64,000 bases of DNA from Acrocarpospora phusangensis (GTDB lineage Bacteria > Actinomycetota > Actinomycetes > Streptosporangiales > Streptosporangiaceae): assembly GCF_016862995.1 (NCBI RefSeq), contig NZ_BOOA01000005.1, positions 1 to 64,000 of the forward strand, given 5' to 3'. Numbering within the stretch: the stretch's first letter is position 1; each line of letters starts with the position of its first letter. Under the pieces are notes generated by a model, which worked only from the letters and a program-made list of their open reading frames with translations, had not been told where the DNA came from and ran no database searches. Shown here one piece after another: positions 1 through 64,000 of the stretch. Both the position numbers and the translations under genes were made by a program.

Positions 1-876
1 CTGATCGAAGTAGAACGCGAACGACGCGCGCGTGATGCGGTCGCGGATCTGCGGGTCTGGGACGGTGGTCGTGAAGGAGTCCACGGCGTCCCGGTAGGTG
101 ACCGGCTGTCGCGCGCCGATGAAAGGAGCGTCGCTGCCCCAGAACAGATGCTCCGGGCCTGCGGCGTCCAGGAGTGTTTCCGCGTACCCGGCCAGAGAGG
201 CGGAGGAGACGCGGAACCGGTAGCCGGCTGACAGCTTTGTCCAGACGCGGCCGGTGGCCAGGGCGCGCAGGAGCGCGGTGCCGCCGGGGTTGGCGTAGCC
301 GGTCTCGGGGTGAGGGTCGCCGAAATGGTCGACGACCACGTTCACGCGGGAGGCCAGGAGCGCGTCCAGGACCGGCGGGAGGCGCGCCGACTCGATGTTC
401 AATTCGACGTGCCAGCCCAGTTCGGCGACCTGGCGCAGCAGCGAGCGATAGCCGGGGCCGGTCAGGTCGGGGAGGTCGGTGCGCCGGCGCCACTGGAACC
501 GTAGGCCGACGACGCCAGCGGCTCGGAGCGCGGTCAGGTCGGGGTCCAGCCGCGGGTTTGAGCATTCGATGGGGTCAGTGCCGTGGATGGCGTCGCCAAG
601 ACGCGGCTTTGAGCGGCCGGTCAGGTCGGGGGGCGGTTCGAGGTCGATGGTGGCGCGTAGGCGGGGGTCGGAGCGGAGGGCCGTGAGGGTGTAGGTGTTT
701 TGGTCGGCCAGGAGGCTCATGGCCGAGATGACCGCGTGGCCTACGCCGTGGGCGGTCATCATCGGGAGGAATGTCTCGGTGGTGAGGTCGTGGTCCGGGT
801 GGGTCCAGGCGCCGGGGGACAGGGGGAGGGTGCGGTCGAAGAGGTGGACGTGGGTGTCGACCAAGGGGGTCGTCAT
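1..876 (-). CDS. Amidohydrolase family 2 protein (partial, C-terminus off left edge)
   Basis: A TIM-barrel metal-dependent hydrolase or decarboxylase of the amidohydrolase_2 family (PF04909). It reads open for 292 codons from ATG at 876 to base 1 with no stop, so the C-terminus lies outside the window. The N-terminus reads MTTPLVDTHVHLFDRT, giving the HxH metal motif at His9 and His11. A VVDHFGDPH strand end and LFWGSDAPF, with its family Asp, follow in order. The start is set by a 4-bp ATGA overlap with the upstream amidohydrolase (TGA at 873-875), so the two are translationally coupled at the end of a leftward operon. The overall pattern resembles 2-pyrone-4,6-dicarboxylate lactonase (LigI)-type hydrolases. 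That specificity is a guess; membership of the superfamily is secure. Confidence 0.88.
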   Translation of the reverse strand, partial: MTTPLVDTHVHLFDRTLPLSPGAWTHPDHDLTTETFLPMMTAHGVGHAVISAMSLLADQNTYTLTALRSDPRLRATIDLEPPPDLTGRSKPRLGDAIHGTDPIECSNPRLDPDLTALRAAGVVGLRFQWRRRTDLPDLTGPGYRSLLRQVAELGWHVELNIESARLPPVLDALLASRVNVVVDHFGDPHPETGYANPGGTALLRALATGRVWTKLSAGYRFRVSSASLAGYAETLLDAAGPEHLFWGSDAPFIGARQPVTYRDAVDSFTTTVPDPQIRDRITRASFAFYFDQ

Positions 877-1721
877 GCGGGGGCCAGGCCGTACAGGCGG
901 GCGGCGGTGCCGCCGAGGACGAGGGCGGCGTCCTGGGGGGTGAGGGTGGACACCGATTCGTGGGCGATTCTGATCATGTCGGGGTAGCTGACCGGGGTTT
1001 GGGTGACGTCTGAGCCCCAGAGGACTCGTGCGGCTCCGAAGCGGGAGACCAGCCAGGTGACCACGTCGGCCGGGTTCACGCCGGCGGCCGGCATGCGGGC
1101 GTAGTTGAGGGTGGTGACCTTGATGTAGACGTCGGCCAGGTCGGTCAGGGGGAGCAGTTCGGAGGCTCCCGGGTAGGGTTCCGGGCGGTCGGCTTCCACG
1201 CTGGCGACGTGGTCGAGGACGACGGGCGTGCCGGGGAAGGCGCGTACGACGCCGGGCAGGGCGCGGAGGCACTCGTCGCGGTTCCAGCGGTAGAGGTGCA
1301 GGCACATCGACAGGCCGAGGTCGGCGGCCAGGCGCCAGATGCGACGGGAAGAAGGGGACGCGAACCAGTCGGCGCCGCCGGGGCCGCCGTGCTGGTTGCC
1401 GCCGGGAGCGGTGAGGCGCATCGCGACCGCGCCGCGTCCGGCCCAGCGGCGTACCGTCGCCTCGGCGTCGGGGGCCTGGGCGTCGACGACGCACATGGCG
1501 GCCAGCCGGTCCGGATGGCGGGCGGCCGAGTCCACGACGTAGCTGTTGTCGTAGCCGAACACGTGCGCCCGCTGCACCGCGACCGCGGCGGCGAGGCCGT
1601 GCTCGTCCAGCGCGGCCAGCAGTCGTTCCGCGGTCATCGGGTCGCGGACCTCGCGGAACGGCGGGGAGACGGGGTAGGCGGGGTCGTTGACGGTCAGGTG
1701 GGCGTGGGCGTCGATCAGCAT
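873..1721 (-). CDS. Amidohydrolase family 2 protein
   Basis: A 282-residue metal-dependent hydrolase or decarboxylase of the amidohydrolase_2 family (ACMSD / gamma-resorcylate decarboxylase / lactonase group). The ATG at 1721 puts MLIDAHAHL at the N-terminus, with the HxH pair at His6 and His8. VVLDHVAS and VLWGSDVTQTP follow where the family has its metal-binding His and active-site Asp. A longer open frame upstream of this ATG runs into the neighbouring gene and has no family similarity, so I reject it. The gene lies 8 bp downstream of the lipocalin-like gene and overlaps the next amidohydrolase by 4 bp. Two adjacent paralogous hydrolases suggest successive hydrolysis or decarboxylation steps in one pathway. 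Confidence 0.88.
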   Translation of the reverse strand: MLIDAHAHLTVNDPAYPVSPPFREVRDPMTAERLLAALDEHGLAAAVAVQRAHVFGYDNSYVVDSAARHPDRLAAMCVVDAQAPDAEATVRRWAGRGAVAMRLTAPGGNQHGGPGGADWFASPSSRRIWRLAADLGLSMCLHLYRWNRDECLRALPGVVRAFPGTPVVLDHVASVEADRPEPYPGASELLPLTDLADVYIKVTTLNYARMPAAGVNPADVVTWLVSRFGAARVLWGSDVTQTPVSYPDMIRIAHESVSTLTPQDAALVLGGTAARLYGLAPA

Positions 1722-1729
1722 GGGGGGTT

Positions 1730-2164
1730 TCACCGGAGACGTTCCCAGACGAGGACGGGTGTGGGGGGATCGCCCAGACGGCGTTCCGCGCGCAGGACCA
1801 GCCAGGATTCCGTGAGGACGGCCTTGCGGACCAGGGTGACGCCGATCCAGTTGGGGTAGAGGCAGGCTTCGATGTGGTGCAGGACCAGGTCGCCGTGCCA
1901 TTCGTACCGGCCGCTGTAGGCGCCGTAGCCGCGGACCGCGCCGAGGCGTTCCGCGTCGGTCGCCCAGCGCCAGTTGGGGGAGTCCAGCGGCGGCCGGTCG
2001 CCCGGCATGTACTGGACGGCCATGTAGCCGTCGGGGCCGTACAGGAGGCGGCCGAGCGGGACGTCGCCGAGGGGGCGGGCGCCGTTGCCGCCGTCGGGGC
2101 CCTCGGTTCCGTCGCTCTCCAGGTAGTAGTCGTCCAGGCGCCAGGTTCCGGTGATCGGGGTCAC
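1730..2164 (-). CDS. Lipocalin-like domain protein
   Basis: A 144-residue protein matching the lipocalin-like domain family (PF13924) found in actinobacterial catabolic clusters. It begins VTPITGTWRLDDYYLE, the characteristic G-x-W opening, and continues with RLLYGPDGYMAVQ and ends in a basic VWERLR. The GTG start at 2164 overlaps the TGA of the aldolase gene as GTGA, and GAGGAG lies a few bases upstream. It has no signal peptide, so it is presumably cytoplasmic. The family has no fixed reaction; members may bind or isomerise hydrophobic intermediates. Its position inside the coupled operon implies a role in the same pathway, but the function is unknown. Confidence 0.8.
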   Translation of the reverse strand: MTPITGTWRLDDYYLESDGTEGPDGGNGARPLGDVPLGRLLYGPDGYMAVQYMPGDRPPLDSPNWRWATDAERLGAVRGYGAYSGRYEWHGDLVLHHIEACLYPNWIGVTLVRKAVLTESWLVLRAERRLGDPPTPVLVWERLR

Positions 2165-2907
2165 CGTTTCTCCTCGCGGAAGGCGTAGACCATCGTCCGG
2201 GCCGTACGGGCCAGCATGGTGGCGTCGTTGCCCATGATCACGAACTGGTGGCCGAGGGCGACCGCGCGCGCGGCGGAGGGCCCGTCCACGCAGGCCGCGC
2301 CGCAGGGTTTGCCCGCCCGCGCGGCCGCCGCCCTGGCCCGCCCGAGCAGGGCCAGCAGGTCGGGGTCGTTCGTCTCCACGCCGAGCGCGACCGACAGGTC
2401 GCCCGCGCCCAGGAAGACCGCGTCCACGCCGGGCACGGCGAGGATCTCGTCCGCCGCCGCCACCGCGGCCGGGCTCTCCAGCTGCAGGACGCAGATCGCG
2501 TCCTCGTTGCCGGTGCGCAGGTATTCGGCCCGGGGCGTGAGCCCCCACCGCCCGGCCCGGCTGGTGCTCCCGGCGCCCCGGCTCCCGAACGGCGGGAAAC
2601 GCACGGCCGAGACCACCCGCCTGGCCTCCTCGGCCGAGTCCACATGGGGCGCGAGGATGCCCTTGGCCCCCGCGTCCAGCACCCGCTGGATGGTGGACGG
2701 CTGGTGGTCGGGCACCCGGACCAGGGGATCCACCCCGGACGCGGCGGCCATGGCGATCATCTGGGCGGTCAGGCCCAGGTCCAGCGGCGAGTGCTCCAGG
2801 TCGATGACCACGAAGTCGAACCCCGCGTACGCCATGATCTCGACGCTCTCGACGGTGGCCAGCTTGATCCAGGTGCCCACCCGGGGGGAGGTCATGAAGA
2901 ACGTCAC
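2161..2907 (-). CDS. HpcH/HpaI family aldolase
   Basis: A 248-residue class II pyruvate-type aldolase of the HpcH/HpaI family (cleavage of 4-hydroxy-2-oxoacids, or 2-dehydro-3-deoxyglucarate aldolase-like). The family catalytic set is visible: His39 in VVIDLEHS, Arg64 in PLVRVP, metal ligand Glu144 in VLQLES and Asp170 in FLGAGDLS. The GTG start at 2907 overlaps the cupin stop codon (GTGA) and has GGGGAG upstream. The internal ATG at 2895 lacks a ribosome-binding site. In aromatic meta-cleavage pathways this enzyme cleaves the final hydroxy-oxo acid into pyruvate plus an aldehyde, which would fit the nearby aldehyde dehydrogenase. The exact substrate is inferred only. Confidence 0.9.
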   Translation of the reverse strand: MTFFMTSPRVGTWIKLATVESVEIMAYAGFDFVVIDLEHSPLDLGLTAQMIAMAAASGVDPLVRVPDHQPSTIQRVLDAGAKGILAPHVDSAEEARRVVSAVRFPPFGSRGAGSTSRAGRWGLTPRAEYLRTGNEDAICVLQLESPAAVAAADEILAVPGVDAVFLGAGDLSVALGVETNDPDLLALLGRARAAAARAGKPCGAACVDGPSAARAVALGHQFVIMGNDATMLARTARTMVYAFREEKR

Positions 2908-3827
2908 GCGGGCTCCCCGGGCGCCGGGTACTCGGCGGCGTTCAGCACCCACCCGGCCTTGGCCGAGAAGTCCGCGCGCGGCGGGCTGAACACGTCGATG
3001 AGCAGGTGCCGTCCCGGTCCCATGGCCTGACTGGTGTGCACGGCCGGCGGCGGGATGATCGCGGCCGACGGGCTCCCGACCCGCGCGTGGTCGTCGTCGC
3101 GCCACTGGGACAGCCGGGACGTCCACGGCGTGCGCACGTGGTGGATGTAGTCGCCGTCCACGGTCAGCGAGCACTGCTCGAAGTCGTCGTGGTGGTGCGG
3201 GGAGAGCCGGTCGGGGTCGCGCGGCCCGTCGGCGGGGTCGCCGAAGTTGACCATGAACGAGCTGGTACGGAAGATCCGGCCGAACCGGCCCGGCTCCCGG
3301 GGGTGGTCGGCGTTGCGGTACACGCGCAGCCGGTGCCCGGCGGGCGGGTCCGGCCACGGCTCCAGCAGCGCCACCCGGGGGTGCGGCTCGGCGTACGACG
3401 CGGCGTTGACGCAGCGCGCCAGCACGTCCGTGGCGCGGGCGTCGAACAGCCGGAACAGCTGCCCCTCGCCGCGCGCGGTGATCGTGCTGTCGCCCGGAGG
3501 CACGACGACCAGGCCGCTGCCGGACAACGTGACTGTCTCCACGGCATCCGTGACCTCGATGGTGGTCGTGTCGTCGGGCACGATCACGACGTACTCCTCG
3601 CGCTGCTCGGCGGCGGCGCGGCCGAGCACGTCGCCGTCGGCCAGGCGGCTGTAGACGATCGCCAGGTTCTGGCCGCGCGCGTACCAGGTGCTGCCGCCGT
3701 TCGCGGTGGTCTCCTGGGGCGGCAGGGTCAGGAACTCGAAGGTGGCCAGCTCGGCGATCGGCGCGTTCGGGTCGCCGGCCGGGCTTCCCGTGTTGAGCGC
3801 CGAGCGCGGGTCGGTCGCACTGTACAT
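2904..3827 (-). CDS. Cupin-fold protein, probable metal-dependent enzyme
   Basis: A 307-residue protein that looks like a bicupin. The best motif is HHHDDFEQ at residues 211-218, followed about 50 residues later by PAVHTSQ with His264. Together these resemble the two metal-binding cupin motifs. The N-terminal half carries a second beta-rich stretch without clear His ligands. The ATG at 3827 is preceded by GAAAGGA at good spacing. It sits between the DUF6282 hydrolase (14 bp away) and the aldolase (4-bp overlap), so it belongs to the leftward operon. It could be a dioxygenase, isomerase or decarboxylase. I do not recognise a named family. Confidence 0.72.
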   Translation of the reverse strand: MYSATDPRSALNTGSPAGDPNAPIAELATFEFLTLPPQETTANGGSTWYARGQNLAIVYSRLADGDVLGRAAAEQREEYVVIVPDDTTTIEVTDAVETVTLSGSGLVVVPPGDSTITARGEGQLFRLFDARATDVLARCVNAASYAEPHPRVALLEPWPDPPAGHRLRVYRNADHPREPGRFGRIFRTSSFMVNFGDPADGPRDPDRLSPHHHDDFEQCSLTVDGDYIHHVRTPWTSRLSQWRDDDHARVGSPSAAIIPPPAVHTSQAMGPGRHLLIDVFSPPRADFSAKAGWVLNAAEYPAPGEPA

Positions 3828-3841
3828 GCCGGGTCCTTTCG

Positions 3842-4735
3842 TCAGTCGTCGAGACCGAGGAGATAGGAGGGATTGGTCCGTACGATCCGCCGCAGGTCCT
3901 TCTCCGGCAGCCCGAGGTCCAGCAGCGCGGAGCCGACCCGGAGGAAGGAGTCCACGGGCATCGGCCGCCCCTCCTGGCCGAGGTCGGAGGCGAGCACCGT
4001 GCGCTCGGGCCCGACCTGCTCGATCCAGTCGAGCAGCTGCTCGGGCGTCCACCTCGCGTTCTTCACCTCGGGGTCGTACATGCTGGTCTCGTGCTCGATG
4101 TACGCGCCGAGCGCCAGGAACTCGCGGCACTGCGCCGGATCCGAGCCGATCACGAAGTTCGGGTGGCTCACGATGAGCCGGCGGATGCCCCGGTCCCGCG
4201 CGGCGGCGAAGACCTCCAGGATGTCGGCGGGGGCCATGTGCCCGGCGGAGAGCAGCGCCCCCGCCTCGGCGACCACGTCCAGCACCCGGCCGACCTCGGG
4301 GATCAGCGCTCCACTGGAATCGCGCACGTCCACCTGCCGCACCGAGAGCGGGATGGTCGGCTTGGGGAAGCCGCCGCCCGAGTTGTGGTGGTCGATGTGC
4401 GCGCTGGAGGAGATGGTGGGGAACCAGACGCAGCGGCCGCCCATCCGCAGGCACATCTCCACCGCGTACGGGTTGATGCCGCCGACCTGGTTGTTGAGGG
4501 CGATGCCGCCGTACACCCGGGTGCTGAGCGGGGCCAGCTGGTCCCGCATGGCCAGCAGGTCCATCACCGTGTTGTGGTGGTGGGACTTGGCCAGCAGCGC
4601 CCGCATGCCCAGCCGCTCGCCGTCCCGGGCGGCGGCCACGTGGTCGAACCGGCGCGGGAGGGGGTTGGGCCCGGAGTGGCAGTGCAGATCGACGAGCCCG
4701 TGCAGGGCGCGCTCGATCGCGGTGGGTCGGGTCAT
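3842..4735 (-). CDS. DUF6282 family metal-dependent hydrolase-like protein
   Basis: A 297-residue TIM-barrel protein of the amidohydrolase superfamily, close to DUF6282. It begins MTRPTAIERALHGLVDLHCH with His18 and His20 as the metal HxH pair. SKSHHHNT with His52-His54 follows, then AGHMAP, VSHPNFVIG and LASDLGQEGRP further on. The ATG at 4735 is preceded by an AGGAACGAG stretch. It is the first gene of the leftward operon, and its promoter lies in the 4736-4846 divergent region shared with the CoA-transferase gene. The reaction is not established for this family. With the other amidohydrolases here it makes four metal hydrolase-fold enzymes in one island, the fourth being at 20186-21079. 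Confidence 0.78.
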   Translation of the reverse strand: MTRPTAIERALHGLVDLHCHSGPNPLPRRFDHVAAARDGERLGMRALLAKSHHHNTVMDLLAMRDQLAPLSTRVYGGIALNNQVGGINPYAVEMCLRMGGRCVWFPTISSSAHIDHHNSGGGFPKPTIPLSVRQVDVRDSSGALIPEVGRVLDVVAEAGALLSAGHMAPADILEVFAAARDRGIRRLIVSHPNFVIGSDPAQCREFLALGAYIEHETSMYDPEVKNARWTPEQLLDWIEQVGPERTVLASDLGQEGRPMPVDSFLRVGSALLDLGLPEKDLRRIVRTNPSYLLGLDD

Positions 4736-4788
4736 CTCGTTCCTCTTGACAGCGGCACCCGACACTTTGCAGGGTGTGTAACACATTG

Positions 4789-4810
4789 CGGACTTGATGT
4801 ACGATAAATG
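4789..4810 (+). promoter_or_regulatory. Shared operator/promoter element, copy A
   Basis: Reads C-GGAC-TTGAT-GTAC-GATAAATG. It shares 15 of 21 positions with copies B (10796-10816) and C (13592-13613): GGAC, N5, GT-C, then GATAAATG. The GGAC/GTMC arms form an inverted repeat with a 5-bp spacer. The following GATAAAT could be a -10 element for the CoA-transferase operon, which would make the ATG at 4808 part of the promoter and not a start codon. Regulatory function is inferred from the repetition; the regulator is unknown. Confidence 0.6.
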
Positions 4811-4846
4811 CGAAATTTCATCATGGCAAGCTTCTGTGGGGGTCAC

Positions 4847-5641
4847 GTGCCGGACACGACTTACACCTGGGCCGAGATGATGGCGATCTCCATCGCGCAC
4901 GAGATGGCCGACGGCGACTTCGGTTCCGTGGGCGCCGCCTCGCACATCCCCGTCGCCGGGCTGCGGCTCGCGCAGCTCACCCACGCGCCGAACCTGTCCT
5001 TCTTCTGTGGCGGCAGCGGCGCGATGAACCCGAAGATGCGGCGGCTCACCGAGTCCTCCGCCGACTACCGCAACCTGGTGACCAGCGAGTACCAGTTCAG
5101 CCTCGACGACGTGGTGGACTTCGAGACCGCGATCAAGTTCGACTTCGCGTTCCTGGGCGGCATGCAGATCGACAAACACGGCAATCTCAACATGGCAGTG
5201 ATCGGCCCGTGGGAGAAGCCCAAAGTGCGCGGACCTGGCACGATCGGGCTCATCTTCCTGGGCGGCTTCAAGACCAGCTACATCTACACCGAGCACCACT
5301 CGCCGAGGATCTTCGTCGACAAGGTGGACTTCGTCAGCGGCGCGGGCTGGCTGGACGGCGGCGACTCCCGCGGCAAGGTCTTCCGCCCCGAGTCCGACGG
5401 GCCCCGCCGGGTGTTCACCCCGCTGGGGGTGTTCGACTTCGAGCCGGAGAGCCGCCGGATGCGCCTCATCAAGGTGCACCCGTGGAGCAGCATCGAGCAG
5501 ATCAAGGCGGCCACCGGATTCGAGCTGCTCATCGCCGACGACGTGACGACCGTCGAGCCGCCGACCGACGAGGAGCTGCGCCTGCTGCGCACCGAGGTCG
5601 ACACCGACGGCGTGCTGCGCCGCTACCCCGCCACCGCATGA
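4847..5641 (+). CDS. CoA-transferase subunit B (IpdB-like)
   Basis: The beta subunit of a class I CoA-transferase-fold enzyme, about 264 residues. Recognisable blocks are YTWAEMMAISIAHEMADGD, VGAASHIPVAGLRLAQLTHAPN, FCGGSGAMNP and a terminal EELRLLRTEV. Its partner subunit A is separated from it by three genes (8891-9772). I do not see the canonical S-E-N-G motif carrying the catalytic glutamate of ordinary class I beta subunits, which resembles the atypical IpdAB ring-opening hydrolase of steroid catabolism. I chose the GTG at 4847 because GTGGGGG lies 5 bp upstream and family N-termini begin here. ATGs at 4823 and 4808 are in frame, but the latter falls inside the putative -10. It overlaps the next gene by ATGA. 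Confidence 0.85.
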   Translation: MPDTTYTWAEMMAISIAHEMADGDFGSVGAASHIPVAGLRLAQLTHAPNLSFFCGGSGAMNPKMRRLTESSADYRNLVTSEYQFSLDDVVDFETAIKFDFAFLGGMQIDKHGNLNMAVIGPWEKPKVRGPGTIGLIFLGGFKTSYIYTEHHSPRIFVDKVDFVSGAGWLDGGDSRGKVFRPESDGPRRVFTPLGVFDFEPESRRMRLIKVHPWSSIEQIKAATGFELLIADDVTTVEPPTDEELRLLRTEVDTDGVLRRYPATA

Positions 5642-6498
5642 GCCACCGCATGAACGGCGTGCGGAGCCGCCGCGTCGTGGTGGACGGCTGCACCACCCAC
5701 TATTTGGAGGCAGGAGACGGCCCCCCGCTCATCCTGCTCCACGGCGGCGAGTACGGCGCCGCCGCCGAGATCACCTGGGAACACTGCCTCCCGGCCCTGG
5801 CCGCGCGCCACCGGGTGCTCGCCCTGGACTTCGTCGGCTACGGCCACAGCGCCAAGCTCCGCGACTTCGGCGGCCAGCGGCGCCTGATGCTCCGCCAGGT
5901 CACCGGCGTGCTGCGCACCCTCGGCATCGACTCCGCGTCCTTCGTCGGCACCTCGCTCAGTGGCCGCATGCTGCTCGACGTGGCCAACGGCCCCGCGCCG
6001 GTCTGGCCGATCCGGCGCATGGTCGTGGCCGGGATCGGCCTGGCCGCCCCCGCCGCCGAGGCCCGCAAGGCGCTGGAGGACTTCGACGGCACCCTGGAAG
6101 GGCTGCGCCCGTCCATGGAGGTGCTCTTCCACGACCCGAGCCGGCGCGACAGCGAGGACTACCTGCGCCGCCGGTACGGCTTCGCCGCCATCCCCGGCGC
6201 GTGGGAGACCGCCGCCGCGGCGAACCTGCGCTCCCCGATCCGGCGCGGCGACAACCGCACGCACGTGCGCCCGCCCGCCCGGGACTACGGCGGCATCGCC
6301 GTACCCACCTGCCTGATCCGGGGGGAGCACGACCGGCTGGTGCCCGACGGCACCTGGCGGGAGCTGGCCGCGCAGATCCCCGGCGCGCGCACGGTCACCG
6401 TCGCCGGCAGCGGACACTACCCGCAGATCGAGCGCCCCGACGCGTTCACCGCCGCGGTGCTGGACTTCCTCGACTCGCCCGATTCGGAGGGATCATGA
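5638..6498 (+). CDS. Alpha/beta hydrolase (MhpC-like)
   Basis: A 286-residue alpha/beta hydrolase. The oxyanion motif HGG is at 35-37 and the nucleophile elbow GTSLSG places Ser106 at the turn. Asp232 lies in RGEHDRLVP and His260 in GSGHYPQIE, giving a complete Ser-Asp-His triad. The elbow has Ser where the usual second Gly of GxSxG sits. The ATG at 5638 overlaps the CoA-transferase TGA by 4 bp. An alternative ATG lies 12 bp downstream. The closest named model is the meta-cleavage C-C hydrolase MhpC, consistent with breakdown of a ring-fission product. Esterase or thioesterase activity is equally possible from sequence. Confidence 0.87.
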   Translation: MSHRMNGVRSRRVVVDGCTTHYLEAGDGPPLILLHGGEYGAAAEITWEHCLPALAARHRVLALDFVGYGHSAKLRDFGGQRRLMLRQVTGVLRTLGIDSASFVGTSLSGRMLLDVANGPAPVWPIRRMVVAGIGLAAPAAEARKALEDFDGTLEGLRPSMEVLFHDPSRRDSEDYLRRRYGFAAIPGAWETAAAANLRSPIRRGDNRTHVRPPARDYGGIAVPTCLIRGEHDRLVPDGTWRELAAQIPGARTVTVAGSGHYPQIERPDAFTAAVLDFLDSPDSEGS

Positions 6499-7301
6499 CA
6501 GTGGCGCGTTCTCCCCGCCCGGCGCAGGCCGGATCGGGCGTGCACCTGGAGTGCGGCGGCGGCCAGGGCCCGGCGGTGGTGTTCCTGCACGGTTCCGCCG
6601 CCTCGGGCGCGGTCTGGAAACCGGTCACCCGCGCGCTCGCCCGGCGGCGTCCCGACGCCGGCTGGCTCCTCGCCGACCTGCCCGGTCACGGCCGCTCCCG
6701 CTGGCAGCTGGACTACTCCCCGGACGGCTACGCCGACGCGGTGGCCGCCGCCATCCGCGAGCACGCCGACGGACGTCCGGTGCATCTCGTCGGCCACTCC
6801 CTCGGCGCGATGGTCGCGCTCGCCCTCGCGGACGGCACCCGGGGGGTCGTCCCGGCGTCCGTCCTGGTCCTGGCCATGAAGGTGAGCTGGACCGAGACGG
6901 AGCTGACCCGCCGCGCCGCGGCCGCGACCCGGCCGATCCGCGTCCTCCCCGCCCCGGAGCAGGCCCGCGAGCTGTTCGGGCGCATCTCCGGGATGGGCGC
7001 GGGCTTCACCGAGGACGACCTGGACAGCGGGATCGCCGTCACCGAGGGCGGATACCGGCTCTCCGGCGACCCCCGGATCACCGCCGCGCCCCCGGCCACC
7101 GCCGCGGAACTGGCCGCCCTGGCCGCCCGCGCCATCTGCCCCGTACGGCTGGCCTGCGGCGACCGCGACCCCGGCATCCGGTACGGAGACCTGGCCGACA
7201 CCCTCGGCCGCCCCGTCACCGTCCTGCCCGACACCGCGCACAACGCGCACATCGAGCACCCCGACCTGGTCGCCGAGCTGGTGGAACAGGCGCTCCGCTG
7301 A
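6495..7301 (+). CDS. Alpha/beta hydrolase
   Basis: A second alpha/beta hydrolase of 268 residues, only distantly similar to its neighbour. It has FLHGSAASGAVW (oxyanion region), LPGHGRS, and the classical elbow VGHSLGAM with nucleophile Ser102. CGDRDPG carries the likely acid Asp, and DTAHNAHIEHP contains the C-terminal His. The ATG at 6495 overlaps the preceding stop by 4 bp and GGAGG lies just upstream, so the two hydrolases are translationally coupled. Tandem non-identical hydrolases suggest two separate ester, lactone or C-C hydrolysis steps. It could also be a thioesterase acting on the CoA product of the following ligase. Confidence 0.87.
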   Translation: MTVARSPRPAQAGSGVHLECGGGQGPAVVFLHGSAASGAVWKPVTRALARRRPDAGWLLADLPGHGRSRWQLDYSPDGYADAVAAAIREHADGRPVHLVGHSLGAMVALALADGTRGVVPASVLVLAMKVSWTETELTRRAAAATRPIRVLPAPEQARELFGRISGMGAGFTEDDLDSGIAVTEGGYRLSGDPRITAAPPATAAELAALAARAICPVRLACGDRDPGIRYGDLADTLGRPVTVLPDTAHNAHIEHPDLVAELVEQALR

Positions 7302-7328
7302 CGCGAGCCGACGAGAACGGAAATCCTC

Positions 7329-8894
7329 ATGCGAATCGAGACCCTGCTGCGGCAGAACGCGGTCAGGCGCGGCGACCGGCTCGCCGTCATCTGCGACGAG
7401 CGGCGGCTGACCTGGGCCGAACTCGACCACGAGAGCGACCGCCTGGCCAACGCGCTGACCGCGCTGGGGTACCGCCCCCAGGAGCGGGTGGCGCTCGTGC
7501 TGGGCAACAGCCATCCCATCGTGACCGCCTGCTACGGCCTGTGGAAGATCAACCTGGTCGTGGTCGGCATCAACCCCAAGATGACCGCGCCGGAGATCAC
7601 CCGCATCCTGGCCCACTCGGGCGCGTCCGCGGTCATCTGCGACACCCCCGCCGCCGTCGAGGCGGCCGCCGCGCTGCCCGCCGTACGCGAGGTGTTCACC
7701 GTCGGCCTGGACGGCCCCGAGGGCGGCGGTCACCCGACGCTGGACCAGCTGATCGCCTCCGGCGATCCCACGCCCACCCCGGAGACCGGCAGTGGCGGCG
7801 ACCTGCGCTCGCTGCGCTACACCAGCGGCACCACCGGCTCGCCGAAGGGCTGCATGGCCACCCACGACCAGCAGCTCGCCCACACCGCCAACTACCTGGC
7901 CGAGATCGACGTGCCGCGCGGCGGCCCGACCTGGCTCTCGGTGCCGCTCACCCTGGGCGTCGGCGCGTCCTACGTGACCACCACCGCCTACCTGGGCGTC
8001 CCGCTGCTGCTGCGGCGGCGCTTCGACCCCGCGGCGTTCGTCCAGGACATCGCCACGTACGGCGTCGAGCACGCCTTCCTGGTCCCGACCATGCTGGTGG
8101 ACCTGGTCCGGGCGCTCCCCGGCCTGGACCTGCCCGCCGCCCGGAGCCTCAAGATGATCGGGTACGGCGGCGCGTCCATCTCCTGGAGCCTCATCCGATC
8201 CCTCACCGAGGCGCTCGGCCTGGACTTCTACCACGCCTTCGGCGCCACCGAGGCGGGCGGCTTCACGGCGCTGCTCACCCCCGACGACCACCGCAACTTC
8301 CTGGACGCCGGGGCCACCTCCATCGTCCCGGTCGGCCGCCCGGCCGCGTACGCCGACGTCAAGATCTTCGACCAGGACGACCGCGAGGTGCCCGTCCGGG
8401 AGACGGGGGAGATGCGGATCAGGGCGGCCAGCGTCTTCTCCGGCTACTGGAGCCAGCCCGAGCTGACCGGCCAGGTGCTCAAGGACGGCTGGCTGCGCCT
8501 GGGCGACATCGCCTGGCGGGACGAGCGCGGCTACATCTACCTGGCCGACCGGGCCCAGGGCGTGATCAGGTCCGGCGCCCAGAACGTGTACGCCGGCGAG
8601 GTGGAGGCGGTGCTCCAGGCCTGCCCCGGCGTCGCCAGGGCGGCGGTGGTCGGCGTGCCGCACGAACGGTTCGGCGAGTCGGTCCGGGCGCTGGTGCAGC
8701 GCGTGCCGGGCGGCGACCTGACCGAGGAGCAGGTGCTCGCCTACTGCGCCGACCGGCTGGCCGGCTACAAACGCCCCCGCGACGTGGAGTTCGTCGCCGA
8801 CCTGCCGGTGGACGAGGGCGGAAAGATCAGACGATCCGAGCTGAAGCGCCTGACCGGCGCGCTGCTCGGCGAGGCGACCGAGGAGGCGCGATGA
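7329..8894 (+). CDS. AMP-dependent acyl-CoA synthetase/ligase
   Basis: A 521-residue ANL-superfamily ligase that adenylates a carboxylic acid and transfers it to CoA. The P-loop YTSGTTGSPKG is at residues 164-174. The central GATEAGG motif, the hinge DGWLRLGDIAWRDE and the C-terminal GGKIRRSELK with the adenylation lysine are all present, so it looks complete. It starts 27 bp after the hydrolase and overlaps the CoA-transferase A gene by 4 bp. It is one of two ligases in the island, the other being at 17696-19372, implying that either the starting acid or a cleavage product must be activated twice. Substrate specificity cannot be read. Confidence 0.93.
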   Translation: MRIETLLRQNAVRRGDRLAVICDERRLTWAELDHESDRLANALTALGYRPQERVALVLGNSHPIVTACYGLWKINLVVVGINPKMTAPEITRILAHSGASAVICDTPAAVEAAAALPAVREVFTVGLDGPEGGGHPTLDQLIASGDPTPTPETGSGGDLRSLRYTSGTTGSPKGCMATHDQQLAHTANYLAEIDVPRGGPTWLSVPLTLGVGASYVTTTAYLGVPLLLRRRFDPAAFVQDIATYGVEHAFLVPTMLVDLVRALPGLDLPAARSLKMIGYGGASISWSLIRSLTEALGLDFYHAFGATEAGGFTALLTPDDHRNFLDAGATSIVPVGRPAAYADVKIFDQDDREVPVRETGEMRIRAASVFSGYWSQPELTGQVLKDGWLRLGDIAWRDERGYIYLADRAQGVIRSGAQNVYAGEVEAVLQACPGVARAAVVGVPHERFGESVRALVQRVPGGDLTEEQVLAYCADRLAGYKRPRDVEFVADLPVDEGGKIRRSELKRLTGALLGEATEEAR

Positions 8895-9772
8895 CCGCGA
8901 ACAAGGTGACGACCCCGGAGGAGGCGGTCGCCGGCATCCCCGACGGCGCCGTGCTCGCGCTCGGCGGGGTGCACTCGCACAACAGCCCGATGGCCCTGGT
9001 CAACGCGCTGATCCGGCGCGGCGTGCGGGACCTGGAGCTGATCCCGACCCCGAGCGCGGGCGCGCCGGTGGACATGCTCATCGCGGCCGGCTGCGTACGG
9101 CGGCTGCACGTGTCCTACGTCGGCCTGGAGTTCCTCGGCCTGGCCCCCAACTACCGCAGGGCCGCCGAGAACCAGACCATCGAGATCGTCGAAGGCGACG
9201 AGGCCTACATCGTGTACGGCTTCCGCGCCGGCGCCAGCCGCCTGCCCTTCCTGCCCCTGCCCCCGCTGTACGAGGGCACCGACCTGCCCAAGGTCAACCC
9301 GGACATCCGTACCGTGACCGACCCCTACACCGGCCGTACGGTCACCACGGTGCCCGCGCTGCGCGCGGACTACGGCCTGTTCCACGCCCAGGTCACCGAC
9401 CGGAAGGGCAACGCGCAGATCTTCGGCCAGCGCCGCTTCGAGGACGTCATGGCCAAGGCCTGCGACCACGTCATCATCAGCTCGGACGAGATCCTGGACG
9501 AGTACGCCCCCGCGCCCGACCCCCGCCTGGTCTCCATCCCCGGAGCGATCGTGGACCAGGTCGCGCACGCCCCCTTCGGCGCGTACCCGCTCTCCTCCCC
9601 GGGCCACTACGGCTACGACCGGGACCGCCTGGTGGAGTACCGCGACCTGGCCGCCCAGGACCGCACCAAGGAGTATCTGGAGACGTACGTGCACTCCGTC
9701 GCCGACCATCAGGAGTTCCTGGAGAAGGTCGGCGTGAGGCGGCTGCTCGCCCTGCGCCAGACCTTCCGGTGA
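8891..9772 (+). CDS. CoA-transferase subunit A (IpdA-like)
   Basis: The alpha subunit of a class I CoA-transferase-fold enzyme, 293 residues. It has the glycine-rich LGGVHSHNSPMALVNALI near residues 24-41. An IEIVEGDEAYIVYGFRAG block around residues 98-114 carries Glu101 and Glu104 in the region where IpdA has its functional acidic residue. The ATG at 8891 overlaps the ligase stop (ATGA). It pairs with subunit B at 4847-5641, an unusual split arrangement because A and B genes are normally adjacent. It ends 1 bp before the convergent aldo/keto reductase stop, with no room for a terminator. IpdAB of Mycobacterium tuberculosis hydrolyses a ring in steroid breakdown; similar chemistry is an inference here. 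Confidence 0.87.
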   Translation: MTANKVTTPEEAVAGIPDGAVLALGGVHSHNSPMALVNALIRRGVRDLELIPTPSAGAPVDMLIAAGCVRRLHVSYVGLEFLGLAPNYRRAAENQTIEIVEGDEAYIVYGFRAGASRLPFLPLPPLYEGTDLPKVNPDIRTVTDPYTGRTVTTVPALRADYGLFHAQVTDRKGNAQIFGQRRFEDVMAKACDHVIISSDEILDEYAPAPDPRLVSIPGAIVDQVAHAPFGAYPLSSPGHYGYDRDRLVEYRDLAAQDRTKEYLETYVHSVADHQEFLEKVGVRRLLALRQTFR

Positions 9773-9773
9773 G

Positions 9774-10775
9774 TCACCAGGCGTAGGCCTCCGGCGCCGG
9801 GCCGGGCCCGGGGAAGATCTCGTCGAGCCTGGCCAGCGTCGCGTCGTCCAGCGTCACCTTGAAGGCCCGCACGGCGGCGTCGAGCTGCGCCGTCGTGCGG
9901 GGGCCGATGATGGGCGCGGTCACGCCCGGCCGTCCCAGCAGCCAGGCCATGGCCACGTCCGCGGGGTCCTCGCCCAGCTCCGCGCACAGGTCCTCGTACG
10001 CCTGGATCTCGGCGCGGTGCCGGTCCAGCTTGACCATGCGGCGGCTCCGGTGGGGCGCCATGCCGGCTCCGGGCAGTGGCGCGCCCAGCCGGTTCTCGCG
10101 TTCCTTGCGCAGGATGCCGCCGAGCAGGCCGGCGTCCAGCGGGGACCACGGCATCATGCCCACGCCGTAGTGCCGGCAGGCGGGCAGCACCTCCAGTTCG
10201 GCGGTGCGTTCCAGCAGGTTGTAGACGGTCTGCTCGCTGACCAGGCCGAGGTGGCCGCGCCGGGCCGCGATCTCCTGGCCGCCGGCGATGTGCCAGGCGG
10301 GATGGTTGGAGGAGCCCACGTAGACGATCTTGCCCTGGGCCTTAAGGATCTCCATCGCCTCCCAGATCTCCTCCCAGGGCACGCTCCGGTCGATGTGGTG
10401 CGGCTGGTAGAGGTCGATGTGGTCGGTGCCGAGCCGGCGGAGCGAGTCCTCGCAGGCGCGCCGGATGTGCAGCGCGGACAGGCCGGAGTTGTTGGGCCAC
10501 TCGGCCATCCGGCCGTACAGCTTGGTGGCGAGCACGGTCTTGTCCCTGCGGCCGCCGCCGGTGGCCAGCCAGCGGCCGATGATCTGCTCGGTCAGGCCCT
10601 CGCCGAACCGCCAGCCGTACACGTTGGACGTGTCGATCACGTTGATGCCCAGCTCGTGGGCCCGATCCATGATCGCGAAGGCCTCCTCCTCGGTGGTCTG
10701 GGTGCCGAAGTTGTCGGTGCCGAGGACCAGCCGGCTGATCGTCAGACCGCTGCGGCCGAGGTTCGCGTACTCCAC
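9774..10775 (-). CDS. Aldo/keto reductase
   Basis: A 333-residue NADPH-dependent aldo/keto reductase. The N-terminus is VEYANLGRSGLTISRLVLGT. The catalytic tetrad region includes GINVIDTSNVYG (Asp, Tyr), ATKLYG (Lys) and LYQPHHID (His). The C-terminal half has VGSSNHPAW and PIIGPRTTAQLDAAV, typical of cofactor binding. The GTG at 10775 has GGGAG six bases upstream and lies 20 bp beyond operator copy B. It is transcribed leftward from the divergent region 10776-10944 that also serves the aldehyde dehydrogenase. It probably reduces an aldehyde or ketone intermediate of the island; the substrate is unknown. Confidence 0.93.
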   Translation of the reverse strand: MEYANLGRSGLTISRLVLGTDNFGTQTTEEEAFAIMDRAHELGINVIDTSNVYGWRFGEGLTEQIIGRWLATGGGRRDKTVLATKLYGRMAEWPNNSGLSALHIRRACEDSLRRLGTDHIDLYQPHHIDRSVPWEEIWEAMEILKAQGKIVYVGSSNHPAWHIAGGQEIAARRGHLGLVSEQTVYNLLERTAELEVLPACRHYGVGMMPWSPLDAGLLGGILRKERENRLGAPLPGAGMAPHRSRRMVKLDRHRAEIQAYEDLCAELGEDPADVAMAWLLGRPGVTAPIIGPRTTAQLDAAVRAFKVTLDDATLARLDEIFPGPGPAPEAYAW

Positions 10776-10795
10776 GGAGGCTCCCTGATCAGTTT

Positions 10796-10816
10796 CATTT
10801 ATCGGACGATAAGTCC
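10796..10816 (-). promoter_or_regulatory. Shared operator/promoter element, copy B
   Basis: On the minus strand it reads GGAC-TTATC-GTCC-GATAAATG, exactly 20 bp before the GTG of the aldo/keto reductase, the same spacing as copy C to its gene. ACATAT lies just upstream of the left arm, as in copy C. On the plus strand the same palindrome is followed by TATATG, which could serve the divergent aldehyde dehydrogenase. One bound dimer could therefore control both directions. Confidence 0.65.
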
Positions 10817-10944
10817 TATATGTAAGAGTCCGATGGTAACGTTGGCGGGGAGCCGAGGCAAAGCACGCTGCGCTCCTTTCGTAGCGGAACAGGCAGCGGA
10901 CGCTCTTGGGCCCTGGCACAGAATCCGCCTGAGGAGAGCAGTCG

Positions 10945-12438
10945 TTGAGCACAAACCTCGCCGCGCACATCGCCACCGCCGCCCTCCCGGCGGCCCACAG
11001 TTTCGTCTCGGGCACGCTCCGCCACGGCGGCGGACGCGAGTTCACCACCGGCCATCCCGGCGACGGCTCCCCGCTGGCCGTCGTCCAGGAGGCCACCCCC
11101 GAACTGGTGGACCTGGCGGTGCGCGAGGCCGCCGCCGCCCAGCCGGCCTGGGCCGCCACCTCGCCGCACCAGCGGGCCCGCGTCCTGCGCGCCGCCGCCG
11201 ACCTCGTCGAGGCCCAGTCCGTACGGCTGGCGCACCTGGTCACCCTGGACAACGGCAAGACCCTGGCCGAGGCCCACGGCGAGGTGGCGGTGGCCGCGGC
11301 CCACCTGCGCGCCGCGGCCGGCTGGGCAGCCACCCTGGAGGGGAGCACGCTGCCCATGGACGGCGGCACGCTCCGGATGGTCTTCCGGGAGCCGGTCGGC
11401 GTGGTCGCCGCCATCATCCCGTTCAACACCACACTCGTGTTCGCCGCGCAGAAGGCCGGGCCCGCGCTGGCCGCCGGCAACGCCGTCCTGCTCAAGGCGC
11501 CCGAGCTGAGCCCGCTGGCCGCCCCCGTGTTCGCCGGGCTGCTCACCGAGGCGGGCTTACCGGCAGGGCTGCTCCAGGTGCTCCAGGGCACCGGCGACAC
11601 CGGCCGGCGGCTGGCCGGGCATCCCGCGGTCACCATGGTCTCCTTCACCGGCAGCACCGCCGTCGGCCGCCAGGTCATGCGCTCGGCCGCCGACGGCATG
11701 AAACGGGTCCTGCTCGAACTGGGCGGCAAGTCCGCCAACATCGTGTACGCCGACGCCGACCTGGACGCCGCCCTGCACGCCACGGTCGGCGGCATCTTCC
11801 GCAACGCCGGGCAGCGCTGCTTCTCCGGCTCCCGGCTGCTGGTCGAGGAGCCGATCGCGGAGGAGTTCACCGCCCGGGTGGTGGAGCTGGCCCGCTCGAT
11901 CAGGGTGGGCCCGCCGTTCGACCCCGGCAGCCAGCTCGGCACGCTCATCTCGGCCGCCGAGGCCGAACGCGTGCACGTGATGGTCGAGGAGGCCGTCGGC
12001 CAGGGCGCCAAGGTGCTGACCGGCGGCGACCGCCCGCCGGGGCTGCACCCGGACGGCGCGTTCTACGCCCCCACCGTGCTGGAGATCCCGGGGAGCCCGC
12101 CCGACATCGTCTACCAGGAGGTGTTCGGCCCGGTCCTGACGGTCCAGCGGTTCGGCGGCGCGGAACAGGCGGTCGCGCTGGCCAACGACTCGCCGTTCGG
12201 CCTGGTCGGGGGCTGCTGGACGCGCGACCTGGACCGGGCGCTGACCACCGCCCGGCAGGTCAGGTCCGGATATTTCTGGATCAACTCCTACGGCGCGCTG
12301 GCGCTGGACGCGCCCATCGGCGGCGTCGGCCTGTCCGGCGTCGGCCGGGAGCTGGGCCGCGTCGGCCACGAGGCCTACACCGAGACCAAGTCCGTGATCA
12401 TCGACACCGCCTCGGCCGCCGCGCCGCGCTGGTTCTGA
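10945..12438 (+). CDS. Aldehyde dehydrogenase family protein
   Basis: A 497-residue NAD(P)-dependent aldehyde dehydrogenase with the full active-site set. Asn161 is in IIPFNTT, Lys184 in LLKAPELSP, the general-base Glu258 in LELGGKSAN and catalytic Cys292 in NAGQRCFSG. FTGSTAVG supplies the coenzyme loop and EVFGPVL the C-terminal signature. The TTG start at 10945 has GAGGAG eight bases upstream. It is divergent from the aldo/keto reductase and followed 19 bp later by the alcohol dehydrogenase. The pair could take an alcohol to an acid for activation by one of the CoA ligases. The actual aldehyde is not known. Confidence 0.95.
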   Translation: MSTNLAAHIATAALPAAHSFVSGTLRHGGGREFTTGHPGDGSPLAVVQEATPELVDLAVREAAAAQPAWAATSPHQRARVLRAAADLVEAQSVRLAHLVTLDNGKTLAEAHGEVAVAAAHLRAAAGWAATLEGSTLPMDGGTLRMVFREPVGVVAAIIPFNTTLVFAAQKAGPALAAGNAVLLKAPELSPLAAPVFAGLLTEAGLPAGLLQVLQGTGDTGRRLAGHPAVTMVSFTGSTAVGRQVMRSAADGMKRVLLELGGKSANIVYADADLDAALHATVGGIFRNAGQRCFSGSRLLVEEPIAEEFTARVVELARSIRVGPPFDPGSQLGTLISAAEAERVHVMVEEAVGQGAKVLTGGDRPPGLHPDGAFYAPTVLEIPGSPPDIVYQEVFGPVLTVQRFGGAEQAVALANDSPFGLVGGCWTRDLDRALTTARQVRSGYFWINSYGALALDAPIGGVGLSGVGRELGRVGHEAYTETKSVIIDTASAAAPRWF

Positions 12439-12457
12439 CCCATGAACAGGAGACGCC

Positions 12458-13543
12458 ATGCCCGCCTACTACCGAGGCGCCGTCGCCAGGACCGCGCACG
12501 GGCCCCTGCGCATCGAGGACATCCCGGCCCGCGATCCGGCGGGCGACGAGGTGCTGATCGAGGTGACCGCCTGCGGCCTGTGCCACAGCGACGTGCACTT
12601 CATGCACGGCACGTCGGGCACCGACTTTCCGTACCTGGTGGGGCACGAGGTGGCCGGGCGGGTGGCGGGGCTCGGGCCGGACGCCACGGGCCTGCGCGTC
12701 GGCGACAGCGTGGTGGTCGCGCCGATGGTGGCGTGCGGGCGGTGCCGGCAGTGCGCGGCGGGCCGCCCCCAGGGATGCCCCGACCGGCTGCCGAGACGGC
12801 CGAAGGTGCCCCTGGGCGACGGCGTGGAGGCGACCGCCGTGCTGGGGGTGGGCGGGCTCGCCGAGCGGGTCGTCGTGCCGGCCCGGCAGGCCGTGGCGAT
12901 CGACCCCCGGGTTCCCTCGCGGGTCGCGGCGCTGCTCGGGTGCGGCGTGCCGAGCGGGTTCGGGGCCGCCGTGAACACCGCGGCGGTCGGCCCGGCCGAC
13001 GACGTGGTGGTGATCGGCTGCGGCGGGGTGGGCGTCGCGGCCGTCGCCGGGGCGGCCTACGCGGGCGCGCGGCGCATCATCGGCGTGGACGTCAACCCGG
13101 CCAAGCTCGAAGCGGCCCTGCGGTTCGGCGCCACCCACGTGGTGGACGCCTCCCGGGAGGAGACCGTGGCCCGGGTGAAGGAGCTGACCGACGGCCGGGG
13201 CGCCGACGTGGTGCTCGACGCGGTCGGCGGCCCCGGCTCCTTCGGCACCGCCGACGAGCTGCGCGGACCCGGCTCCCGGCTGGTGGTGGTGGGCGCGCCC
13301 CGGCAGGGCGACTCCGTCGAACTGCCCCTGCGCCGCCTCTTCCTGACCGGCGGCTCCATCCGCGTCTCGATCTGGGGCGACTGCGTGGCCGCCCGCGACC
13401 TGCCCCTGCTGGCCGAGCTGTTCCTGGCCGGGAAGCTCCCGCTGGAGGAGTACGTGAGCGGCGCCTACCCGCTCGACGACGCCCAGGCGGGCTACGACCG
13501 GCTGATCGCCGGGGACGCCCTGCGCGGCGTCGTGGTGCTGTGA
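12458..13543 (+). CDS. Zinc-binding alcohol dehydrogenase (MDR family)
   Basis: A 361-residue zinc-dependent medium-chain dehydrogenase. Catalytic-zinc ligands are Cys42 (GLCHSDVH) and His63 (GHEVAG). The structural-zinc lobe has Cys93, Cys96, Cys99 and Cys107. The Rossmann fold shows VIGCGGVGVAAVAGA near residue 188 and the acidic end IIGVDVN, suggesting NAD preference. The ATG follows AACAGGAGA. It is co-transcribed with the aldehyde dehydrogenase. The operon ends at 13543, and the next 90 bp hold operator copy C. It resembles actinobacterial NAD/mycothiol-dependent dehydrogenases only generally. Confidence 0.94.
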   Translation: MPAYYRGAVARTAHGPLRIEDIPARDPAGDEVLIEVTACGLCHSDVHFMHGTSGTDFPYLVGHEVAGRVAGLGPDATGLRVGDSVVVAPMVACGRCRQCAAGRPQGCPDRLPRRPKVPLGDGVEATAVLGVGGLAERVVVPARQAVAIDPRVPSRVAALLGCGVPSGFGAAVNTAAVGPADDVVVIGCGGVGVAAVAGAAYAGARRIIGVDVNPAKLEAALRFGATHVVDASREETVARVKELTDGRGADVVLDAVGGPGSFGTADELRGPGSRLVVVGAPRQGDSVELPLRRLFLTGGSIRVSIWGDCVAARDLPLLAELFLAGKLPLEEYVSGAYPLDDAQAGYDRLIAGDALRGVVVL

Positions 13544-13591
13544 CGCGGTTGACAGATCGGTACGAACCACCACACAATCAAAAACATATTT

Positions 13592-13613
13592 CGGACGACT
13601 TGTCCGATAAATG
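13592..13613 (+). promoter_or_regulatory. Shared operator/promoter element, copy C
   Basis: Reads C-GGAC-GACTT-GTCC-GATAAATG. With the preceding T it forms a perfect TCGGAC/GTCCGA inverted repeat around 5 bp. An upstream ACATATTTC block matches ACACATTGC at copy A with identical spacing. It lies 20 bp before the ATG at 13634 and probably controls the nine-gene operon 13634-22600. Confidence 0.65.
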
Positions 13614-13633
13614 AACAAGATCGAGGAGTGATG

Positions 13634-14134
13634 ATGGCGACAGCCGCTCTGCGCGCCCCGCGCTCGCTCAACCACATCGCCTACCCGACCTGGAACTCGC
13701 AGGTCACGCACGACTTCTACACCGAGGTGCTGAAGTGCGAGTTCCTGACCGCGATCCAGCTGGACGTGGTGCCGTCCAGCGGTGCGCGCACGCCGTACCT
13801 GCACACGTTCTTCGGCCTGAGCGACGGGAGCGCCATCGCCTTCTTCGAGGTGGAGGGGCTGCCGAACCCGGGGCCGGACGCGGTGCCGTCGTGGATCCGG
13901 CACATCGCGCTCAACGTGGACTCGATGGAGGAGCTCCACGCCTGGCAGGCGCACTTCACCGCCAAGGGCGTGGAGAGCGTCGGCGTCGTCGACCACGACG
14001 GGGTGTGGGAGTCGCTCTACATCTTCGACCCCAACGGCGTGCGGATCGAGCTGACCTTCCAGGCCCGCCCGCTCACCGAGGACGACGCCCGCGAGGGCGT
14101 GGAAACCCTGCGGAAGTGGAACGCGCGCGAGTAG
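13634..14134 (+). CDS. VOC family protein, possible small type I extradiol dioxygenase
   Basis: A 166-residue vicinal-oxygen-chelate protein built from two beta-alpha-beta modules. His14 (LNHIAYPT), His90 (IRHIALNV) and Glu139 (VRIELTF) occur at the three places where type I extradiol dioxygenases carry the iron-binding 2-His-1-carboxylate triad. The spacing of 76 and 49 residues is close to that family. FDPNGVRIEL is the usual C-terminal signature. I prefer the ATG at 13634, five bases after GAGGAG, over ATG 13631 or GTG 13628. As first gene of the operon, before a hydroxylase and a hydrolase, ring cleavage is attractive, but a glyoxalase- or isomerase-type role remains possible. Confidence 0.85.
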   Translation: MATAALRAPRSLNHIAYPTWNSQVTHDFYTEVLKCEFLTAIQLDVVPSSGARTPYLHTFFGLSDGSAIAFFEVEGLPNPGPDAVPSWIRHIALNVDSMEELHAWQAHFTAKGVESVGVVDHDGVWESLYIFDPNGVRIELTFQARPLTEDDAREGVETLRKWNARE

Positions 14135-14180
14135 CGCCCGGACCCCGTCCCGTTCGTGTACCGACCTTCAGGAGCCGCCC

Positions 14181-15314
14181 GTGCTGACCCGCGAACTACT
14201 TCCCGTACCGATGACGCCGGGCGGGCGCCTCGACATCAACTCGGGCGTCGCCCGGCTGAGCGGGAAGATCTGGGCCACCCTCTGGAAGGACGACCGGCGC
14301 CCGGCCGGCACCGCGGTGCTGATCGTGCACCCGTCCTCCAACTTCATCGGCCACTACGCGCTGGAGGAGCTGGCGTCCCGGGGGGTGGCCGCCGTCGGCC
14401 TGGCCACCCGGTACGTCGGCAACGACTCCGCGCTGATCATGGAGAACTGCGTCCTGGACGTGGGCGCGACAATCCGCCACCTGCGTGAACTGGGATACGA
14501 CCGGATCGTCCTGGTGGGCAACTCCGGCGGCGGCGGCCTGGCCGCGCTGTACCAGGCGCAGGCCGAGACGCCCACCATCACCCACACGCCCGCCGGCGAT
14601 CCGCTGGACCTGACCGCCGCCGGCCTGATCCCCGCCGACCGGGTCGTCATGGCCATGGCCCACCCGGGCCGCGCGGTGGTCTACACCGAAGGGCTCGACC
14701 CGGCCGTCAAGGACGAGCACCGGCCGTTCGACCGGGACCCGGAACTCGACATGTTCGACCCCGCCAACGGGCCGGCGTACAGCCCCGAGTTCGTGGCCCG
14801 CTACCGGCACGGCCAGCTCGACCGCAACCGCCGCATCACCGACTGGGCCCTGACGACGATCGGGGAGCTGCGCGACCGCGCGGCCGGGGGAGCGGGCCCC
14901 GACGACCTGCCCTTCGTCGTGCACGGCACCGCCGCCGACCCGCGCTTCCTGGACCTGGCCCTGGACCCCTCCGACCGGGTCGCCGGCACCCTGTGGGGCA
15001 GCCCGTGGGTGGCCAACTTCCAGCCCGCCTCGCTCGGCCACCTGACCAGCCTGCGCTCCTGGCTCAGCCAGTGGAGCTACGACCACAGCCGGGCCAACGC
15101 CTACCGGGAGCTGCCCGGCGTGAAGGCCCCCGTCATGGTCGTGTACGGCTCCGCCGACTGCGCCGCCTTCCCCAGCCACGCCCGCGGCATGTACGACGCC
15201 GTCACCCACGACCAGCGCGAACTGGTCGAGATCAAGGGCGCGGACCACTACTTCCAGGGCCGCCCCGACCTGGCCGCCGCCATGTGCGACCACATCGTCG
15301 AATGGGCCGGGTGA
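14181..15314 (+). CDS. Alpha/beta hydrolase
   Basis: A 377-residue alpha/beta hydrolase-fold protein. AVLIVHPSSNFIGHYALEEL begins the fold. The elbow VLVGNSGGGGLAALY places a Ser nucleophile in GNSGGG. VVYGSADCAAFP supplies a candidate acid Asp, and IKGADHYFQGRPD the catalytic His. The long insert between strands, with RPFDRDPELDMFDP, distinguishes it from the two smaller hydrolases at 5638-7301. The GTG at 14181 has AGGAG seven bases upstream. Its stop overlaps the monooxygenase start. It may open a lactone or cleave an acyl bond; no closer family name is justified. Confidence 0.82.
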   Translation: MLTRELLPVPMTPGGRLDINSGVARLSGKIWATLWKDDRRPAGTAVLIVHPSSNFIGHYALEELASRGVAAVGLATRYVGNDSALIMENCVLDVGATIRHLRELGYDRIVLVGNSGGGGLAALYQAQAETPTITHTPAGDPLDLTAAGLIPADRVVMAMAHPGRAVVYTEGLDPAVKDEHRPFDRDPELDMFDPANGPAYSPEFVARYRHGQLDRNRRITDWALTTIGELRDRAAGGAGPDDLPFVVHGTAADPRFLDLALDPSDRVAGTLWGSPWVANFQPASLGHLTSLRSWLSQWSYDHSRANAYRELPGVKAPVMVVYGSADCAAFPSHARGMYDAVTHDQRELVEIKGADHYFQGRPDLAAAMCDHIVEWAG

Positions 15315-16540
15315 TGGGCGTGCTCGACGTCGCCGTGGTGGGCGCCGGGCCGGTCGGGCTCACCGCCGCGCTGGCGCTGGCCGGGCGGGGGATCGCGGTC
15401 ACCGTCTTCGAGGAGGACGCGCTGCTCAGCACCGAGTGGCGGGCCTCCACCTTCCACCCGCCGACCCTGGAGATCGCCTGCGACCTCGGCATCGCCGACG
15501 CCATGCTGGCCGAGGGGCTGATCGCGCGGACGTACCAGATCAGGGACCGGCGGGACGGGCTGATCGCCGAGTTCGACTTCGGCCTGCTGGCCGACGAGAC
15601 CGACTACCCGTTCCGGCTCCAGCTGGAGCAGTACAAGTACACCCAGATCATCAGCGACATGCTGGGCGGCAGGCACCCGGAGGTCGGGGTGCGGATGGGC
15701 GAGGGCATCACGGGCGTCGCCCAGCACGCCGACGCCGCGGTGCTCACCACCGCCTCCGGGGAGCGGGTCGAGGCCCGCTGGGTGCTGGCCGCCGACGGCG
15801 CGCGCAGCACCGTCAGGAAGGCCCTGGGCACCAGCTTCGACGGCCTCACCTACGACCACCGCTACCTGGTGCTGAGCATCGACTACCCGGTTGAGACCCT
15901 GCTGCCGGGCATCTGCGCCGTCAATTACATCGCCGACCCCGACGAGCACCTGCTCATCCTGCGGACCCCGGACGTCTGGCGGGTCGTCGTCGCCGTACGG
16001 CCCGAGCTGCGCGCGGACGAGGTGCTCACCGACGCGTACGTGGCCGGGCGGCTGCGCGGCCTGTTCGGCGACCACCCGGAGCTGCCACTGCGGGAACGGA
16101 AGATCTACTCCGTGCACCAGCGGGTGGCCGGCAACTTCCGGCAGGACCGGGTGCTGTTGCTCGGCGACGCCGCGCACGTCAACAGCCCGATGGGCGGCAT
16201 GGGCCTCAACGGCGGCATCCACGACGCGTTCGACCTGTCCGTCCAGCTCGGCAAGGTGCTGCTGGACGGGGCGGGGCCGGAGGTGCTGGACGCCTGGGCG
16301 CACCGCCGCCGCAAGGCCGCGATCGAGGCGGTGCAGGAGCTCACCCACCGCACCACCACCGAGATGGCCGAGCAGGACGAGGCCGAGCGGCTCGGCTACC
16401 GGCGGCGCATGTCGGAGATCGCGGGCGACCCGGCGCTGGCCAAGGCGTGGATGCTGGACGCCGCGATGATCTCCAACGTGCGCGCCCACGGCCTGCCGCC
16501 CCGCCCGGCCGGGCGCGGGCCCGGAGCCGGAGCGAACTGA
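15314..16540 (+). CDS. FAD-dependent monooxygenase (aromatic hydroxylase type)
   Basis: A 408-residue class A flavoprotein monooxygenase. The N-terminal dinucleotide motif VVGAGPVGLTAALALAGRG is followed by the acid end VFEED. The middle has LAADGARSTVRK (DG motif) and the C-terminal half LLLGDAAHVNSPMGGMGLNGGIHDAFDL (GD motif). It looks like the PHBH / MhpA group that hydroxylates phenolic or related rings with NAD(P)H. The ATG at 15314 shares a base with the preceding TGA; a GTG at 15311 is the alternative. It overlaps the acyl-CoA dehydrogenase gene by 1 bp (TGATG). It is probably an early ring-hydroxylating step. Confidence 0.92.
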   Translation: MGVLDVAVVGAGPVGLTAALALAGRGIAVTVFEEDALLSTEWRASTFHPPTLEIACDLGIADAMLAEGLIARTYQIRDRRDGLIAEFDFGLLADETDYPFRLQLEQYKYTQIISDMLGGRHPEVGVRMGEGITGVAQHADAAVLTTASGERVEARWVLAADGARSTVRKALGTSFDGLTYDHRYLVLSIDYPVETLLPGICAVNYIADPDEHLLILRTPDVWRVVVAVRPELRADEVLTDAYVAGRLRGLFGDHPELPLRERKIYSVHQRVAGNFRQDRVLLLGDAAHVNSPMGGMGLNGGIHDAFDLSVQLGKVLLDGAGPEVLDAWAHRRRKAAIEAVQELTHRTTTEMAEQDEAERLGYRRRMSEIAGDPALAKAWMLDAAMISNVRAHGLPPRPAGRGPGAGAN

Positions 16541-17703
16541 TGGACTTCCAGCTCACCGACGAGCAGCGCGACATCCGCGACACCGCCCGCGCTTTCGTCA
16601 CCAAGGAACTGATGCCGCTGGAGGAGGCGTTCCTGCGGTCCGGGGCGGCCCGGCTGCCCCGCGCCCAGGAACGCGCCCTCCAGGACAAGGCCCGCTCGTT
16701 CGGCTTCTGGGGGATGAGCACCCCGGAGGAGTACGGCGGCATGGCGCTGCCCGCCCTCACCCAGTCCCTCATCCACATCGAACTGGCCAGGACCTGCCTG
16801 CCCTTCCGCTTCGGCGGCGAGGCCGACAACATCCTGTACGGCGCGGACGCCGCCCAGCAGGACGAATACCTGAAACCGACCATCGAGGGCCGCCGGCTCG
16901 GCTGCTTCGCGCTGACCGAACCCGGCGCGGGCTCCGACGTCTCGGCGATCCGCACCACCGCCCGGCGGGACGGCGCCGAGTGGGTGATCAACGGCCAGAA
17001 GACCTTCATCAGCAACGGCGACGAGGCCGACTACGCGATCGTCATCGCGGTCACCGACCCAGGAAACGACGCCCGCAAGGGCTCGACCGCGTTCCTGGTG
17101 GACCGCGACGCCGGGTGGACGTCCGCCCCGATCAGGACCATGGGCAGCTGGCACCAGCCGGCCACGCTCTTCTTCGACCAGGTCAGGGTGCCGGCCGCCA
17201 AGGTGCTCGGCGACGTGGGCGCCGGGTTCGACCTGGCCAAGCGCTGGATCGGCAGGGGCCGGCACGTGATCTCCGCGAACTGCGTCGGCATCGCGGAACG
17301 CTGCCTGCGGCTGGCGGTCGACTACGCCAACCTGCGCGAGACCTTCGGCCGCAGGATCGGCGAGAACCAGGCCGTGCAGTGGATGATCGCCGACTCGGAG
17401 ACCGAGCTGGAGGCGGCCCGCTGGCTCGCCCTGCGCGCTGCGTGGGACGTCGACCGCGGCGCCGACGCGCGGCACTCCGTCGCGATGGCCAAACTCTTCT
17501 GCTGCCAGATGGTAGGCCGGGTTGTCGACCGGGCCCTCCAGATCCACGGTGGCATGGGTTACACGAAGGAACTCCCGCTGGAGGGGTGGTATCGCGCCGT
17601 CCGCGCGATGCGGATCTACGAGGGGACGGATGAGGTCCAGAGGCTCATCCTCTCGCGAGACCTGTTGCGTGGGTTCACCCGGATAGGAGCTCACCTTGCC
17701 TGA
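16540..17703 (+). CDS. Acyl-CoA dehydrogenase
   Basis: A 387-residue flavoprotein that introduces a 2,3-double bond into an acyl-CoA. Family signatures are CFALTEPGAGSD (FAD/substrate loop), WVINGQKTFISNG, and HGGMGYTKELPLEGWYR. IYEGTDEVQRLILSR contains the catalytic Glu of the YEGT-x-E signature. The ATG at 16540 overlaps the monooxygenase TGA by one base. It overlaps the following ligase start by 8 bp if the TTG at 17696 is used. It supports beta-oxidation-like processing of a side chain or ring-opened CoA ester, feeding the MaoC hydratase two genes downstream. Confidence 0.95.
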   Translation: MDFQLTDEQRDIRDTARAFVTKELMPLEEAFLRSGAARLPRAQERALQDKARSFGFWGMSTPEEYGGMALPALTQSLIHIELARTCLPFRFGGEADNILYGADAAQQDEYLKPTIEGRRLGCFALTEPGAGSDVSAIRTTARRDGAEWVINGQKTFISNGDEADYAIVIAVTDPGNDARKGSTAFLVDRDAGWTSAPIRTMGSWHQPATLFFDQVRVPAAKVLGDVGAGFDLAKRWIGRGRHVISANCVGIAERCLRLAVDYANLRETFGRRIGENQAVQWMIADSETELEAARWLALRAAWDVDRGADARHSVAMAKLFCCQMVGRVVDRALQIHGGMGYTKELPLEGWYRAVRAMRIYEGTDEVQRLILSRDLLRGFTRIGAHLA

Positions 17704-19372
17704 GAACGTGGAGCCACTGATGACCGAACCACAGATGAGCGTGGCCGCCGCGTTGCGCGCGGCGGCGCTGGCGGCCAGCGACCGCCCCGCCATGATCCAG
17801 GGCGACCTGCGGCGGGGGTACCGCGAGCTGGAGGCCCGCGCCGAGCGGCTCGCCGCGGCGCTCGCCGCGCGGGGCGTAGGCCCCGGCTCGACCGTGGCCA
17901 TCGCCCTCTTCAACTCCTTCGAGTACGTGGAGACCGTCTACGCCGCGTTCAAGCTCGGCGCCCAGCCGGTCAACGTCAACTACCGCTACCGCGAGCGGGA
18001 ACTGCGGTACGTGCTGGAGTACACGGACGCGGCGGCGCTCGTCTACGACGTGAGCCTGGCCGACCGGATCCGCGGCGTCCTGCCCGACCTGGCCGCGCCG
18101 GTCGCCCTGTTCGAGGTGGGCGGCGACGCGGAGGCGTCGTTACCGGAGGCGCTGCCCTTCGAGCCGGCCGCCACCGAGACCGGCGCCGGGGTTCCCCGGG
18201 ACGGCGAGGACTCCCCGCACGGGATCATCCTGCTCACCGGCGGCACGACCGGCACGCCCAAGGGAGTGATCTGGGACCGTGACGGGCTGCTCGGGATCTT
18301 CACGTCGATCTTCCGCCAGCACGACCTGCCCACTCCCCGCACTCCGGCGGAGGTCGACAAGGCCGTCCGCGCGCTGCAGGAGAACGACCAGGTCCCCGTG
18401 GTGCTGCCGATGTCGCCCCTGATGCACGGGACGGGCTTCTTCAACTCGATGCGCACCCTGATGGGCGGGGGCACGCTCTGCTTCTGCGCCTCCCGCTCGC
18501 TGGACGCCGACGAGGTGTGGCAGACCGTGGAACGCCACGCGGTGACCGAGATGGTCATCGTCGGCGACGCCTTCGGCCGCCCGCTGGTGGCGGCGCTGGA
18601 GGCGGCCGAGCGCGCGGAACGCCCGTACGACCTGCGGAGCCTGCGGCGGATGACCAGCTCAGGGGTGCTGTGGAGCGCGGAGGTGAAACGGGAGCTCCTG
18701 CGCCGGGGCCGGGAGCTGACGCTGGTCGACAACATCTCCGCGTCGGAGGGCGGGCCGTTCGGCCTGGCGGAGGTGCGTTCCGTGGCCGACGTGGCCGACG
18801 GGCGCTTCTCGCTGGCCTCGGTGGCCCGGGTGCTGGACGAGCACGACCAGGACATCGAGCCGGGCACCGGCCAGGTGGGCGTGCTGGCCAGCGCGGGACC
18901 GCAGCCGGTCGGCTACCTGCACGACCCGGAGCGCACGGCCAGGATCTGGCGGACCATCGACGGCGTGCGCTACGCCGTGCCGGGCGACCTGGCCTCGCTG
19001 GACGCGGACGGGCGGCTCATCCTGCTGGGGCGCGGCGACGGCGTCGTCAACACCGGCGGGGAGAAGGTCTTCCCCGAGGAGGTCGAGCAGGCGCTGATCA
19101 CGCACCCGGCCGTGGACGACGCGATCGTGGTCGGCATCCCCGACCCGCGCTGGGGCCAGATCGTGACCGCCGTGGTCTCCCCGGAGGGCGCGCTGGACGA
19201 GGTGCCGGACGACGAGCTGATCCAGCACGTACGGGATCGGCTGGCCGCGTACAAGAGCCCGCGCCGGATCATCCGGGTGGACGTGGTCCCCCGTACGCCG
19301 GCGGGCAAGGCCAACCGCGCGCTCGCCCGGCAGTTGGTCACCGACCACACCCCGACAGAGGAGACAGCGTGA
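17696..19372 (+). CDS. AMP-dependent acyl-CoA synthetase/ligase
   Basis: A 558-residue ANL-superfamily ligase, paralogous to the one at 7329-8894. The phosphate-binding loop LLTGGTTGTPKGV replaces the more usual TSGTTG. The hinge PGDLASLDADGRLILLGRGD and terminal PRTPAGKANRALARQ with the catalytic Lys are intact. The TTG at 17696 has AGGAG six bases upstream; ATG at 17720 with GGAG before it is nearly as good. It overlaps the MaoC gene by 4 bp. It resembles actinobacterial fatty-acid or steroid side-chain CoA ligases such as the FadD19 type, so a bulky alicyclic or aromatic acid is plausible but unproven. Confidence 0.92.
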   Translation: MPENVEPLMTEPQMSVAAALRAAALAASDRPAMIQGDLRRGYRELEARAERLAAALAARGVGPGSTVAIALFNSFEYVETVYAAFKLGAQPVNVNYRYRERELRYVLEYTDAAALVYDVSLADRIRGVLPDLAAPVALFEVGGDAEASLPEALPFEPAATETGAGVPRDGEDSPHGIILLTGGTTGTPKGVIWDRDGLLGIFTSIFRQHDLPTPRTPAEVDKAVRALQENDQVPVVLPMSPLMHGTGFFNSMRTLMGGGTLCFCASRSLDADEVWQTVERHAVTEMVIVGDAFGRPLVAALEAAERAERPYDLRSLRRMTSSGVLWSAEVKRELLRRGRELTLVDNISASEGGPFGLAEVRSVADVADGRFSLASVARVLDEHDQDIEPGTGQVGVLASAGPQPVGYLHDPERTARIWRTIDGVRYAVPGDLASLDADGRLILLGRGDGVVNTGGEKVFPEEVEQALITHPAVDDAIVVGIPDPRWGQIVTAVVSPEGALDEVPDDELIQHVRDRLAAYKSPRRIIRVDVVPRTPAGKANRALARQLVTDHTPTEETA

Positions 19373-19776
19373 CACCGTTCCCGATCGAGCGAGGCCACGT
19401 GCTGGCGTTCGCCCGGGCGCTGGGCGAGGACACGGACGCCGTGCCGCCCACCTTCCCCATCGCGTTCGCCCAGTTCGACCCGGACTGGCCGCTGCGCATG
19501 GAGCCGGGGCGGCCGTGGCACGGCTCCGGCGCGGAACCGGGCGCGGCCGGGCAGGGCTCGGGCGGGCTCCACGCGGAGCAGGAGTTCGAGTACTTCCGGC
19601 CCATCCGGGTGGGGGAGACGCTGTCCGCGCGGCGCAGCGACGGCCGTACGTGGGAGAAGGCGGGCAGCCGGGGTGTGCTGCACTTCGCCGAACGGCACAT
19701 CGAGTTCTACGACGAGGACGGGAAGCTGGTCGCCCGCTCGACGACCGTGTCGGTGCGGGTGGAGGCGGCGTCATGA
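19369..19776 (+). CDS. MaoC N-terminal-domain dehydratase-like subunit
   Basis: A 135-residue hot-dog-fold protein of the FAS1-type / MaoC_dehydrat_N group (PF13452). It begins VTPFPIERGHVLAFARALG and contains HAEQEFEYFRPIRVGETLSA and GVLHFAERHIEFYDEDGKLVA. It lacks the D-x-x-x-x-H hydratase dyad, which its downstream neighbour has. The two probably form a heteromeric enoyl-CoA hydratase, as in other actinobacterial paired MaoC genes (e.g. ChsH1/ChsH2-type arrangements). The GTG start and the ligase TGA overlap as GTGA, and the stop overlaps the partner start as ATGA. Confidence 0.88.
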   Translation: MTPFPIERGHVLAFARALGEDTDAVPPTFPIAFAQFDPDWPLRMEPGRPWHGSGAEPGAAGQGSGGLHAEQEFEYFRPIRVGETLSARRSDGRTWEKAGSRGVLHFAERHIEFYDEDGKLVARSTTVSVRVEAAS

Positions 19777-20189
19777 CCCAGGTGGGAACCGAGATCACCC
19801 GGGTCATGGTCACCGACCTGAAGCGCACCCAGATCGTCATGTACGCCGGCGCCTCCGGCGACTACAACCCCCTGCACACCGACGAGCCGTACGCGACGAA
19901 GATCGCCGGCAACCCCACGGTGATGGCGCACGGCATGATCACCATGGGCCTGGCCGGGCGGGTGCTGACCGACTGGTTCGGGCACGAGAACATCCTCCGC
20001 TACCGGGCCAGGTTCAAGGCCCCGGTCTGGCCGGGCGACACCATCACGGTGACCGCCAAGGTGACCGGCCTGGCCGAGGTGGACGGCGCGCGGCACGCCG
20101 AGCTGACCCTGTCGGCGGTCAACGCGGTCGGCGCCGAGGTGCTCAGCGGCACCGCCACCGCCCGCGTCCCGGACGGAGCGGCCGGATGA
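19773..20189 (+). CDS. MaoC-type enoyl-CoA hydratase subunit
   Basis: A 138-residue hot-dog hydratase. The catalytic dyad is in GDYNPLHTD with Asp30 and His35, followed by VMAHGMITMGLAG, the family's helix. The C-terminal beta-sheet includes FKAPVWPGDTITVTAKV. With the catalytically bare MaoC_N partner immediately upstream it should hydrate the enoyl-CoA made by the acyl-CoA dehydrogenase at 16540-17703. It is coupled by 4-bp overlaps on both sides. The substrate class follows from the operon, not from this sequence. Confidence 0.92.
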   Translation: MTQVGTEITRVMVTDLKRTQIVMYAGASGDYNPLHTDEPYATKIAGNPTVMAHGMITMGLAGRVLTDWFGHENILRYRARFKAPVWPGDTITVTAKVTGLAEVDGARHAELTLSAVNAVGAEVLSGTATARVPDGAAG

Positions 20190-21079
20190 GCGGCGAGGCT
20201 GTGGGCGTGCCCATGGACGTGGCCGCGCTGGAGGCGATCGACGTGCACACCCACGTGCACGCGTCGGTCCTGGACGAGCCGGGCGGCGACGGCGACGGCT
20301 TCGCCGCCATGGCCGACTACTTCAAGGCGGGCCAGGTCACCCGGTTCACGATCCCGATGATGGCCGACTACTACCGGCAGCGGCGCATGGCCGCGGTGGT
20401 CTTCACCGTGGACACCATGCACGTCAGCGGGCGCGAGCAGAAGCCGTCCAACGAGGAGATCGCCGAGCAGGCGGCCCTCCATGCCGACGTGCTGATCCCG
20501 TTCGCCAGCATCGACCCCCACCGGGGCGCGGCCGGCGCCAGGGCCGCCCGCCGCCTGATCGAGCGGTACGGCGTGCGCGGCTTCAAGTTCCACCCCACGT
20601 CGCAGGCGTTCTACCCGAACGACCGCATGGCGTACCCGCTGTACGAGGTGATCGCCGAGCACGGCCTGACGGCGCTGTTCCACACCGGCCAGACCGGCGC
20701 GGGCGCGGGCACCCCGGGCGGCGGCGGGCTGCGCCTGAAGTACTCCAACCCGATGCACGTGGACGACGTGGCGGCCGACTTCCCCGACCTGCAGATCATC
20801 CTGGCCCACCCGTCCTTCCCCTGGCAGGACGAGGCGCTGGCGGTCGCCCTGCACAAGCCGAAGGTGCACATCGACCTGTCCGGCTGGTCGCCCAAGTACT
20901 TCCCGCCGCTGCTGGTGCAGTACGCCAACACGCTGCTGAAGGACAAGGTGCTGTTCGGCTCCGACTTCCCGATGATCACGCCGGAGCGGTGGCTGGCCGA
21001 CTTCGGCAAGCTGGAGATCCGCGACGAGGTCCGCCCGAAGATCCTCAAAGAGAACGCGGCCCGCCTGCTCGGCCTCTGA
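20186..21079 (+). CDS. Amidohydrolase family 2 protein
   Basis: A 297-residue metal-dependent amidohydrolase_2 protein, the third in this window. The metal motif is IDVHTHVH with His21 and His23. FKFHPTSQAFYPND, LFHTGQTG, IILAHPSFPW and LFGSDFPM then follow, covering the further metal His residues and the active-site Asp. The ATG at 20186 overlaps the MaoC stop by 4 bp. Members of this branch include 4-oxalomesaconate-, ACMSD- and resorcylate-type decarboxylases or hydratases. It is distinct from the leftward paralogues, so it is likely to act on a different intermediate. Confidence 0.9.
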   Translation: MSGEAVGVPMDVAALEAIDVHTHVHASVLDEPGGDGDGFAAMADYFKAGQVTRFTIPMMADYYRQRRMAAVVFTVDTMHVSGREQKPSNEEIAEQAALHADVLIPFASIDPHRGAAGARAARRLIERYGVRGFKFHPTSQAFYPNDRMAYPLYEVIAEHGLTALFHTGQTGAGAGTPGGGGLRLKYSNPMHVDDVAADFPDLQIILAHPSFPWQDEALAVALHKPKVHIDLSGWSPKYFPPLLVQYANTLLKDKVLFGSDFPMITPERWLADFGKLEIRDEVRPKILKENAARLLGL

Positions 21080-21094
21080 TTCCCAGGAGTTCAC

Positions 21095-22600
21095 ATGTAC
21101 CACGCGGGGCCGTACGACCGGATCGTCGACGTCGTCGTGCTCGGGTTCGGCGACGCCGGCGCGGTCGCCGCCGTCACCGCGCACGACGAGGGCGCCGAGG
21201 TCCTCGTCATCGAGAAGCAGCAGGCCCGCGGCCACCGGCCCAACAGCAGGTACGCCGCGGGCTTCTTCCTGGTGCCCACGGACGTCGAGCGCGCCATCGA
21301 GTACCTGACCGCGCTCTACGCCGTCAACGGCGAGACCGTCGACCCCGGCCTGATCCGCGCGTGGGCCGCCGAGACCGCCGCCAACCCGGCCTGGCTGGAC
21401 CGCCACGGCTGCGGCTACACCGACACGGGCATCCTCGGCGAACACCACACCGTGCCCGCCCACGACGCCATCACCGTCTACAAGGCCAAACCGGGCCCCC
21501 ATCCGGACGGCTACACCGGCTGCCCCATGCACGGCTTCCTGCGCACCCTCGTCGACGACCGCGGCCTCGAGGTCCAGTACGGCACCGCCGCCCGCTGGCT
21601 CCTCACCGACGAACGCGGCGCGGTCACGGGCGTCCGCGTCGAACGCGACGGCCGCACCGAAGACGTCGGCGTGCGGCGGGGCGTGGTGCTCGCCGTGGGC
21701 GGCTTCGAGGCGAGCGCACGCCTGAAGACGCAGCACCTGCCGCTCACCCCCGTGCACTTCTACGGCACCCGGCACAACACCGGCGACGGCGTCGCCATGG
21801 CCGTGGAGGCGGGCGCCGAACTCTGGCACATGAACGTCTGGCCGGGCCACTTCGTGGCCCACTTCCCCGGCAGCGGGTACGACGGGGGCGTCGCCATCGA
21901 CCTGTGGGGCTCCGGCAGGTTCGCCCCGCCGGCCGACCGGCGCCCACCGGGTTCGATCTTCGTGGACGGCTCCGCGCGCCGGTTCCTCGCCGAGCCGGGC
22001 CCGCAGCACGCGGCCCACCTGGAACTGCTCGGCATGGACGCGGCCCGGCTGACCCGTCCCCGCGTACCCACCTGGTGGATCTTCGACCAGGAGAGGTTCG
22101 ACGCGGCCACGCTCGTCCCGACCTACTCCGGTCCCGCGGGACCGGTCGGCGACCTCGCCTGGAGCGCGGACAACACCGAGGAGCTGAGCCGCGGCTGGAT
22201 CCTGTTCGCGGACTCGGCGGGCGAGCTGGCGAAGCTCTGCGGCCTGGACCCGGAGACCCTGGAGAGCACGATCGCCGGGTACAACGCCTGCTGCGCGGCC
22301 GGGACGGACGCCGAGTTCGGCCGCGACCCGGCCACCCTGACCCCGATCGACGGGCCGCGCTACTACGCGCTGCCCCTGTGGCCGGGCGGCTCCCACACGG
22401 TGGGCGGCCCGCGCCGGGACGCCCGGAGCCGGGTGATCTCCGTGCGCGGGGGTTTCGTGGAAAACCTCTACTCCGCCGGTGAGCTAGGATCTTTGCACGG
22501 ATTGCTCTATCCGGCCGGTGGAGGAAGCATCGCGGAATGCCTCGCGTTCGGCCGGATCGCGGGGCGCAACGCCGCGGCCGGCAGGATCATCGGGGGATGA
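21095..22600 (+). CDS. FAD-binding oxidoreductase (KstD / fumarate reductase flavoprotein family)
   Basis: A 501-residue FAD_binding_2 protein. The N-terminal VVVLGFGDAGAVAAVTAHDE is the nucleotide motif, followed by VLVIEKQ. RYAAGFFLVP lies near the flavin, and GELGSLHGLLYPAGGGSIAE ends in the C-terminal FAD motif. The family includes 3-ketosteroid delta-1-dehydrogenases and fumarate reductase-like enzymes that abstract or add hydrogens across C-C bonds of ketones. The ATG has CCCAGGAG upstream. It is the last enzyme gene of the operon. Desaturation of a cyclic ketone is the favoured idea; reduction of an enoate is the alternative. Confidence 0.9.
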   Translation: MYHAGPYDRIVDVVVLGFGDAGAVAAVTAHDEGAEVLVIEKQQARGHRPNSRYAAGFFLVPTDVERAIEYLTALYAVNGETVDPGLIRAWAAETAANPAWLDRHGCGYTDTGILGEHHTVPAHDAITVYKAKPGPHPDGYTGCPMHGFLRTLVDDRGLEVQYGTAARWLLTDERGAVTGVRVERDGRTEDVGVRRGVVLAVGGFEASARLKTQHLPLTPVHFYGTRHNTGDGVAMAVEAGAELWHMNVWPGHFVAHFPGSGYDGGVAIDLWGSGRFAPPADRRPPGSIFVDGSARRFLAEPGPQHAAHLELLGMDAARLTRPRVPTWWIFDQERFDAATLVPTYSGPAGPVGDLAWSADNTEELSRGWILFADSAGELAKLCGLDPETLESTIAGYNACCAAGTDAEFGRDPATLTPIDGPRYYALPLWPGGSHTVGGPRRDARSRVISVRGGFVENLYSAGELGSLHGLLYPAGGGSIAECLAFGRIAGRNAAAGRIIGG

Positions 22601-22660
22601 TCCGGATGCGGCGAATCGGGGCGCGCAGGTGGACACCGACAGCGGTTGGGGTGACTTCGT

Positions 22661-23368
22661 TTGGGCGCAGGTGATCACGCCACCGAGGGCGCGGCGCCGG
22701 TCAGCGGTTCGCAGACTCTGGACCGGGGTCTGAAACTGCTCGAACTGCTCGCCTCCGAGGACCGGGACATGACGGTGGCCGAACTGGCCGCCTCCCTGGG
22801 CATGCACCGGCAGGCCGTCTACCGGCTGCTGACCACCCTGCGCTCCCACCGCCTGGCCGCCGAGGGCAGCTCGGGCCGCTACCGGCTGGGCCTGGGCGTG
22901 ATCCAGCTGGCCCGCCAGGCCAATCCCCACCTGCGCCGCGCGGTCCTGCCCCACCTGCGCACCCTGGCGGAGGAGCTCGGCGTCACCGCCCAGTGCGTGG
23001 TCGCCGAGGGCGACGACGCGGTGGTGCTCGCCGTGGTCGAGCCCTCCGACGCGGTCTTCCACCTCTCCCAGCGCAGCGGCGCCCGCCACGCGCTGGCCCA
23101 GGGCGCGAGCGGCATCGCCATCATGATGTCCCGCGATCCACAGCCGAGGGACTCCGAGGCCGTGATCGAGGCCAGGTCCCGCGGCTACGCCGTCTCCCGC
23201 GGCACCCTGACCCCGGGCGCGGTCGGCATCGCCGTCCCGCTCTACGCCTCCGAGGGCGACGCGATGGACGCCAGCCTGGGCATCGTCTCCATGATCGACC
23301 TCGACGTGGAGCGTACGGCCAGCCGCCTGATCGCCGCCGCCGACGAGATCACCGCCACCGAGCTCTGA
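22661..23368 (+). CDS. IclR family transcriptional regulator
   Basis: A 235-residue regulator. The winged helix-turn-helix lies at about residues 16-75 (SQTLDRGLKLLELLASE, MTVAELAASLGMHRQAVYRLL, GRYRLGLGVIQLA). The C-terminal effector domain contains GVTAQCVVAEGDDAVVL and the signature GAVGIAVPLYA. The only workable start is TTG at 22661, with TTGGGGTGA about 8 bp before it. It is the only regulator gene in the catabolic island, so it is the first candidate to bind the repeated GGAC-N5-GTMC elements. IclR proteins usually respond to a pathway metabolite. Direct binding is inference. Confidence 0.9.
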   Translation: MGAGDHATEGAAPVSGSQTLDRGLKLLELLASEDRDMTVAELAASLGMHRQAVYRLLTTLRSHRLAAEGSSGRYRLGLGVIQLARQANPHLRRAVLPHLRTLAEELGVTAQCVVAEGDDAVVLAVVEPSDAVFHLSQRSGARHALAQGASGIAIMMSRDPQPRDSEAVIEARSRGYAVSRGTLTPGAVGIAVPLYASEGDAMDASLGIVSMIDLDVERTASRLIAAADEITATEL

Positions 23369-23373
23369 CGCCC

Positions 23374-23408
23374 GGACGGCGTCCCGGACCCCGTCCGGGA
23401 CGCCGTCC
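23374..23408 (+). terminator. Perfect 16-bp hairpin after the IclR gene
   Basis: Arms 23374-23389 and 23393-23408 are exact inverted repeats around a CCC loop. There is no U-tract, as is common in high-GC actinomycetes. It lies between the IclR stop and the convergent secreted-protein stop at 23423, so it can end transcription from both sides. Confidence 0.75.
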
Positions 23409-23422
23409 GCGCCGTCACGGCA

Positions 23423-23815
23423 TCAGGTGAAGTTGCGCAGGCGGATCGACAGCACGCAGTTGTTGGAGTTCGCCTCCAGCCGGTGGTTGTGGCCGATCGC
23501 GAGGTCGTACACCTTGAACGTGGTGGAGCTGCTCAGGAGGTACTTGGTGCCGCCGCCCTCCCAGGACCAGTTGTTGTTGAGGTCGTACAGGTCCCAGCGC
23601 ACGTGACAGACCGCCGAGCCGGTGGGGTTGAGCCTGACTTCGAGCCACCCCTCCGAGCTGTGCGGCTCCAGACCTCCCGTGCCGCACGAAATCACCGGGG
23701 GCGTGCTGCAGGTGCGGGTGCCGTACGGCTCCGCCGCGGCCGGGCCGGCCGCCAGGGACACCCCCAGGAGTGCCGTCAGCATGGCGCCCGCCAGCTTCAG
23801 CCCACGTGTTCTCAT
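23423..23815 (-). CDS. Small secreted protein of unknown function
   Basis: A 130-residue exported protein. A Sec signal peptide (MRTRGLKLAGAMLTALLGVS then LAAGPAAAEP, cleavage likely after AAA-E) is followed by a beta-rich domain of about 100 residues. That domain contains TCSTPPVISCGTG, SAVCHVRWDLYDLNNNWSW and NNCVLSIRLRNF, so four cysteines could form two disulfides. The ATG at 23815 has GAGGAGG five bases upstream. It is divergent from the SARP-STAND-WD40 regulator across 151 bp containing four 11-bp-spaced motif copies. I do not recognise a family. It may be the regulator's target. Confidence 0.82.
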   Translation of the reverse strand: MRTRGLKLAGAMLTALLGVSLAAGPAAAEPYGTRTCSTPPVISCGTGGLEPHSSEGWLEVRLNPTGSAVCHVRWDLYDLNNNWSWEGGGTKYLLSSSTTFKVYDLAIGHNHRLEANSNNCVLSIRLRNFT

Positions 23816-23861
23816 CTTGCCTCCTCGTCGTTGGAGCAACGGGCTGATCGTGGGATTCGCC

Positions 23862-23901
23862 GGTATAGAAACGGTATAGACGCCCCTGAAACGACCCTGA
23901 C
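23862..23901. promoter_or_regulatory. Four 11-bp-phased heptamers, candidate SARP operator
   Basis: GGTATAG occurs at 23862 and 23873, and CCCTGAA/CCCTGAC at 23884 and 23895, so all four starts are exactly 11 bp apart. SARP regulators are known to bind heptamer direct repeats at 11-bp spacing near the -35 region. The block sits 47 bp upstream of the secreted-protein ATG and 66 bp upstream of the SARP-type gene. Autoregulation or control of the divergent gene is inferred. Confidence 0.55.
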
Positions 23902-23966
23902 AGGGCATTTGACAGGGCGGCCGGAGATCCAAGATCCTTCCAGTCCTGGAATCCGATGGGGGCGGA

Positions 23967-26900
23967 GTGGAATTCCACGTTCTCGGGACGCTCGGGGTCA
24001 CCCGCGACGGCCGGCTCGTCCCTGCCGGCGGGGCACCCAAACTCCAGCTCACCCTGGCCGCGCTGCTGTCCCGGGCGGGCAGCCCGGTGTCCACCGACTG
24101 GCTGGTCGCCGCCGTGTGGGGCGACCAGCCGCCCGCGTCCGCGCGGCGCAACATCCACCTCTACATCCACCAGCTGCGGCGGGCCTACGGGACGCATGTC
24201 GTGCCCGGCACGCCCGGCGGGTACACGATCGTCACCGGCGGGCTCGACGCGACCCGGTTCCGCGACCTCGCCGCGCGGGGAAGCGAAGCCCTGGACCGCG
24301 GAGACCTCGAAGCCGCCCGGGAACGGCTGCGCGCGGCGCTGGACCTGTGGCGGGGACCGGCGTTCGCGGAGTTCGGCGACTGCCCGCCCATCGCCGAGGA
24401 GGCCAGGCGGCTGGAGGAGGCGCGGCTCATCGCCCACGAGCGGCTGGCGGAGGCCGAACTCGGCCTCGGCCGGCACGCGGAGGTGGCCGCCGAACTGGCC
24501 GAGCTGACCCGGGAGCATCCCTACCGCGAGAGCCTGCGCGGCCACCTCATGCTCGCGCTGTACCGGTCCGGCCGCCAGGCCGAGGCGCTGGAGGTCTTCC
24601 GCCTCACCCGTGACCTGCTCAGCGCCCAGCTCGGCATCGAACCGGGCCCGACGCTCCAGCGGCTGCACGAGTCGATGCTCCGCGGCGAAGGCGACCTCGT
24701 CCCCGATCCGGCTCCGCCGCCCGACGAGTCGCCGTACCGGGGGCTGATGGCGTTCCAGCCGGAGGACGAAGGGTGGTTCTTCGGGCGGTCCGCGCTGATC
24801 GAGCGGCTCCGCGAACTCGCCGGCCGGCTGCCCGTGGTCGGCGTGCTGGGCGCCTCGGGCAGCGGGAAGTCCTCCCTCCTGCGGGCCGGCCTGCTGGGCG
24901 GCGCCTCCCGGGACCCCGGCACGGCGGCCATGATCATGACGCCGGGCGAGCATCCGCTGGACACGCTGGCCGACCTGGTGGCGAAGGCGTCCGGCGGGGA
25001 CGTGCCCGGGGAGCCCGCCACGCTCACCGCCGACGCCGTCAACCTCGGCCTGGAGGCCGTCCCGCAGGAACGCGTGCTCCTGGTGGTGGACCAGTTCGAG
25101 GAGATCTTCACGCTGTGCGCCGACGACGCGGAGCGCCGCCGGTTCGTCGAGATCCTGCTGAGCCTCGACCGCCGCGCCGTCCTGGTCCTCGGCGTACGGG
25201 CCGACTTCCTCGCCCACATCACCCGCTACCCCGCCCTGGTCGAAGCCCTCAGCGGCGAGGCGCAGCTGCTCGTCGGCCCGGTCTCGCCCGCCGGGCTGAA
25301 GGAGATCGTCGTCAGGCCGGCCGCCCAGGCGGGCGTCACCGTGGAACCCGACCTGCTGGCCACCGTGCTCGCCGACGCCGAGGAGGAGCCGGGCAGCCTG
25401 CCGCTGGTGTCGCACGCGCTGCTGGAGACCTGGCGCAACCGCGCGGGCCCGAGCCTCACGCTGGCCGCCTACCAGCGGGCCGGAGGGGTACGGGGAGCCA
25501 TCGCGCAGAGCGCGGAACGCGTCTACGGCGAACTCGCCCCCGCCGAGCGGCGGATCGCGCGCAGGATCTTCCTGAGGCTCACCGCGTTGGGCGACGGCAC
25601 CGAGGACACCCGGCGGCCCATCTCCCGGGCGGAACTCGCCGGGCTGGCCGGCCCCGAGGTCACCGACGGCGTGCTGGACCGGCTGGCGGACGCGCGGCTG
25701 GTCGTGCTCGCGGCGGAGACCGTGGACGTGGCGCACGAGGCGCTGATCCGGGCCTGGCCCCGGCTGCACGAGTGGCTCAGCGACGACCGCGAGGGCCTGT
25801 TCGCGCACCGGCGGCTCACCGAGGCCGCGCAGACCTGGCGGGAACTGGACCGGGACCCCGGAGCCCTGTACCGGGGCGCGCGGCTGCTCGCGGCGCGGAC
25901 CTGGGCGGAGGACCACCCGCAGGAGCTGAACCAGGCCGAGGAGGCGTTCCTGCGGGCCAGCCGGCAGCAGGAGGAGAGCGAACGCGCCGCCGGCCGGCGC
26001 CGTACCCGGCTGCTGCAACGGCTCCTGGCCGGGATGGTCGTGCTGTTCCTGCTCGCCCTGGCCGGTGGGGGAGTGGCCGTACGGGAAGGCAGGGAGGCCG
26101 GTCACCAGGAGTCGATCGCCGTCTCCCGGCAGCTGTCCCTGCAGGCGCGGTCGCTGCTCGCCACCGATCCCGACCTGGCGGGGCTGCTGGCGATCGCCGC
26201 GTACCGGCTCGATCCGGCGGCCGAGACGCGGGGGGCGCTGGTGAGCGTGTCGGCCGCGGCGCGCCGCCGGATCGAGCTCAACGCCGAAGGGCCCGAGATC
26301 TTCGGGGTGGCGTTCAGCCCGGACGGTTCGCGGCTGGCCTCGGCGGGCGGCGACGGGACGGTCGGGGTGTGGGATCTGCGCGGCCGTACGCGCGTGGCGG
26401 GGTTCGCCGAACCGGGGGCGGCCAGGGGTGTGGCGTTCAGCCGGGACGGCAGGCTGCTCGCGGCCGTCGTCAGGAAACCCGCGCTGGAGGCCAGCGAGGG
26501 CGTCGCCGTCGTGTGGGACCTGGAGTCGCGGCTGCCGGTGTTCCGGCGGCCGGGGGAGAGGTTCACCGACGCGATGGCGCTGAGCCCGGACGGGACGAAG
26601 GTCGCGGTCGGCGGCGGGAACGACATCCAGGTGTGGGATGTGCGCGGCGGGAGCGGCCGGACCCTGAAGGGACATCGGGAGCAGATCGCGGCGCTGGCGT
26701 TCGACCCCGGCGGCAGATTCCTGGTGTCGGCCACCGGCGGCTCCGAGAGGCCCCGCGTCTGGGACGCCGCCGCCGGGACCCAGGTCGCCGAGGTGCCCGC
26801 CGACCACGTCCACCGGCTCGGCTTCGACGCCGCGGAAGGCGTGCTCGCCACGGGCTCCGCCTACTACGGCGTACGGCTCTGGCGGATCGCCGCCGGCGGG

Positions 26901-28115
26901 GTGAAGCCGGTGGTCACGTTGCCGGAGCGTTCGCCGTACACGTGGGACATGTCCGCGCCCGCCGCCGGGCGGATCGCCGCCGCCGACGAGGACGGCCTGA
27001 TCACCGTCTGGGACACCGAGCGGCGGCAGTCGCTGGTGAGCTACCAGGACAGAAGCCGCACGGAGACGCTGTCGCTGGCGTTCAGCGCCGACGGGTCGAA
27101 ACTCGCCTCGGCCGGGTTCGGCCGCACCATCGTGGTCCGGGAGCACGCCGTCCCCCCGTTCAGCGGTCACAGCCTGGCCGTGAACGACGTCGAGATCAGC
27201 CCGGACGGCCGTCTCGTCGCCTCCGCGAGCAGCGACCGTACCGTCCGGTTGTGGGACGAGAGCGGCAATCTGGTCGCGACGCTCGGCGACCATCCGGACC
27301 ACGTCCGCGCCGTCGCCTTCAGCCCGGACGGCCGCCATCTCGCGACCATCACGCGCAGCCACACGCTGACCATCTGGGACGTGGCCACCCGGCGGAAGCT
27401 CGCGACGGCCGCCTACCAGGGGCTCGGCGCCTCCACCGACCTCGCCTTCGACCCGCGGGGGAGGTTCCTCACCGCGACCGCGCTCGGCCAGTTCCGCTGG
27501 GACGTCCGCGACATGGCGCACCCGGCCGGCGCGCGCGGTCCCGGGTACCTCGCCTCGGCGCTGGCGTACAGCCCCCGCGATCCGCTCATGGCGGCCACCA
27601 CCCCGTCCGGCGAACTCGTCATCTGGGACCTGGCGCTGGAGCGTGAGGTCCGCGTCCTCAGGGCCGGGCAGGGGTCGATCCTCGACGTCGCCTTCAGCCC
27701 GGACGGCGGCCTGATCGCCACCGCGGGAGCCGACCGGACCGTCAGGCTCTGGCACGCCGGGACCGGCGAGCCGTACGAGACGCTGACCGGGCACACCGCC
27801 GCCGTGCAGGTGCTCGCCTTCTCCCGCGACGGCCGCATGCTCGCCTCCGCGGGCGACGACCGCACCATCACGGTCTGGGACCTTCCGTCCGGACGGCCCG
27901 CTGCGACCCTCACCGGCCACACCGCCCCGATCAGAGGTCTCGCCTTCACCGTCGGCGGTGAACTGATCTCCGGGGGAGAGGACGGCAGGATCATCCACTG
28001 GCTCCTGAAGCCCGACCCGGTGATCCGCACGCTCTGCCAGGAGATCGGCCGCGACCTCACCCAGGAGGAGCGGGCCGCCTACCTCCCGGCCGCCGCCGAC
28101 CAGCGGATCTGCTGA
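23967..28115 (+). CDS. SARP/BTAD regulator fused to STAND NTPase and WD40 repeats
   Basis: A 1,382-residue multidomain signalling protein. Residues 1-90 are an OmpR-like winged helix (VLGTLGVTRDGRLVPAGG, RNIHLYIHQLRRAYG). Residues 95-245 are the bacterial transcriptional activation domain (BTAD). From about 252 there is an nSTAND1-type NTPase with Walker A GASGSGKSS near residue 297 and Walker B-like VLLVVDQFEEIF. A hydrophobic segment, MVVLFLLALAGGGVAV, lies around 685-705. From about 770 to 1365 are WD40 repeats with recurring AFSPDG and WD pairs, forming one or two propellers. The GTG start at 23967 follows GGGGGCGGA. The transmembrane segment would tether a DNA-binding protein to the membrane. 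AfsR-like control of development or secondary metabolism is typical of the family. Confidence 0.92.
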   Translation: MEFHVLGTLGVTRDGRLVPAGGAPKLQLTLAALLSRAGSPVSTDWLVAAVWGDQPPASARRNIHLYIHQLRRAYGTHVVPGTPGGYTIVTGGLDATRFRDLAARGSEALDRGDLEAARERLRAALDLWRGPAFAEFGDCPPIAEEARRLEEARLIAHERLAEAELGLGRHAEVAAELAELTREHPYRESLRGHLMLALYRSGRQAEALEVFRLTRDLLSAQLGIEPGPTLQRLHESMLRGEGDLVPDPAPPPDESPYRGLMAFQPEDEGWFFGRSALIERLRELAGRLPVVGVLGASGSGKSSLLRAGLLGGASRDPGTAAMIMTPGEHPLDTLADLVAKASGGDVPGEPATLTADAVNLGLEAVPQERVLLVVDQFEEIFTLCADDAERRRFVEILLSLDRRAVLVLGVRADFLAHITRYPALVEALSGEAQLLVGPVSPAGLKEIVVRPAAQAGVTVEPDLLATVLADAEEEPGSLPLVSHALLETWRNRAGPSLTLAAYQRAGGVRGAIAQSAERVYGELAPAERRIARRIFLRLTALGDGTEDTRRPISRAELAGLAGPEVTDGVLDRLADARLVVLAAETVDVAHEALIRAWPRLHEWLSDDREGLFAHRRLTEAAQTWRELDRDPGALYRGARLLAARTWAEDHPQELNQAEEAFLRASRQQEESERAAGRRRTRLLQRLLAGMVVLFLLALAGGGVAVREGREAGHQESIAVSRQLSLQARSLLATDPDLAGLLAIAAYRLDPAAETRGALVSVSAAARRRIELNAEGPEIFGVAFSPDGSRLASAGGDGTVGVWDLRGRTRVAGFAEPGAARGVAFSRDGRLLAAVVRKPALEASEGVAVVWDLESRLPVFRRPGERFTDAMALSPDGTKVAVGGGNDIQVWDVRGGSGRTLKGHREQIAALAFDPGGRFLVSATGGSERPRVWDAAAGTQVAEVPADHVHRLGFDAAEGVLATGSAYYGVRLWRIAAGGVKPVVTLPERSPYTWDMSAPAAGRIAAADEDGLITVWDTERRQSLVSYQDRSRTETLSLAFSADGSKLASAGFGRTIVVREHAVPPFSGHSLAVNDVEISPDGRLVASASSDRTVRLWDESGNLVATLGDHPDHVRAVAFSPDGRHLATITRSHTLTIWDVATRRKLATAAYQGLGASTDLAFDPRGRFLTATALGQFRWDVRDMAHPAGARGPGYLASALAYSPRDPLMAATTPSGELVIWDLALEREVRVLRAGQGSILDVAFSPDGGLIATAGADRTVRLWHAGTGEPYETLTGHTAAVQVLAFSRDGRMLASAGDDRTITVWDLPSGRPAATLTGHTAPIRGLAFTVGGELISGGEDGRIIHWLLKPDPVIRTLCQEIGRDLTQEERAAYLPAAADQRIC

Positions 28116-28141
28116 GGACCGCGAGCCGGCGCCCGGAAGCG

Positions 28142-28185
28142 GCGGCAAGGCCGCGTGACCCCGATCGGTCACGCGGCCTTGCCGC
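28142..28185. terminator. Perfect 19-bp bidirectional hairpin
   Basis: Arms 28142-28160 and 28167-28185 pair perfectly around a CCGATC loop, between two convergent genes whose stops lie at 28115 and 28218. It has no U-tract. It is the strongest hairpin in the window. Confidence 0.85.
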
Positions 28186-28217
28186 GTACTTCCGGGGTCG
28201 GCTCGGGACTCGCCCGA

Positions 28218-28592
28218 TCAGCGCCCGGCCGCGGTCAGTTCGGCACTCGTCTGACGGCCGGGAGCCGTCCCCGCGTTCTCTGCGCTCCCGAGGAGTCCAC
28301 GGCCCGCCAGCCGGCACGCGAGGCAGCGCCCGTGGCCGGTCATGGGGTCCTTCACCCGCCAGTCCCACTGCGCCGGGGGGCGCGGCCCGCTCGGCTTGCC
28401 CCAGCCTCTCAGGTGCAGCCACCAGGTGAGCAGCCCGGCGGCGGGGATCAAGCCGAGCCCGGCCCAGATCCCGGCGGGCCGGCCCGTGCACATGCTCACC
28501 CCCACCAGGGCGAACCCGGCCAGGGCGACGACGCAGCCGGCCCATCCGGCGACGGTGTGCCCCAGATCGACGTCGTCGTGCAACCCGCTCAT
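28218..28592 (-). CDS. HGxxPAAW-like small membrane protein
   Basis: A 124-residue integral membrane protein. After a short acidic N-terminus it has LGHTVAGW, a variant of the HGxxPAAW motif that names an actinobacterial family (DUF6704). Two transmembrane helices follow at about residues 16-36 (CVVALAGFALVGVSM) and 44-60 (AGLGLIPAAGLLTWWL). The C-terminal half is longer than in typical members and carries GRCLACRLAGRG, a possible cysteine pair. It is divergent from the MarR gene with the inverted-repeat operator between them, so it is probably MarR-controlled. Function unknown. Confidence 0.75.
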   Translation of the reverse strand: MSGLHDDVDLGHTVAGWAGCVVALAGFALVGVSMCTGRPAGIWAGLGLIPAAGLLTWWLHLRGWGKPSGPRPPAQWDWRVKDPMTGHGRCLACRLAGRGLLGSAENAGTAPGRQTSAELTAAGR

Positions 28593-28606
28593 CGTCTCTC
28601 CTCGTG

Positions 28607-28634
28607 AGATACTTAGCTCGCGTACTAATTATCT
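28607..28634. promoter_or_regulatory. Probable MarR operator
   Basis: AGATACTTAG (28607-28616) and CTAATTATCT (28625-28634) are inverted repeats matching at 9 of 10 positions, with an 8-bp spacer. The block is strikingly AT-rich against its surroundings. It sits in the 63-bp gap between the divergent membrane-protein and MarR genes. Confidence 0.7.
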
Positions 28635-28655
28635 TAGAGACTAAGAGGATTTCGC

Positions 28656-29129
28656 ATGGCAGGCAAGTCGCGTCCGGCCGCCTCCGCCGCCGAGGCGATC
28701 GCGGGCATGGACCAGCTCATCGCGCTCAGCCTCGTCGGCCAGCACGACGTCGCCCAGCGCCTCGGGCTGAACGTCACCGACCTGACCTGCCTCGGCCACA
28801 TCCTGGGCGCGGGAGACGACCCGATCAGCGCCGGGCAGCTCGCCGAGCGGGCCGACCTCACCACCGGCGCGGTGACCGGCGTGCTCAACCGCCTGGAGCA
28901 GGCCGGGTACGCCTTCCGGCAGGCCGACCCGTCCGACCGGCGGCGGGTGCGCGTCGTCGCCGACCCCACAGCGGCCGCCCGCGTCGCCGCCGTCTACGAA
29001 CCCCTCTACCGGCGGCTCGCGGAGCTGATGGCCGACTACACGCCGGACGAGATCGGCGTCCTGACCGACTGGTTCACCCGGGCGACCGCGCTCATGCGGA
29101 CGACCCTGCGGGAGATCCGGACATCCTGA
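28656..29129 (+). CDS. MarR family transcriptional regulator
   Basis: A 157-residue MarR protein. Helices from residue 17 (MDQLIALSLVGQHDVAQRLG) form the dimer and ligand region. The winged helix-turn-helix covers about 45-100, with ISAGQLAERADLTTGAVTGVLNRLEQAGY and the wing RQADPSDRRRVRV (family Asp-x-Arg). The ATG at 28656 follows AGAGGAT. Its operator-like repeat lies immediately upstream, so it should repress itself and the divergent HGxxPAAW-like gene. The ligand is unknown. Confidence 0.93.
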   Translation: MAGKSRPAASAAEAIAGMDQLIALSLVGQHDVAQRLGLNVTDLTCLGHILGAGDDPISAGQLAERADLTTGAVTGVLNRLEQAGYAFRQADPSDRRRVRVVADPTAAARVAAVYEPLYRRLAELMADYTPDEIGVLTDWFTRATALMRTTLREIRTS

Positions 29130-29218
29130 ACCGTCACAAAGTGGACGCCTGCTCGGTAGGTTAAATCTCGCCAAGCGGGCACTTGTCGTCCATCTCCTGA
29201 CAGATCGGATGTTTCCCA

Positions 29219-30139
29219 ATGAAGTTGGCAGTCGTCCTAGCAGGCTTCTTATCCGTGCTCCTCGCCGGTCCGGCCGTCGCGGCCGAGACGACCCCCGCGA
29301 GCACGTTCCCCACCGAGTTCTCCCTTCCGGACGGGTTCCAGCCGGAGGGCATCGCCATCGGGCGCGGCCCGGTCGCGTACTTCGGCTCCCGCGCGAGCGG
29401 CGCGATCTACCAGGCCGACCTGCGCATCGGCGAAGGCAAGATCATCAACCCGGGCCCGGGAACCCCGTCGCTCGGCCTCAAGATCGACGGGCGCGGGCGT
29501 CTCTTCGTCTCCGGCGGCACCGCCGGCAACGCCCGCGTGCTCGACGCGCGCAGCGGCGAGGTCCTGAAGAGCTACCAGCTCGCCTCCGGCGCCGCGTTCG
29601 TCAACGACGTCGCGCTCAGCCGCCACGCGGCGTACTTCACCGACTCGACCAACCCGGTGCTCTACAAGCTGCCGCTGGGACGGCACGGGACGCTGCCGGC
29701 CGAAGCGGTGAAGATCCCGCTGACCGGGGACATCGCCTACACGACCGGCATCAACGTCAACGGCATCGCCCCGGCGCCCGACGGCAGGTCCCTGCTCGTG
29801 ATCCAGTCGAACACCGGCAAGCTGTTCCGCGTCAACCCCAGGACCGGCGCAACCACCCTGGTGGACATCGGCACCGAGTCCCTGGCCAACGGCGACGGCC
29901 TGCTCCTCGAGGGCCGCACCCTGTACGTCGTGCAGAACCGGCTGAACACCGTGACCGTGCTGCACCTGGACCGCCACGCCCGGACCGGCAAGGTGGTACG
30001 CAAGCTGACCGACCCCCGCTTCGACGTGCCCACCACCATCGCGCCCTTCCGCGGCCGCCTCTACCTGCCCAACGCGCGCTTCACCACGACCCCGACGCCG
30101 ACCACTCCGTACACCGTGGTCGCGATCAAGCGCCGCTGA
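29219..30139 (+). CDS. Secreted SMP-30/gluconolactonase-like beta-propeller protein
   Basis: A 306-residue exported protein. The signal peptide is MKLAVVLAGFLSVLLAG with cleavage likely after AVAA. The mature part is a six-bladed propeller-like repeat set: FQPEGIAIGRGPVAYFGS, GRGRLFVSGGTAGNARVLDA, NDVALSRHAAYFTDS, VNGIAPAPDGRSLLVIQ and LANGDGLLLEGRTLYVVQ. These match the SMP-30 / lactonase superfamily. Catalytic metal residues are not obvious, so it could be a binding protein. The ribosome-binding site is weak. A 13-bp hairpin follows the stop. Confidence 0.82.
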   Translation: MKLAVVLAGFLSVLLAGPAVAAETTPASTFPTEFSLPDGFQPEGIAIGRGPVAYFGSRASGAIYQADLRIGEGKIINPGPGTPSLGLKIDGRGRLFVSGGTAGNARVLDARSGEVLKSYQLASGAAFVNDVALSRHAAYFTDSTNPVLYKLPLGRHGTLPAEAVKIPLTGDIAYTTGINVNGIAPAPDGRSLLVIQSNTGKLFRVNPRTGATTLVDIGTESLANGDGLLLEGRTLYVVQNRLNTVTVLHLDRHARTGKVVRKLTDPRFDVPTTIAPFRGRLYLPNARFTTTPTPTTPYTVVAIKRR

Positions 30140-30154
30140 TTCCCGGGACGCCGT

Positions 30155-30186
30155 GAACGGCACCGCCCACCGGGGCGGTGCCGTTC
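30155..30186 (+). terminator. 13-bp terminator hairpin
   Basis: GAACGGCACCGCC (30155-30167) pairs with GGCGGTGCCGTTC (30174-30186) around a 6-nt loop, 15 bp after the propeller protein's stop. Confidence 0.8.
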
Positions 30187-30326
30187 GGCGTTCATTGACA
30201 GGGCCTGTCGGTTGTGCAATGTCACACAGTAAAACCAAGGTGATGTCGAACCCATAAAGGGATCTTGCCGACTATACGGACGGTGCCGGAGATTGCGGAT
30301 GTTCTCCCAAGTCTCTGGAGGCTTCT

Positions 30327-32255
30327 GTGCCACCGTTACGAGCAGCCGTCATCGCCATGGGCCTGGTTCTGATCGGAGCCACCCCGGTGCAGGCGCTCAG
30401 CACGCCCACCATCACCGTCGTACAAGGGCGGACCCAGCCGGTCTTCTCCTACGCCGACGCCATCCGCGAACACGTCTACGTCGAGTCGACGGTCGACAGC
30501 GACTCCGACGGCCGGCTGGACCGGGTGCGGGTCGACATCATCAGGCCGGCCGGGTCGGGTCCCGGGCTCCGGGTGCCGTCGATCATCGACGAGAGCCCGT
30601 ACTACGACAACTCCGGCCGGGGCAACGAGGCCGAGCGGAAGGTCTACGACTCCGCCGGGAACCTCGCCAAGTTCCCGCTGTACTACGACAACTACTTCGT
30701 GCCCCGCGGGTACGCGGTGCTCAACGTCGACATGATCGGAACCACCCGCTCCGACGGCTGCCCCGACGTCGGCGGCAAGGCGGACGTGCTGGGCGGCAAG
30801 GCCGTCATCGACTGGCTGAACGGCCGCGCCAACGCCTACCGCGCCGACGGCACCCCGGTCTCCGCCGACTGGAGCACCGGCAAGGCCGGCATGATCGGCA
30901 AGTCGTACGACGGCACGCTGGCCAACGCGGTCGCGGCCACCGGCGTCGACGGCCTGACGACCATCGTCCCGATCTCCGCGATCAGCTCCTGGTACAAGTA
31001 CCAGCGCTCCAACGGCGTGATCTACAACTACGACTACATGTCGTTCCTAGCCAGGGCGGTCGACACCGACCCCATCGCCAAGTGCGCCGCCGTACGGGCC
31101 GGGCTGGACGCCCAGGACGGCGACGCCACCGGCAACTACAACGACTTCTGGGCCGAGCGCGACTACATCGACGGCACCCTGGGCGACGCCTCCCAGGTGC
31201 GGGCCAGCGTGTTCGCCGTGCACACGGTCAACGACCTGAACGTCAAGCCCGACCACTTCTCCACCTGGTGGGACGCGCTGGCCAAGAACGGCGTGCCCCG
31301 CAAGATCTGGGTCGGCCAGTACCAGCACGTGGATCCCTTCGACTTCGAGGGACGCCGGGACCAGTGGGTGGACACGCTGCACGCCTGGTTCGACTACTGG
31401 CTGCTGGGCGTCATGAACGACGTCATGAAGGAGCCCCGCGCCGACGTGCAGGTCGGCCCCACCCAGTGGATCACCCAGCGGGACTGGCCCGAGCCGGCCG
31501 CCTCGCCCCACCTCTTCCGCCCGGCCGCCGACGGCACGCTCGGCCTCGTCCAGGCGCAGAAGGGCGAGAAGGTGACCTTCACCGACATCCGCCAGTCGGA
31601 GAACACGATGGTCGCCAACGTCGGCACGCCGCAGGCGGGCCGGGTGGCCTTCACCACCGGCGAGCTGTCCCGGGACATCCGCCTGTCGGGCACGCCCGTG
31701 ATCAACCTGCGCGTGGCGCTCGACAAGCCGACCGCCAACCTGACCGCGCTCCTCGTGGACTTCGGGGACGACAACCGGATCGACTGGCGGCGCGGGCAGG
31801 GCATCACCAACCTGACCGAGGAGAGCTGCCACGGCGACGCCACCGCCGCCGACGACGGCTGCTACCGCAAGGTCGTGACGAACATGATCACCCGGCCGCT
31901 GGAGATCGTGGCCCGCGGCTGGATCGACGTGCAGAACCGCGACTCGCTGAGCGCGCCCTCCCCGCTGGCCGCCGGCACGTACGGCGAGGTCGAGTGGGAC
32001 ACCCTGCCCCAGGACTACGTCTTCAAGCAGGGCCACCGGATCGGCCTGGTGATCGCCGGGACCGACTCGACGTACAGCGGCGAGACGGCCACCGGGACGA
32101 ACGTCACCATCGACCTGCAGCGGAGCCGGGTGCGCATCCCGCTCGTGCTCGGCGCGGGCGAGGTGCTGAGCGACAGCGACGTCGCGGCGCGGCGCGGCCA
32201 GTGGGTCGGCCCCGGCGAGATCGAACTGCCGGTGCCGGACAACCGCCTCTTCTAG
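30327..32255 (+). CDS. Secreted CocE/NonD-type hydrolase (X-Pro dipeptidyl-peptidase S15 family)
   Basis: A 642-residue exported alpha/beta hydrolase. The signal peptide (MPPLRAAVIAMGLVLIGATP, then VQA) is followed by the S15 core. ESTVDSDSDGRLDRVRVDII opens the fold, and the nucleophile elbow MIGKSYDGTL holds the Ser. HTVNDLNVKPDHF holds a probable Asp region, and GQYQHVDPFDF the His. The C-terminal jelly roll (residues about 390-642) is typical of X-prolyl peptidases and cocaine-esterase-like enzymes. The GTG at 30327 has GGAGG at good spacing. It probably releases X-Pro dipeptides from extracellular protein; esterase activity is the alternative. Confidence 0.9.
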   Translation: MPPLRAAVIAMGLVLIGATPVQALSTPTITVVQGRTQPVFSYADAIREHVYVESTVDSDSDGRLDRVRVDIIRPAGSGPGLRVPSIIDESPYYDNSGRGNEAERKVYDSAGNLAKFPLYYDNYFVPRGYAVLNVDMIGTTRSDGCPDVGGKADVLGGKAVIDWLNGRANAYRADGTPVSADWSTGKAGMIGKSYDGTLANAVAATGVDGLTTIVPISAISSWYKYQRSNGVIYNYDYMSFLARAVDTDPIAKCAAVRAGLDAQDGDATGNYNDFWAERDYIDGTLGDASQVRASVFAVHTVNDLNVKPDHFSTWWDALAKNGVPRKIWVGQYQHVDPFDFEGRRDQWVDTLHAWFDYWLLGVMNDVMKEPRADVQVGPTQWITQRDWPEPAASPHLFRPAADGTLGLVQAQKGEKVTFTDIRQSENTMVANVGTPQAGRVAFTTGELSRDIRLSGTPVINLRVALDKPTANLTALLVDFGDDNRIDWRRGQGITNLTEESCHGDATAADDGCYRKVVTNMITRPLEIVARGWIDVQNRDSLSAPSPLAAGTYGEVEWDTLPQDYVFKQGHRIGLVIAGTDSTYSGETATGTNVTIDLQRSRVRIPLVLGAGEVLSDSDVAARRGQWVGPGEIELPVPDNRLF

Positions 32256-32266
32256 TACCGCTACCC

Positions 32267-32297
32267 GAGGGCCCGGCGGCATCCCCGCCGGGCCCTC
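32267..32297 (+). terminator. 13-bp terminator hairpin
   Basis: GAGGGCCCGGCGG (32267-32279) pairs with CCGCCGGGCCCTC (32285-32297) around CATCC, 12 bp after the CocE-type gene. Confidence 0.85.
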
Positions 32298-32339
32298 CCG
32301 CATTGTGCTCCGACCGCGTTTGTGCTCCCATCTAGCCGC

Positions 32340-33719
32340 ATGAAGGGCATCTCGCCGGCGCTCGCCATCGCCTGCACCCTCGCGCTGGCCGCCGCGTGCA
32401 CGTCCGGCGGCGACAGGACGGCCGAGGGCGGCGGAACGGAGCCGGGCGAGGTCCGGGTCATCGCCACCGGGCTGCGCGACCCGTACGAGATCGTCTGGGG
32501 CCCCGACGGGTACATCTGGGCCACGGAGAAGAGCGGCGGACGCGTCACGCGCGTCGACCCGGCGAACGGGCGGAAGACCGTCGCGCTCACCGTCGAGGAC
32601 GCCGTGCACACGCCGGGCGGCCAGGACGGCGTGCTCGGCCTGGCCCTCCACCCCGACCTGCTCACCGGGAAGGGCCGCGACTGGGTCTACGTGGCCCACA
32701 CCTACGCGGACGGCCGGGACCACCGCACGAAGATCGTCCGATACACATACGACCAGGCCGGACAGGTCCTGAAGAACCCGCGCGACATCCTCGCCGGCCT
32801 GGTCGCGGGCGTCGACCACCAGTCCGGCAAGCTCAGATTCGGCCCCGACGGCAAGCTCTACTACACGATCGGCGACCAGGGGGCCAACCAGTTCGCGCTC
32901 TACTGCGAGACCATCCGGGCCCAGACGCTCCCCACCGCCGCGCAGGTGGACGCCGGCGACTGGAGCGCCTACCAGGGCAAAGTCCTGCGCCTCGACCTCG
33001 ACGGCTCCGTCCCGGCCGACAACCCGGAGTTCGGCGGCGTACGCAGCCACGTCTACGCGGTGGGCTTCCGCAACGCCCAGGGCCTGGCCTTCACCCCTTC
33101 CGGCCTCCTGTACGGCACCGACCAGGGCCCCAAATCCGACGACGAGGTCAACCTCCTCCGCCCCGGCAAGAACTACGGCTGGCCGCACGTGGCCGGCTAC
33201 CGCGACGACAAGGCGTACGTGTACGCCCAGTGGGCCGAGGCGAAGAACGGCTGCGCGTCTGAAACGTTCAACGACTACGCCATTCCTTCGGACGTTCCGT
33301 ACGCGGAGGAGAGCGACTGGAACGACCCGGATTTCACGCCGCCGCTCGTCACCTTCGAGACCGTGGCGGACGACTTCGACTTCCAGGCCGACACCGACTG
33401 CGTCAACCCGGCGACGCAGTTCGTCTGCTGGCCCACGCTGGCCCTGTCGAGCCTGGAGGCCGGCCCGTCCGGGACGCTCCTGGCGACCTCCCTCAAGGAC
33501 GGCGCCGTCTACCGCATCCCGCTGACGTCCGGCGGCGAGAAGGCCGGGACCGCCGCCAGGATCGCCGACACCGTCAACCGCTACCGCGACACGGCCCTGG
33601 ACCCCGGCGGCGGGACCCTCTTCATCGCCACCGACAGCGCGGGCCTCACCCGCGACGAGAATGACTCGCCCACACCCGTGCTGAAGAACCCGGGCGCGAT
33701 CCTCGCCTACGAGCTCTGA
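32340..33719 (+). CDS. PQQ-dependent sugar dehydrogenase-like lipoprotein
   Basis: A 459-residue exported protein of the glucose/sorbosone dehydrogenase beta-propeller family (GSDH). The N-terminus MKGISPALAIACTLALAAAC carries a lipobox-like LAAAC, so membrane anchoring is likely. Propeller signatures are GLRDPYEIVWGPDGYIWATE, DGVLGLALHPD, HQSGKLRFGPDGKLYYTIGD, GLAFTPSGLLYGTDQGP and ELNLLRPGKNYGWP-like NLLRPGKNYGWPHV. There is no Shine-Dalgarno before ATG 32340 or the alternative GTG 32322, so it may be translated from a leaderless message. A second, much larger member of the family lies at 42004-45318. Confidence 0.87.
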   Translation: MKGISPALAIACTLALAAACTSGGDRTAEGGGTEPGEVRVIATGLRDPYEIVWGPDGYIWATEKSGGRVTRVDPANGRKTVALTVEDAVHTPGGQDGVLGLALHPDLLTGKGRDWVYVAHTYADGRDHRTKIVRYTYDQAGQVLKNPRDILAGLVAGVDHQSGKLRFGPDGKLYYTIGDQGANQFALYCETIRAQTLPTAAQVDAGDWSAYQGKVLRLDLDGSVPADNPEFGGVRSHVYAVGFRNAQGLAFTPSGLLYGTDQGPKSDDEVNLLRPGKNYGWPHVAGYRDDKAYVYAQWAEAKNGCASETFNDYAIPSDVPYAEESDWNDPDFTPPLVTFETVADDFDFQADTDCVNPATQFVCWPTLALSSLEAGPSGTLLATSLKDGAVYRIPLTSGGEKAGTAARIADTVNRYRDTALDPGGGTLFIATDSAGLTRDENDSPTPVLKNPGAILAYEL

Positions 33720-33777
33720 TCAGCTAGCCGGGCGCAGAAGGCCCGTCCCGGCGGAGGTCTGTCCACCCGCCTGGAGT

Positions 33778-34680
33778 TCAGGTGAAGATCTCGTCGGCCG
33801 TGTCGACGATCGCGGCGCGGCGGACCCAGGTCTTGAGCAGTGTCGGGTCCTGGCACTGGCTGATCCGGTCGCGTACGCCGGAAGAGATCTCCAGGCCGCG
33901 GGCGTCGAGGACAGCCAGGATGGAATCCGCCTCGCCCTTTGCGAGTCCTTCCGCGAGTCCTTCCGCGAGTCCTTCTTTGCGGCCTTGTTCGACCCAGTGG
34001 TCCAGGTATTGCCGGGCAGCGCGCTCGTGGTGCTCGCTCGCTGTCGTCACAATCTCCTCCAGGTGCTTGCGTGCCACGCTTGGTAGTGCGTTGAACACGT
34101 AGTTCAAATATAGCTTGACCCGGTCTTCGTCCACGGAGTCCAGCGCCGTGAGCATGGTCGTCAGCGCGTGCCGGCCTTCGGGGCGTTCGGCGTGGGCCAG
34201 GGCGGAGAGTACGGCCAGTTCCGGGCTGGCGCGTGCCCGGTCGGGGTCGGTGATGAGGGGGACGCGGCCGGGGTGGACTGCCAGCGGGGTGACAGTTCCG
34301 CTGGGGCCCAGGGTGATGGCGCGTTCGCACCAGCGGGCCACGGTCGCGTCCGGGCAGATGACCATGAGTGCGGTGGGGCATTTGAGTCGTGCGCGCAGGG
34401 TGGTGGCGTAGACGGGCCAGCTGAATCGTTTGTGTGTGTCGTGGTTGTTCTGCACTTCGACGATGAGGGCGAACTGGGCGCCGCCGTTGGTGTCGCGCAG
34501 CACGACCACGGAGTCGGCGCGGAATTCCACCGGGGCCAGTTGGGAGCAGTCCGCGGCCTCGACGGTGGCGGTGGCGAACGGGGGTGGGTCGACGCCGACG
34601 GCGTCGCGGAGTAGTTCGACCGCGATGGTGGGGCGGTTGTTGATGAACTCGATGGTCATTTCGTGATCGATTCCTGGCAC
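33778..34680 (-). CDS. Rpn-like PD-(D/E)XK family protein of unknown role
   Basis: A 300-residue protein of a type repeated many times in actinomycete genomes. The nuclease-like core shows FRADSVVVLRD followed by ALIVEVQ, the D...E-x-Q form of the PD-(D/E)XK signature seen in Rpn recombination-promoting nucleases and transposase-like proteins. The C-terminal third is helical (YLNYVFNALPSVARKHLEEIV) and includes a GLAE tetrad repeated three times near residue 236. That repeat is encoded by three near-identical 12-bp DNA units at 33941-33976. I use the GTG at 34680, since family members begin with a similar M-P-x-x-x-H-E. No clear Shine-Dalgarno, possibly leaderless. Nuclease activity is not demonstrated. 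Confidence 0.72.
   Translation of the reverse strand: MPGIDHEMTIEFINNRPTIAVELLRDAVGVDPPPFATATVEAADCSQLAPVEFRADSVVVLRDTNGGAQFALIVEVQNNHDTHKRFSWPVYATTLRARLKCPTALMVICPDATVARWCERAITLGPSGTVTPLAVHPGRVPLITDPDRARASPELAVLSALAHAERPEGRHALTTMLTALDSVDEDRVKLYLNYVFNALPSVARKHLEEIVTTASEHHERAARQYLDHWVEQGRKEGLAEGLAEGLAKGEADSILAVLDARGLEISSGVRDRISQCQDPTLLKTWVRRAAIVDTADEIFT
33941..33976. repeat. 12-bp tandem repeat, three copies
   Basis: The unit GCGAGTCCTTCC occurs at 33941, 33953 and 33965; the last base of the third copy is T. It lies inside the Rpn-like gene in frame, encoding repeated Gly-Leu-Ala-Glu, so copy-number slippage would change length without a frameshift. Confidence 0.9.
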
Positions 34681-35022
34681 GTGATTGAGGATACGATAAC
34701 CATCTGAGTGTGTACGTATTGCTGTCGTCTCGTGGTGGAGAAGTTTTCTACTCGGGGTGAGGTCTGGGTTTACCGCCTACCTCATGGGCGTCACTGGCAT
34801 AGGAACTGCAGTTTGAACAGGTTTGAGGTCGAGTTCGAGGTCCGTTCGCCGTCGGTCAGGTCAGGACGCCGTGAGCCGTCGAGGTTGAGCAGGCGGGATA
34901 TGGAGCCGGTTTCCATCGATCCCGGTGCGGGCCATGTGCGCTCGCCCGTGCCGAAGTCCGCGGGCGGGCCCTGACTATCTCGCCCTGCTCATCCTCGGCA
35001 AGGAGATCGGCAAGGAGAAGCG
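34681..35022. other. Gene-poor 342-bp spacer with lower GC
   Basis: This stretch lies upstream of the Rpn-like gene and downstream of the AlkZ-like stop. By eye it is richer in A/T than its surroundings, for example around 34680-34830. The open frame at 34708-34974 has no recognisable protein character, poor codon bias and no good ribosome-binding site. The first 60 bp probably hold the leftward promoter of the Rpn-like gene. I see no repeat, RNA gene or remnant that I can name. Confidence 0.5.
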
Positions 35023-36192
35023 TCAGGCTCTGCCGGAGGCGACGCGCACGCCGTGGCTCCCGCTGTCGGAGAGGAATGACGCCAGTTCTCGCCCTTCCTC
35101 GGCGACGGCGTCGCGCTCGGCGGGGGAGAAGCCTCGCAGCGGGCGGACGACCACGGTGTCCGCCTCGACGTTCCAGGTCGCGGAGACCCGGCCGTCGACC
35201 AGGACGACGCGCTCACCGGCGACCGACAGGCCGCGGTGCTCGTCGTCGATGATCCGGCCGCGGTTCTGGTAGCCGAGGATCGCGTTGTCGAACGCCGGCA
35301 GGAACCGTACGGGAGCGGGCGTGTCGGGGTCGGGGAGCGGCGCGCCGGGCAGGTCGAGCAGCTCGCGGCCCTGCTCGTCGCGGAAGGACACCAGCTCCTC
35401 CCGGATCGCGGCCACCGCCGCCGGCAGTCCGGCCAATCCGGACCAGGCGCGCAGGTCGGCCACGCTCGCGGGCCCGAACGCGGCCAGGTAGCGCCGCGCC
35501 AGCGCCTGCCCGACCGGATCGGAGCCCTCCGAAGGGGGCGGGTCGACCTCGCGGCCGAGCCACGAGGAGAGCAGCACGTTCCGCACCCCTGACTTCGTCC
35601 GCCACACCCCGCGCGGCGGCGCCTGCGCCACCGGAACCAGCGCGGAGATCAGCATCTCGCCCAGGGCTCGCGGCGAAGGATCCGGCCAGCGCTCCGCCAG
35701 CGCCCGCGTGATCTCCGCCATCGAGCGGCCCTCGCCGTCGGCCAGCAACGCCCGGCCCGCCGCCGCGAGCTCGTCGAGATCCACCCCGTCCAGGTCGCGG
35801 CGGTAGACCCCGAGCACCCGCTGGCGCAGCATGGCGCCGTGCCGCTCCCGCCAGGCCAGCATGTCCCCGGCCGTGACCAGGTGGACGGTACGGCGCATGA
35901 GATGGACCCGCACCACGCTCCGCCCGGTCAGCAGGCCCGAAAGCACCGCCGGGTCGAACGCGCGCAGCCGCGACCAGAGCCCGATGAAGGGCTCCTGCGG
36001 CTCCTGCGCCTGGAAGCCGCCCACGTGCGCGACGGCGTCGAGGACCGGCACGCTCGCGCGGTCGAGCAGCAGCTGCCGGGCCAGTGTCGCGCGGTTGAGC
36101 GCCCGGGCGTCCAGCACGGTCGTGCGGGCGGCCGCCACCCGGCGCGTGGCGCCGGGCCGGGGCGGCGTCCCGATCTGGTCGAGGTCGGTCAT
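35023..36192 (-). CDS. AlkZ-like winged-helix DNA-binding/glycosylase family protein
   Basis: A 389-residue protein of the winged helix DNA-binding family (HTH_42, PF06224), which includes AlkZ interstrand-crosslink DNA glycosylases. The Q-x-Q motif considered catalytic in AlkZ is visible as GGFQAQEPQEPF near residue 60. VRVHLMRRTVHLVTAGDML and RFLPAFDNAILGY are further family signatures. Start ATG 36192 shares a base with the DinB stop (TGATG), so the pair is coupled. Many family members are not proven glycosylases. A role in repairing alkylated DNA, perhaps from a genotoxic metabolite, is an inference. Confidence 0.85.
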   Translation of the reverse strand: MTDLDQIGTPPRPGATRRVAAARTTVLDARALNRATLARQLLLDRASVPVLDAVAHVGGFQAQEPQEPFIGLWSRLRAFDPAVLSGLLTGRSVVRVHLMRRTVHLVTAGDMLAWRERHGAMLRQRVLGVYRRDLDGVDLDELAAAGRALLADGEGRSMAEITRALAERWPDPSPRALGEMLISALVPVAQAPPRGVWRTKSGVRNVLLSSWLGREVDPPPSEGSDPVGQALARRYLAAFGPASVADLRAWSGLAGLPAAVAAIREELVSFRDEQGRELLDLPGAPLPDPDTPAPVRFLPAFDNAILGYQNRGRIIDDEHRGLSVAGERVVLVDGRVSATWNVEADTVVVRPLRGFSPAERDAVAEEGRELASFLSDSGSHGVRVASGRA

Positions 36193-36809
36193 CAGGTGGA
36201 CGTCTGCCCGTCGAGGGTCTCCCGCAGGATGTCCGCGTGCCCGGCGTGCTGGGCGGTCTCGGCGATCACGTGCAGCACCACCCGGCGTACGCTGCGCACC
36301 TGGCCGGGCTCCTGCCAGGGCGCGTCCGGCATGCGGTGCGTGGCCGACAGGTCGGGGACGGCGGCGAGGACCTCCGCGCTCCGGGCGGCAACCTCCTCGT
36401 AGCGTTCGAGGATCCCGGCCAGCGTCTCGCCGGGCAGCATCTGGAAGCCCATCTGGTGATCGATCGCCCACTGCGGGATCTCCCGTGCGGTTCCGGCCTC
36501 CAGGTCGGCCCAGCTGACCCCCTCGGGCAGGTCGAAGTTCATCGAGGACGGGCCCTCTACCACGAAGCGCATCCACCCCTCCTCCACGGACGTGACGTGC
36601 TTGATCAGCCCGCCCAGGCAGAGCGCGCTGACCGTGGGCCGCTCGCCGGCCTGCCCGTCGGTGAGCCCGCGGACGGTGTTGATCAGGGCCGCCCGGGCGA
36701 TCGCGAGTTCGGCGAGCAGCTCGGTCCGCTCGACGTCGAGCGTGGGGATGGTCGTGACAGTCACCGTGGTCGCGCCCTTCTGGTCGTTCTCGTTGTCCTT
36801 GTCTGGCAC
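36192..36809 (-). CDS. DinB/DUF664 family protein
   Basis: A 205-residue four-helix-bundle protein of the DinB superfamily (DUF664). LDVERTELLAELAIARAALI opens helix 1. LIKHVTSVEEGWMRF carries the first family His, and VVLHVIAETAQHAGHADILRE the C-terminal His pair, giving the usual three-His metal site. The GTG at 36809 gives MPDKDNEND; an internal GTG 48 bp downstream is a possible shorter start. It is coupled to the AlkZ-like gene and divergent from a WYL regulator, a pairing common in actinomycetes. Members may act as thiol-dependent S-transferases, but the substrate is unknown. Confidence 0.88.
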   Translation of the reverse strand: MPDKDNENDQKGATTVTVTTIPTLDVERTELLAELAIARAALINTVRGLTDGQAGERPTVSALCLGGLIKHVTSVEEGWMRFVVEGPSSMNFDLPEGVSWADLEAGTAREIPQWAIDHQMGFQMLPGETLAGILERYEEVAARSAEVLAAVPDLSATHRMPDAPWQEPGQVRSVRRVVLHVIAETAQHAGHADILRETLDGQTST

Positions 36810-36824
36810 ACGACTACCGTCTCA

Positions 36825-36855
36825 GGAGAAGCGGCCAGGAAGTGTCCTCTTCTCC
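36825..36855. promoter_or_regulatory. Nested inverted repeats between DinB and WYL genes
   Basis: GGAGAAG (36825-36831) and CTTCTCC (36849-36855) flank an inner AGGA-N4-TCCT (36837-36848). The structure lies just upstream of the WYL regulator's ATG and of the divergent DinB promoter region. It is a plausible autoregulatory site, unproven. Confidence 0.45.
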
Positions 36856-36871
36856 GGGCATGATGGGAATC

Positions 36872-37843
36872 ATGCCGAAGACCTCCGCGCGACTGCTGTC
36901 GCTGCTCTCGCTCCTCCAGGCGCGCCGCGACTGGCCGGGGGCGCTGCTGGCCGAACGGCTGGACGTCAGCCCCCGCACCGTACGGCGCGACGTCGACCGC
37001 CTGCGCGAGCTCGGCTATCCCATCACGGCCATGAAAGGCCCCGACGGGGGTTACCGGCTCGCCGCCGGGACGGAACTGCCCCCGCTGCTGTTCGACGACG
37101 ACCAGGCCGTCGCGCTCGCCGTCGCCCTCCAGATCGCCACCACCAGCGGCGTCGGGATCGAGGAGGCGGCGGCGCGGGCGCTGAACACCGTCCGGCAGGT
37201 CATGCCCGCGCGGCTGCGCCGCCGCATCGACACCTTCCGGGTGACCGCCGTCGAGCGGACCACGAGCAGGCCGAAACCCCAGGTCGGCAGCGGTGTGCTC
37301 ATGGCGCTCGGCGCCGCCGTGCACGCCCGCGAGGTGCTGCGCTTCGACTACACCCGCCCCGGCGGGGACGACCCGGACGCGCCACCGCGCCGGGTGCAGC
37401 CCCACCACCTCGTCACGTGGGGCGGACGCTGGTACCTCGTCGCGTGGGACCTCGACCGCGCCGACTGGCGCACCTTCCGCGCCGACCGCATCGTCCCGCG
37501 CACCCCCACCGGACCCCGTTTCACCCCGCGCGCCCTGCCCGGCGGCGACGTGGCCGCCTTCGTGACCAGCAAGTTCCAGGGCGCCGACGGCTGGCCCTGC
37601 CGCGGCGAGGTGATCCTCGACCTCCCCGCCGCCACCGTCTCCCGCTTCATCAACGAGGGCATCGCCGAGGAACTGGGACCCGACCGCTGCCGACTCGTCC
37701 TCAGCTCGTGGTCGTGGCTAGGCATCGCCGCCACGCTCGGCCGGTTCGACGCCGCCATCGAGGTCGTCGGCCCGCCCGAGCTGAGGGACGCCTTCGCGCA
37801 CCTGGCCCGACGCTACGCCGACGCGGCCGGCCCAACAGGCTAG
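36872..37843 (+). CDS. YafY-type HTH/WYL domain transcriptional regulator
   Basis: A 323-residue regulator. The N-terminal winged helix covers about residues 5-60 (ARLLSLLSLLQARRDWPGAL, LDVSPRTVRRDVDRLRELG, GPDGGYRLAAG). The WYL ligand-binding domain lies at about 140-230, with LRFDYTRPGG, RRVQPHHLVTWGGRWYLVAWD and RTFRADRIV. The WCX tail completes it. ATG 36872 best fits family N-termini; in-frame ATGs at 36860 and 36863 and GTG at 36842 are alternatives. It is divergent from the DinB-AlkZ-like pair, which it probably controls. WYL domains often sense nucleic acid or DNA-damage-related ligands. Confidence 0.9.
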   Translation: MPKTSARLLSLLSLLQARRDWPGALLAERLDVSPRTVRRDVDRLRELGYPITAMKGPDGGYRLAAGTELPPLLFDDDQAVALAVALQIATTSGVGIEEAAARALNTVRQVMPARLRRRIDTFRVTAVERTTSRPKPQVGSGVLMALGAAVHAREVLRFDYTRPGGDDPDAPPRRVQPHHLVTWGGRWYLVAWDLDRADWRTFRADRIVPRTPTGPRFTPRALPGGDVAAFVTSKFQGADGWPCRGEVILDLPAATVSRFINEGIAEELGPDRCRLVLSSWSWLGIAATLGRFDAAIEVVGPPELRDAFAHLARRYADAAGPTG

Positions 37844-37961
37844 AAGCGCCTGAACAGGATGACCCGAGGAACGGGCCTCTCGCCGATATCCGGCACCGTT
37901 GACGCAGGTGACGCTACTCGCCGCACCGGCGCCAGGAGTGACCGGCTCCGGGCGCCGGACT

Positions 37962-39020
37962 TCAGGCGCCGATGGCCGCGCGGGCGCCGAACGTCGCGCC
38001 GCGGCACGCTCCCTCCTTGACCACGGCCGCCGTGCGCCCGGCGATGTAGGCCCGCCGGAGGGTGTCGTCGAGGTGGGTGAACTGGGCTACCGCGTCCTTC
38101 CGCCCGAGGCTGACGCCCAGGGCGAGATACCGCGGCGTGAACGGCCTGGGCTTGTGTCCCTCGACGAGGCGGGCCAGGTTGTCGGCCGCGTGGGCGGCCT
38201 GCGGTTCGGCGCTCTGGCAGGCCATCCGCGCCCCGGGCACCGCCGCGCAGTCGCCCACCGCGAAGATCCGGTCGTCGGTGACGCTGCGCAGGTACTCGTC
38301 CACGATCGCGCGGCCTTCCGAGTTCACTTCCAGGCCGCTGCGGGCCGCGAGGTCGGGGACGCCGGAGATGATCGCCCAGAGGGTCAGGTCGGAGGCGAGA
38401 GCCGTACCGGAGCGGAGGTGGACGCCGCCGCCGGTGACCGAGGTGACGCCGTCGTCCACGATGTCGACCGCCAGGCGGGCCAGTCCGGCGCGGACGCGGC
38501 GCAGAGCCTCGTGGGAGAAGCAGTCGGCGACCGAGGGGCCGACGAGCCGGACCCGGACGTCGGGTCGCGCGGCGGCCACCTCCGACGCGGTCTCGATGCC
38601 CGTCGGGCCGCCTCCGATCACGGTCACCGTGCTTCCGGCGGGGAGGGCGGCCAACGCCGCGCGGCCCTGTTCCGCGCCCTCCCAGGTGCCGACCGGGACG
38701 GTTTCCGGCAGGGGCGTGACCGTGCTGCCCACGGCGAGGAAGGCGTAGTCGAAGTCGGCGCTCGTGCCGTCGCCGAGGGTGAGGACGCCGTCGCCGATCT
38801 TGTCGACGGTGGCGACCCGCGAAGTGATCCCGTCCCGCAGCATCGAGGTGAGGGGCTTGGCGGCGGCCGCGGTGCCCGCGACCCGCTGGTGCAGTCGGAT
38901 GCGCTCCACGAAGTCGGGCCGCGGATTGATGACGGTGATCTCGGCGGCTTTCACCTTCTTGGCGAGCCGGTTCGCCGCGTACGTGCCCGCATAGCCGGCT
39001 CCCACCACTATGACCTTCAT
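37962..39020 (-). CDS. NAD(P)/FAD-dependent oxidoreductase (NDH-2-like)
   Basis: A 352-residue two-dinucleotide-binding flavoprotein. MKVIVVGAGYAGTYAANRLA is the FAD motif. TVTVIGGGPTGIETASEVAA at about residue 132 is the NAD(P)H motif, and DDRIFAVGDCAAVPG near 255 binds the flavin. No redox-active CxxC is seen, so it resembles type II NADH dehydrogenases or AIF-like reductases, not disulfide reductases. The ATG at 39020 has CAGGAGG upstream. It is divergent from the ECF41 sigma gene and carries the same promoter motif. This matches the known genomic link of ECF41 with COE-type genes (carboxymuconolactone decarboxylase, oxidoreductase, epimerase). Confidence 0.92.
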   Translation of the reverse strand: MKVIVVGAGYAGTYAANRLAKKVKAAEITVINPRPDFVERIRLHQRVAGTAAAAKPLTSMLRDGITSRVATVDKIGDGVLTLGDGTSADFDYAFLAVGSTVTPLPETVPVGTWEGAEQGRAALAALPAGSTVTVIGGGPTGIETASEVAAARPDVRVRLVGPSVADCFSHEALRRVRAGLARLAVDIVDDGVTSVTGGGVHLRSGTALASDLTLWAIISGVPDLAARSGLEVNSEGRAIVDEYLRSVTDDRIFAVGDCAAVPGARMACQSAEPQAAHAADNLARLVEGHKPRPFTPRYLALGVSLGRKDAVAQFTHLDDTLRRAYIAGRTAAVVKEGACRGATFGARAAIGA

Positions 39021-39055
39021 GTCGGCCTCCTGTCTGGATGACTGGTCGCTCATGA

Positions 39056-39144
39056 GATGCCGGAGGCACGATCCTTGTGACACGAAACGTGCGGTGACGT
39101 ACGTCATAGTCGCGACGTGTCACAGAACGGCCGGGCCTGGCATC
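39056..39144. promoter_or_regulatory. Divergent ECF41-type promoters around a central palindrome
   Basis: Plus strand: TGTCACA at 39118-39124, 16 bp, then CATC at 39141-39144, ahead of the sigma gene. Minus strand: TGTCACA at 39082-39076, 16 bp, then CATC at 39059-39056, ahead of the oxidoreductase. The published ECF41 consensus as I recall it is TGTCACA-N16-CGTC, so each differs by one base. A perfect TGACGTACGTCA palindrome (39095-39106) lies at the centre. Confidence 0.75.
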
Positions 39145-39182
39145 TATTGGGGACACCCGTCCGCGAAGACAGGAGTGAGGGC

Positions 39183-40067
39183 ATGAGCGAGGACCTCGCC
39201 ACCGAGACGTTCACGGCCCACCGCAATCTGCTCTTCACGGTCGCCTACGAACTCCTCGGCTCGGCGGCCGACGCGGAGGACGTGCTCCAGGAGACCTGGC
39301 TGCGGTGGGCGGGCGTCGACCTGGACACGGTGCACGACCGGCGCGCGTACCTGGTGCGGATCGCCACCCGGCAGGCGCTCGCCCGCCTGCGCGCGCTCGG
39401 CCGGCGCAGGGAGTCGTACGTCGGGCCCTGGCTGCCCGAGCCGCTGCTGACCGCGCCCGACGTGGCCGAGGACGTCGAACTGGCGGAGAGCCTGTCGATG
39501 GCCATGATGCTCGTGCTGGAGACGCTCACTCCGACCGAGCGCGCGGTCTTCGTCCTGCGCGAGGTGTTCACCCTCGGCTACGACGAACTCGCGGACGCCG
39601 TCGGGAAGAGCCCGGCCGCCGTCCGCCAGATCGCCCACCGCGCCCGGGCCCACGTCGCCGCGCGCCGCCCGCGCGGGGTCGTCTCCCCGGCCGAGACCCG
39701 GGACGCGCTGGAGGCGTTCCAGCGGGCCGTCGAGACGGGGGATCTGCGGGGTCTGCTCGACATCCTGGCGCCGGACGTCGTCCTCGTCGGCGACGGCGGA
39801 GGGGTCAAACAGGCCATCCTGCGGCCCATCGTGGGGGCCGGCAAGGTGGTCCGCCTGTTCACCGCCGGCCTGGCCGCCGCCTGGGCCCAGCTGTCGCTCG
39901 AATCGACGCGGGTCAACGCCTGCCCGGCCCTGCTCGTCCGGCTCGACGGGGAGATCGACGGCGTCATGACCCTCCGGGTGGCGGACGGGTTGATCACCGG
40001 CATCTACTACGTGCGCAATCCCGAGAAGCTGTCACGCGTGGCCCGGGAGACCGCCGTGACCCGCTGA
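39183..40067 (+). CDS. sigJ: ECF41-family RNA polymerase sigma factor (SigJ-like)
   Basis: A 294-residue extracytoplasmic-function sigma factor with a C-terminal SnoaL-like extension. Sigma-2 covers about 10-75 (FTAHRNLLFTVAYELLGSAA, EDVLQETWLRW). The linker has the ECF41 hallmark GPWLPEPLLT. Sigma-4 is at about 110-160 (LTPTERAVFVLREVF, YDELADAVGKSPAAVRQIAHRAR). The SnoaL-like domain runs to the end with the NPEKL variant of the family's NPDKL motif. The C-terminal domain is known to tune activity in place of an anti-sigma factor. ATG 39183 follows GGAGTGAGG. It probably activates itself and the divergent oxidoreductase. Its last 36 bp overlap the convergent epimerase gene. Confidence 0.93.
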   Translation: MSEDLATETFTAHRNLLFTVAYELLGSAADAEDVLQETWLRWAGVDLDTVHDRRAYLVRIATRQALARLRALGRRRESYVGPWLPEPLLTAPDVAEDVELAESLSMAMMLVLETLTPTERAVFVLREVFTLGYDELADAVGKSPAAVRQIAHRARAHVAARRPRGVVSPAETRDALEAFQRAVETGDLRGLLDILAPDVVLVGDGGGVKQAILRPIVGAGKVVRLFTAGLAAAWAQLSLESTRVNACPALLVRLDGEIDGVMTLRVADGLITGIYYVRNPEKLSRVARETAVTR

Positions 40068-40892
40068 CAGATCCGCCCAGCGCAACAGGTCGGCCCGTAC
40101 GCGTGCCGCATCCGCCTCCGCCGCGTCCTGGACGATCAGCGGCACGGGCGCGAGGCGGGCCAGCTGCCTGAACACGGCCGGGTAGTCCATCAGGCCGGCC
40201 CCGGCCGCCGAGTAGCCCTCGGTGACGACGTCCTTGGCCTGCACGCCGACGACACGGTCGCCGAGCAGGTCGATCGCCTCGCCGATGATCTCGTCCTGCC
40301 GGGCGACGGTCGCCGGCGTGAGCAGGTTGGCCGGGTCGAGCACGATGCCGATCGGCGCGTCCGTACCCAGGCCGGCGAGGAGCCGCGCGGCGGCCGGCGA
40401 GTCGAGGACGACGTTGCCGGGTTCGGGCTCCACGCCCAGGCGTACGCCAGCCGCGCGGGCCGCGTCGAGCAGTGGGTCCAGGGTCCGGCGCAGGTCGTCC
40501 CACGCGCCCGGAGCGGTGTTGCCGGGGTGGGCGCGCCACATGTCGTCGGGGTCGCGTGTGCCCGTGCACAGCGTGACCACGCCGGCGCCCAGGGCGGGGG
40601 CCAGCCTGATCAGGCGTGCCGCCCGCGCGGTCTGGTTCGCGCGGAGAGCGGCGTCCGGGTGGATCGTGTTGTAGGTGGCCGACACGCTCGGGACGGCGAG
40701 ACCGGCCGCGTCGAAGGCGTCGCGCACCTTGGCGAAAAGGTCGTCGTCGGCGCTGAGGGTGGGCACGCCGATCGCGGCGGAGTTCCAGTGCGCCAGCGCG
40801 TAGCCCGCCGCCGCCACGGCCTCGGCCACCTCGGCGGGGGTCTCCCGGACGAAGGTGCGGGCGAAGATGCCGAGGCGGCCGGACAAGCTCAC
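40032..40892 (-). CDS. Sugar phosphate isomerase/epimerase family protein
   Basis: A 286-residue TIM-barrel protein of the xylose-isomerase-like AP-endonuclease-2 family. Metal-site residues are suggested by LGVEPEPGNVVLD (Glu), GIVLDPANLLTP (Asp), VVGVQAKDVV and PLIVQDAAEAD. The GTG at 40892 overlaps the Gfo/Idh gene's TGA as GTGA, so the two are translationally coupled. The 3' end overlaps the convergent sigma gene by 36 bp. It probably works with the dehydrogenase on an inositol- or sugar-like substrate; the substrate is not known. Confidence 0.9.
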   Translation of the reverse strand: MSLSGRLGIFARTFVRETPAEVAEAVAAAGYALAHWNSAAIGVPTLSADDDLFAKVRDAFDAAGLAVPSVSATYNTIHPDAALRANQTARAARLIRLAPALGAGVVTLCTGTRDPDDMWRAHPGNTAPGAWDDLRRTLDPLLDAARAAGVRLGVEPEPGNVVLDSPAAARLLAGLGTDAPIGIVLDPANLLTPATVARQDEIIGEAIDLLGDRVVGVQAKDVVTEGYSAAGAGLMDYPAVFRQLARLAPVPLIVQDAAEADAARVRADLLRWADLSAGHGGLPGHA

Positions 40893-41944
40893 AGGGCGAT
40901 CTCCTGGCCGCTCTCGGCGGCCGCCGCGGTGGCCTCGATGAGCCGGACGGCCTGCAGCCCGTCGTGGACGCCGGGATCCGGCTCGCCGCCCGTCCGGACC
41001 GTTCGCGCGAAGGCTTCGGCCTGGCGCTCGTACGCGTCGCCGTCGGTCAGCGCCGGGGTGACGGTCTCCCCGCCCGCGTACGCCCGGACGATCGACGCCT
41101 GCCGGTAGAACGGGAACGGCGTGTCCACCCGGACCGAGCCGGAGGCCCCGAAGACCTCGACGCCCTCCGACGGCACGCCCGGCGTGTCCACGATGATGTT
41201 GACGGTGCCGATCGCGCCCGACGCCATGGTCAGCAGCACCTGCCACACCTGGTCCCAGCTGTCCCGGCTGTCCCGGCCGTGCCGCCGGTGCCGCGCGACC
41301 ACGGACTCCACCTCGCCGAGCAGGAACCGGACCGTGTCGAAGACGTGCGCGCCGTGGGTGACCAGGAGATACCGCTGCCGGTCCGCCTTGAACGACGCCT
41401 CGCTCTCGCGGGCCGCGCGGTCGGCGTACACACGGGGGAAGAGGGTGGCCTCGATGCCGGGGCGCAGATCGCCGATGCGGTACCAGGCGTTGAAGGACCG
41501 GATCTCGCCGAGCCGCTCCGCGACGAACCGCCGCGCGTACCGCAGGCCCTCGTCGTGCCGTTTCATCGCGCCGACCTGAAGGACCAGCCCGGTCCTGCCG
41601 ACCAGCTCTGCCAGGGCTTCGGCCTCGGCGGACGTGGCGGCCAGCGGCTTCTCGACCAGGACGTGCCGGCCGGCGGTCAGCGCCTCCGCCGTGATCGGAT
41701 AGTGGAACCGGTCCGGCGCGGCGACCAGGACCGCCTCGACGGCCGGATCCGCGAGCACCTGGGCATGGGTCGTGTACGCGGCCGTAACGCCGTAACGCCG
41801 CGCGACGGCTTCGGCGACCTCCGGGCTCGGATCGCTGACGGCGGCCAGCTCGACCCCGTCCGCCTTCTCCAGGGCCGGCAGGTGCGCGACCTGGGCGATC
41901 CGGCCGCAGCCGATCAGTGCCAGTCGCAGCGGCTCAAATGCCAT
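40889..41944 (-). CDS. Gfo/Idh/MocA family oxidoreductase
   Basis: A 351-residue NAD(P)-dependent sugar/inositol dehydrogenase-type protein. The Rossmann motif is LALIGCGRIAQVAHLPAL. VEKPLAATSAEAEAL has the conserved E-K-P with its catalytic Lys. LVTHGAHVFDTVRFLLGEV contains the H-x-x-D-type active-site helix. The C-terminal half has GSVRVDTPFPFY. ATG 41944 is used; a TTG lies directly before it. It is coupled by GTGA to the epimerase. A GC-rich hairpin separates it from the upstream secreted dehydrogenase, so it probably has its own promoter or relies on readthrough. Confidence 0.92.
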   Translation of the reverse strand: MAFEPLRLALIGCGRIAQVAHLPALEKADGVELAAVSDPSPEVAEAVARRYGVTAAYTTHAQVLADPAVEAVLVAAPDRFHYPITAEALTAGRHVLVEKPLAATSAEAEALAELVGRTGLVLQVGAMKRHDEGLRYARRFVAERLGEIRSFNAWYRIGDLRPGIEATLFPRVYADRAARESEASFKADRQRYLLVTHGAHVFDTVRFLLGEVESVVARHRRHGRDSRDSWDQVWQVLLTMASGAIGTVNIIVDTPGVPSEGVEVFGASGSVRVDTPFPFYRQASIVRAYAGGETVTPALTDGDAYERQAEAFARTVRTGGEPDPGVHDGLQAVRLIEATAAAAESGQEIAL

Positions 41945-41963
41945 CAAGCCACCATATTGGGCA

Positions 41964-41998
41964 GGGCGGGGAAGGGCCGCGGTGGCCCCTCCCCGCCC
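41964..41998 (-). terminator. 15-bp terminator hairpin
   Basis: GGGCGGGGAAGGGCC (41964-41978) pairs with GGCCCCTCCCCGCCC (41984-41998) with one mismatch, directly after the stop of the large secreted dehydrogenase at 42004. Confidence 0.75.
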
Positions 41999-42003
41999 GT
42001 GTG

Positions 42004-45000
42004 TCAGAGCTGCAGCCGGGCGATCAGCGCCTGGGCGTCTCTGTCCAGGGCCGCGCGAACTTCCGCACTCTTGACGTTGTCCCGCTTGTACAGATCCTCG
42101 ATGAAGCGCACCAGCTCGTCCCTGGCCGCTCTCGGCTTGTTCAGGCTCAAGCTGTACTGGGCGTCCTCAAGGTGACGCACCAGCTTCTTGGCGCCGTTCA
42201 CGGTGATCACTCCGCTGTCCCTGAAGGCATTGACCAGCGTGGTGAGGTCCGCGTACGACGTGGTGGTGCTGAACGCCACCGACTGGGTGGTCGTCCTGCC
42301 CGCCTTGTCCTTGGCCGTGGCCGTGAGCGTGTGCGCGCCGAGCGGGAGCTTCCACAGCGGCACCGCCTCGCCGGAGGTGACGGGCTGGCCGTCGATGGCG
42401 AGCGTGACCGTGTCCACGCCCGACGTCGCGTCGGTCGCCGTCGCCACCGGGGTGATGGAGCCGGAGTTGCCGTATTCGGTCTCGGCCACCCCGCTGACCG
42501 TCAGGACCGGGTTGGTCTTGTCGATCTTCACGGTGAGGGTGCCGACCGGCGAGACGTTGCCCGCGGTGTCGGTGGCCCGGTAGCTGACCGTGTGGGTGCC
42601 CTCCGTGTTGAGCGTCACCGGGTTGTTGGCGTTCAACCAGGTGGTGCCGCCGTTGAGGGAGTACTGACGGCTGGCGACCGCGCCGTTGTCGGTCGCGTTC
42701 ACCGTCACGGTGACGTTGTCGGTGAACCAGCCGTTGGCGCCGGTCGGCGCCGCCGGGTTGGTGGTGGCGGTCACGGTGGGCGGCGTCTTGTCGCCCACCC
42801 CGTCACCGGAGAAGGTGAAGGAGTCCACCTCGACGCCGCCGCTGGAGGTGACGAACAGCTTGCCGCTGCCCGTCGGGGCGCCGGCCAGCGAGGTGTCGAC
42901 CGTCTGCCAGCCCGATCCGGCGGGGATCGCGACGGTGGCGAACGGCTCCGCGGTGGCCGAGTTCCAGCGCAGCGAGAGCGTGCCCGCGCCGGAGGCCCTG
43001 GTCTGGACCGAGTTCACGCCGATGAAGTTGACCGGGTCGTACACGATCGAGTCGCCCGGGTCGAACGAGGTGATCTTGCCCCGGCCGGAGGCGTTGTCGT
43101 CGTCGGTGTCGGTCACGCCGTTGAGCTGGTCGGCGTGCTCGGCCTGCTGGAGCTTGGGGTTGAGGATGAGGCTGGCCTCGCCCAGGGCGGGCGGGATGCC
43201 GTTGGCGCCGTTGTCGCGGTACTGCACCACGACGACGCCGAAGATGTTCTCGGTCTCGCCGTGCTCGGGCGCGTTGGCCGGGGTCGGCCAGGTGCCCGCG
43301 CAGCCGCTGCCCAGCGTCTCCGGGTGGGCGTGGGTGTCGTGCCCGAGCCCGAAGGTCCACTGCACCCGCGAGCAGACCGGCGAGTTGCCGTCCTCCGCGT
43401 CCGTGACCGTGATCTGGTACGGGATCGCGTTGCCCCAGTCGAAGAACGCGCCGTTCGGCGGCGTCGTCACGGTCACCACGGGCGCGGTGTTGCCCACGGT
43501 GATCTCGATCGAGGTCAGGCCGGTACGGCCGCCGGCGTCGGTGACCCGGAGACGCGCGATGTACTGGCCCTGCGCGGCGTAGGTGTGGCTGGTGGTCACG
43601 CCGCTCGCGTCGAAGTCGCCGTCACCGTCGACGTCCCAGTCGTAGGTGAGGGCGCCCGGCTCGGCGTCCGTCGACGCGGAACCGTCGAACTGCACGGTCA
43701 GCGGCGGCGCGCTGGCCGACGCCTTGTCGACTGTGATCTTCGCCTGCGGCGACTTGTTGTCGGGCGCGTAGTCGATCCGGTAGAGACCGGCGTCGGGGTT
43801 GGCGCGGAAGAAGCCGTCGCCGTAGTCGAGCACGTACAGCGAGCCGTCCGGGCCGAACTCGATGTCCATCGGGCTGTCGGTGAACGGCATGGCCGCGGTG
43901 CGCAGCGCGCTGTTGGGCAGGAAGTGCTCGATCGCGGTGACCGGCCCGTCCGCCCCGGTGAACGTGAAGGCCGCCAGGTAGTCCTGCGAGAACTCGGCGA
44001 AGAACGCCTTGCCGTCCCAGTACTGGGGGAACTTCGACGTCGAGGGGTTGGCCGCGTCGTAGTGGTAGATCGGGCCGCCCATCGGACCCTGGCCGGTCTG
44101 CGGGTCGAAGTTCACCAGACCCGCCCACTCCGCGGGCTGGTGGGTGGCGTTGTCGCCGTAGTACAGGTCGGCGGGTACCGCCGGGGGCAGCTGCGCGATG
44201 CCGGTGTTGTACCGGGAGGTGTTCGCCGGTCCCGCCGCGCAGTCGAACCACTCACGCGGCTGGTTGGTGGCGAAGTCCCAGTTGTTGTAGTTGAAGTTGT
44301 CGCCCGTGCAGTACGGCCAGCCGCTGTTCATGGGCTTGGTGAGCGGGGTGATGTTCCACTCGACGTAGCCCATCGGCCCGCGGGTGGCGCTCGGCGCGCC
44401 GGCGTCGGGACCGTAGTCGGCCCACGAGAGGGTGCCGGTCTCGGCGTCCACGTCCATCCGGAACGGGTTGCGCACGCCGGTCACGAAGACCTCGGGCCGG
44501 GTCTTCTCCGTGCCCGGCGCCCACAGGTTGCCAGCCGGGATGGTGTACGACCCGTCCGCCTGCACCTTGATCCGGAGGATCTTGCCGCGCAGGTCGTTGC
44601 TGTTGCCCGCGCCGCGGCGGTCGTCGAACCCGGGGTTCATGCCGGGCGCGTCGTTGTTGGGCGCGAAGCCGTTCGCGCCCGGCGTGCTGGCGGGCGTGTT
44701 GTCGCCGGTGGCGAGGTAGAGGTTGCCGTCGGCGTCCCAGTCCAGGTCGCCGGCGACGTGGCAGCACTGGCCGCGCTGGACCTCGACCTTGATGATGACC
44801 TGCTCGGTGGACAGGTCGATCGCGTCACCGGTCCACTTGAAGCGGGAGAGCTGGTTGTAGCCCTTCCACTGGTCCCAGTAGCTGTCGGTCTGACCGGCCG
44901 GGAGCGAGTTGGGCGCCGAGCCGGTCGGGGTGGTCGCCGGGTACGGCGCGGTCATCGTCCGCGGCGCGTAGTACAGGTAGACCCACTTGTTCTCGGCGAA

Positions 45001-45318
45001 GTCCGGGTCGATCGCGACCGTCTGCAGGCCGTCCTCGGAGTTGGCGTAGACGGGGATGGTGTTGATGACCTTGGTGACGCCGGTGGCGGGATCGGTCAGG
45101 CGGATGTCGCCGTTCCGGGCCGTGTGCAGGACCCGGCGGTCCGGCAGCACGGCCAGGTCGATCGGCTCGCCGACGTTCTTGGTGAGGGTGATCTTCTCGT
45201 AGTTCGACCAGGTGGTCGCGGGCTCCGCGGCGGCGGCCGGCGCCGGCACCGCGAGCAGGCTCAACGGCAGCGCCAGAGTCGTCACCAGGACGCCCAGCGC
45301 CTTTCGGGTACGCTGCAT
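42004..45318 (-). CDS. Large secreted multidomain sugar dehydrogenase (GSDH-PKD-CBM-Ig-FIMAH)
   Basis: A 1,104-residue exported protein. The signal peptide MQRTRKALGVLVTTLALPLS ends near AAAA-EP. Residues about 45-500 are a glucose/sorbosone-dehydrogenase beta-propeller (DGLQTVAIDPDF, QCCHVAGDLDWDADGNLYLA, VTGVRNPFRMDVDAETGTL, FGPDGSLYVLDYGDGF). About 517-608 is a PKD domain (YDWDVDGDGDFD). About 720-840 is a CBM6-like carbohydrate-binding module. About 845-1010 are Ig-like repeats (DKTPPTVTATT). Residues 1022-1104 are a FIMAH domain (YADLTTLVNAFRDSGVI). ATG 45318 has AGGAGAAG upstream. It probably oxidises or binds extracellular polysaccharide-derived sugars. It follows the Tat-exported epimerase-like gene by 108 bp. 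Confidence 0.9.
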   Translation of the reverse strand: MQRTRKALGVLVTTLALPLSLLAVPAPAAAAEPATTWSNYEKITLTKNVGEPIDLAVLPDRRVLHTARNGDIRLTDPATGVTKVINTIPVYANSEDGLQTVAIDPDFAENKWVYLYYAPRTMTAPYPATTPTGSAPNSLPAGQTDSYWDQWKGYNQLSRFKWTGDAIDLSTEQVIIKVEVQRGQCCHVAGDLDWDADGNLYLATGDNTPASTPGANGFAPNNDAPGMNPGFDDRRGAGNSNDLRGKILRIKVQADGSYTIPAGNLWAPGTEKTRPEVFVTGVRNPFRMDVDAETGTLSWADYGPDAGAPSATRGPMGYVEWNITPLTKPMNSGWPYCTGDNFNYNNWDFATNQPREWFDCAAGPANTSRYNTGIAQLPPAVPADLYYGDNATHQPAEWAGLVNFDPQTGQGPMGGPIYHYDAANPSTSKFPQYWDGKAFFAEFSQDYLAAFTFTGADGPVTAIEHFLPNSALRTAAMPFTDSPMDIEFGPDGSLYVLDYGDGFFRANPDAGLYRIDYAPDNKSPQAKITVDKASASAPPLTVQFDGSASTDAEPGALTYDWDVDGDGDFDASGVTTSHTYAAQGQYIARLRVTDAGGRTGLTSIEITVGNTAPVVTVTTPPNGAFFDWGNAIPYQITVTDAEDGNSPVCSRVQWTFGLGHDTHAHPETLGSGCAGTWPTPANAPEHGETENIFGVVVVQYRDNGANGIPPALGEASLILNPKLQQAEHADQLNGVTDTDDDNASGRGKITSFDPGDSIVYDPVNFIGVNSVQTRASGAGTLSLRWNSATAEPFATVAIPAGSGWQTVDTSLAGAPTGSGKLFVTSSGGVEVDSFTFSGDGVGDKTPPTVTATTNPAAPTGANGWFTDNVTVTVNATDNGAVASRQYSLNGGTTWLNANNPVTLNTEGTHTVSYRATDTAGNVSPVGTLTVKIDKTNPVLTVSGVAETEYGNSGSITPVATATDATSGVDTVTLAIDGQPVTSGEAVPLWKLPLGAHTLTATAKDKAGRTTTQSVAFSTTTSYADLTTLVNAFRDSGVITVNGAKKLVRHLEDAQYSLSLNKPRAARDELVRFIEDLYKRDNVKSAEVRAALDRDAQALIARLQL

Positions 45319-45426
45319 GAAGGTACTTCTCCTAGGGCGAGGAGTATCAGGACCGGACCGCCACGCCCGCCGGGGCAACGGCGGAAGCGCATGGCGGTCC
45401 GGCATCAGTCGTGACCGGCTACGCGG

Positions 45427-46578
45427 TTACTCGTAGTAGCGGTCTTCCTTGAGAGCGGCCCAGTTCTCGTAGCTCAGGCGCGCGAAGTCCAGGGACTGGC
45501 TCGGAACGGCGCCCGAGGGAGCATTGTCCTGCTCGTACATCGGGTGGTGCTTGTCCCGGATCTTGACCCGGTTGAAGAACTCCTTGTAGCCGATGTCACC
45601 CGTGCCGAACGGCACCATGTCGTACCCGTTGGAGTTGGCCGGGTTGAGCTTGCCGTCCTTGATGTGGAAGAGCGGGTAGCGCTTCTGGTTGTCGCGGACG
45701 AGGGAGAACGGGTCGAAGATGTCGGTCTGGACCGATCCGTCCGCCGCGGTGAAGAGGGTGTGCCTGTACTGCGCGACGTGCGCCCAGTACAGGTCCATCT
45801 CCAGGAAGATGAGGTGCTTGTCGGTCTCGTTGAGGAAGTACTCCAGCTTCCGGATGCCGGAGGAGCGGGTCGGCCGGCCCAGCCCGTCCAGCGGGCCGCT
45901 GTCCAGCAGGAAGTTGTAGGCGGCGTCGTGGTTGTGCGTGTACAGCTTGAGCCCGGCCGCCTGGGCCAGCTGGCCGAGGGTGTGCCACTTCTCGATCGCG
46001 ACGTCCCAGTCGGCCTTGAAGTTGCTGTTGGTCGGGTCGTTGCCGGTCCCGACGTGCTGCATGCCGATGATGTTGGCGATCTCCAGGGTCCGCTGGAAGC
46101 GGTCCAGGTCGGCTTGGCTGAGCGGCCACGAGCCCGGGATGAAGCCGTGGTTGCCCTGCGCCTTCAGGCCGTACTCGTCCAGCCAGGACCGGAGTAACGT
46201 GGCGCCCTGGACGGTTTCCAGGTTGGCGCCGCCCTCGGAGTTGGCGTTCTGGGTGTAGCCGGCGAACTCGACCTGGGCGTACCCGATGGCGGAGAGCGCC
46301 TCGAACACCCGGCGGAAGCCGGACGGGAGCGGGCTGGTCAGCGGGTTGCGGCTGATGGCGTCACGGACGGTGTAGAGGATGATGCCCCGCTGGGACGCGG
46401 GCACCAGGGCGTGCCGCTCGTCACGTACGGGAGCGGGTTCGTCGGCCTGAGCAGCGCCGGGGAGGGCGAGCGGAATGGCGGCCGCGGCGGCCATTCCGGT
46501 GGTGGCGGCCATGAATTGCCGTCGGTTGAGACCGAGGCTACGGCGGAGCGAGTCTTCTCGGGCATGCGTGTCGCTCAC
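45427..46578 (-). CDS. Tat-exported sugar phosphate isomerase/epimerase-like protein
   Basis: A 383-residue TIM-barrel protein with a twin-arginine signal. LNRRQFMAATTGMAAAAAIP precedes an AxA cleavage site near AQA-DEP, so it is exported folded. The barrel shows ISAIGYAQVEFAGY-type strands, THNHDAAYNF, LEMDLYWAHVAQ and PLFHIKDGKLN, with acidic and His residues consistent with a divalent-metal site. GTG 46578 has GGGAG seven bases upstream. It is the first gene of the operon with the large secreted dehydrogenase. Export of an epimerase-type barrel suggests a substrate processed outside the cell. Confidence 0.9.
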   Translation of the reverse strand: MSDTHAREDSLRRSLGLNRRQFMAATTGMAAAAAIPLALPGAAQADEPAPVRDERHALVPASQRGIILYTVRDAISRNPLTSPLPSGFRRVFEALSAIGYAQVEFAGYTQNANSEGGANLETVQGATLLRSWLDEYGLKAQGNHGFIPGSWPLSQADLDRFQRTLEIANIIGMQHVGTGNDPTNSNFKADWDVAIEKWHTLGQLAQAAGLKLYTHNHDAAYNFLLDSGPLDGLGRPTRSSGIRKLEYFLNETDKHLIFLEMDLYWAHVAQYRHTLFTAADGSVQTDIFDPFSLVRDNQKRYPLFHIKDGKLNPANSNGYDMVPFGTGDIGYKEFFNRVKIRDKHHPMYEQDNAPSGAVPSQSLDFARLSYENWAALKEDRYYE

Positions 46579-47118
46579 GCTTACTCCCTTTCCATCGAGG
46601 GACGCGTGCGCCGATCACGTCACTGTGATTCGTGTCAAGCCCGCGAGCATGCCACCGCTGTTGAGCCGAGCGATCACATTGTTACTACGCGATCAGAACG
46701 GGGTCAATGGGTCTGTCACAATGCTTGATCGGCACACAGGGAAAGATTCATGTCACTTTGGGTTACATGTGCAGTACAACGTCACATGAGACCAATTCTG
46801 ATCACAAATCGGCAGACTTCTGTTGACAAAAATCAAAAGTTCTACCTATTGTCACGAAATGTGTAGGACATGTGCGGTTACGCCTACAAAACATCCGATG
46901 TATCCGCGTTGAAGGAACGCGACTCGCGGGCCTGAAACAGCAAATGACCACGTCCCCTACCTTCTGGAAGATTCGGTTCGGTCTCTTCCGCCGTCGCGCC
47001 GAGACGGCGGGCTCCAGGGAATGCCACCCCGGCCCGGATCGTCCAGAAGACCTGGCTCTGTTCCTCGCGCGCCCGGGCGCGGCGGGTCACTCCGCCGCGC
47101 CCGGACACGCAACCCTCG
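46579..47118. other. 540-bp intergenic region, AT-rich, with several TCAC/GTGA half-sites
   Basis: Much of this gap is unusually AT-rich for the window. Between about 46620 and 46865 the motif GTCAC or its complement recurs many times, often next to TG or CA. The left part must hold the leftward promoter of the Tat-exported epimerase gene. On the plus strand a near-consensus promoter begins in TTGACAAAAATC, with TATTGT 18 bp after the TTGACA. No convincing gene lies downstream; a 70-codon frame at 46944-47156 is possible but has no recognisable family. Confidence 0.6.
46823..46852 (+). promoter_or_regulatory. Near-consensus sigma-70-type promoter with no assigned gene
   Basis: TTGACA followed by 18 bp and TATTGT, lying in the AT-rich part of the 46579-47118 gap and pointing right. 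The downstream transcript could encode a 70-residue peptide (46944-47156), or run as an RNA antisense to the 3' end of the UvrA-like gene. Confidence 0.5.
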
Positions 47119-49503
<2,385 letters not shown>

Positions 49504-49723
49504 CCTGTCTCCATCTGTCGGGCGGGCCGCCTGGGCGGTCTCCGTCTGCGGCGCGTCGCTCGATTCAACCAGCTTCGAGCAGCTAGTGCGTTCGAATAGA
49601 TCTCTGCGGGTCAGGCTAGCCACGGGCACGCGCCCCCGCTTCTCGATTCCTGACCGATCCTGCCTTTTCCCTGTTTCCGCAGGTGAACGGCCTGCCCATC
49701 GGGCGGGGTGGTAGCGTCGGGGC

Positions 49724-50167
49724 ATGACGCCCGAAGAGCTCGCCAACCTCGCGCACCTGCGCCGGGCCCGGGACCTGATCGACCGGGAATACGCGCAGCC
49801 GCTCGACGTGCCGACGATGGCCCGCCACGCGCTCATGTCGCCCGCCCACTTCTCCCGGCGCTTCCGGGCGGCGTACGGCGAGACGCCGTACAGCTATCTC
49901 ATGACGCGCCGGATCGAGCGGGCGATGGCGCTGCTGCGCGGGGGCATGAGCGTGACCGACGCCTGCATGGAGGTCGGCTGTACCTCGCTGGGCTCGTTCA
50001 GCTCGCGGTTCACCGAGATCGTGGGGGAGACGCCGAGCGCGTACCGCGGCCGGGAGCACCCCGCCGAGACCGCCATGCCCGCGTGTGTGGCGAAGGTCAC
50101 CACGCGCCCGGCCAGGAACAATCCGGCGAGCAGGATTCGAGAAGCGGGCTCCGTGACCGCCGCCTAA
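49724..50167 (+). CDS. AraC family transcriptional regulator (short)
   Basis: A 147-residue regulator consisting mainly of the AraC DNA-binding domain. LRRARDLIDREYAQPLDVP begins helix 1. MARHALMSPAHFSRRFRAAY is the first helix-turn-helix, and DACMEVGCTSLGSFSSRFTEIVGETPSAYR the second with its family signature. There is no N-terminal sensor domain, so it is shorter than most AraC proteins. It is divergent from the UvrA-like gene across 220 bp. It is followed 10 bp later by a VOC gene, a pairing repeated across actinomycetes in which the regulator controls the VOC protein. Confidence 0.92.
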   Translation: MTPEELANLAHLRRARDLIDREYAQPLDVPTMARHALMSPAHFSRRFRAAYGETPYSYLMTRRIERAMALLRGGMSVTDACMEVGCTSLGSFSSRFTEIVGETPSAYRGREHPAETAMPACVAKVTTRPARNNPASRIREAGSVTAA

Positions 50168-50177
50168 CGTTGGCGGC

Positions 50178-50585
50178 ATGACGATCGCACTCCGATACAG
50201 CCACATCACCGTCAACGACGTGGACGAATCGCTCGCCTTCTATCGCGACGCCCTCGGCCTCGAAGCCCGCAACGACGTCAGTTCCGGCGGGTTCCGCTGG
50301 GTCACGCTCGGCAGCCCGGCCCAGCCGGACCTCGAGATCGTGCTCTCGGAGCCGCACGCCGGCCGTTCCGAGGCCGACGGCGACGCCCTCCAGGAACTGC
50401 TCACCAAGGGCGTGCTCTCGAACATCGTCTTCAGCACCGACGACGTCGACGCCACCTTCGAGCAGGTCCGCGCCTCCGGCGCCGAGGTGCTCCAGGAGCC
50501 CATCGACCAGCCGTGGGGCCCGCGCGACTGCGCGTTCCGCGACCCCTCGGGCAACATGGTCCGCATCCAGGGCGCCAAGTCGTAA
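50178..50585 (+). CDS. VOC family (glyoxalase/bleomycin-resistance-type) protein
   Basis: A 135-residue single VOC unit. It begins MTIALRYSHITVNDVDESLA, continues FYRDALGLEARNDV, and ends FRDPSGNMVRIQGAKS, the normal glyoxalase/bleomycin-resistance arrangement. The first-metal His is in YSHITV; the C-terminal position that is Glu in glyoxalase I here reads VRIQG, so Gln replaces it. It is co-transcribed with the AraC gene. It could bind or modify a small electrophile or drug. No reaction is assignable. Confidence 0.92.
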   Translation: MTIALRYSHITVNDVDESLAFYRDALGLEARNDVSSGGFRWVTLGSPAQPDLEIVLSEPHAGRSEADGDALQELLTKGVLSNIVFSTDDVDATFEQVRASGAEVLQEPIDQPWGPRDCAFRDPSGNMVRIQGAKS

Positions 50586-50645
50586 CAGGTAGGACCTGGC
50601 CGGCGTCCCGCGCCGGGACCCGTGATCGCTGTGGAATCGGCGCTG

Positions 50646-50674
50646 TTGACCGGGTCGCGGCGCGGGCATAGCGT
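50646..50674 (+). promoter_or_regulatory. Promoter for a probable leaderless leader-peptide transcript
   Basis: TTGACC at 50646-50651, a 17-bp spacer, and TAGCGT at 50669-50674. The expected transcription start about 7 bp downstream falls at or next to the ATG of the leader at 50682, so the message would be leaderless. Confidence 0.6.
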
Positions 50675-50681
50675 CCCGGGT

Positions 50682-50726
50682 ATGCGCCTCAGCAGGGTAT
50701 TCGTGCGAAAGCGCCACCGATTCTGA
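50682..50726 (+). CDS. 14-residue basic leader peptide coupled to the downstream gene
   Basis: A short frame reads MRLSRVFVRKRHRF and stops at 50724-50726 in a TGATG overlap with the ATG of the 409-residue protein. It has no Shine-Dalgarno, and the -10 element ends 7 bp before the ATG, which fits leaderless initiation. The downstream gene also lacks its own ribosome-binding site, so its translation would depend on ribosomes finishing this peptide. Six of 14 residues are Arg or Lys. Whether the peptide itself has a function is unknown. Confidence 0.5.
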   Translation: MRLSRVFVRKRHRF

Positions 50727-51955
50727 TGTTCAAGGGGCGCGGGAAGACCCGAACGACGAATAAGAACAAGACGGATTCCGAAGAGCGGCGTTCTTCGCGT
50801 GCGTCTTCGGCCGGCAGGCCCAGGCGTCTGGAGAAGAAGAAGCGCACGAGCGGGACGTTTGAGTCGGCGGCCACGGCGGAGCGCACGGAGCTCGGCTCGG
50901 GCGGGGGGACCGGCCGGCAGCCGGGCTCCGGCAGGCGGACCGGCGTCACCACGAGGGTCGCGGGGGAGGGCAGGGCGCCCGCCGCGCGTACCCCACGGCA
51001 GGCGATGGCGCTGTTCAAGGGGTCCACGCGGGTGGCCCAGGGGGCGCGCCGCAAGGACCCGGTCGCTCAGGCGTTCGAGCATGTCCTCGGCAGCCAGGTC
51101 TTCGACGGGCTGCTTCGGGACATCGCCGCGCAGGCGAATCCGTCCGACGAGGTGAACACCGTCGTCCGGGCCGAGATGGACGAACCGGAGCTCACGTTCG
51201 GGCGCGTCACGGAGCTCGGCGCGGTGCAGGATGCGGTCGAGGCCGGCATCCCCCTCGTGGTGCTCGACCGGACCGACGACGCCGAGGCGCTGACCAGCCA
51301 CGACCCGGTGCTGAACATCGTCGTCGTCGGCCAGGTGAAAGAGGGCGAACCCGGCTATGACCCGGCGACGAGGCACTACTGGGGCTGCTTCTACAACCTG
51401 CTGTACGAGCTGTGCAACGCCTCGCAGGCCGCCAGGAGCCGAGCCGTCTTCGACGAGGCGGAGGGGGGCAGGCTCGACTGCGTCAGTTTCGCTCTCGCGA
51501 TGGAGTCGATAGAAGACGACACGGACGTGATGTTCGACAGGTTATGGACGGAGATGTCCAAGGACCCTCCCTGGGTGTGGACGGACGGTGTTCTGCGACG
51601 TGAGACTCCTCCCGACGATCTGCTCATCACCCAGGGCTCCGTGGTCGAGGGCCGGTCTCCCCGCGAGGCCAGATGGCACACCCAGGTCAACAGCGGGCAC
51701 GTCGCCGCCTACGTCCGCATGTGGGGCGGCGGCTACGCGAGCGCGTACAGCAGTAACAACGCGCAGGAGTGGGACACGTTCCGGAAGGTCCTCGCCCAGA
51801 AGGGGGAACTGGACGAAGGGTCCGTCGTCGACGCCGTCCGAAGGCTGACCGGAGCAGACGTCACCAGCGCCCAGATCAAGGATGTCGTGACGACCTGCGT
51901 CGCCGTGTGGAAGGACGCGGCGAAGCCCGGCAGATCACGACGAGGCCGGGCATAG
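50726..51955 (+). CDS. Unrecognised 409-residue protein with basic low-complexity N-terminus
   Basis: I do not recognise this family. Residues 1-110 are rich in Arg, Lys, Ser, Thr and Gly (KGRGKTRTTNKNKTDSEERR) and look disordered or nucleic-acid-binding. Residues about 115-400 look globular, with conspicuous patches VFDGLLRDIAAQANPSDEVN, HYWGCFYNLLYELCNASQA, DPPWVWTDGVLRRETPPDD and VAAYVRMWGGGYASAYSSNN. There is no signal peptide or transmembrane segment. It begins at the TGATG overlap with the leader peptide. It is followed by a small membrane-protein frame and a serine hydrolase, possibly as one operon. Base composition is slightly less GC-biased than its neighbours. Confidence 0.7.
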   Translation: MFKGRGKTRTTNKNKTDSEERRSSRASSAGRPRRLEKKKRTSGTFESAATAERTELGSGGGTGRQPGSGRRTGVTTRVAGEGRAPAARTPRQAMALFKGSTRVAQGARRKDPVAQAFEHVLGSQVFDGLLRDIAAQANPSDEVNTVVRAEMDEPELTFGRVTELGAVQDAVEAGIPLVVLDRTDDAEALTSHDPVLNIVVVGQVKEGEPGYDPATRHYWGCFYNLLYELCNASQAARSRAVFDEAEGGRLDCVSFALAMESIEDDTDVMFDRLWTEMSKDPPWVWTDGVLRRETPPDDLLITQGSVVEGRSPREARWHTQVNSGHVAAYVRMWGGGYASAYSSNNAQEWDTFRKVLAQKGELDEGSVVDAVRRLTGADVTSAQIKDVVTTCVAVWKDAAKPGRSRRGRA

Positions 51956-52107
51956 CGCAACGTGCGGGGACACTCATTCTGATCTTTCTGGTCGATATCC
52001 TGCGGGCATTTCTCGACCGAGGACCCGTCACAGCTGATCTTCCCGGCGTCGTCCTGGGAGTGATCGTCCTCGGCATCGGCGCTCGACCCAGACGGGAGCA
52101 GAGATGA
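51904..52107 (+). CDS. Possible 67-codon small membrane protein
   Basis: A frame overlapping the end of the 409-residue gene encodes, after a polar start, the hydrophobic stretches GTLILIFLVDILRAFL and LPGVVLGVIVLGIGA, then a basic tail RPRREQR. Its TGA overlaps the ATG of the serine hydrolase as ATGA, the coupling usual in this genome, which supports it being real. The start (GTG 51904) is uncertain and lacks a Shine-Dalgarno; coupling to the upstream gene would explain that. No family recognised. Confidence 0.4.
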   Translation, partial: RVEGRGEARQITTRPGIAQRAGTLILIFLVDILRAFLDRGPVTADLPGVVLGVIVLGIGARPRREQR

Positions 52108-53489
52108 TGCGTGGCGAGTCGTCGGTACTCGATCACATCGAACACTGGCTGCGGTACCGGCAGTGGGCGGAGAACCTTCCCGGCATGCAGGTGGCCGTCT
52201 GGCGTGACGGCGAACTGCGCAGGTCGCTGGCGATCGGGCACGCCGACCTGGCCGCCCAGACTCCGCTCACCACGAAGCACCGGTTCCGCGTCGCCTCGCA
52301 TTCGAAGACGATGACGGCGGTCGCCGTCCTCCAGCTCTGGGAGCGGGACCGGCTCGGCCTCGACGACACGGTCACCCGGTGGATCCCCGAACTCGGCCAC
52401 GTCGCGTCGGCGCACGAGGTGAACGTGCGCCACCTCCTGACGCACCGGGGCGGTCTGCTCCGCGACGGCCGGGACGCCGACTACTGGCAGTTCATGAAGT
52501 CCTTCCCCGACGACGCGCAGCTCATCGACATGGCCGCCGAGGCCTTCGGCGTCACCGAGGTCGACTCCCAGTACAAGTACAGCAACATCGGTTACGGCCT
52601 GCTCGGCCTGATCGTCGCGCGCGCCGCCGGGCAGCCCTACCCCGACTACGTCCGTACGCACATCGCCGACCGGCTCGGCCTGCACGACACCGGAGCGGAC
52701 GTCGGACCCGGCCACGTCGTCGGCAACCTCGCGACCGGGTACGGCGGAGCCCACCTCACCCGCCGGCGCCACCGCGTCGCCCAGGACGTGCACACCCAGG
52801 CGCTCGCCGCGGCGACGGGCTTCTACAGCACGGCCGAAGACCTGGTCCGCATCGCCGCCGCCCTCTTCTCCGACGACAGCCGCCTCCTCGGCCCCGAGGC
52901 CCGCGCCCTCCTGGTCACGAGCCAGCTCCCGATGCGCGACCCCCTCTCCGACATCGTCTCGTACGGCTACGGCGTCCGGACCCTCGAAGTGCACGGCCGC
53001 GTCCTGTACGGCCACGGCGGCAACTACCCCGGCCACACCAGCCAGACCCTCTGGGACCCGGCCGAGGGTCTCGCCGTCTCGGTCCTGGTCAACGCGATCG
53101 ACGTCGCCGCGGTCCAGATCTGCAAGGGCGTGATGGCGCTGTTGTCCGGCCAGGACGCCGAGGGCCCGGAAAACGGCGACCTCCACCGTTTCGGCGGCCA
53201 CTTCGCCAGCATCTGGAACGTCCTCGACCTCGCCGTCCTGGACGGAGTCCTCACCATGATCTGGCCCGGACAGTCGAACCCGCTGGACGGCGCGATCAAA
53301 CTCACCCAGATCGGCCCGGAGACGTTCGCGTTCCCCCGCACCGGCGGCTCGTTCGGCACCGGCGAACTCGTCGAGTTCGTATTCGACGAGCACGAGAACG
53401 TCCGGCACATTCGTGTGGCGGGAACGACCTACCAGCCGGTCGCGGCCACCACCCACGACTTCCGGCCACCCGTTCCGGCGTGGGGATGA
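52104..53489 (+). CDS. Serine hydrolase of the beta-lactamase / class C family
   Basis: A 461-residue penicillin-binding-protein-like hydrolase. The three motifs are present: S-x-x-K as Ser65-His-Ser-Lys68 in RVASHSKT, the Y-x-N motif as YSN at 159-161, and a His-Gly-Gly in YGHGGNYPGH near residue 303. A C-terminal beta-domain of about 110 residues follows the catalytic part. No signal peptide is visible, so it may be cytoplasmic, acting as an esterase or D-amino-peptidase and not a secreted beta-lactamase. ATG 52104 follows GGGAGCAGAG; ATG 52107 is the alternative. Confidence 0.9.
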   Translation: MMRGESSVLDHIEHWLRYRQWAENLPGMQVAVWRDGELRRSLAIGHADLAAQTPLTTKHRFRVASHSKTMTAVAVLQLWERDRLGLDDTVTRWIPELGHVASAHEVNVRHLLTHRGGLLRDGRDADYWQFMKSFPDDAQLIDMAAEAFGVTEVDSQYKYSNIGYGLLGLIVARAAGQPYPDYVRTHIADRLGLHDTGADVGPGHVVGNLATGYGGAHLTRRRHRVAQDVHTQALAAATGFYSTAEDLVRIAAALFSDDSRLLGPEARALLVTSQLPMRDPLSDIVSYGYGVRTLEVHGRVLYGHGGNYPGHTSQTLWDPAEGLAVSVLVNAIDVAAVQICKGVMALLSGQDAEGPENGDLHRFGGHFASIWNVLDLAVLDGVLTMIWPGQSNPLDGAIKLTQIGPETFAFPRTGGSFGTGELVEFVFDEHENVRHIRVAGTTYQPVAATTHDFRPPVPAWG

Positions 53490-53502
53490 ACGTCACGGAG
53501 CC

Positions 53503-53877
53503 TCAGTTCCGGGTCTCGTACGCCTCCCGGCTGGCCTCGATGTGCGGGATGTGCTCGATCGCCCAGCCGGCGAGGGCGAGGGCGGGAGGAATGAGGCTCT
53601 TGCCGGTCGGGGTCAGCGCGTACTCCACCCGGGGCGGGACCTCGGCGTGGACCGTACGGGAGACCAGGCCGTCGCGTTCGAGGTTCCGCAGGGTCAGGGT
53701 CAGCATGCGCTGGGAGATCCCGGAAACCTGCTGGTGCAGGTCGGTGAAGCGCAGGCTGCCCTGGTCGAGGGTGGCCACGACCAGCAACGTCCACTTGTTG
53801 CAGATGCGGTCGAGGATGGCGCGGATCGTCCGGCCGCCGTCGCCGCGGATCATGCAGGTGTGCTCGTACTCCGACAT
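53503..53877 (-). CDS. HxlR family transcriptional regulator
   Basis: A 124-residue winged-helix regulator. CNKWTLLVVATLDQGSLRFTDL is the family core. GISQRMLTLTLRNLERDGLVSRTV is the recognition helix and wing, and RVEYALTPTGKSLIPPALAL is the C-terminal dimer helix. Cys16 in HTCMIRG and Cys34 in DRICNKW could be redox-active, as in other HxlR sensors of electrophiles. ATG 53877 has AAGGGAC upstream. The GTG 24 bp further upstream is less likely. A perfect 20-bp palindrome follows in the divergent promoter region. It probably represses the DoxX gene. Confidence 0.93.
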   Translation of the reverse strand: MSEYEHTCMIRGDGGRTIRAILDRICNKWTLLVVATLDQGSLRFTDLHQQVSGISQRMLTLTLRNLERDGLVSRTVHAEVPPRVEYALTPTGKSLIPPALALAGWAIEHIPHIEASREAYETRN

Positions 53878-53894
53878 GACAGTCCCTTGTGCGT

Positions 53895-53914
53895 AAGGCA
53901 CACGCGTGTGCCTT
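53895..53914. promoter_or_regulatory. Perfect 20-bp palindrome, probable HxlR operator
   Basis: AAGGCACACG followed by its exact reverse complement, CGTGTGCCTT. Further out, CCCTT and AAGGG extend the symmetry. It lies 18 bp before the HxlR ATG and 95 bp before the DoxX ATG, the expected place for autorepression and divergent control. Confidence 0.8.
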
Positions 53915-54008
53915 TTGTAAGGGTTTCAATAGTGACGCATGATGGGGCTGCTTACGACCGGTAACCATCGTGGCCAGCGCCACGTCATCTGCTTCCGAGG
54001 TGTCCGTC

Positions 54009-54374
54009 ATGGAGATCGCGTACTGGATCGTCGGGGCGCTTCTGGCTCTCTTCTACCTCTACGCGGGAGGGAAGAAGGTCGTGCAGAGCCAGGAGCGGCT
54101 CCGGCCGATGATGGGCTGGGTCGACACCGTGCCGATGCCGCTCGTCCGGGTGATCGGAGTGCTGGAGGTCCTCGGCGCGGCCGGCCTGGTCCTGCCGCCG
54201 CTGACCGGGATCGCGCCCTGGCTCGCCGTCGCCGCCGCGGTCGGCCTCGCCCTCATCCAGGTCGGCGGCATCGCCGTCCACCTGCGCCGCGGCGAGGCCC
54301 GGCTGATCGGGCTCAACATCGCCCTTCTGGTGACCCTCGCGGTCACCGCCTGGCTCGGCACGACCTGGCTCTGA
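54009..54374 (+). CDS. DoxX family membrane protein
   Basis: A 121-residue, four-helix membrane protein. Hydrophobic segments lie at about residues 4-18 (AYWIVGALLALFYLYAG), 44-63 (PLVRVIGVLEVLGAAGLVLP), 68-88 (APWLAVAAAVGLALIQVGGI) and 98-117 (LNIALLVTLAVTAWLG). DoxX-like proteins accompany redox and sulfur stress systems. The ATG at 54009 follows GAGG; an upstream in-frame GTG at 53970 gives a longer hydrophilic extension that I reject. It is controlled together with the divergent HxlR gene. Confidence 0.9.
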   Translation: MEIAYWIVGALLALFYLYAGGKKVVQSQERLRPMMGWVDTVPMPLVRVIGVLEVLGAAGLVLPPLTGIAPWLAVAAAVGLALIQVGGIAVHLRRGEARLIGLNIALLVTLAVTAWLGTTWL

Positions 54375-54516
54375 ATCCGTCCCCGTGGTGGCGACGCGGG
54401 CGGCGATCAGTAGATTCTCGTCAGCGTCAGTTCAGTGGATCCGTGCCGGGAAGGTGCCGAATGCTCGTCGTCGCTGGTTCGGCTTCGCATAGCCGTGCGC
54501 GCGTCCGGCCGGTCCC

Positions 54517-56172
54517 GTGACCCGGAGCCCGGCACCCGGACAGCGCTCCCTGCTCGTGCGGCTCGCGCCGGCCCTGCTCGGAGCGCTGCTCGGCATGCTC
54601 GCGCTGGGCCCCGCCCTCGGCCCGGGCTTCACCCTCCGGTACGACATGGTCTTCGTCCCCGATCCACCGATATTTCGGGATATAAGCGGATTTCCCAGGG
54701 CTGTTCCCAGTGACCTCGTCGTGGCGCTGTTGTCGTATCCGATTCCGGCCATGGTGGTGCAGAAGCTGATCCTGCTGGGGATCTTCCTGCTGGCCGCGGC
54801 GGGAGCGGCGGCGCTGGTCCCCTCCGGCAGGACACCCGCCCGCCTGGTCGCCGCCGCCTTCTACGCCTGGAACCTGTACCTGGCCCAGCGGTTGCTGCTC
54901 GGGCAGTGGGCGCTCCTCCTGGGATACGCGGGACTGCCGTGGGCCGTCCGCGCCGCAGCTCAAGGCGGGGTGCGCCGATTCACGATCTCCCTGATCCCCG
55001 CAGCCGTGGGCGGCTTCCAGGCGATGCTGGTCACTCTGCTCGCCGTCATTCCGGTCGCCGCCCGGCGCGCCGAACGGTGGCGCGCGGTGGCCACAACCGG
55101 TGCGGTCGCCGCTGTCCTCAGCCTGCCGTGGCTGGTCCCGGCCCTGCTCTCGGACGCGGCCACCGATCCGGCCGGCGTGGACGCCTTCGCCCCGCGTGCG
55201 GACGGACCCTTCGGCACCGTCGGCAGCCTGCTCTCACTGGGCGGCATCTGGAATGCCGAAGCGGGCGTGCCCGGCCAGGGCTTCTGGGCGTCGGCGACCG
55301 TCCGCCTCCTCGTCTCGGCCGTCGCCATCTGGGGATTCGCCCGGCTGCTCCGCCACGACCGCCACGACCGCCACGGCCGCGACCGCCACGACCGCGACCG
55401 CGACCGCGACGGCCACGACGGCCACGACGGCCACGACGGCCACGACCATGGCGGCCGGTGCGACCGCCAGGAGCGGCGCGAAAGGCGTGACCCCGCGCTG
55501 GCCGGGCTCGCCGTGGCCGCCGTGCTCGGGCTGGCGATCGCCTGCCTGGGAGCCTTCGCGCCGGAGGTGCTGAAAAGCCTGATCGGCTGGTGGCCGGGAT
55601 TCGGGCCGCTCCGGGACGGACAGGTGTATCTCGCGCCGCTGGCGCTGGCGCAAGCGCTCGGCCTCGCGTCGTTCGCGCGCGGCAGGATCGGCCTCGCGGC
55701 CGTCGCGGTGCCCGTGCTGGTGCTGCCGACGCTGGCGATCGGGGCGCTGGGACGGCTGGCGACAGCCGACTATCCGGCCGAATGGCGGCAGGTGCAGCGG
55801 ATCGTCAACGCCGATCCCGCACCGGGCGCGCTGGTTTCGTTGCCGTGGCGGGCGCACCGGGTGTTCCGGTGGACGGGCGGCCGGGTCATCCTCGACCCGG
55901 CGACCAAACTCTTCGCCCGCCGCGTCGTCTGGGACGACACGCTGGTCGTCGAATCGCGGGAGCGCGGGCCGATCAGGGTCACCGCCGAGGACCCGCTGGC
56001 GCGCCGGGTGGGCGCGCTGCTCGCCGGACCCGGACCGGCCGGCGCCGGACTGGCCGGCGCAGGCGTACGGTACGTGCTCATCGGCGACGGCAACGAGAAC
56101 GAGTTCCTGCGGAAGCTCCCGGACGCCACCCCGATTTTCCGGGGTGAGAGGCTCCTCCTGCTGCGTCTGTGA
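54517..56172 (+). CDS. GT-C-like polytopic membrane protein with His/Asp-rich loop
   Basis: A 551-residue membrane protein with about 10 predicted hydrophobic segments. Early signatures are GPGFTLRYDMVFVPDPPIF and LYLAQRLLLGQWALLLGYAG, typical of lipid-linked GT-C-type sugar transferases. The acidic pair in RYDMVFVPD could be catalytic. A loop at about residues 280-312 has runs of His-Asp-Arg and Gly-His-Asp, encoded by a repetitive DNA tract at 55350-55450. The C-terminal part is extracytoplasmic. Start GTG 54517 lacks a strong Shine-Dalgarno. It resembles mycobacterial Rv0226c-type proteins in setting. A role in cell-wall glycan export or assembly is inferred. Confidence 0.8.
   Translation: MTRSPAPGQRSLLVRLAPALLGALLGMLALGPALGPGFTLRYDMVFVPDPPIFRDISGFPRAVPSDLVVALLSYPIPAMVVQKLILLGIFLLAAAGAAALVPSGRTPARLVAAAFYAWNLYLAQRLLLGQWALLLGYAGLPWAVRAAAQGGVRRFTISLIPAAVGGFQAMLVTLLAVIPVAARRAERWRAVATTGAVAAVLSLPWLVPALLSDAATDPAGVDAFAPRADGPFGTVGSLLSLGGIWNAEAGVPGQGFWASATVRLLVSAVAIWGFARLLRHDRHDRHGRDRHDRDRDRDGHDGHDGHDGHDHGGRCDRQERRERRDPALAGLAVAAVLGLAIACLGAFAPEVLKSLIGWWPGFGPLRDGQVYLAPLALAQALGLASFARGRIGLAAVAVPVLVLPTLAIGALGRLATADYPAEWRQVQRIVNADPAPGALVSLPWRAHRVFRWTGGRVILDPATKLFARRVVWDDTLVVESRERGPIRVTAEDPLARRVGALLAGPGPAGAGLAGAGVRYVLIGDGNENEFLRKLPDATPIFRGERLLLLRL
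55350..55452. repeat. His-Asp-Arg / Gly-His-Asp coding repeat tract
   Basis: Imperfect tandem units of CGCCACGAC, CGCGAC and GGCCACGAC stay in frame within the GT-C-like gene, giving His-Asp-Arg, Arg-Asp and Gly-His-Asp runs. It is a slippage-prone region and an insertion relative to the transmembrane core. Confidence 0.85.
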
Positions 56173-56308
56173 CCAGTGAAGAGCCGAAATCCCCGGGCGT
56201 ACCGAGCGGTAGCTTTCTTTGTCACGGTTTGGGAAGATCTCTGGCTAATTCCTGTATCACGTTCTACTCTCGGCACACTGCGCTGGTACCTGCAGAAGGG
56301 AGAAGCCG

Positions 56309-56440
56309 GTGTTGAAGGTGCTCGTGGCTGTGGCGCTTGGGGCTGTACTCGCCGGCGTCGCCTCAGTGGCCGTCATCAATGTCGCCTCGCCGAGCCTGGC
56401 CCCGCCGGACAAGCCCCTCTACAACTACGGCACCCGCTGA
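56309..56440 (+). CDS. DUF2613-like small membrane-anchored protein
   Basis: A 43-residue protein, too short for the usual gene-length cut-off. GTG at 56309 begins MLKVLVAVALGAVLAGVASV, a single signal or anchor helix. This is followed by AVINVASPSLAPPDKPLYNY and the terminal GTR. The end Y-x-Y-G-T-R and overall plan resemble DUF2613 proteins such as Rv0236A, the small protein beside aftD in mycobacteria, and an aftD homologue lies 2 kb downstream here. GGGAG at 56298-56302 is at correct spacing. It is possibly an accessory subunit of the arabinan machinery. Confidence 0.75.
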   Translation: MLKVLVAVALGAVLAGVASVAVINVASPSLAPPDKPLYNYGTR

Positions 56441-56521
56441 CCCTTCCCGTCCGCGCCGGAGATTCCACTTCAGGTCTGACCTTGGCGTGAGCCATGCCCG
56501 AACGCCCCTGGAGGGGACGCC

Positions 56522-57736
56522 GTGGGAGCAGATAACATGAGCAAGCCTCATTTTAGATCCGGGTTATCGGGCGCTCGGGTCGCCATCCTGAACTTCCGCG
56601 AACCCCTCCAGTCCGTCGCCGGCGGCGCGGAGAAGTACGCCTGGCGGGTCGCCACCCACCTGGTCAGCAGGGGCGCCCACGTCTCGTTCGTCACCGCCCG
56701 CGAACCCGACCAGCCCAGATCCGAGGTACGGCGCGGCGTCACCCTCCACCGCATGGGCAACCGCTTCACCCTCTACCCGCTCGCCGCGCTCTGGCTCCTG
56801 CTCCACCGCCGCCGCCTCGACCTGGTCGTGGACTGCATGAACGGCATCCCGTTCTTCGCCCCCGCCCTGCTGCCCCGCCGTACGCCGGTGATCTCGCTCA
56901 TCCACCATGTGCACGACCGGCAGTTCTGGGCGTTCTTCCCGCCGTGGCTGGCGCGGATCGGGTGCTTCGTGGAAGGGCCGGTGGCGCGGCGGCTCTACCG
57001 GCGGTGCCGTACGGTCACCGTGTCGGAGTCGTCGATGCTCGACCTGCGGGAGCGGCTCGGCTGGACGGCCCCGATCCAGGTCATCCCGAACGGGGGAGCG
57101 ACCTGCGCCGAAGGGGTGCCGCCCGATCCGGCGCTGGGCGAACCCGCGCTGGTCTTCCTCGGGCGGCTGGTCGGGCACAAGCGGGTGGCGCGCGTGGTCG
57201 AACTGGCCGACCTGCTCGCCGACCGCTGGCCGGGGCTGCGGGTGCACGTCATCGGCCGGGGACCGGAGTTCGAACCGCTCGCCCAGATGGTGGAAGAAAA
57301 CCACTTATCCGGAAAAGTCACCTTGCACGGTTACCTGCCGGAAGACGCGAAGATCCGCCTGCTCGGCGCCGCGACCCTCCACGTCACCGCCTCCGAGTTC
57401 GAGGGCTGGGGCCTCACCGTCATCGAGGCCGCCGCCCTCGGCGTCCCCACCGTCGCGTACGGCGTCGCGGGCCTACGCGACTCCGTCAAGGACGGCGTGA
57501 CCGGCTGGCTCGCCTCAGAAGGAGAGCACCTCGCCGACGTCGTGGACCGCGCGCTCAAAGAACTCTCCGACCCCCCGGCCCGGGCCGGGATCGCCGCCGC
57601 CTGCCGGTCCTGGGCGGGCGAGTTCACCTGGGAGCGCACGGTCACCCTCATGGCCGCCCTGGTCGAATCGGAACTGGCCACACGCTACGCGCCCGCGATC
57701 GTCCCCGAACCCCGCATGTCCCCCGAAACCACCTGA
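56522..57736 (+). CDS. Glycosyltransferase family 4 protein
   Basis: A 404-residue GT-B glycosyltransferase. The N-terminal acceptor domain has VAGGAEKYAWRVATHLVSRG. The C-terminal donor domain has VFLGRLVGHKRVARVVELAD, HVIGRGPEFEPL and the signature FEGWGLTVIEAAALGVPTVAYGVAGL, with the E-x7-E nucleotide-sugar motif. It starts at GTG 56522 (GGAGGGGA upstream), or 15 bp later at ATG 56537. It is convergent with the methyltransferase, with 1 bp between stops. In mycobacteria a similar methyltransferase-glycosyltransferase pair (Rv0224c-Rv0225) lies near aftD-linked genes. It probably adds a sugar to a cell-surface glycan or lipid. Confidence 0.93.
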   Translation: MGADNMSKPHFRSGLSGARVAILNFREPLQSVAGGAEKYAWRVATHLVSRGAHVSFVTAREPDQPRSEVRRGVTLHRMGNRFTLYPLAALWLLLHRRRLDLVVDCMNGIPFFAPALLPRRTPVISLIHHVHDRQFWAFFPPWLARIGCFVEGPVARRLYRRCRTVTVSESSMLDLRERLGWTAPIQVIPNGGATCAEGVPPDPALGEPALVFLGRLVGHKRVARVVELADLLADRWPGLRVHVIGRGPEFEPLAQMVEENHLSGKVTLHGYLPEDAKIRLLGAATLHVTASEFEGWGLTVIEAAALGVPTVAYGVAGLRDSVKDGVTGWLASEGEHLADVVDRALKELSDPPARAGIAAACRSWAGEFTWERTVTLMAALVESELATRYAPAIVPEPRMSPETT

Positions 57737-57737
57737 C

Positions 57738-58475
57738 CTACCGGCGGCGGAGCACGAGCACCAGGTTCCACGTCACGAACTCGCGGACCACCGGAACCCT
57801 GGTCACCCACCACGCCCAGGCCGGCAGATACCGGGGCAGCACGGCGACCACGTCCGCCAGCGTCTGCCGCCGCGCCCAGCGGATCGCGGACGCGATCGAC
57901 ACCCCGAACATGCTCTCGCCGTACACGTTCTTGGGGGGACGGCCATGACGGCGCAGGTAGCGGCGGGCGGCGCGGTGCCCGCCCAGGTAGTGCCACGGCG
58001 AGGTCTCGTGCCCGCCCCACGGCGACAGCCAGTTGGTGAACGACAGGTACACCAGCCCGCCCGGCCGCGTCACCCGCACCATCTCATCCGCCATCAGGTA
58101 CGGATCGGGAACGTGTTCCAGCACGTTGGACGAGAAGCAGACGTCCACCGTCCCGCTCCGCAGCGGCAGCCGCAGCGCGCTGCCGAGGACGGCTCCCTCC
58201 GGCATGACGCCGTCCCGCGCGGTCATCTCCCCGGCGTCCACGTCCACGCAGACGATCCGCGCCCCCGCGCCCCGCAACGCCTCGGCGAAATATCCGGCGC
58301 CGCCCCCGACGTCCACCACGAGCTGCCCGTCCAGCGGGACGAACGCGCTCAACTGGGCGACGGTGTCCCGCGCGAGCAGGCCGTAGAAGAACTCCGGGTC
58401 GGTCTGCTCCCTGCGGAACGCGGCGAACAGCCGTACCGATCGGGCGAGGTCGGCGCGGAAAGGCGGGATGTCCAC
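57738..58475 (-). CDS. Class I SAM-dependent methyltransferase
   Basis: A 245-residue methyltransferase of the Methyltransf_11 type. Motif I is QLVVDVGGGAGYFAEALRGAG at about residue 51. Motif II ends CVDVDAGEM, and motif III-IV is CFSSNVLEHVPDP with the usual LEH. VRVTRPGGLVYLSF closes the core. A C-terminal hydrophobic stretch (YLPAWAWWVTRVPVV) suggests membrane association. GTG 58475 is the start; the ribosome-binding site is weak. It faces the glycosyltransferase and is divergent from the aftD-like gene. It likely methylates a sugar or lipid of the envelope glycan. Confidence 0.92.
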   Translation of the reverse strand: MDIPPFRADLARSVRLFAAFRREQTDPEFFYGLLARDTVAQLSAFVPLDGQLVVDVGGGAGYFAEALRGAGARIVCVDVDAGEMTARDGVMPEGAVLGSALRLPLRSGTVDVCFSSNVLEHVPDPYLMADEMVRVTRPGGLVYLSFTNWLSPWGGHETSPWHYLGGHRAARRYLRRHGRPPKNVYGESMFGVSIASAIRWARRQTLADVVAVLPRYLPAWAWWVTRVPVVREFVTWNLVLVLRRR

Positions 58476-58594
58476 GGCGGGCAGCTTACTGGTACCTGTT
58501 TCAGGTGTTCCGTCACAATTCGGGGAACGGCCTGGCTCTTGCCTGGAACGAGTTCTAGCCTCAGGGCTACTCGCGCGTGACTCGGAGGAGATTC

Positions 58595-61500
58595 TTGATC
58601 GTTCCGGAGCAGGCCGATTCCCGGTTCCGCCGCCGGTCCCGCCTGCTCGCCTCCTGCCTGGCGCTCTTCGTGATCGCCTTCTCGGTCGCCCCCGAGAGGA
58701 TCATCTCGGAGACCAAGCTGGACATGCCGATCAACGCGTGGGGGTTCCTGACCCGGGCCCTCACCCTCTGGGACAGCACCCATTTCGGATATATCCAGAA
58801 CCAGGCCTACGGTTACCTCTTCCCGATGGGCCCGTTCTACGTGGCCGGCACCGAACTGGGCCTGCCGCCCTGGGTGCTGCAACGCCTCTGGATGGCCCTG
58901 GTCCTCTGCGCCGCCTTCCTCGGCATCGTGCTCCTGGCCGACGCGCTCGGCATCGGCACCGCCAACACCCGCCTCATCGCCGGATTCGCGTACGCGCTCG
59001 CCCCCCACGCGCAGGCCCTGATCGGCGTCAACTCCTCCGAGTTCCTGCCCAGCGCGCTCGTCCCCTGGATGCTGATCCCGCTGGTCAGGGGAGCGCGGGA
59101 GGGAACGAGCCCGCGCCGGGCCGCGGCGCTCTCCGCGCTCGCGTTCGTCTGCTGCGGCGGCGTCAACGCCACCGCCGAACTGGCCGTCCTGCTCATCCCG
59201 TTCCTCTATCTGGTCACCCGCCGCCGGGGGCCGCGCCGCAACCGGCTGCTGCTGTGGTGGCTCGGCTGCACGGCCGCCGCCTCCTTCTGGTGGCTGGTGC
59301 CGCTGGCCATCATGGGCCGCCACGCCTTCTCGTTCATGCCGTACACCGAGAACGCCGCCGCCACCACCGGCGTGACCTCGCTCACCAACACGCTGCGCGG
59401 GGCCGCCAACTGGATCGGCTACCTGCCCATCGACGGCCTGCCCTGGTGGCCGGCCGCCTACGAGCACTCGGTCCGCCCGTGGCTGGTGGTGCTCACCGCG
59501 CTCGTCGCCGGCCTCGGCCTGGTCGGCCTGGTACGGCGCGGCCTCCCGGAACGTACCTTCCTCATCCTGCTCGTCCTGGCCGGTACGGCGATCATGGTCA
59601 CCGGCCACGTCAGCGTGGTCGCCAACCCGCTGGCCGGGAATTTGCGCGACCTCTTCGACGGCACGCTCGCGGTGTTCAGGAACATCCACAAGTTCGACGC
59701 CCTGGTCCGGCTGCCGGTGGCGCTGGGCCTGGCGTACCTGCCGGTCTCGGCCGTGCCCCGGTTCAGGACGCCGGTCGCGGCGGCCTCGTCCGTGCTGCTG
59801 GGCGTCACCTTCCTGCCGGTCGCGACGGTGGGGCTGGCCGCGCGCGGGTCGTACCAGGAGATCCCCGGGTACTGGCGGGAGGCGGCGACCTGGCTGAACC
59901 AGAACGCGGGCGACTCGATGGTGCTGGCGCAGCCGGGCGCGCGGTGGGGGGAGTACCTGTGGGGACGCCCGATGGACGAACCCCTGCAACCCCTGCTGAA
60001 GGTGCGCTGGGCCAGCCGGATGATCGTGCCGTGGGGGTCGGCGGGCCTGACCCGGCTGCTGGACGGGATCGACCAGCGTTTCGCCACCGGGCAGGGCTCG
60101 GCGGGTCTGGCCGAGGTGCTGCGGCGGATGGGGGTCGGCTACGTCCTGGTCCGCAATGACCTGGACAAGTTCTCCATCCGGGGGGCGTGGCCGCCGCGGG
60201 TGCACGAGGCCGTCGCGGAGAGCGGGCTCACGCTGGTCAAGGGCTTCGGCCCGGTGGTCGGCGACCCGAAGACCGCGAACGCGACCACCTGGTTCAACCA
60301 GCCGTACCAGGCGCTGGAGGTCTACCGGGTGGACCGGCCGGCGCCGCTCGCCGCGACCCTGACCGGGGAGCCGCTCCGGGTCACCGGCGGTCCCGAGGCG
60401 CTGCTCACCCTGGCCGACCTGGGCTTACTCGCGGACGGGCGGCCGGTGCTGGTCGGGGACGACCCCGGTGCCGCGTCGGTGCCCGGGAGCCGGACGATCG
60501 TCACCGACACGCTGCGCCGCCGCGAGACGGCCTTCAGCGAGCTGCGGTTCGCGAGTTCCCCGACGCTCACCGCCGCCGAGGCGTTCCGGCGGCCGGCCGC
60601 CGAGCACGACCTGCTCGATCCCGGCTGGGACTCCTTCACTTCCACGGCCCGCCTGTCCGGGGTCAAGGCGGTCACCGCCTCCTCCTCGGCCTCCGACGTG
60701 ACCGCGCTGCCGGACATCCGGGACACCGGCAACCAGCCGTTCTCGGCCGTGGACGGCGACGCCCGTACGTCGTGGCGGTCCGACGGGTGGGAGGGCGCGG
60801 TCGGCGAGTGGCTTCAGGTGGACCTGCTGAAGAAGACGTCCATTCCGCAGCTGGCGGTGGCGTTCACCCAGTTCGTCGGGCCCGCCGTGACCGAGGTCGA
60901 GGTGGAGACCTCGGCCGGGAAGCTCCGGCAGACGGTGAAGAACACCGGGGCCGCGCAGCTCGTGCACGTTCCGCCGGGAGCGACCGACCGGGTGCGGCTC
61001 ACCGTGACCCGGGTGGCCTGGCGGCCGAAGTCGGACCTCGGCAGCCGGGTGGGCATCACCGAACTGGTCATTCCCGGCGTGGCCGCCGGTCGTACGGTAC
61101 GGGTGCCGGGAGTGACCGGCGACCGGGTGATCCCGACGTACGCGCTGGGGGGAAGCACCGGCGCGGCCCCCGGATGCATGCAGGGGTCGTTCATCTGGAC
61201 CTGCTCCGGTCAGCTGCAGCTGCGCGGCGAGGACGGGTTCGGTTTCGACCGCACGATCACCTCGCCCGCCTCCGCGCCCCGGGAGGCCGTCGGGCAGACC
61301 GTGCTCACCGACCCGCACGCGATCGAGACCGCGACCACGTTCCCCGACATCTACCCGCACGTCTCCGCCTCCTCGGCCCTCGTCGACCACCCGGCCTCGG
61401 TCGGCCTGTCCGCCTTCGACGGCAACCCCAAGACCATCTGGTACGCGGGAGCGTTCGACGCCAAGCCCACCCTCACCATCGACTTCGGCCGGCGACGCAA

Positions 61501-62698
61501 GATCGACCAGATCGAGATCACGTACCCGGAGACGCTCACCGGGAACGCGCCCATGCAGCTGCTCGTCTGGGCCGACAAGGCGCTGCGCGGCGGGTACGTG
61601 CCGGCGACCGGCGTCTTCCGCTTCGAACCGGTCACCACCCGGAAGGTGGTGCTCCAGTTCCTGCCGCGCCGCAGCCAGGCCGTGCACATCGCCGACATCC
61701 GCATCCCGGGAGTGAGTCCGGCGGGCGTGCTGGGGTCGTTCCCGGTCCGGACGATGTGCGGGGTCGGGCCGGCGCTGTCGGTCAACGGGTATCCCGTGCC
61801 GACCCGGATCGTCGGCGGCACGGTCTCCGACCTGGTCAACGGCCGGCCGCTGACCTTCACGACCTGCCAGAAGTGGACGCTGGCGGCGGGGGAGAACCGC
61901 ATCCGGGTGGCCGCGCGGGACCCGTACCGCATCCTGTCGATGGCCGTCGAGGATCCGCTGGACCGGGCCCCGCCGTCCGTCACACCCGTTCCCGTCACCG
62001 TCGAGAAGTGGACCGGCGGCGAGCGCACGTTCTGGCCGCGGACCGACCAGCCCGGCTACCTGGTCGTCAACGAGAACTTCAACGGCGCGTGGCGGGCCCG
62101 GCTCGGCGGCACCGAGCTGACCGCCGTCCGCCTCGACGGGTGGCGGCAGGCGTGGATCCTCCCTGCGGGGGCCTCCGCCCATCGGGTCACGCTGGAGTAC
62201 CCGCCCGAGACGGCCTACCACGCCGCGCTGGCGACCGGGTTCCTGCTGGTGATGCTGCTGGTCGCGCTGGCCAGGTGGCGGCGTCCCGGGGCGGCGATCC
62301 CGGCGGCCCTCCCCGCCGGGGTGCCCGCCCGCGCGGCGGGCGTCCTGGCCGCCGCGGCCGGGGTCTGGACGGGCGGGCTGTTCGGGTTGCTGCTGGTGCT
62401 CGGCACGTACGCGCTGGTGGTGGGCCTGCGGCGGGCTCCGGCGCTGCGCGCGGCCAGGGTCGCGGACGCGCCCGTCCTGGTGGCGGTCTTCCTCGGGCTG
62501 GCCGGTCTGTCGGCCGGGCTCGGTCACTACCTCGCCGGGCTCGGCCAGGACGCGGTGGCAGGGGTGTTCCGGGACGTCCTGGCCCAGCTGCTCTGCCTGC
62601 CGGTGCTGGGACGGCTGGCGGCGGGGCTACCGGAACCGGAGGAACCCCCCGTCCCGGAACCCGGGGAGGTCCACGTCATGGCGGGAGCGAGCGCATGA
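58595..62698 (+). CDS. AftD-like alpha-(1->3)-arabinofuranosyltransferase domain protein
   Basis: A 1,367-residue envelope glycosyltransferase homologue (DUF3367/AftD group). Residues about 20-440 form the GT-C membrane core (PINAWGFLTRALTLWDS, YGYLFPMGPFY, LIAGFAYALAPHAQALIGVN, LFDGTLAVFRNIHKFDALVR). The periplasmic part contains two discoidin-like carbohydrate-binding regions at about 698-832 and 911-1041. Transmembrane helices return at about 1200-1350. TTG 58595 has GGAGGAG 4 bp upstream; GTG 58577 has none. AftD branches mycobacterial arabinan. In a probable non-mycolate genus its acceptor must differ. It overlaps the next gene by ATGA. Confidence 0.9.
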   Translation: MIVPEQADSRFRRRSRLLASCLALFVIAFSVAPERIISETKLDMPINAWGFLTRALTLWDSTHFGYIQNQAYGYLFPMGPFYVAGTELGLPPWVLQRLWMALVLCAAFLGIVLLADALGIGTANTRLIAGFAYALAPHAQALIGVNSSEFLPSALVPWMLIPLVRGAREGTSPRRAAALSALAFVCCGGVNATAELAVLLIPFLYLVTRRRGPRRNRLLLWWLGCTAAASFWWLVPLAIMGRHAFSFMPYTENAAATTGVTSLTNTLRGAANWIGYLPIDGLPWWPAAYEHSVRPWLVVLTALVAGLGLVGLVRRGLPERTFLILLVLAGTAIMVTGHVSVVANPLAGNLRDLFDGTLAVFRNIHKFDALVRLPVALGLAYLPVSAVPRFRTPVAAASSVLLGVTFLPVATVGLAARGSYQEIPGYWREAATWLNQNAGDSMVLAQPGARWGEYLWGRPMDEPLQPLLKVRWASRMIVPWGSAGLTRLLDGIDQRFATGQGSAGLAEVLRRMGVGYVLVRNDLDKFSIRGAWPPRVHEAVAESGLTLVKGFGPVVGDPKTANATTWFNQPYQALEVYRVDRPAPLAATLTGEPLRVTGGPEALLTLADLGLLADGRPVLVGDDPGAASVPGSRTIVTDTLRRRETAFSELRFASSPTLTAAEAFRRPAAEHDLLDPGWDSFTSTARLSGVKAVTASSSASDVTALPDIRDTGNQPFSAVDGDARTSWRSDGWEGAVGEWLQVDLLKKTSIPQLAVAFTQFVGPAVTEVEVETSAGKLRQTVKNTGAAQLVHVPPGATDRVRLTVTRVAWRPKSDLGSRVGITELVIPGVAAGRTVRVPGVTGDRVIPTYALGGSTGAAPGCMQGSFIWTCSGQLQLRGEDGFGFDRTITSPASAPREAVGQTVLTDPHAIETATTFPDIYPHVSASSALVDHPASVGLSAFDGNPKTIWYAGAFDAKPTLTIDFGRRRKIDQIEITYPETLTGNAPMQLLVWADKALRGGYVPATGVFRFEPVTTRKVVLQFLPRRSQAVHIADIRIPGVSPAGVLGSFPVRTMCGVGPALSVNGYPVPTRIVGGTVSDLVNGRPLTFTTCQKWTLAAGENRIRVAARDPYRILSMAVEDPLDRAPPSVTPVPVTVEKWTGGERTFWPRTDQPGYLVVNENFNGAWRARLGGTELTAVRLDGWRQAWILPAGASAHRVTLEYPPETAYHAALATGFLLVMLLVALARWRRPGAAIPAALPAGVPARAAGVLAAAAGVWTGGLFGLLLVLGTYALVVGLRRAPALRAARVADAPVLVAVFLGLAGLSAGLGHYLAGLGQDAVAGVFRDVLAQLLCLPVLGRLAAGLPEPEEPPVPEPGEVHVMAGASA

Positions 62699-64000
62699 CC
62701 CAGACCGAGATCCGGCCCGCCGTCCTCGCGCCGGCGGGTTCCCGGCTGCCCGTGCTCGCGGGCGTCGTGCTGATCGTCGCGCAGCTGGCGTGGCGGGCGC
62801 CCGGGGTGCTGCGGTCGTTCTTCCGCGAGGACGACTTCGTCCTGATCGTCCGGGCGCACGAGCAGGACCTCGGATGGAGTTACCTGTTCACGCCGCTGGG
62901 CGGGCGGCTGACGCCGGGCGGGCTGCTGCTGGGGTGGTTCCCCGCGCGCGCCGACGCCTACGACTGGACGCTCGTCGCGGTCACCATGCTGGTGGTGCAG
63001 GCGCTGGTGTCGCTGGCAGTGCTGCGCATGCTGGTCGTGGTCTTCGGGAAGCGCCCGGCGATCCTGGGACCTTTCCTCGTCTTCCTGGTGACGCCGCTGA
63101 CGCTGCCCGTGCTGACCTGGTGGTCGGCGTCGCTGTCCGGGCTGGTCCCGCAGCTCGCGGTGGCCATGGCCATCACCTCGCACGTGCTCTGGGAGCGGAC
63201 CGGCAGGCGGCTGCACGCGGTGGCCGCCGTGTCCTGGGTGGTCGCGGGCGCGCTGTTCTCGCTGTCCGTCGCGGCGGTGCCCCTCCTGCTGTACGCGCTG
63301 TCCCGCGTCTGGCTGGGCCGGCGGCGCGCGCCCGTCCTGTGGACCGTGTACGGATTCGTGGTGGCCGTCAGCGTCGTCGTACGCCTGGCGGCGTCCGGAT
63401 GGAACACGCCGGACCCGGCCACCGGGGTCAGGTTCCTGTGGCGGCTGGTCGGCCAGACCTTCGCGACCGGTCTCATCGGCGGGCCCGGCCGGTGGTACTT
63501 CGGCAGGCCCGACCACGGGATCGCGCTGCCCGCTCCCGCGCTCGTCGTGGCCGCGTGGATCGTCATCCTCGCCGTCGTCGCGGTCACCGTACGGACCCGC
63601 GCGAACGCGGGCGCCGCCTGGCTGACGCTGCTCGGGTACGTCCTGGCCGCCAGTGCGCTCCCCGCGCTGCTCGGACCGGTCGCCTCGGTCGGGGAGATCC
63701 TCGGCGGCCAGACCGAACTCCTGGCGGGGACCGCCCCCGTCGTGGCGCTCTGCCTCGGCCTGGCGACACTCGGGCCGGACGCCTGGCCGCGCCTGCCCAG
63801 GCTGGGAGCCGTGGCCGCGCTCGCCGGCGTGGTCGCCCTGTCCGTGTGGTCGACGTCCGCGTACGCCGGGAACATCCGTACCCAACCCGCCCGCGACTAC
63901 CTGGACACCGCCGCCGCCGAACTCGCGCGCACGCCGTCGAGCGTGCAGATCTACGACACGCCGGTGCCCCGGCAGCTGATGTCGAGCTGGTTCGGGGACT
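62695..64000 (+). CDS. Polytopic membrane protein (partial, runs off right edge)
   Basis: 435 codons are visible from ATG 62695, which overlaps the AftD-like stop as ATGA. About ten hydrophobic helices are seen, among them LPVLAGVVLIVAQLAW, VLPVLTWWSASLSGLVPQLAVAMA and AVSWVVAGALFSLSVAAVPL. SFFREDDFVLIVRAHEQDLG, with an acidic RED-D in the first loop, resembles GT-C glycosyltransferase catalytic loops. The coupling to the aftD homologue implies a function in the same glycan pathway. The C-terminus lies outside the window. Confidence 0.8.
   Translation, partial: MTQTEIRPAVLAPAGSRLPVLAGVVLIVAQLAWRAPGVLRSFFREDDFVLIVRAHEQDLGWSYLFTPLGGRLTPGGLLLGWFPARADAYDWTLVAVTMLVVQALVSLAVLRMLVVVFGKRPAILGPFLVFLVTPLTLPVLTWWSASLSGLVPQLAVAMAITSHVLWERTGRRLHAVAAVSWVVAGALFSLSVAAVPLLLYALSRVWLGRRRAPVLWTVYGFVVAVSVVVRLAASGWNTPDPATGVRFLWRLVGQTFATGLIGGPGRWYFGRPDHGIALPAPALVVAAWIVILAVVAVTVRTRANAGAAWLTLLGYVLAASALPALLGPVASVGEILGGQTELLAGTAPVVALCLGLATLGPDAWPRLPRLGAVAALAGVVALSVWSTSAYAGNIRTQPARDYLDTAAAELARTPSSVQIYDTPVPRQLMSSWFGD

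Follow-up and report, generated by a model that had tools for sequence, protein, structure and literature searches.

The catabolic island and its IclR protein

The window, that is, the whole stretch of 64,000 nucleotides that was analysed, starts at a contig end and carries a catabolic island, further genes of which lie on contig C42 of the Acrocarpospora genome. The first gene of operon A (4847–5641, + strand) encodes a CoA-transferase subunit of the glutaconate CoA-transferase-like type (Pfam CoA_trans), whose best structural relatives are glutaconate CoA-transferase (1poi; E=3.5e-31 for 1poi_B) and other CoA-transferase beta subunits. The rest of operon A (5638–9772, +) encodes, consistent with the gene order in relatives, two alpha/beta hydrolases, an acyl-CoA ligase, and a CoA-transferase alpha-type subunit. 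An aldo-keto reductase gene follows on the opposite strand (9774–10775, −), and divergent from it are the genes of an aldehyde dehydrogenase and a zinc alcohol dehydrogenase (ALDH-ADH; 10945–13543, +). Operon C (13634–22600, +), whose close gene spacing points to a single transcript, encodes a VOC protein, an alpha/beta hydrolase, a FAD monooxygenase, an acyl-CoA dehydrogenase, and an acyl-CoA ligase, as well as two MaoC-type proteins, an amidohydrolase, and a KstD-like FAD dehydrogenase. The best structural relatives of the FAD monooxygenase are PnpA (6ain) and HspB (7da9), and the structural matches of the third alpha/beta hydrolase are weak and partial. A SARP/AfsR-like regulator (23967–28115) neighbours the island.

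The last gene of operon C (22661–23368, +) encodes the predicted binder of operators A–D described below. An N-terminal winged helix-turn-helix (PF09339 HTH_IclR, 46.8 bits against a cut-off of 22) and a C-terminal effector domain (PF01614 IclR_C, 39.1 bits against a cut-off of 24, best stretch residues 90–160) place this protein in the IclR family, and TtgV (2xrn) is among its PDB relatives. Its score with the PcaR/PcaU/PobR model (TIGR02431) was 58.1 bits, far under the cut-off of 284.75, and its best sub-cut-off model match was BhcR (64.8 bits against a cut-off of 350).

A 21-bp element occurs at three promoters

Exact copies of GGAC-N5-GTMC-GATAAATG (n = 3) are located at 4790–4810 (+, copy A), 10796–10816 (−, copy B), and 13593–13613 (+, copy C). 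The original prediction had placed copy B exactly and had begun copies A and C, at 4789 and 13592, one base too early; its figure of 15 of 21 positions identical in all three copies was reproduced in a count by eye. A distance of 20 bp to the start codon, also proposed for copies B and C, is correct for copy B (GTG 10775), and copy C lies 20 bp from ATG 13634 or 17 bp from ATG 13631. The end of copy A is 12 bp from ATG 4823 and 36 bp from GTG 4847, the latter being the more likely start of operon A, because relative G127 is one base shorter there, with the upstream ATG out of frame.

The suggested genome search confined the exact motif to copies A–C, with no further exact match in 9.1 Mb, and a first-order Markov model predicted 6.6e-6 exact matches of the full pattern in the window and 9.4e-4 in the genome. 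When up to three mismatches were allowed, four matches were observed in the window, namely copies A–C and, a second time, the near-palindromic copy C read in reverse. Shuffled windows contained a mean of 0.33 such matches, and none of 100 shuffles reached four. With up to two mismatches, the genome contained the same four matches and one on contig C146; the control (reversed) pattern gave one forward and one reverse match at this limit. When up to one mismatch was allowed, the bare arms (CGGAC-N5-GTCCG) were at background level in the window (12 matches vs 15.35 expected), indicating that the arms alone are unspecific.

Since the pattern was picked post hoc from the data, conservation provides the real test. 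A held-out matrix, trained on eight distinct sites from Actinomadura, Pseudonocardia, and Phytohabitans only, placed copies C, B, and A, in this order, at the top of the window with scores of 45.1, 39.4, and 34.6, followed by a next score of 9.2, and its maximum on 100 random windows was 14.3. A separate matrix built from 36 aligned sites scores its own training sites, and the held-out test refers to the eight-site matrix.

Predicted architecture of operators A–C

A predicted operator of about 35 bp has the 21-mer as its core. Operator A (4779–4813, +; TAACACATTGCGGAC-TTGAT-GTACGATAAATGCGA) precedes the CoA-transferase/hydrolase/ligase operon, operator B (10793–10827, −) is flanked by the aldo-keto reductase gene and the divergent ALDH-ADH pair, and operator C (13582–13616, +) precedes the long VOC-to-IclR operon, each holding its copy of the 21-mer. 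The GATAAATG tail is best read as an A/T spacer and the beginning of a second half-site. In this reading, the full operator would consist of two tandem IclR palindromes made of the half-sites GTCCGAT/ATCGGAC. The distance of 20 nt between their centres would accommodate a dimer of dimers.

The possible palindrome centres are at operator columns 8 and 28. The inner half-sites (GGAC-N5-GTMC) are the strongest in operators A–C and the outer half-sites are reduced. Because the left-hand palindromes pair at just 0–5 of 7 positions, the tandem, tetrameric reading is largely inferential, and a second palindrome 20 nt further upstream, though likely, is weak.

Three operator-operon pairs are clear where four transcription units had been proposed; a further site, D, adds an operon outside the window. 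The divergent amidohydrolase and ALDH-ADH units are possibly controlled as well, the latter by operator B.

The sites track the IclR gene across genomes

At least two motif copies were found in 10 of 297 family genomes, and orthologues of IclR (E up to 1e-60) and of the CoA-transferase in the same 10, as expected for the shared operator and single local regulon of the original prediction. The same-genus genome G106 had neither motif pairs nor either orthologue. The island was found in Acrocarpospora, Herbidospora, Microbispora, and Nonomuraea and, in other layouts, in Actinomadura, Pseudonocardia, and Phytohabitans, and up to seven genera carry sites at corresponding promoters. Operator A is kept in 9/9 islands of the standard layout (the window and eight relatives), and a site is present at the promoter of operator B in all 11 islands with an identified aldo-keto reductase gene, and at that of operator C in all 14 with an identified VOC gene. 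In Pseudonocardia thermophila, sites are seen at B and C. A separate site A is absent in Actinomadura (G182) and in three Phytohabitans loci, where the operon A genes are fused to the VOC operon. In these rearranged islands, the IclR gene is divergent from the VOC operon (G182) or just upstream of it (Phytohabitans), and a site lies in between in each case.

IclR accompanies the sites in every island where sites were aligned. In Phytohabitans suffuscus (L103), iclR aligns as two pieces in different frames and the site is retained; at the L098 locus, the contig of which begins inside operon C, an IclR orthologue is present without a site. All 15 distinct IclR orthologues share the recognition helix HRQAVYR, which none of 16 paralogues has. 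This helix is also absent in L104, which was dropped as an orthologue (26% identity). Related GNAC-N5/6-GTNCGAT sites, which may include chance matches, occur near the own genes of some of the 16 paralogue loci. The original prediction pointed to IclR as the protein that probably reads the sites; this assignment gains support from the way the sites follow IclR in the rearranged islands and from half-sites that match the published consensus (PMC8222616).

Predicted promoter elements upstream of operators A and C

At promoter C, a −35 element, TTGACA (13549–13554, +), is followed after 18 bp by a −10-like element, CACAAT (13573–13578, +; 4/6 consensus positions), which ends 3 bp before the operator. 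TTGAC is located 24–27 bp upstream of operator C in 14/14 genomes, and the −10-like element reads (C/G)A(C/G)AAT in 9 of the 14 and is weaker (2–3 of 6) in five distant ones. For operator A, a possible −35 element, TTGACA (4746–4751, +), is kept in 9/9 islands, at a distance of 23–27 bp in eight and 15 bp in one (G148), and no good −10 element was found in these nine islands (1–2 of 6 consensus positions). For operator B, TTGAC was found upstream in 0/11 islands.

The similarity of GATAAT/GATAAA to a −10 box, together with the lack of enrichment of the bare arms in the window, would fit repeats that are no sites of a regulatory protein at all, for example a spread mobile repeat, a shared sigma-factor promoter element with GATAAATG as its −10, or chance. 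However, at promoter C at least, the upstream TTGACA-N18-CACAAT fits better than GATAAATG as a −10 box, and TTGACA-N18-(C/G)A(C/G)AAT is seen at this position in nine closer genomes. In addition, the motif shows dyad symmetry, its arms being conserved and its N5 core variable, the 9.1 Mb hold no other copies at the limits used save the two-mismatch match on C146, and the same promoters are occupied across genera. These results make such an origin scarcely credible.

Site D lies beyond the window

Site D is located on contig C42, in front of a peptide-type ABC operon, and its downstream palindrome is nearly complete (GTCCAATTATCGGAC). Its promoter spacing was counted for six of seven genomes, the row of G274 being excluded. 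A PucR-family regulator (89% identity) adjoins site D. The claim that IclR is the only regulator in the island therefore holds at most inside the window.

Because the motif and IclR share one island, their co-occurrence by itself would also be compatible with a different protein at the sites. The SARP/AfsR-like regulator, also considered for this role, gave no match at E up to 1e-10 across the examined stretches of nine relatives, which reach at least 10 kb beyond iclR in only four (G027, G182, G186, and G274). Alternatively, PucR could read the sites and IclR control something else. PucR is present in the islands of five relatives (G027, G148, G186, G187, and G236) as it is beside D in the window's own genome; two Phytohabitans have a PucR match (52–59% identity, one in two pieces) at a distance of about 17–18 kb from iclR; in a third, a match of 55% lies on a contig not matched to L100. 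In contrast, G274 retains sites A–D and has no PucR match in its whole genome (E up to 1e-60), and G182 and Pseudonocardia have the sites with PucR matches of just 40%, that in G182 being about 210 kb from iclR. As IclR is present in every island with aligned sites and the half-sites match the published IclR consensus (PMC8222616), PucR is a very improbable reader.

Discussion

The analysis shows where the sites are, that they are conserved, that they are confined to the island within the mismatch limits applied, and that they go with IclR; binding, a tetramer, repression, and an inducer are predictions. The element is very probably the operator of the island's own IclR (22661–23368), which would exert auto-regulated repression relieved by a pathway metabolite. 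In the absence of the inducer, IclR would sit just downstream of the −10 region, clearly so at promoter C and likely so at D, and would block the catabolic operons, the uptake operon at D, and its own gene. A substrate or intermediate would release it. The position of iclR at the end of operon C and the sites, confined to the island at the limits used, would be compatible with control of its own operon and of one or a few adjacent operons.

PcaU and PobR are activators, and the island IclR might likewise bind its sites as an activator, or as a dual regulator. Its half-sites are most like those of PobR and PcaU (PMC8222616), and the PcaR/PcaU/PobR model matches the protein below its cut-off, though the sub-cut-off match to BhcR scores better. 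At promoter C, however, the operator starts just past the −10-like element and covers the predicted start region, so that a bound protein should block RNA polymerase, and activation or dual control is unlikely.

Under the preferred reading, repression by IclR, the circuit is a clear but ordinary case of local gene control, which offers a defined operator, a small target set, and a named candidate regulator for a catabolic island in soil actinomycetes. Site D links an uptake operon to the catabolic operons and should help to find the substrate. It is conceivable, if rather doubtful, that one IclR uses two half-site pairings, outward-facing GGAC-N5-GTCC at A–C and converging GTCC-AATTATC-GGAC at D. 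If true, this would provide a natural system in which to test the two alternative modes of dimerisation put forward for the IclR family by Suvorova and Gelfand (PMC8222616), and site D would possibly differ in the strength or sign of control. The contrast between A–C and D offers a simple in vitro test of half-site pairing by IclR proteins.

Comparison with known IclR operators

Streptosporangium, Nonomuraea, and Pseudonocardia are not mentioned in the main text of PMC8222616, and no paper in the literature collection searched combines Acrocarpospora with IclR. A search for the half-site letters returned, among the matches listed, apparently unrelated papers, probably through primer sequences.

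The group-1 operator consensus of the IclR family, TGTYCRYW3RYGRACA and variants (PMC8222616), was matched at 16 of 17 positions in C and 15 of 17 in D, and partially, at 13 of 17 in B and 12 of 17 in A. The downstream 17 bp of operator C are the best 17-mer of the window and the sole one at 16; 79 of 63,984 reach 12. The group-2 motif, TGRAACA-N1-2-TGTTYCA, has its GRAC and GTYC boxes 3–4 nt apart (PMC8222616). Operators A–C share this box orientation, but they lack the conserved A and T flanking the spacer and have a box spacing of 5 nt in the 36 aligned sites, and a strict group-2 motif was rejected on the spacing.

Tandem IclR palindromes with centres 18–22 nt apart are described for 94 orthologous groups (PMC8222616); the 20 nt between the two possible centres of the predicted operators fall within this range, and the outer half-sites are weak in A–C. 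For PobR, PcaU, and HmgR, sets of more than two boxes that alternate in direction have been described (PMC8222616). The predicted operators share the half-site TTGTCCGAT with the PobR/PcaU-type operators of Acinetobacter baylyi, and the PobR motif TTGTCCGATSATCGGACAR resembles the downstream half of site D (TTTTGTCCAATTATCGGACA) (PMC8222616). In contrast to PobR and PcaU, the best-conserved pair in A–C is the outward-facing one, and of the converging partner box at most ATGRA(C) is left.

Exact copies of the element in the window

The original prediction of one element at three promoters was borne out by the regions read and by a search of the window, in which GGAC-N5-GTMC-GATAAATG has three exact matches: copy A at 4790-4810 (+), copy B at 10796-10816 (-), and copy C at 13593-13613 (+). 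These lie within the operators (~35 bp) of operon A (CoA-transferase/hydrolase/ligase), the aldo-keto reductase gene (operator B), and operon C (VOC to IclR), respectively. Allowing three mismatches in the window added a single match, copy C in reverse, because copy C is near-palindromic; the bare arms showed no enrichment in the window.

A first-order Markov model predicts 0.0009 exact matches in the genome. When the whole genome (9,110,166 bases, 219 contigs) was searched with up to two mismatches, four matches fell in the window and only one elsewhere, on contig C146; the reversed control pattern matched 1+1 times (forward+reverse). A longer palindromic pattern (up to three mismatches) found A, B, and C only, each on both strands (control, 2+2). 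The repeated element, as observed, is sound.

Co-occurrence of the sites and IclR in related genomes

Of 297 family genomes, sampled from a larger group, 20 had at least one match at up to one mismatch, and four had a control match. Three matches each were found in nine genomes (G000, G027, G079, G127, G148, G186, G187, G236, and G274), two in the Actinomadura genome G182, and one 1-mismatch match apiece in the remaining ten. Orthologues of IclR (E up to 1e-60) and of the CoA-transferase were each detected in ten of the 297, and these are the identical ten genomes. The same-genus genome G106 yielded no motif copies and no orthologue of either protein.

A scan of named genomes returned 15 loci, 14 of them orthologous (best-segment identity, 63-96%); L104 was dropped as an orthologue at 26% identity. 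The orthologous loci include Acrocarpospora corrugata, Acrocarpospora pleiomorpha, Acrocarpospora macrocephala, Herbidospora yilanensis, Nonomuraea glycinis, Nonomuraea longispora, Nonomuraea fuscirosea, a Microbispora, and an Actinomadura. The genome of the window is assigned to the genus of these three Acrocarpospora. Nine of the 14 overlap the family set, and five add new genomes: Nonomuraea rhizosphaerae (L098), Pseudonocardia thermophila (L099), and three Phytohabitans (L100, L101, and L103). Motif sites are present in L099, L100, L101, and L103; none was found in L098, whose contig begins within operon C. A matrix built from distant sites alone ranked C, B, and A, in that order, as the top three in the window.

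In nine genomes, the window included, gene order is identical among the genes read and the operators occupy the same three promoters; four leftmost genes in G079 and G127 lie outside the stretch read, and G274 has no acyl-CoA dehydrogenase match in an otherwise standard layout. In G182, where operons have partly merged, IclR and the VOC operon run divergently on either side of a site; further sites lie upstream of the aldo-keto reductase, upstream of a periplasmic binding protein followed by a KstD-like gene, and at 81669, before an open frame without a Pfam match. For Phytohabitans, IclR is directly upstream of the VOC operon, again with a site between, and for Pseudonocardia, sites remain at B and C with IclR still at the end of operon C.

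The DUF6282 protein (3842-4735, -; PF19799, 229.7 bits), divergent from operon A, occurs in every island locus read except G182, L099, and the contig-truncated L098. The left part of the island also holds a Meth_synt_2-like protein, a solute-binding protein, and an SDR, all kept in relatives. Several island genes aligned as two pieces in different frames: the acyl-CoA ligase in Pseudonocardia (L099:5768-7373), the HpaI-type aldolase and a ligase in P. flavus (L101:8752-9452, 16139-17655), and IclR and the CoA-transferase subunits in P. suffuscus (L103:10001-10650, 13848-18725). These may reflect either sequencing errors or decay.

Regulators of the island

The recognition helix HRQAVYR is identical in all 15 distinct IclR orthologues and absent from 16 IclR paralogues and L104. 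Since a segment of the helix was itself a search word in the named-genome scan, the loci from that scan are biased on helix identity; the ten family genomes with an IclR orthologue are free of this bias. At some of the 16 paralogue loci, related candidate sites (up to two mismatches) lie near the paralogues' own genes: GGAC-N6-GTCCGATATKCGGAC-like or related sites at L038:2344, L042:2260, L051:2204, and L053:1245 accompany genes of 40-47% identity. This suggests that a wider IclR subfamily shares the operator plan, with a spacing of 6 nt.

IclR (22661-23368) had been called the sole island regulator. Among the island proteins scanned for families, covering part of the conserved frames, the only regulators were IclR and PucR. 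The latter is conserved at the far island end in five relatives (G027, G148, G186, G187, and G236) and occurs in the same genome as the window on contig C42 at about 66,923-68,227 (-; 89% identity), adjoining a fourth site, D. There and at L073:840-2168 (-), PucR is divergent from an ABC operon with D between; several relatives, though not all, have the protein. Two Phytohabitans genomes have 52-59% PucR matches about 17-18 kb from iclR, and a third has a 55% match whose contig was not linked to L100. No PucR match was found in G274, and G182 and Pseudonocardia have matches of just 40%, though all three keep sites. A large SARP/AfsR-like regulator (23967-28115, +) directly past iclR had no match in the stretches read from nine relatives, few of which extend far past iclR.

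The regulon reading is largely right, since two or more sites and IclR occur in the same ten genomes and rearranged islands keep both, but IclR is not the sole regulator. The island is probably a local, auto-regulated IclR regulon.

Operators and predicted promoters

TTGAC lies 24-27 bp ahead of operator C in 14/14 genomes, with a (C/G)A(C/G)AAT -10-like box 18 bp beyond it in the nine closer genomes. Upstream of operator A it is present in 9/9 (23-27 bp in eight, 15 bp in one), with no good -10 found in these nine. It is missing upstream of operator B in 11/11, where a weaker TTGCCT/TTTACC...TACCAT unit was recognized by eye (TACCAT in 7/11). For operator D, TTGAC lies 27-28 bp ahead in all six counted of seven. 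Wherever the promoter is clear, the operator covers the predicted start region, an arrangement that speaks for repression as the sign of control.

Operator architecture and the fourth operator

Across 36 aligned sites (29 distinct 35-mers), GGAC and GT(C/A)CGATA are near-invariant, the 5-nt centre is variable, outer CA and TG are common, and overall dyad symmetry reaches 6-12 of 15 pairs. The IclR-family study by Suvorova and Gelfand (PMC8222616) gives the group-1 consensus as TGTYCRYW3RYGRACA and spaces tandem sites 18-22 nt apart. Against this consensus, the downstream 17 bp match at 16/17 (C), 13/17 (B), and 12/17 (A) positions; 79 of the 63,984 window 17-mers reach 12, and the single one reaching 16 is site C. 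GTMCGAT would therefore be a half-site followed by TAA as the A/T spacer, and a converging half-site would begin with ATG(R). A second palindrome, centred 20 nt upstream, would have GGAC as its near half-site. Operators A-C have weak outer half-sites, so this tandem two-palindrome reading is plausible, not proved.

In six relatives (G027, G148, G186, G187, G236, and G274), a matrix of the 36 aligned sites picked up the extra site D. It precedes an operon that, as annotated in G027, encodes an oligopeptide-type ABC transporter along with a family III CoA-transferase, an amidohydrolase, and other proteins. The window opens at the end of a contig, and in G027 its first bases match the end of the D operon. 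In the window's own genome, the first transporter gene and PucR lie on C42 at about 66,900-69,450, with site D at C42:68442-68456 (GTCCVATTATCGGAC, up to one mismatch, single match; control, 0+1) and TTGACG upstream of it. The most interesting residue is the contrast between A-C and D in half-site pairing: site D has a nearly complete, PobR-like palindrome.
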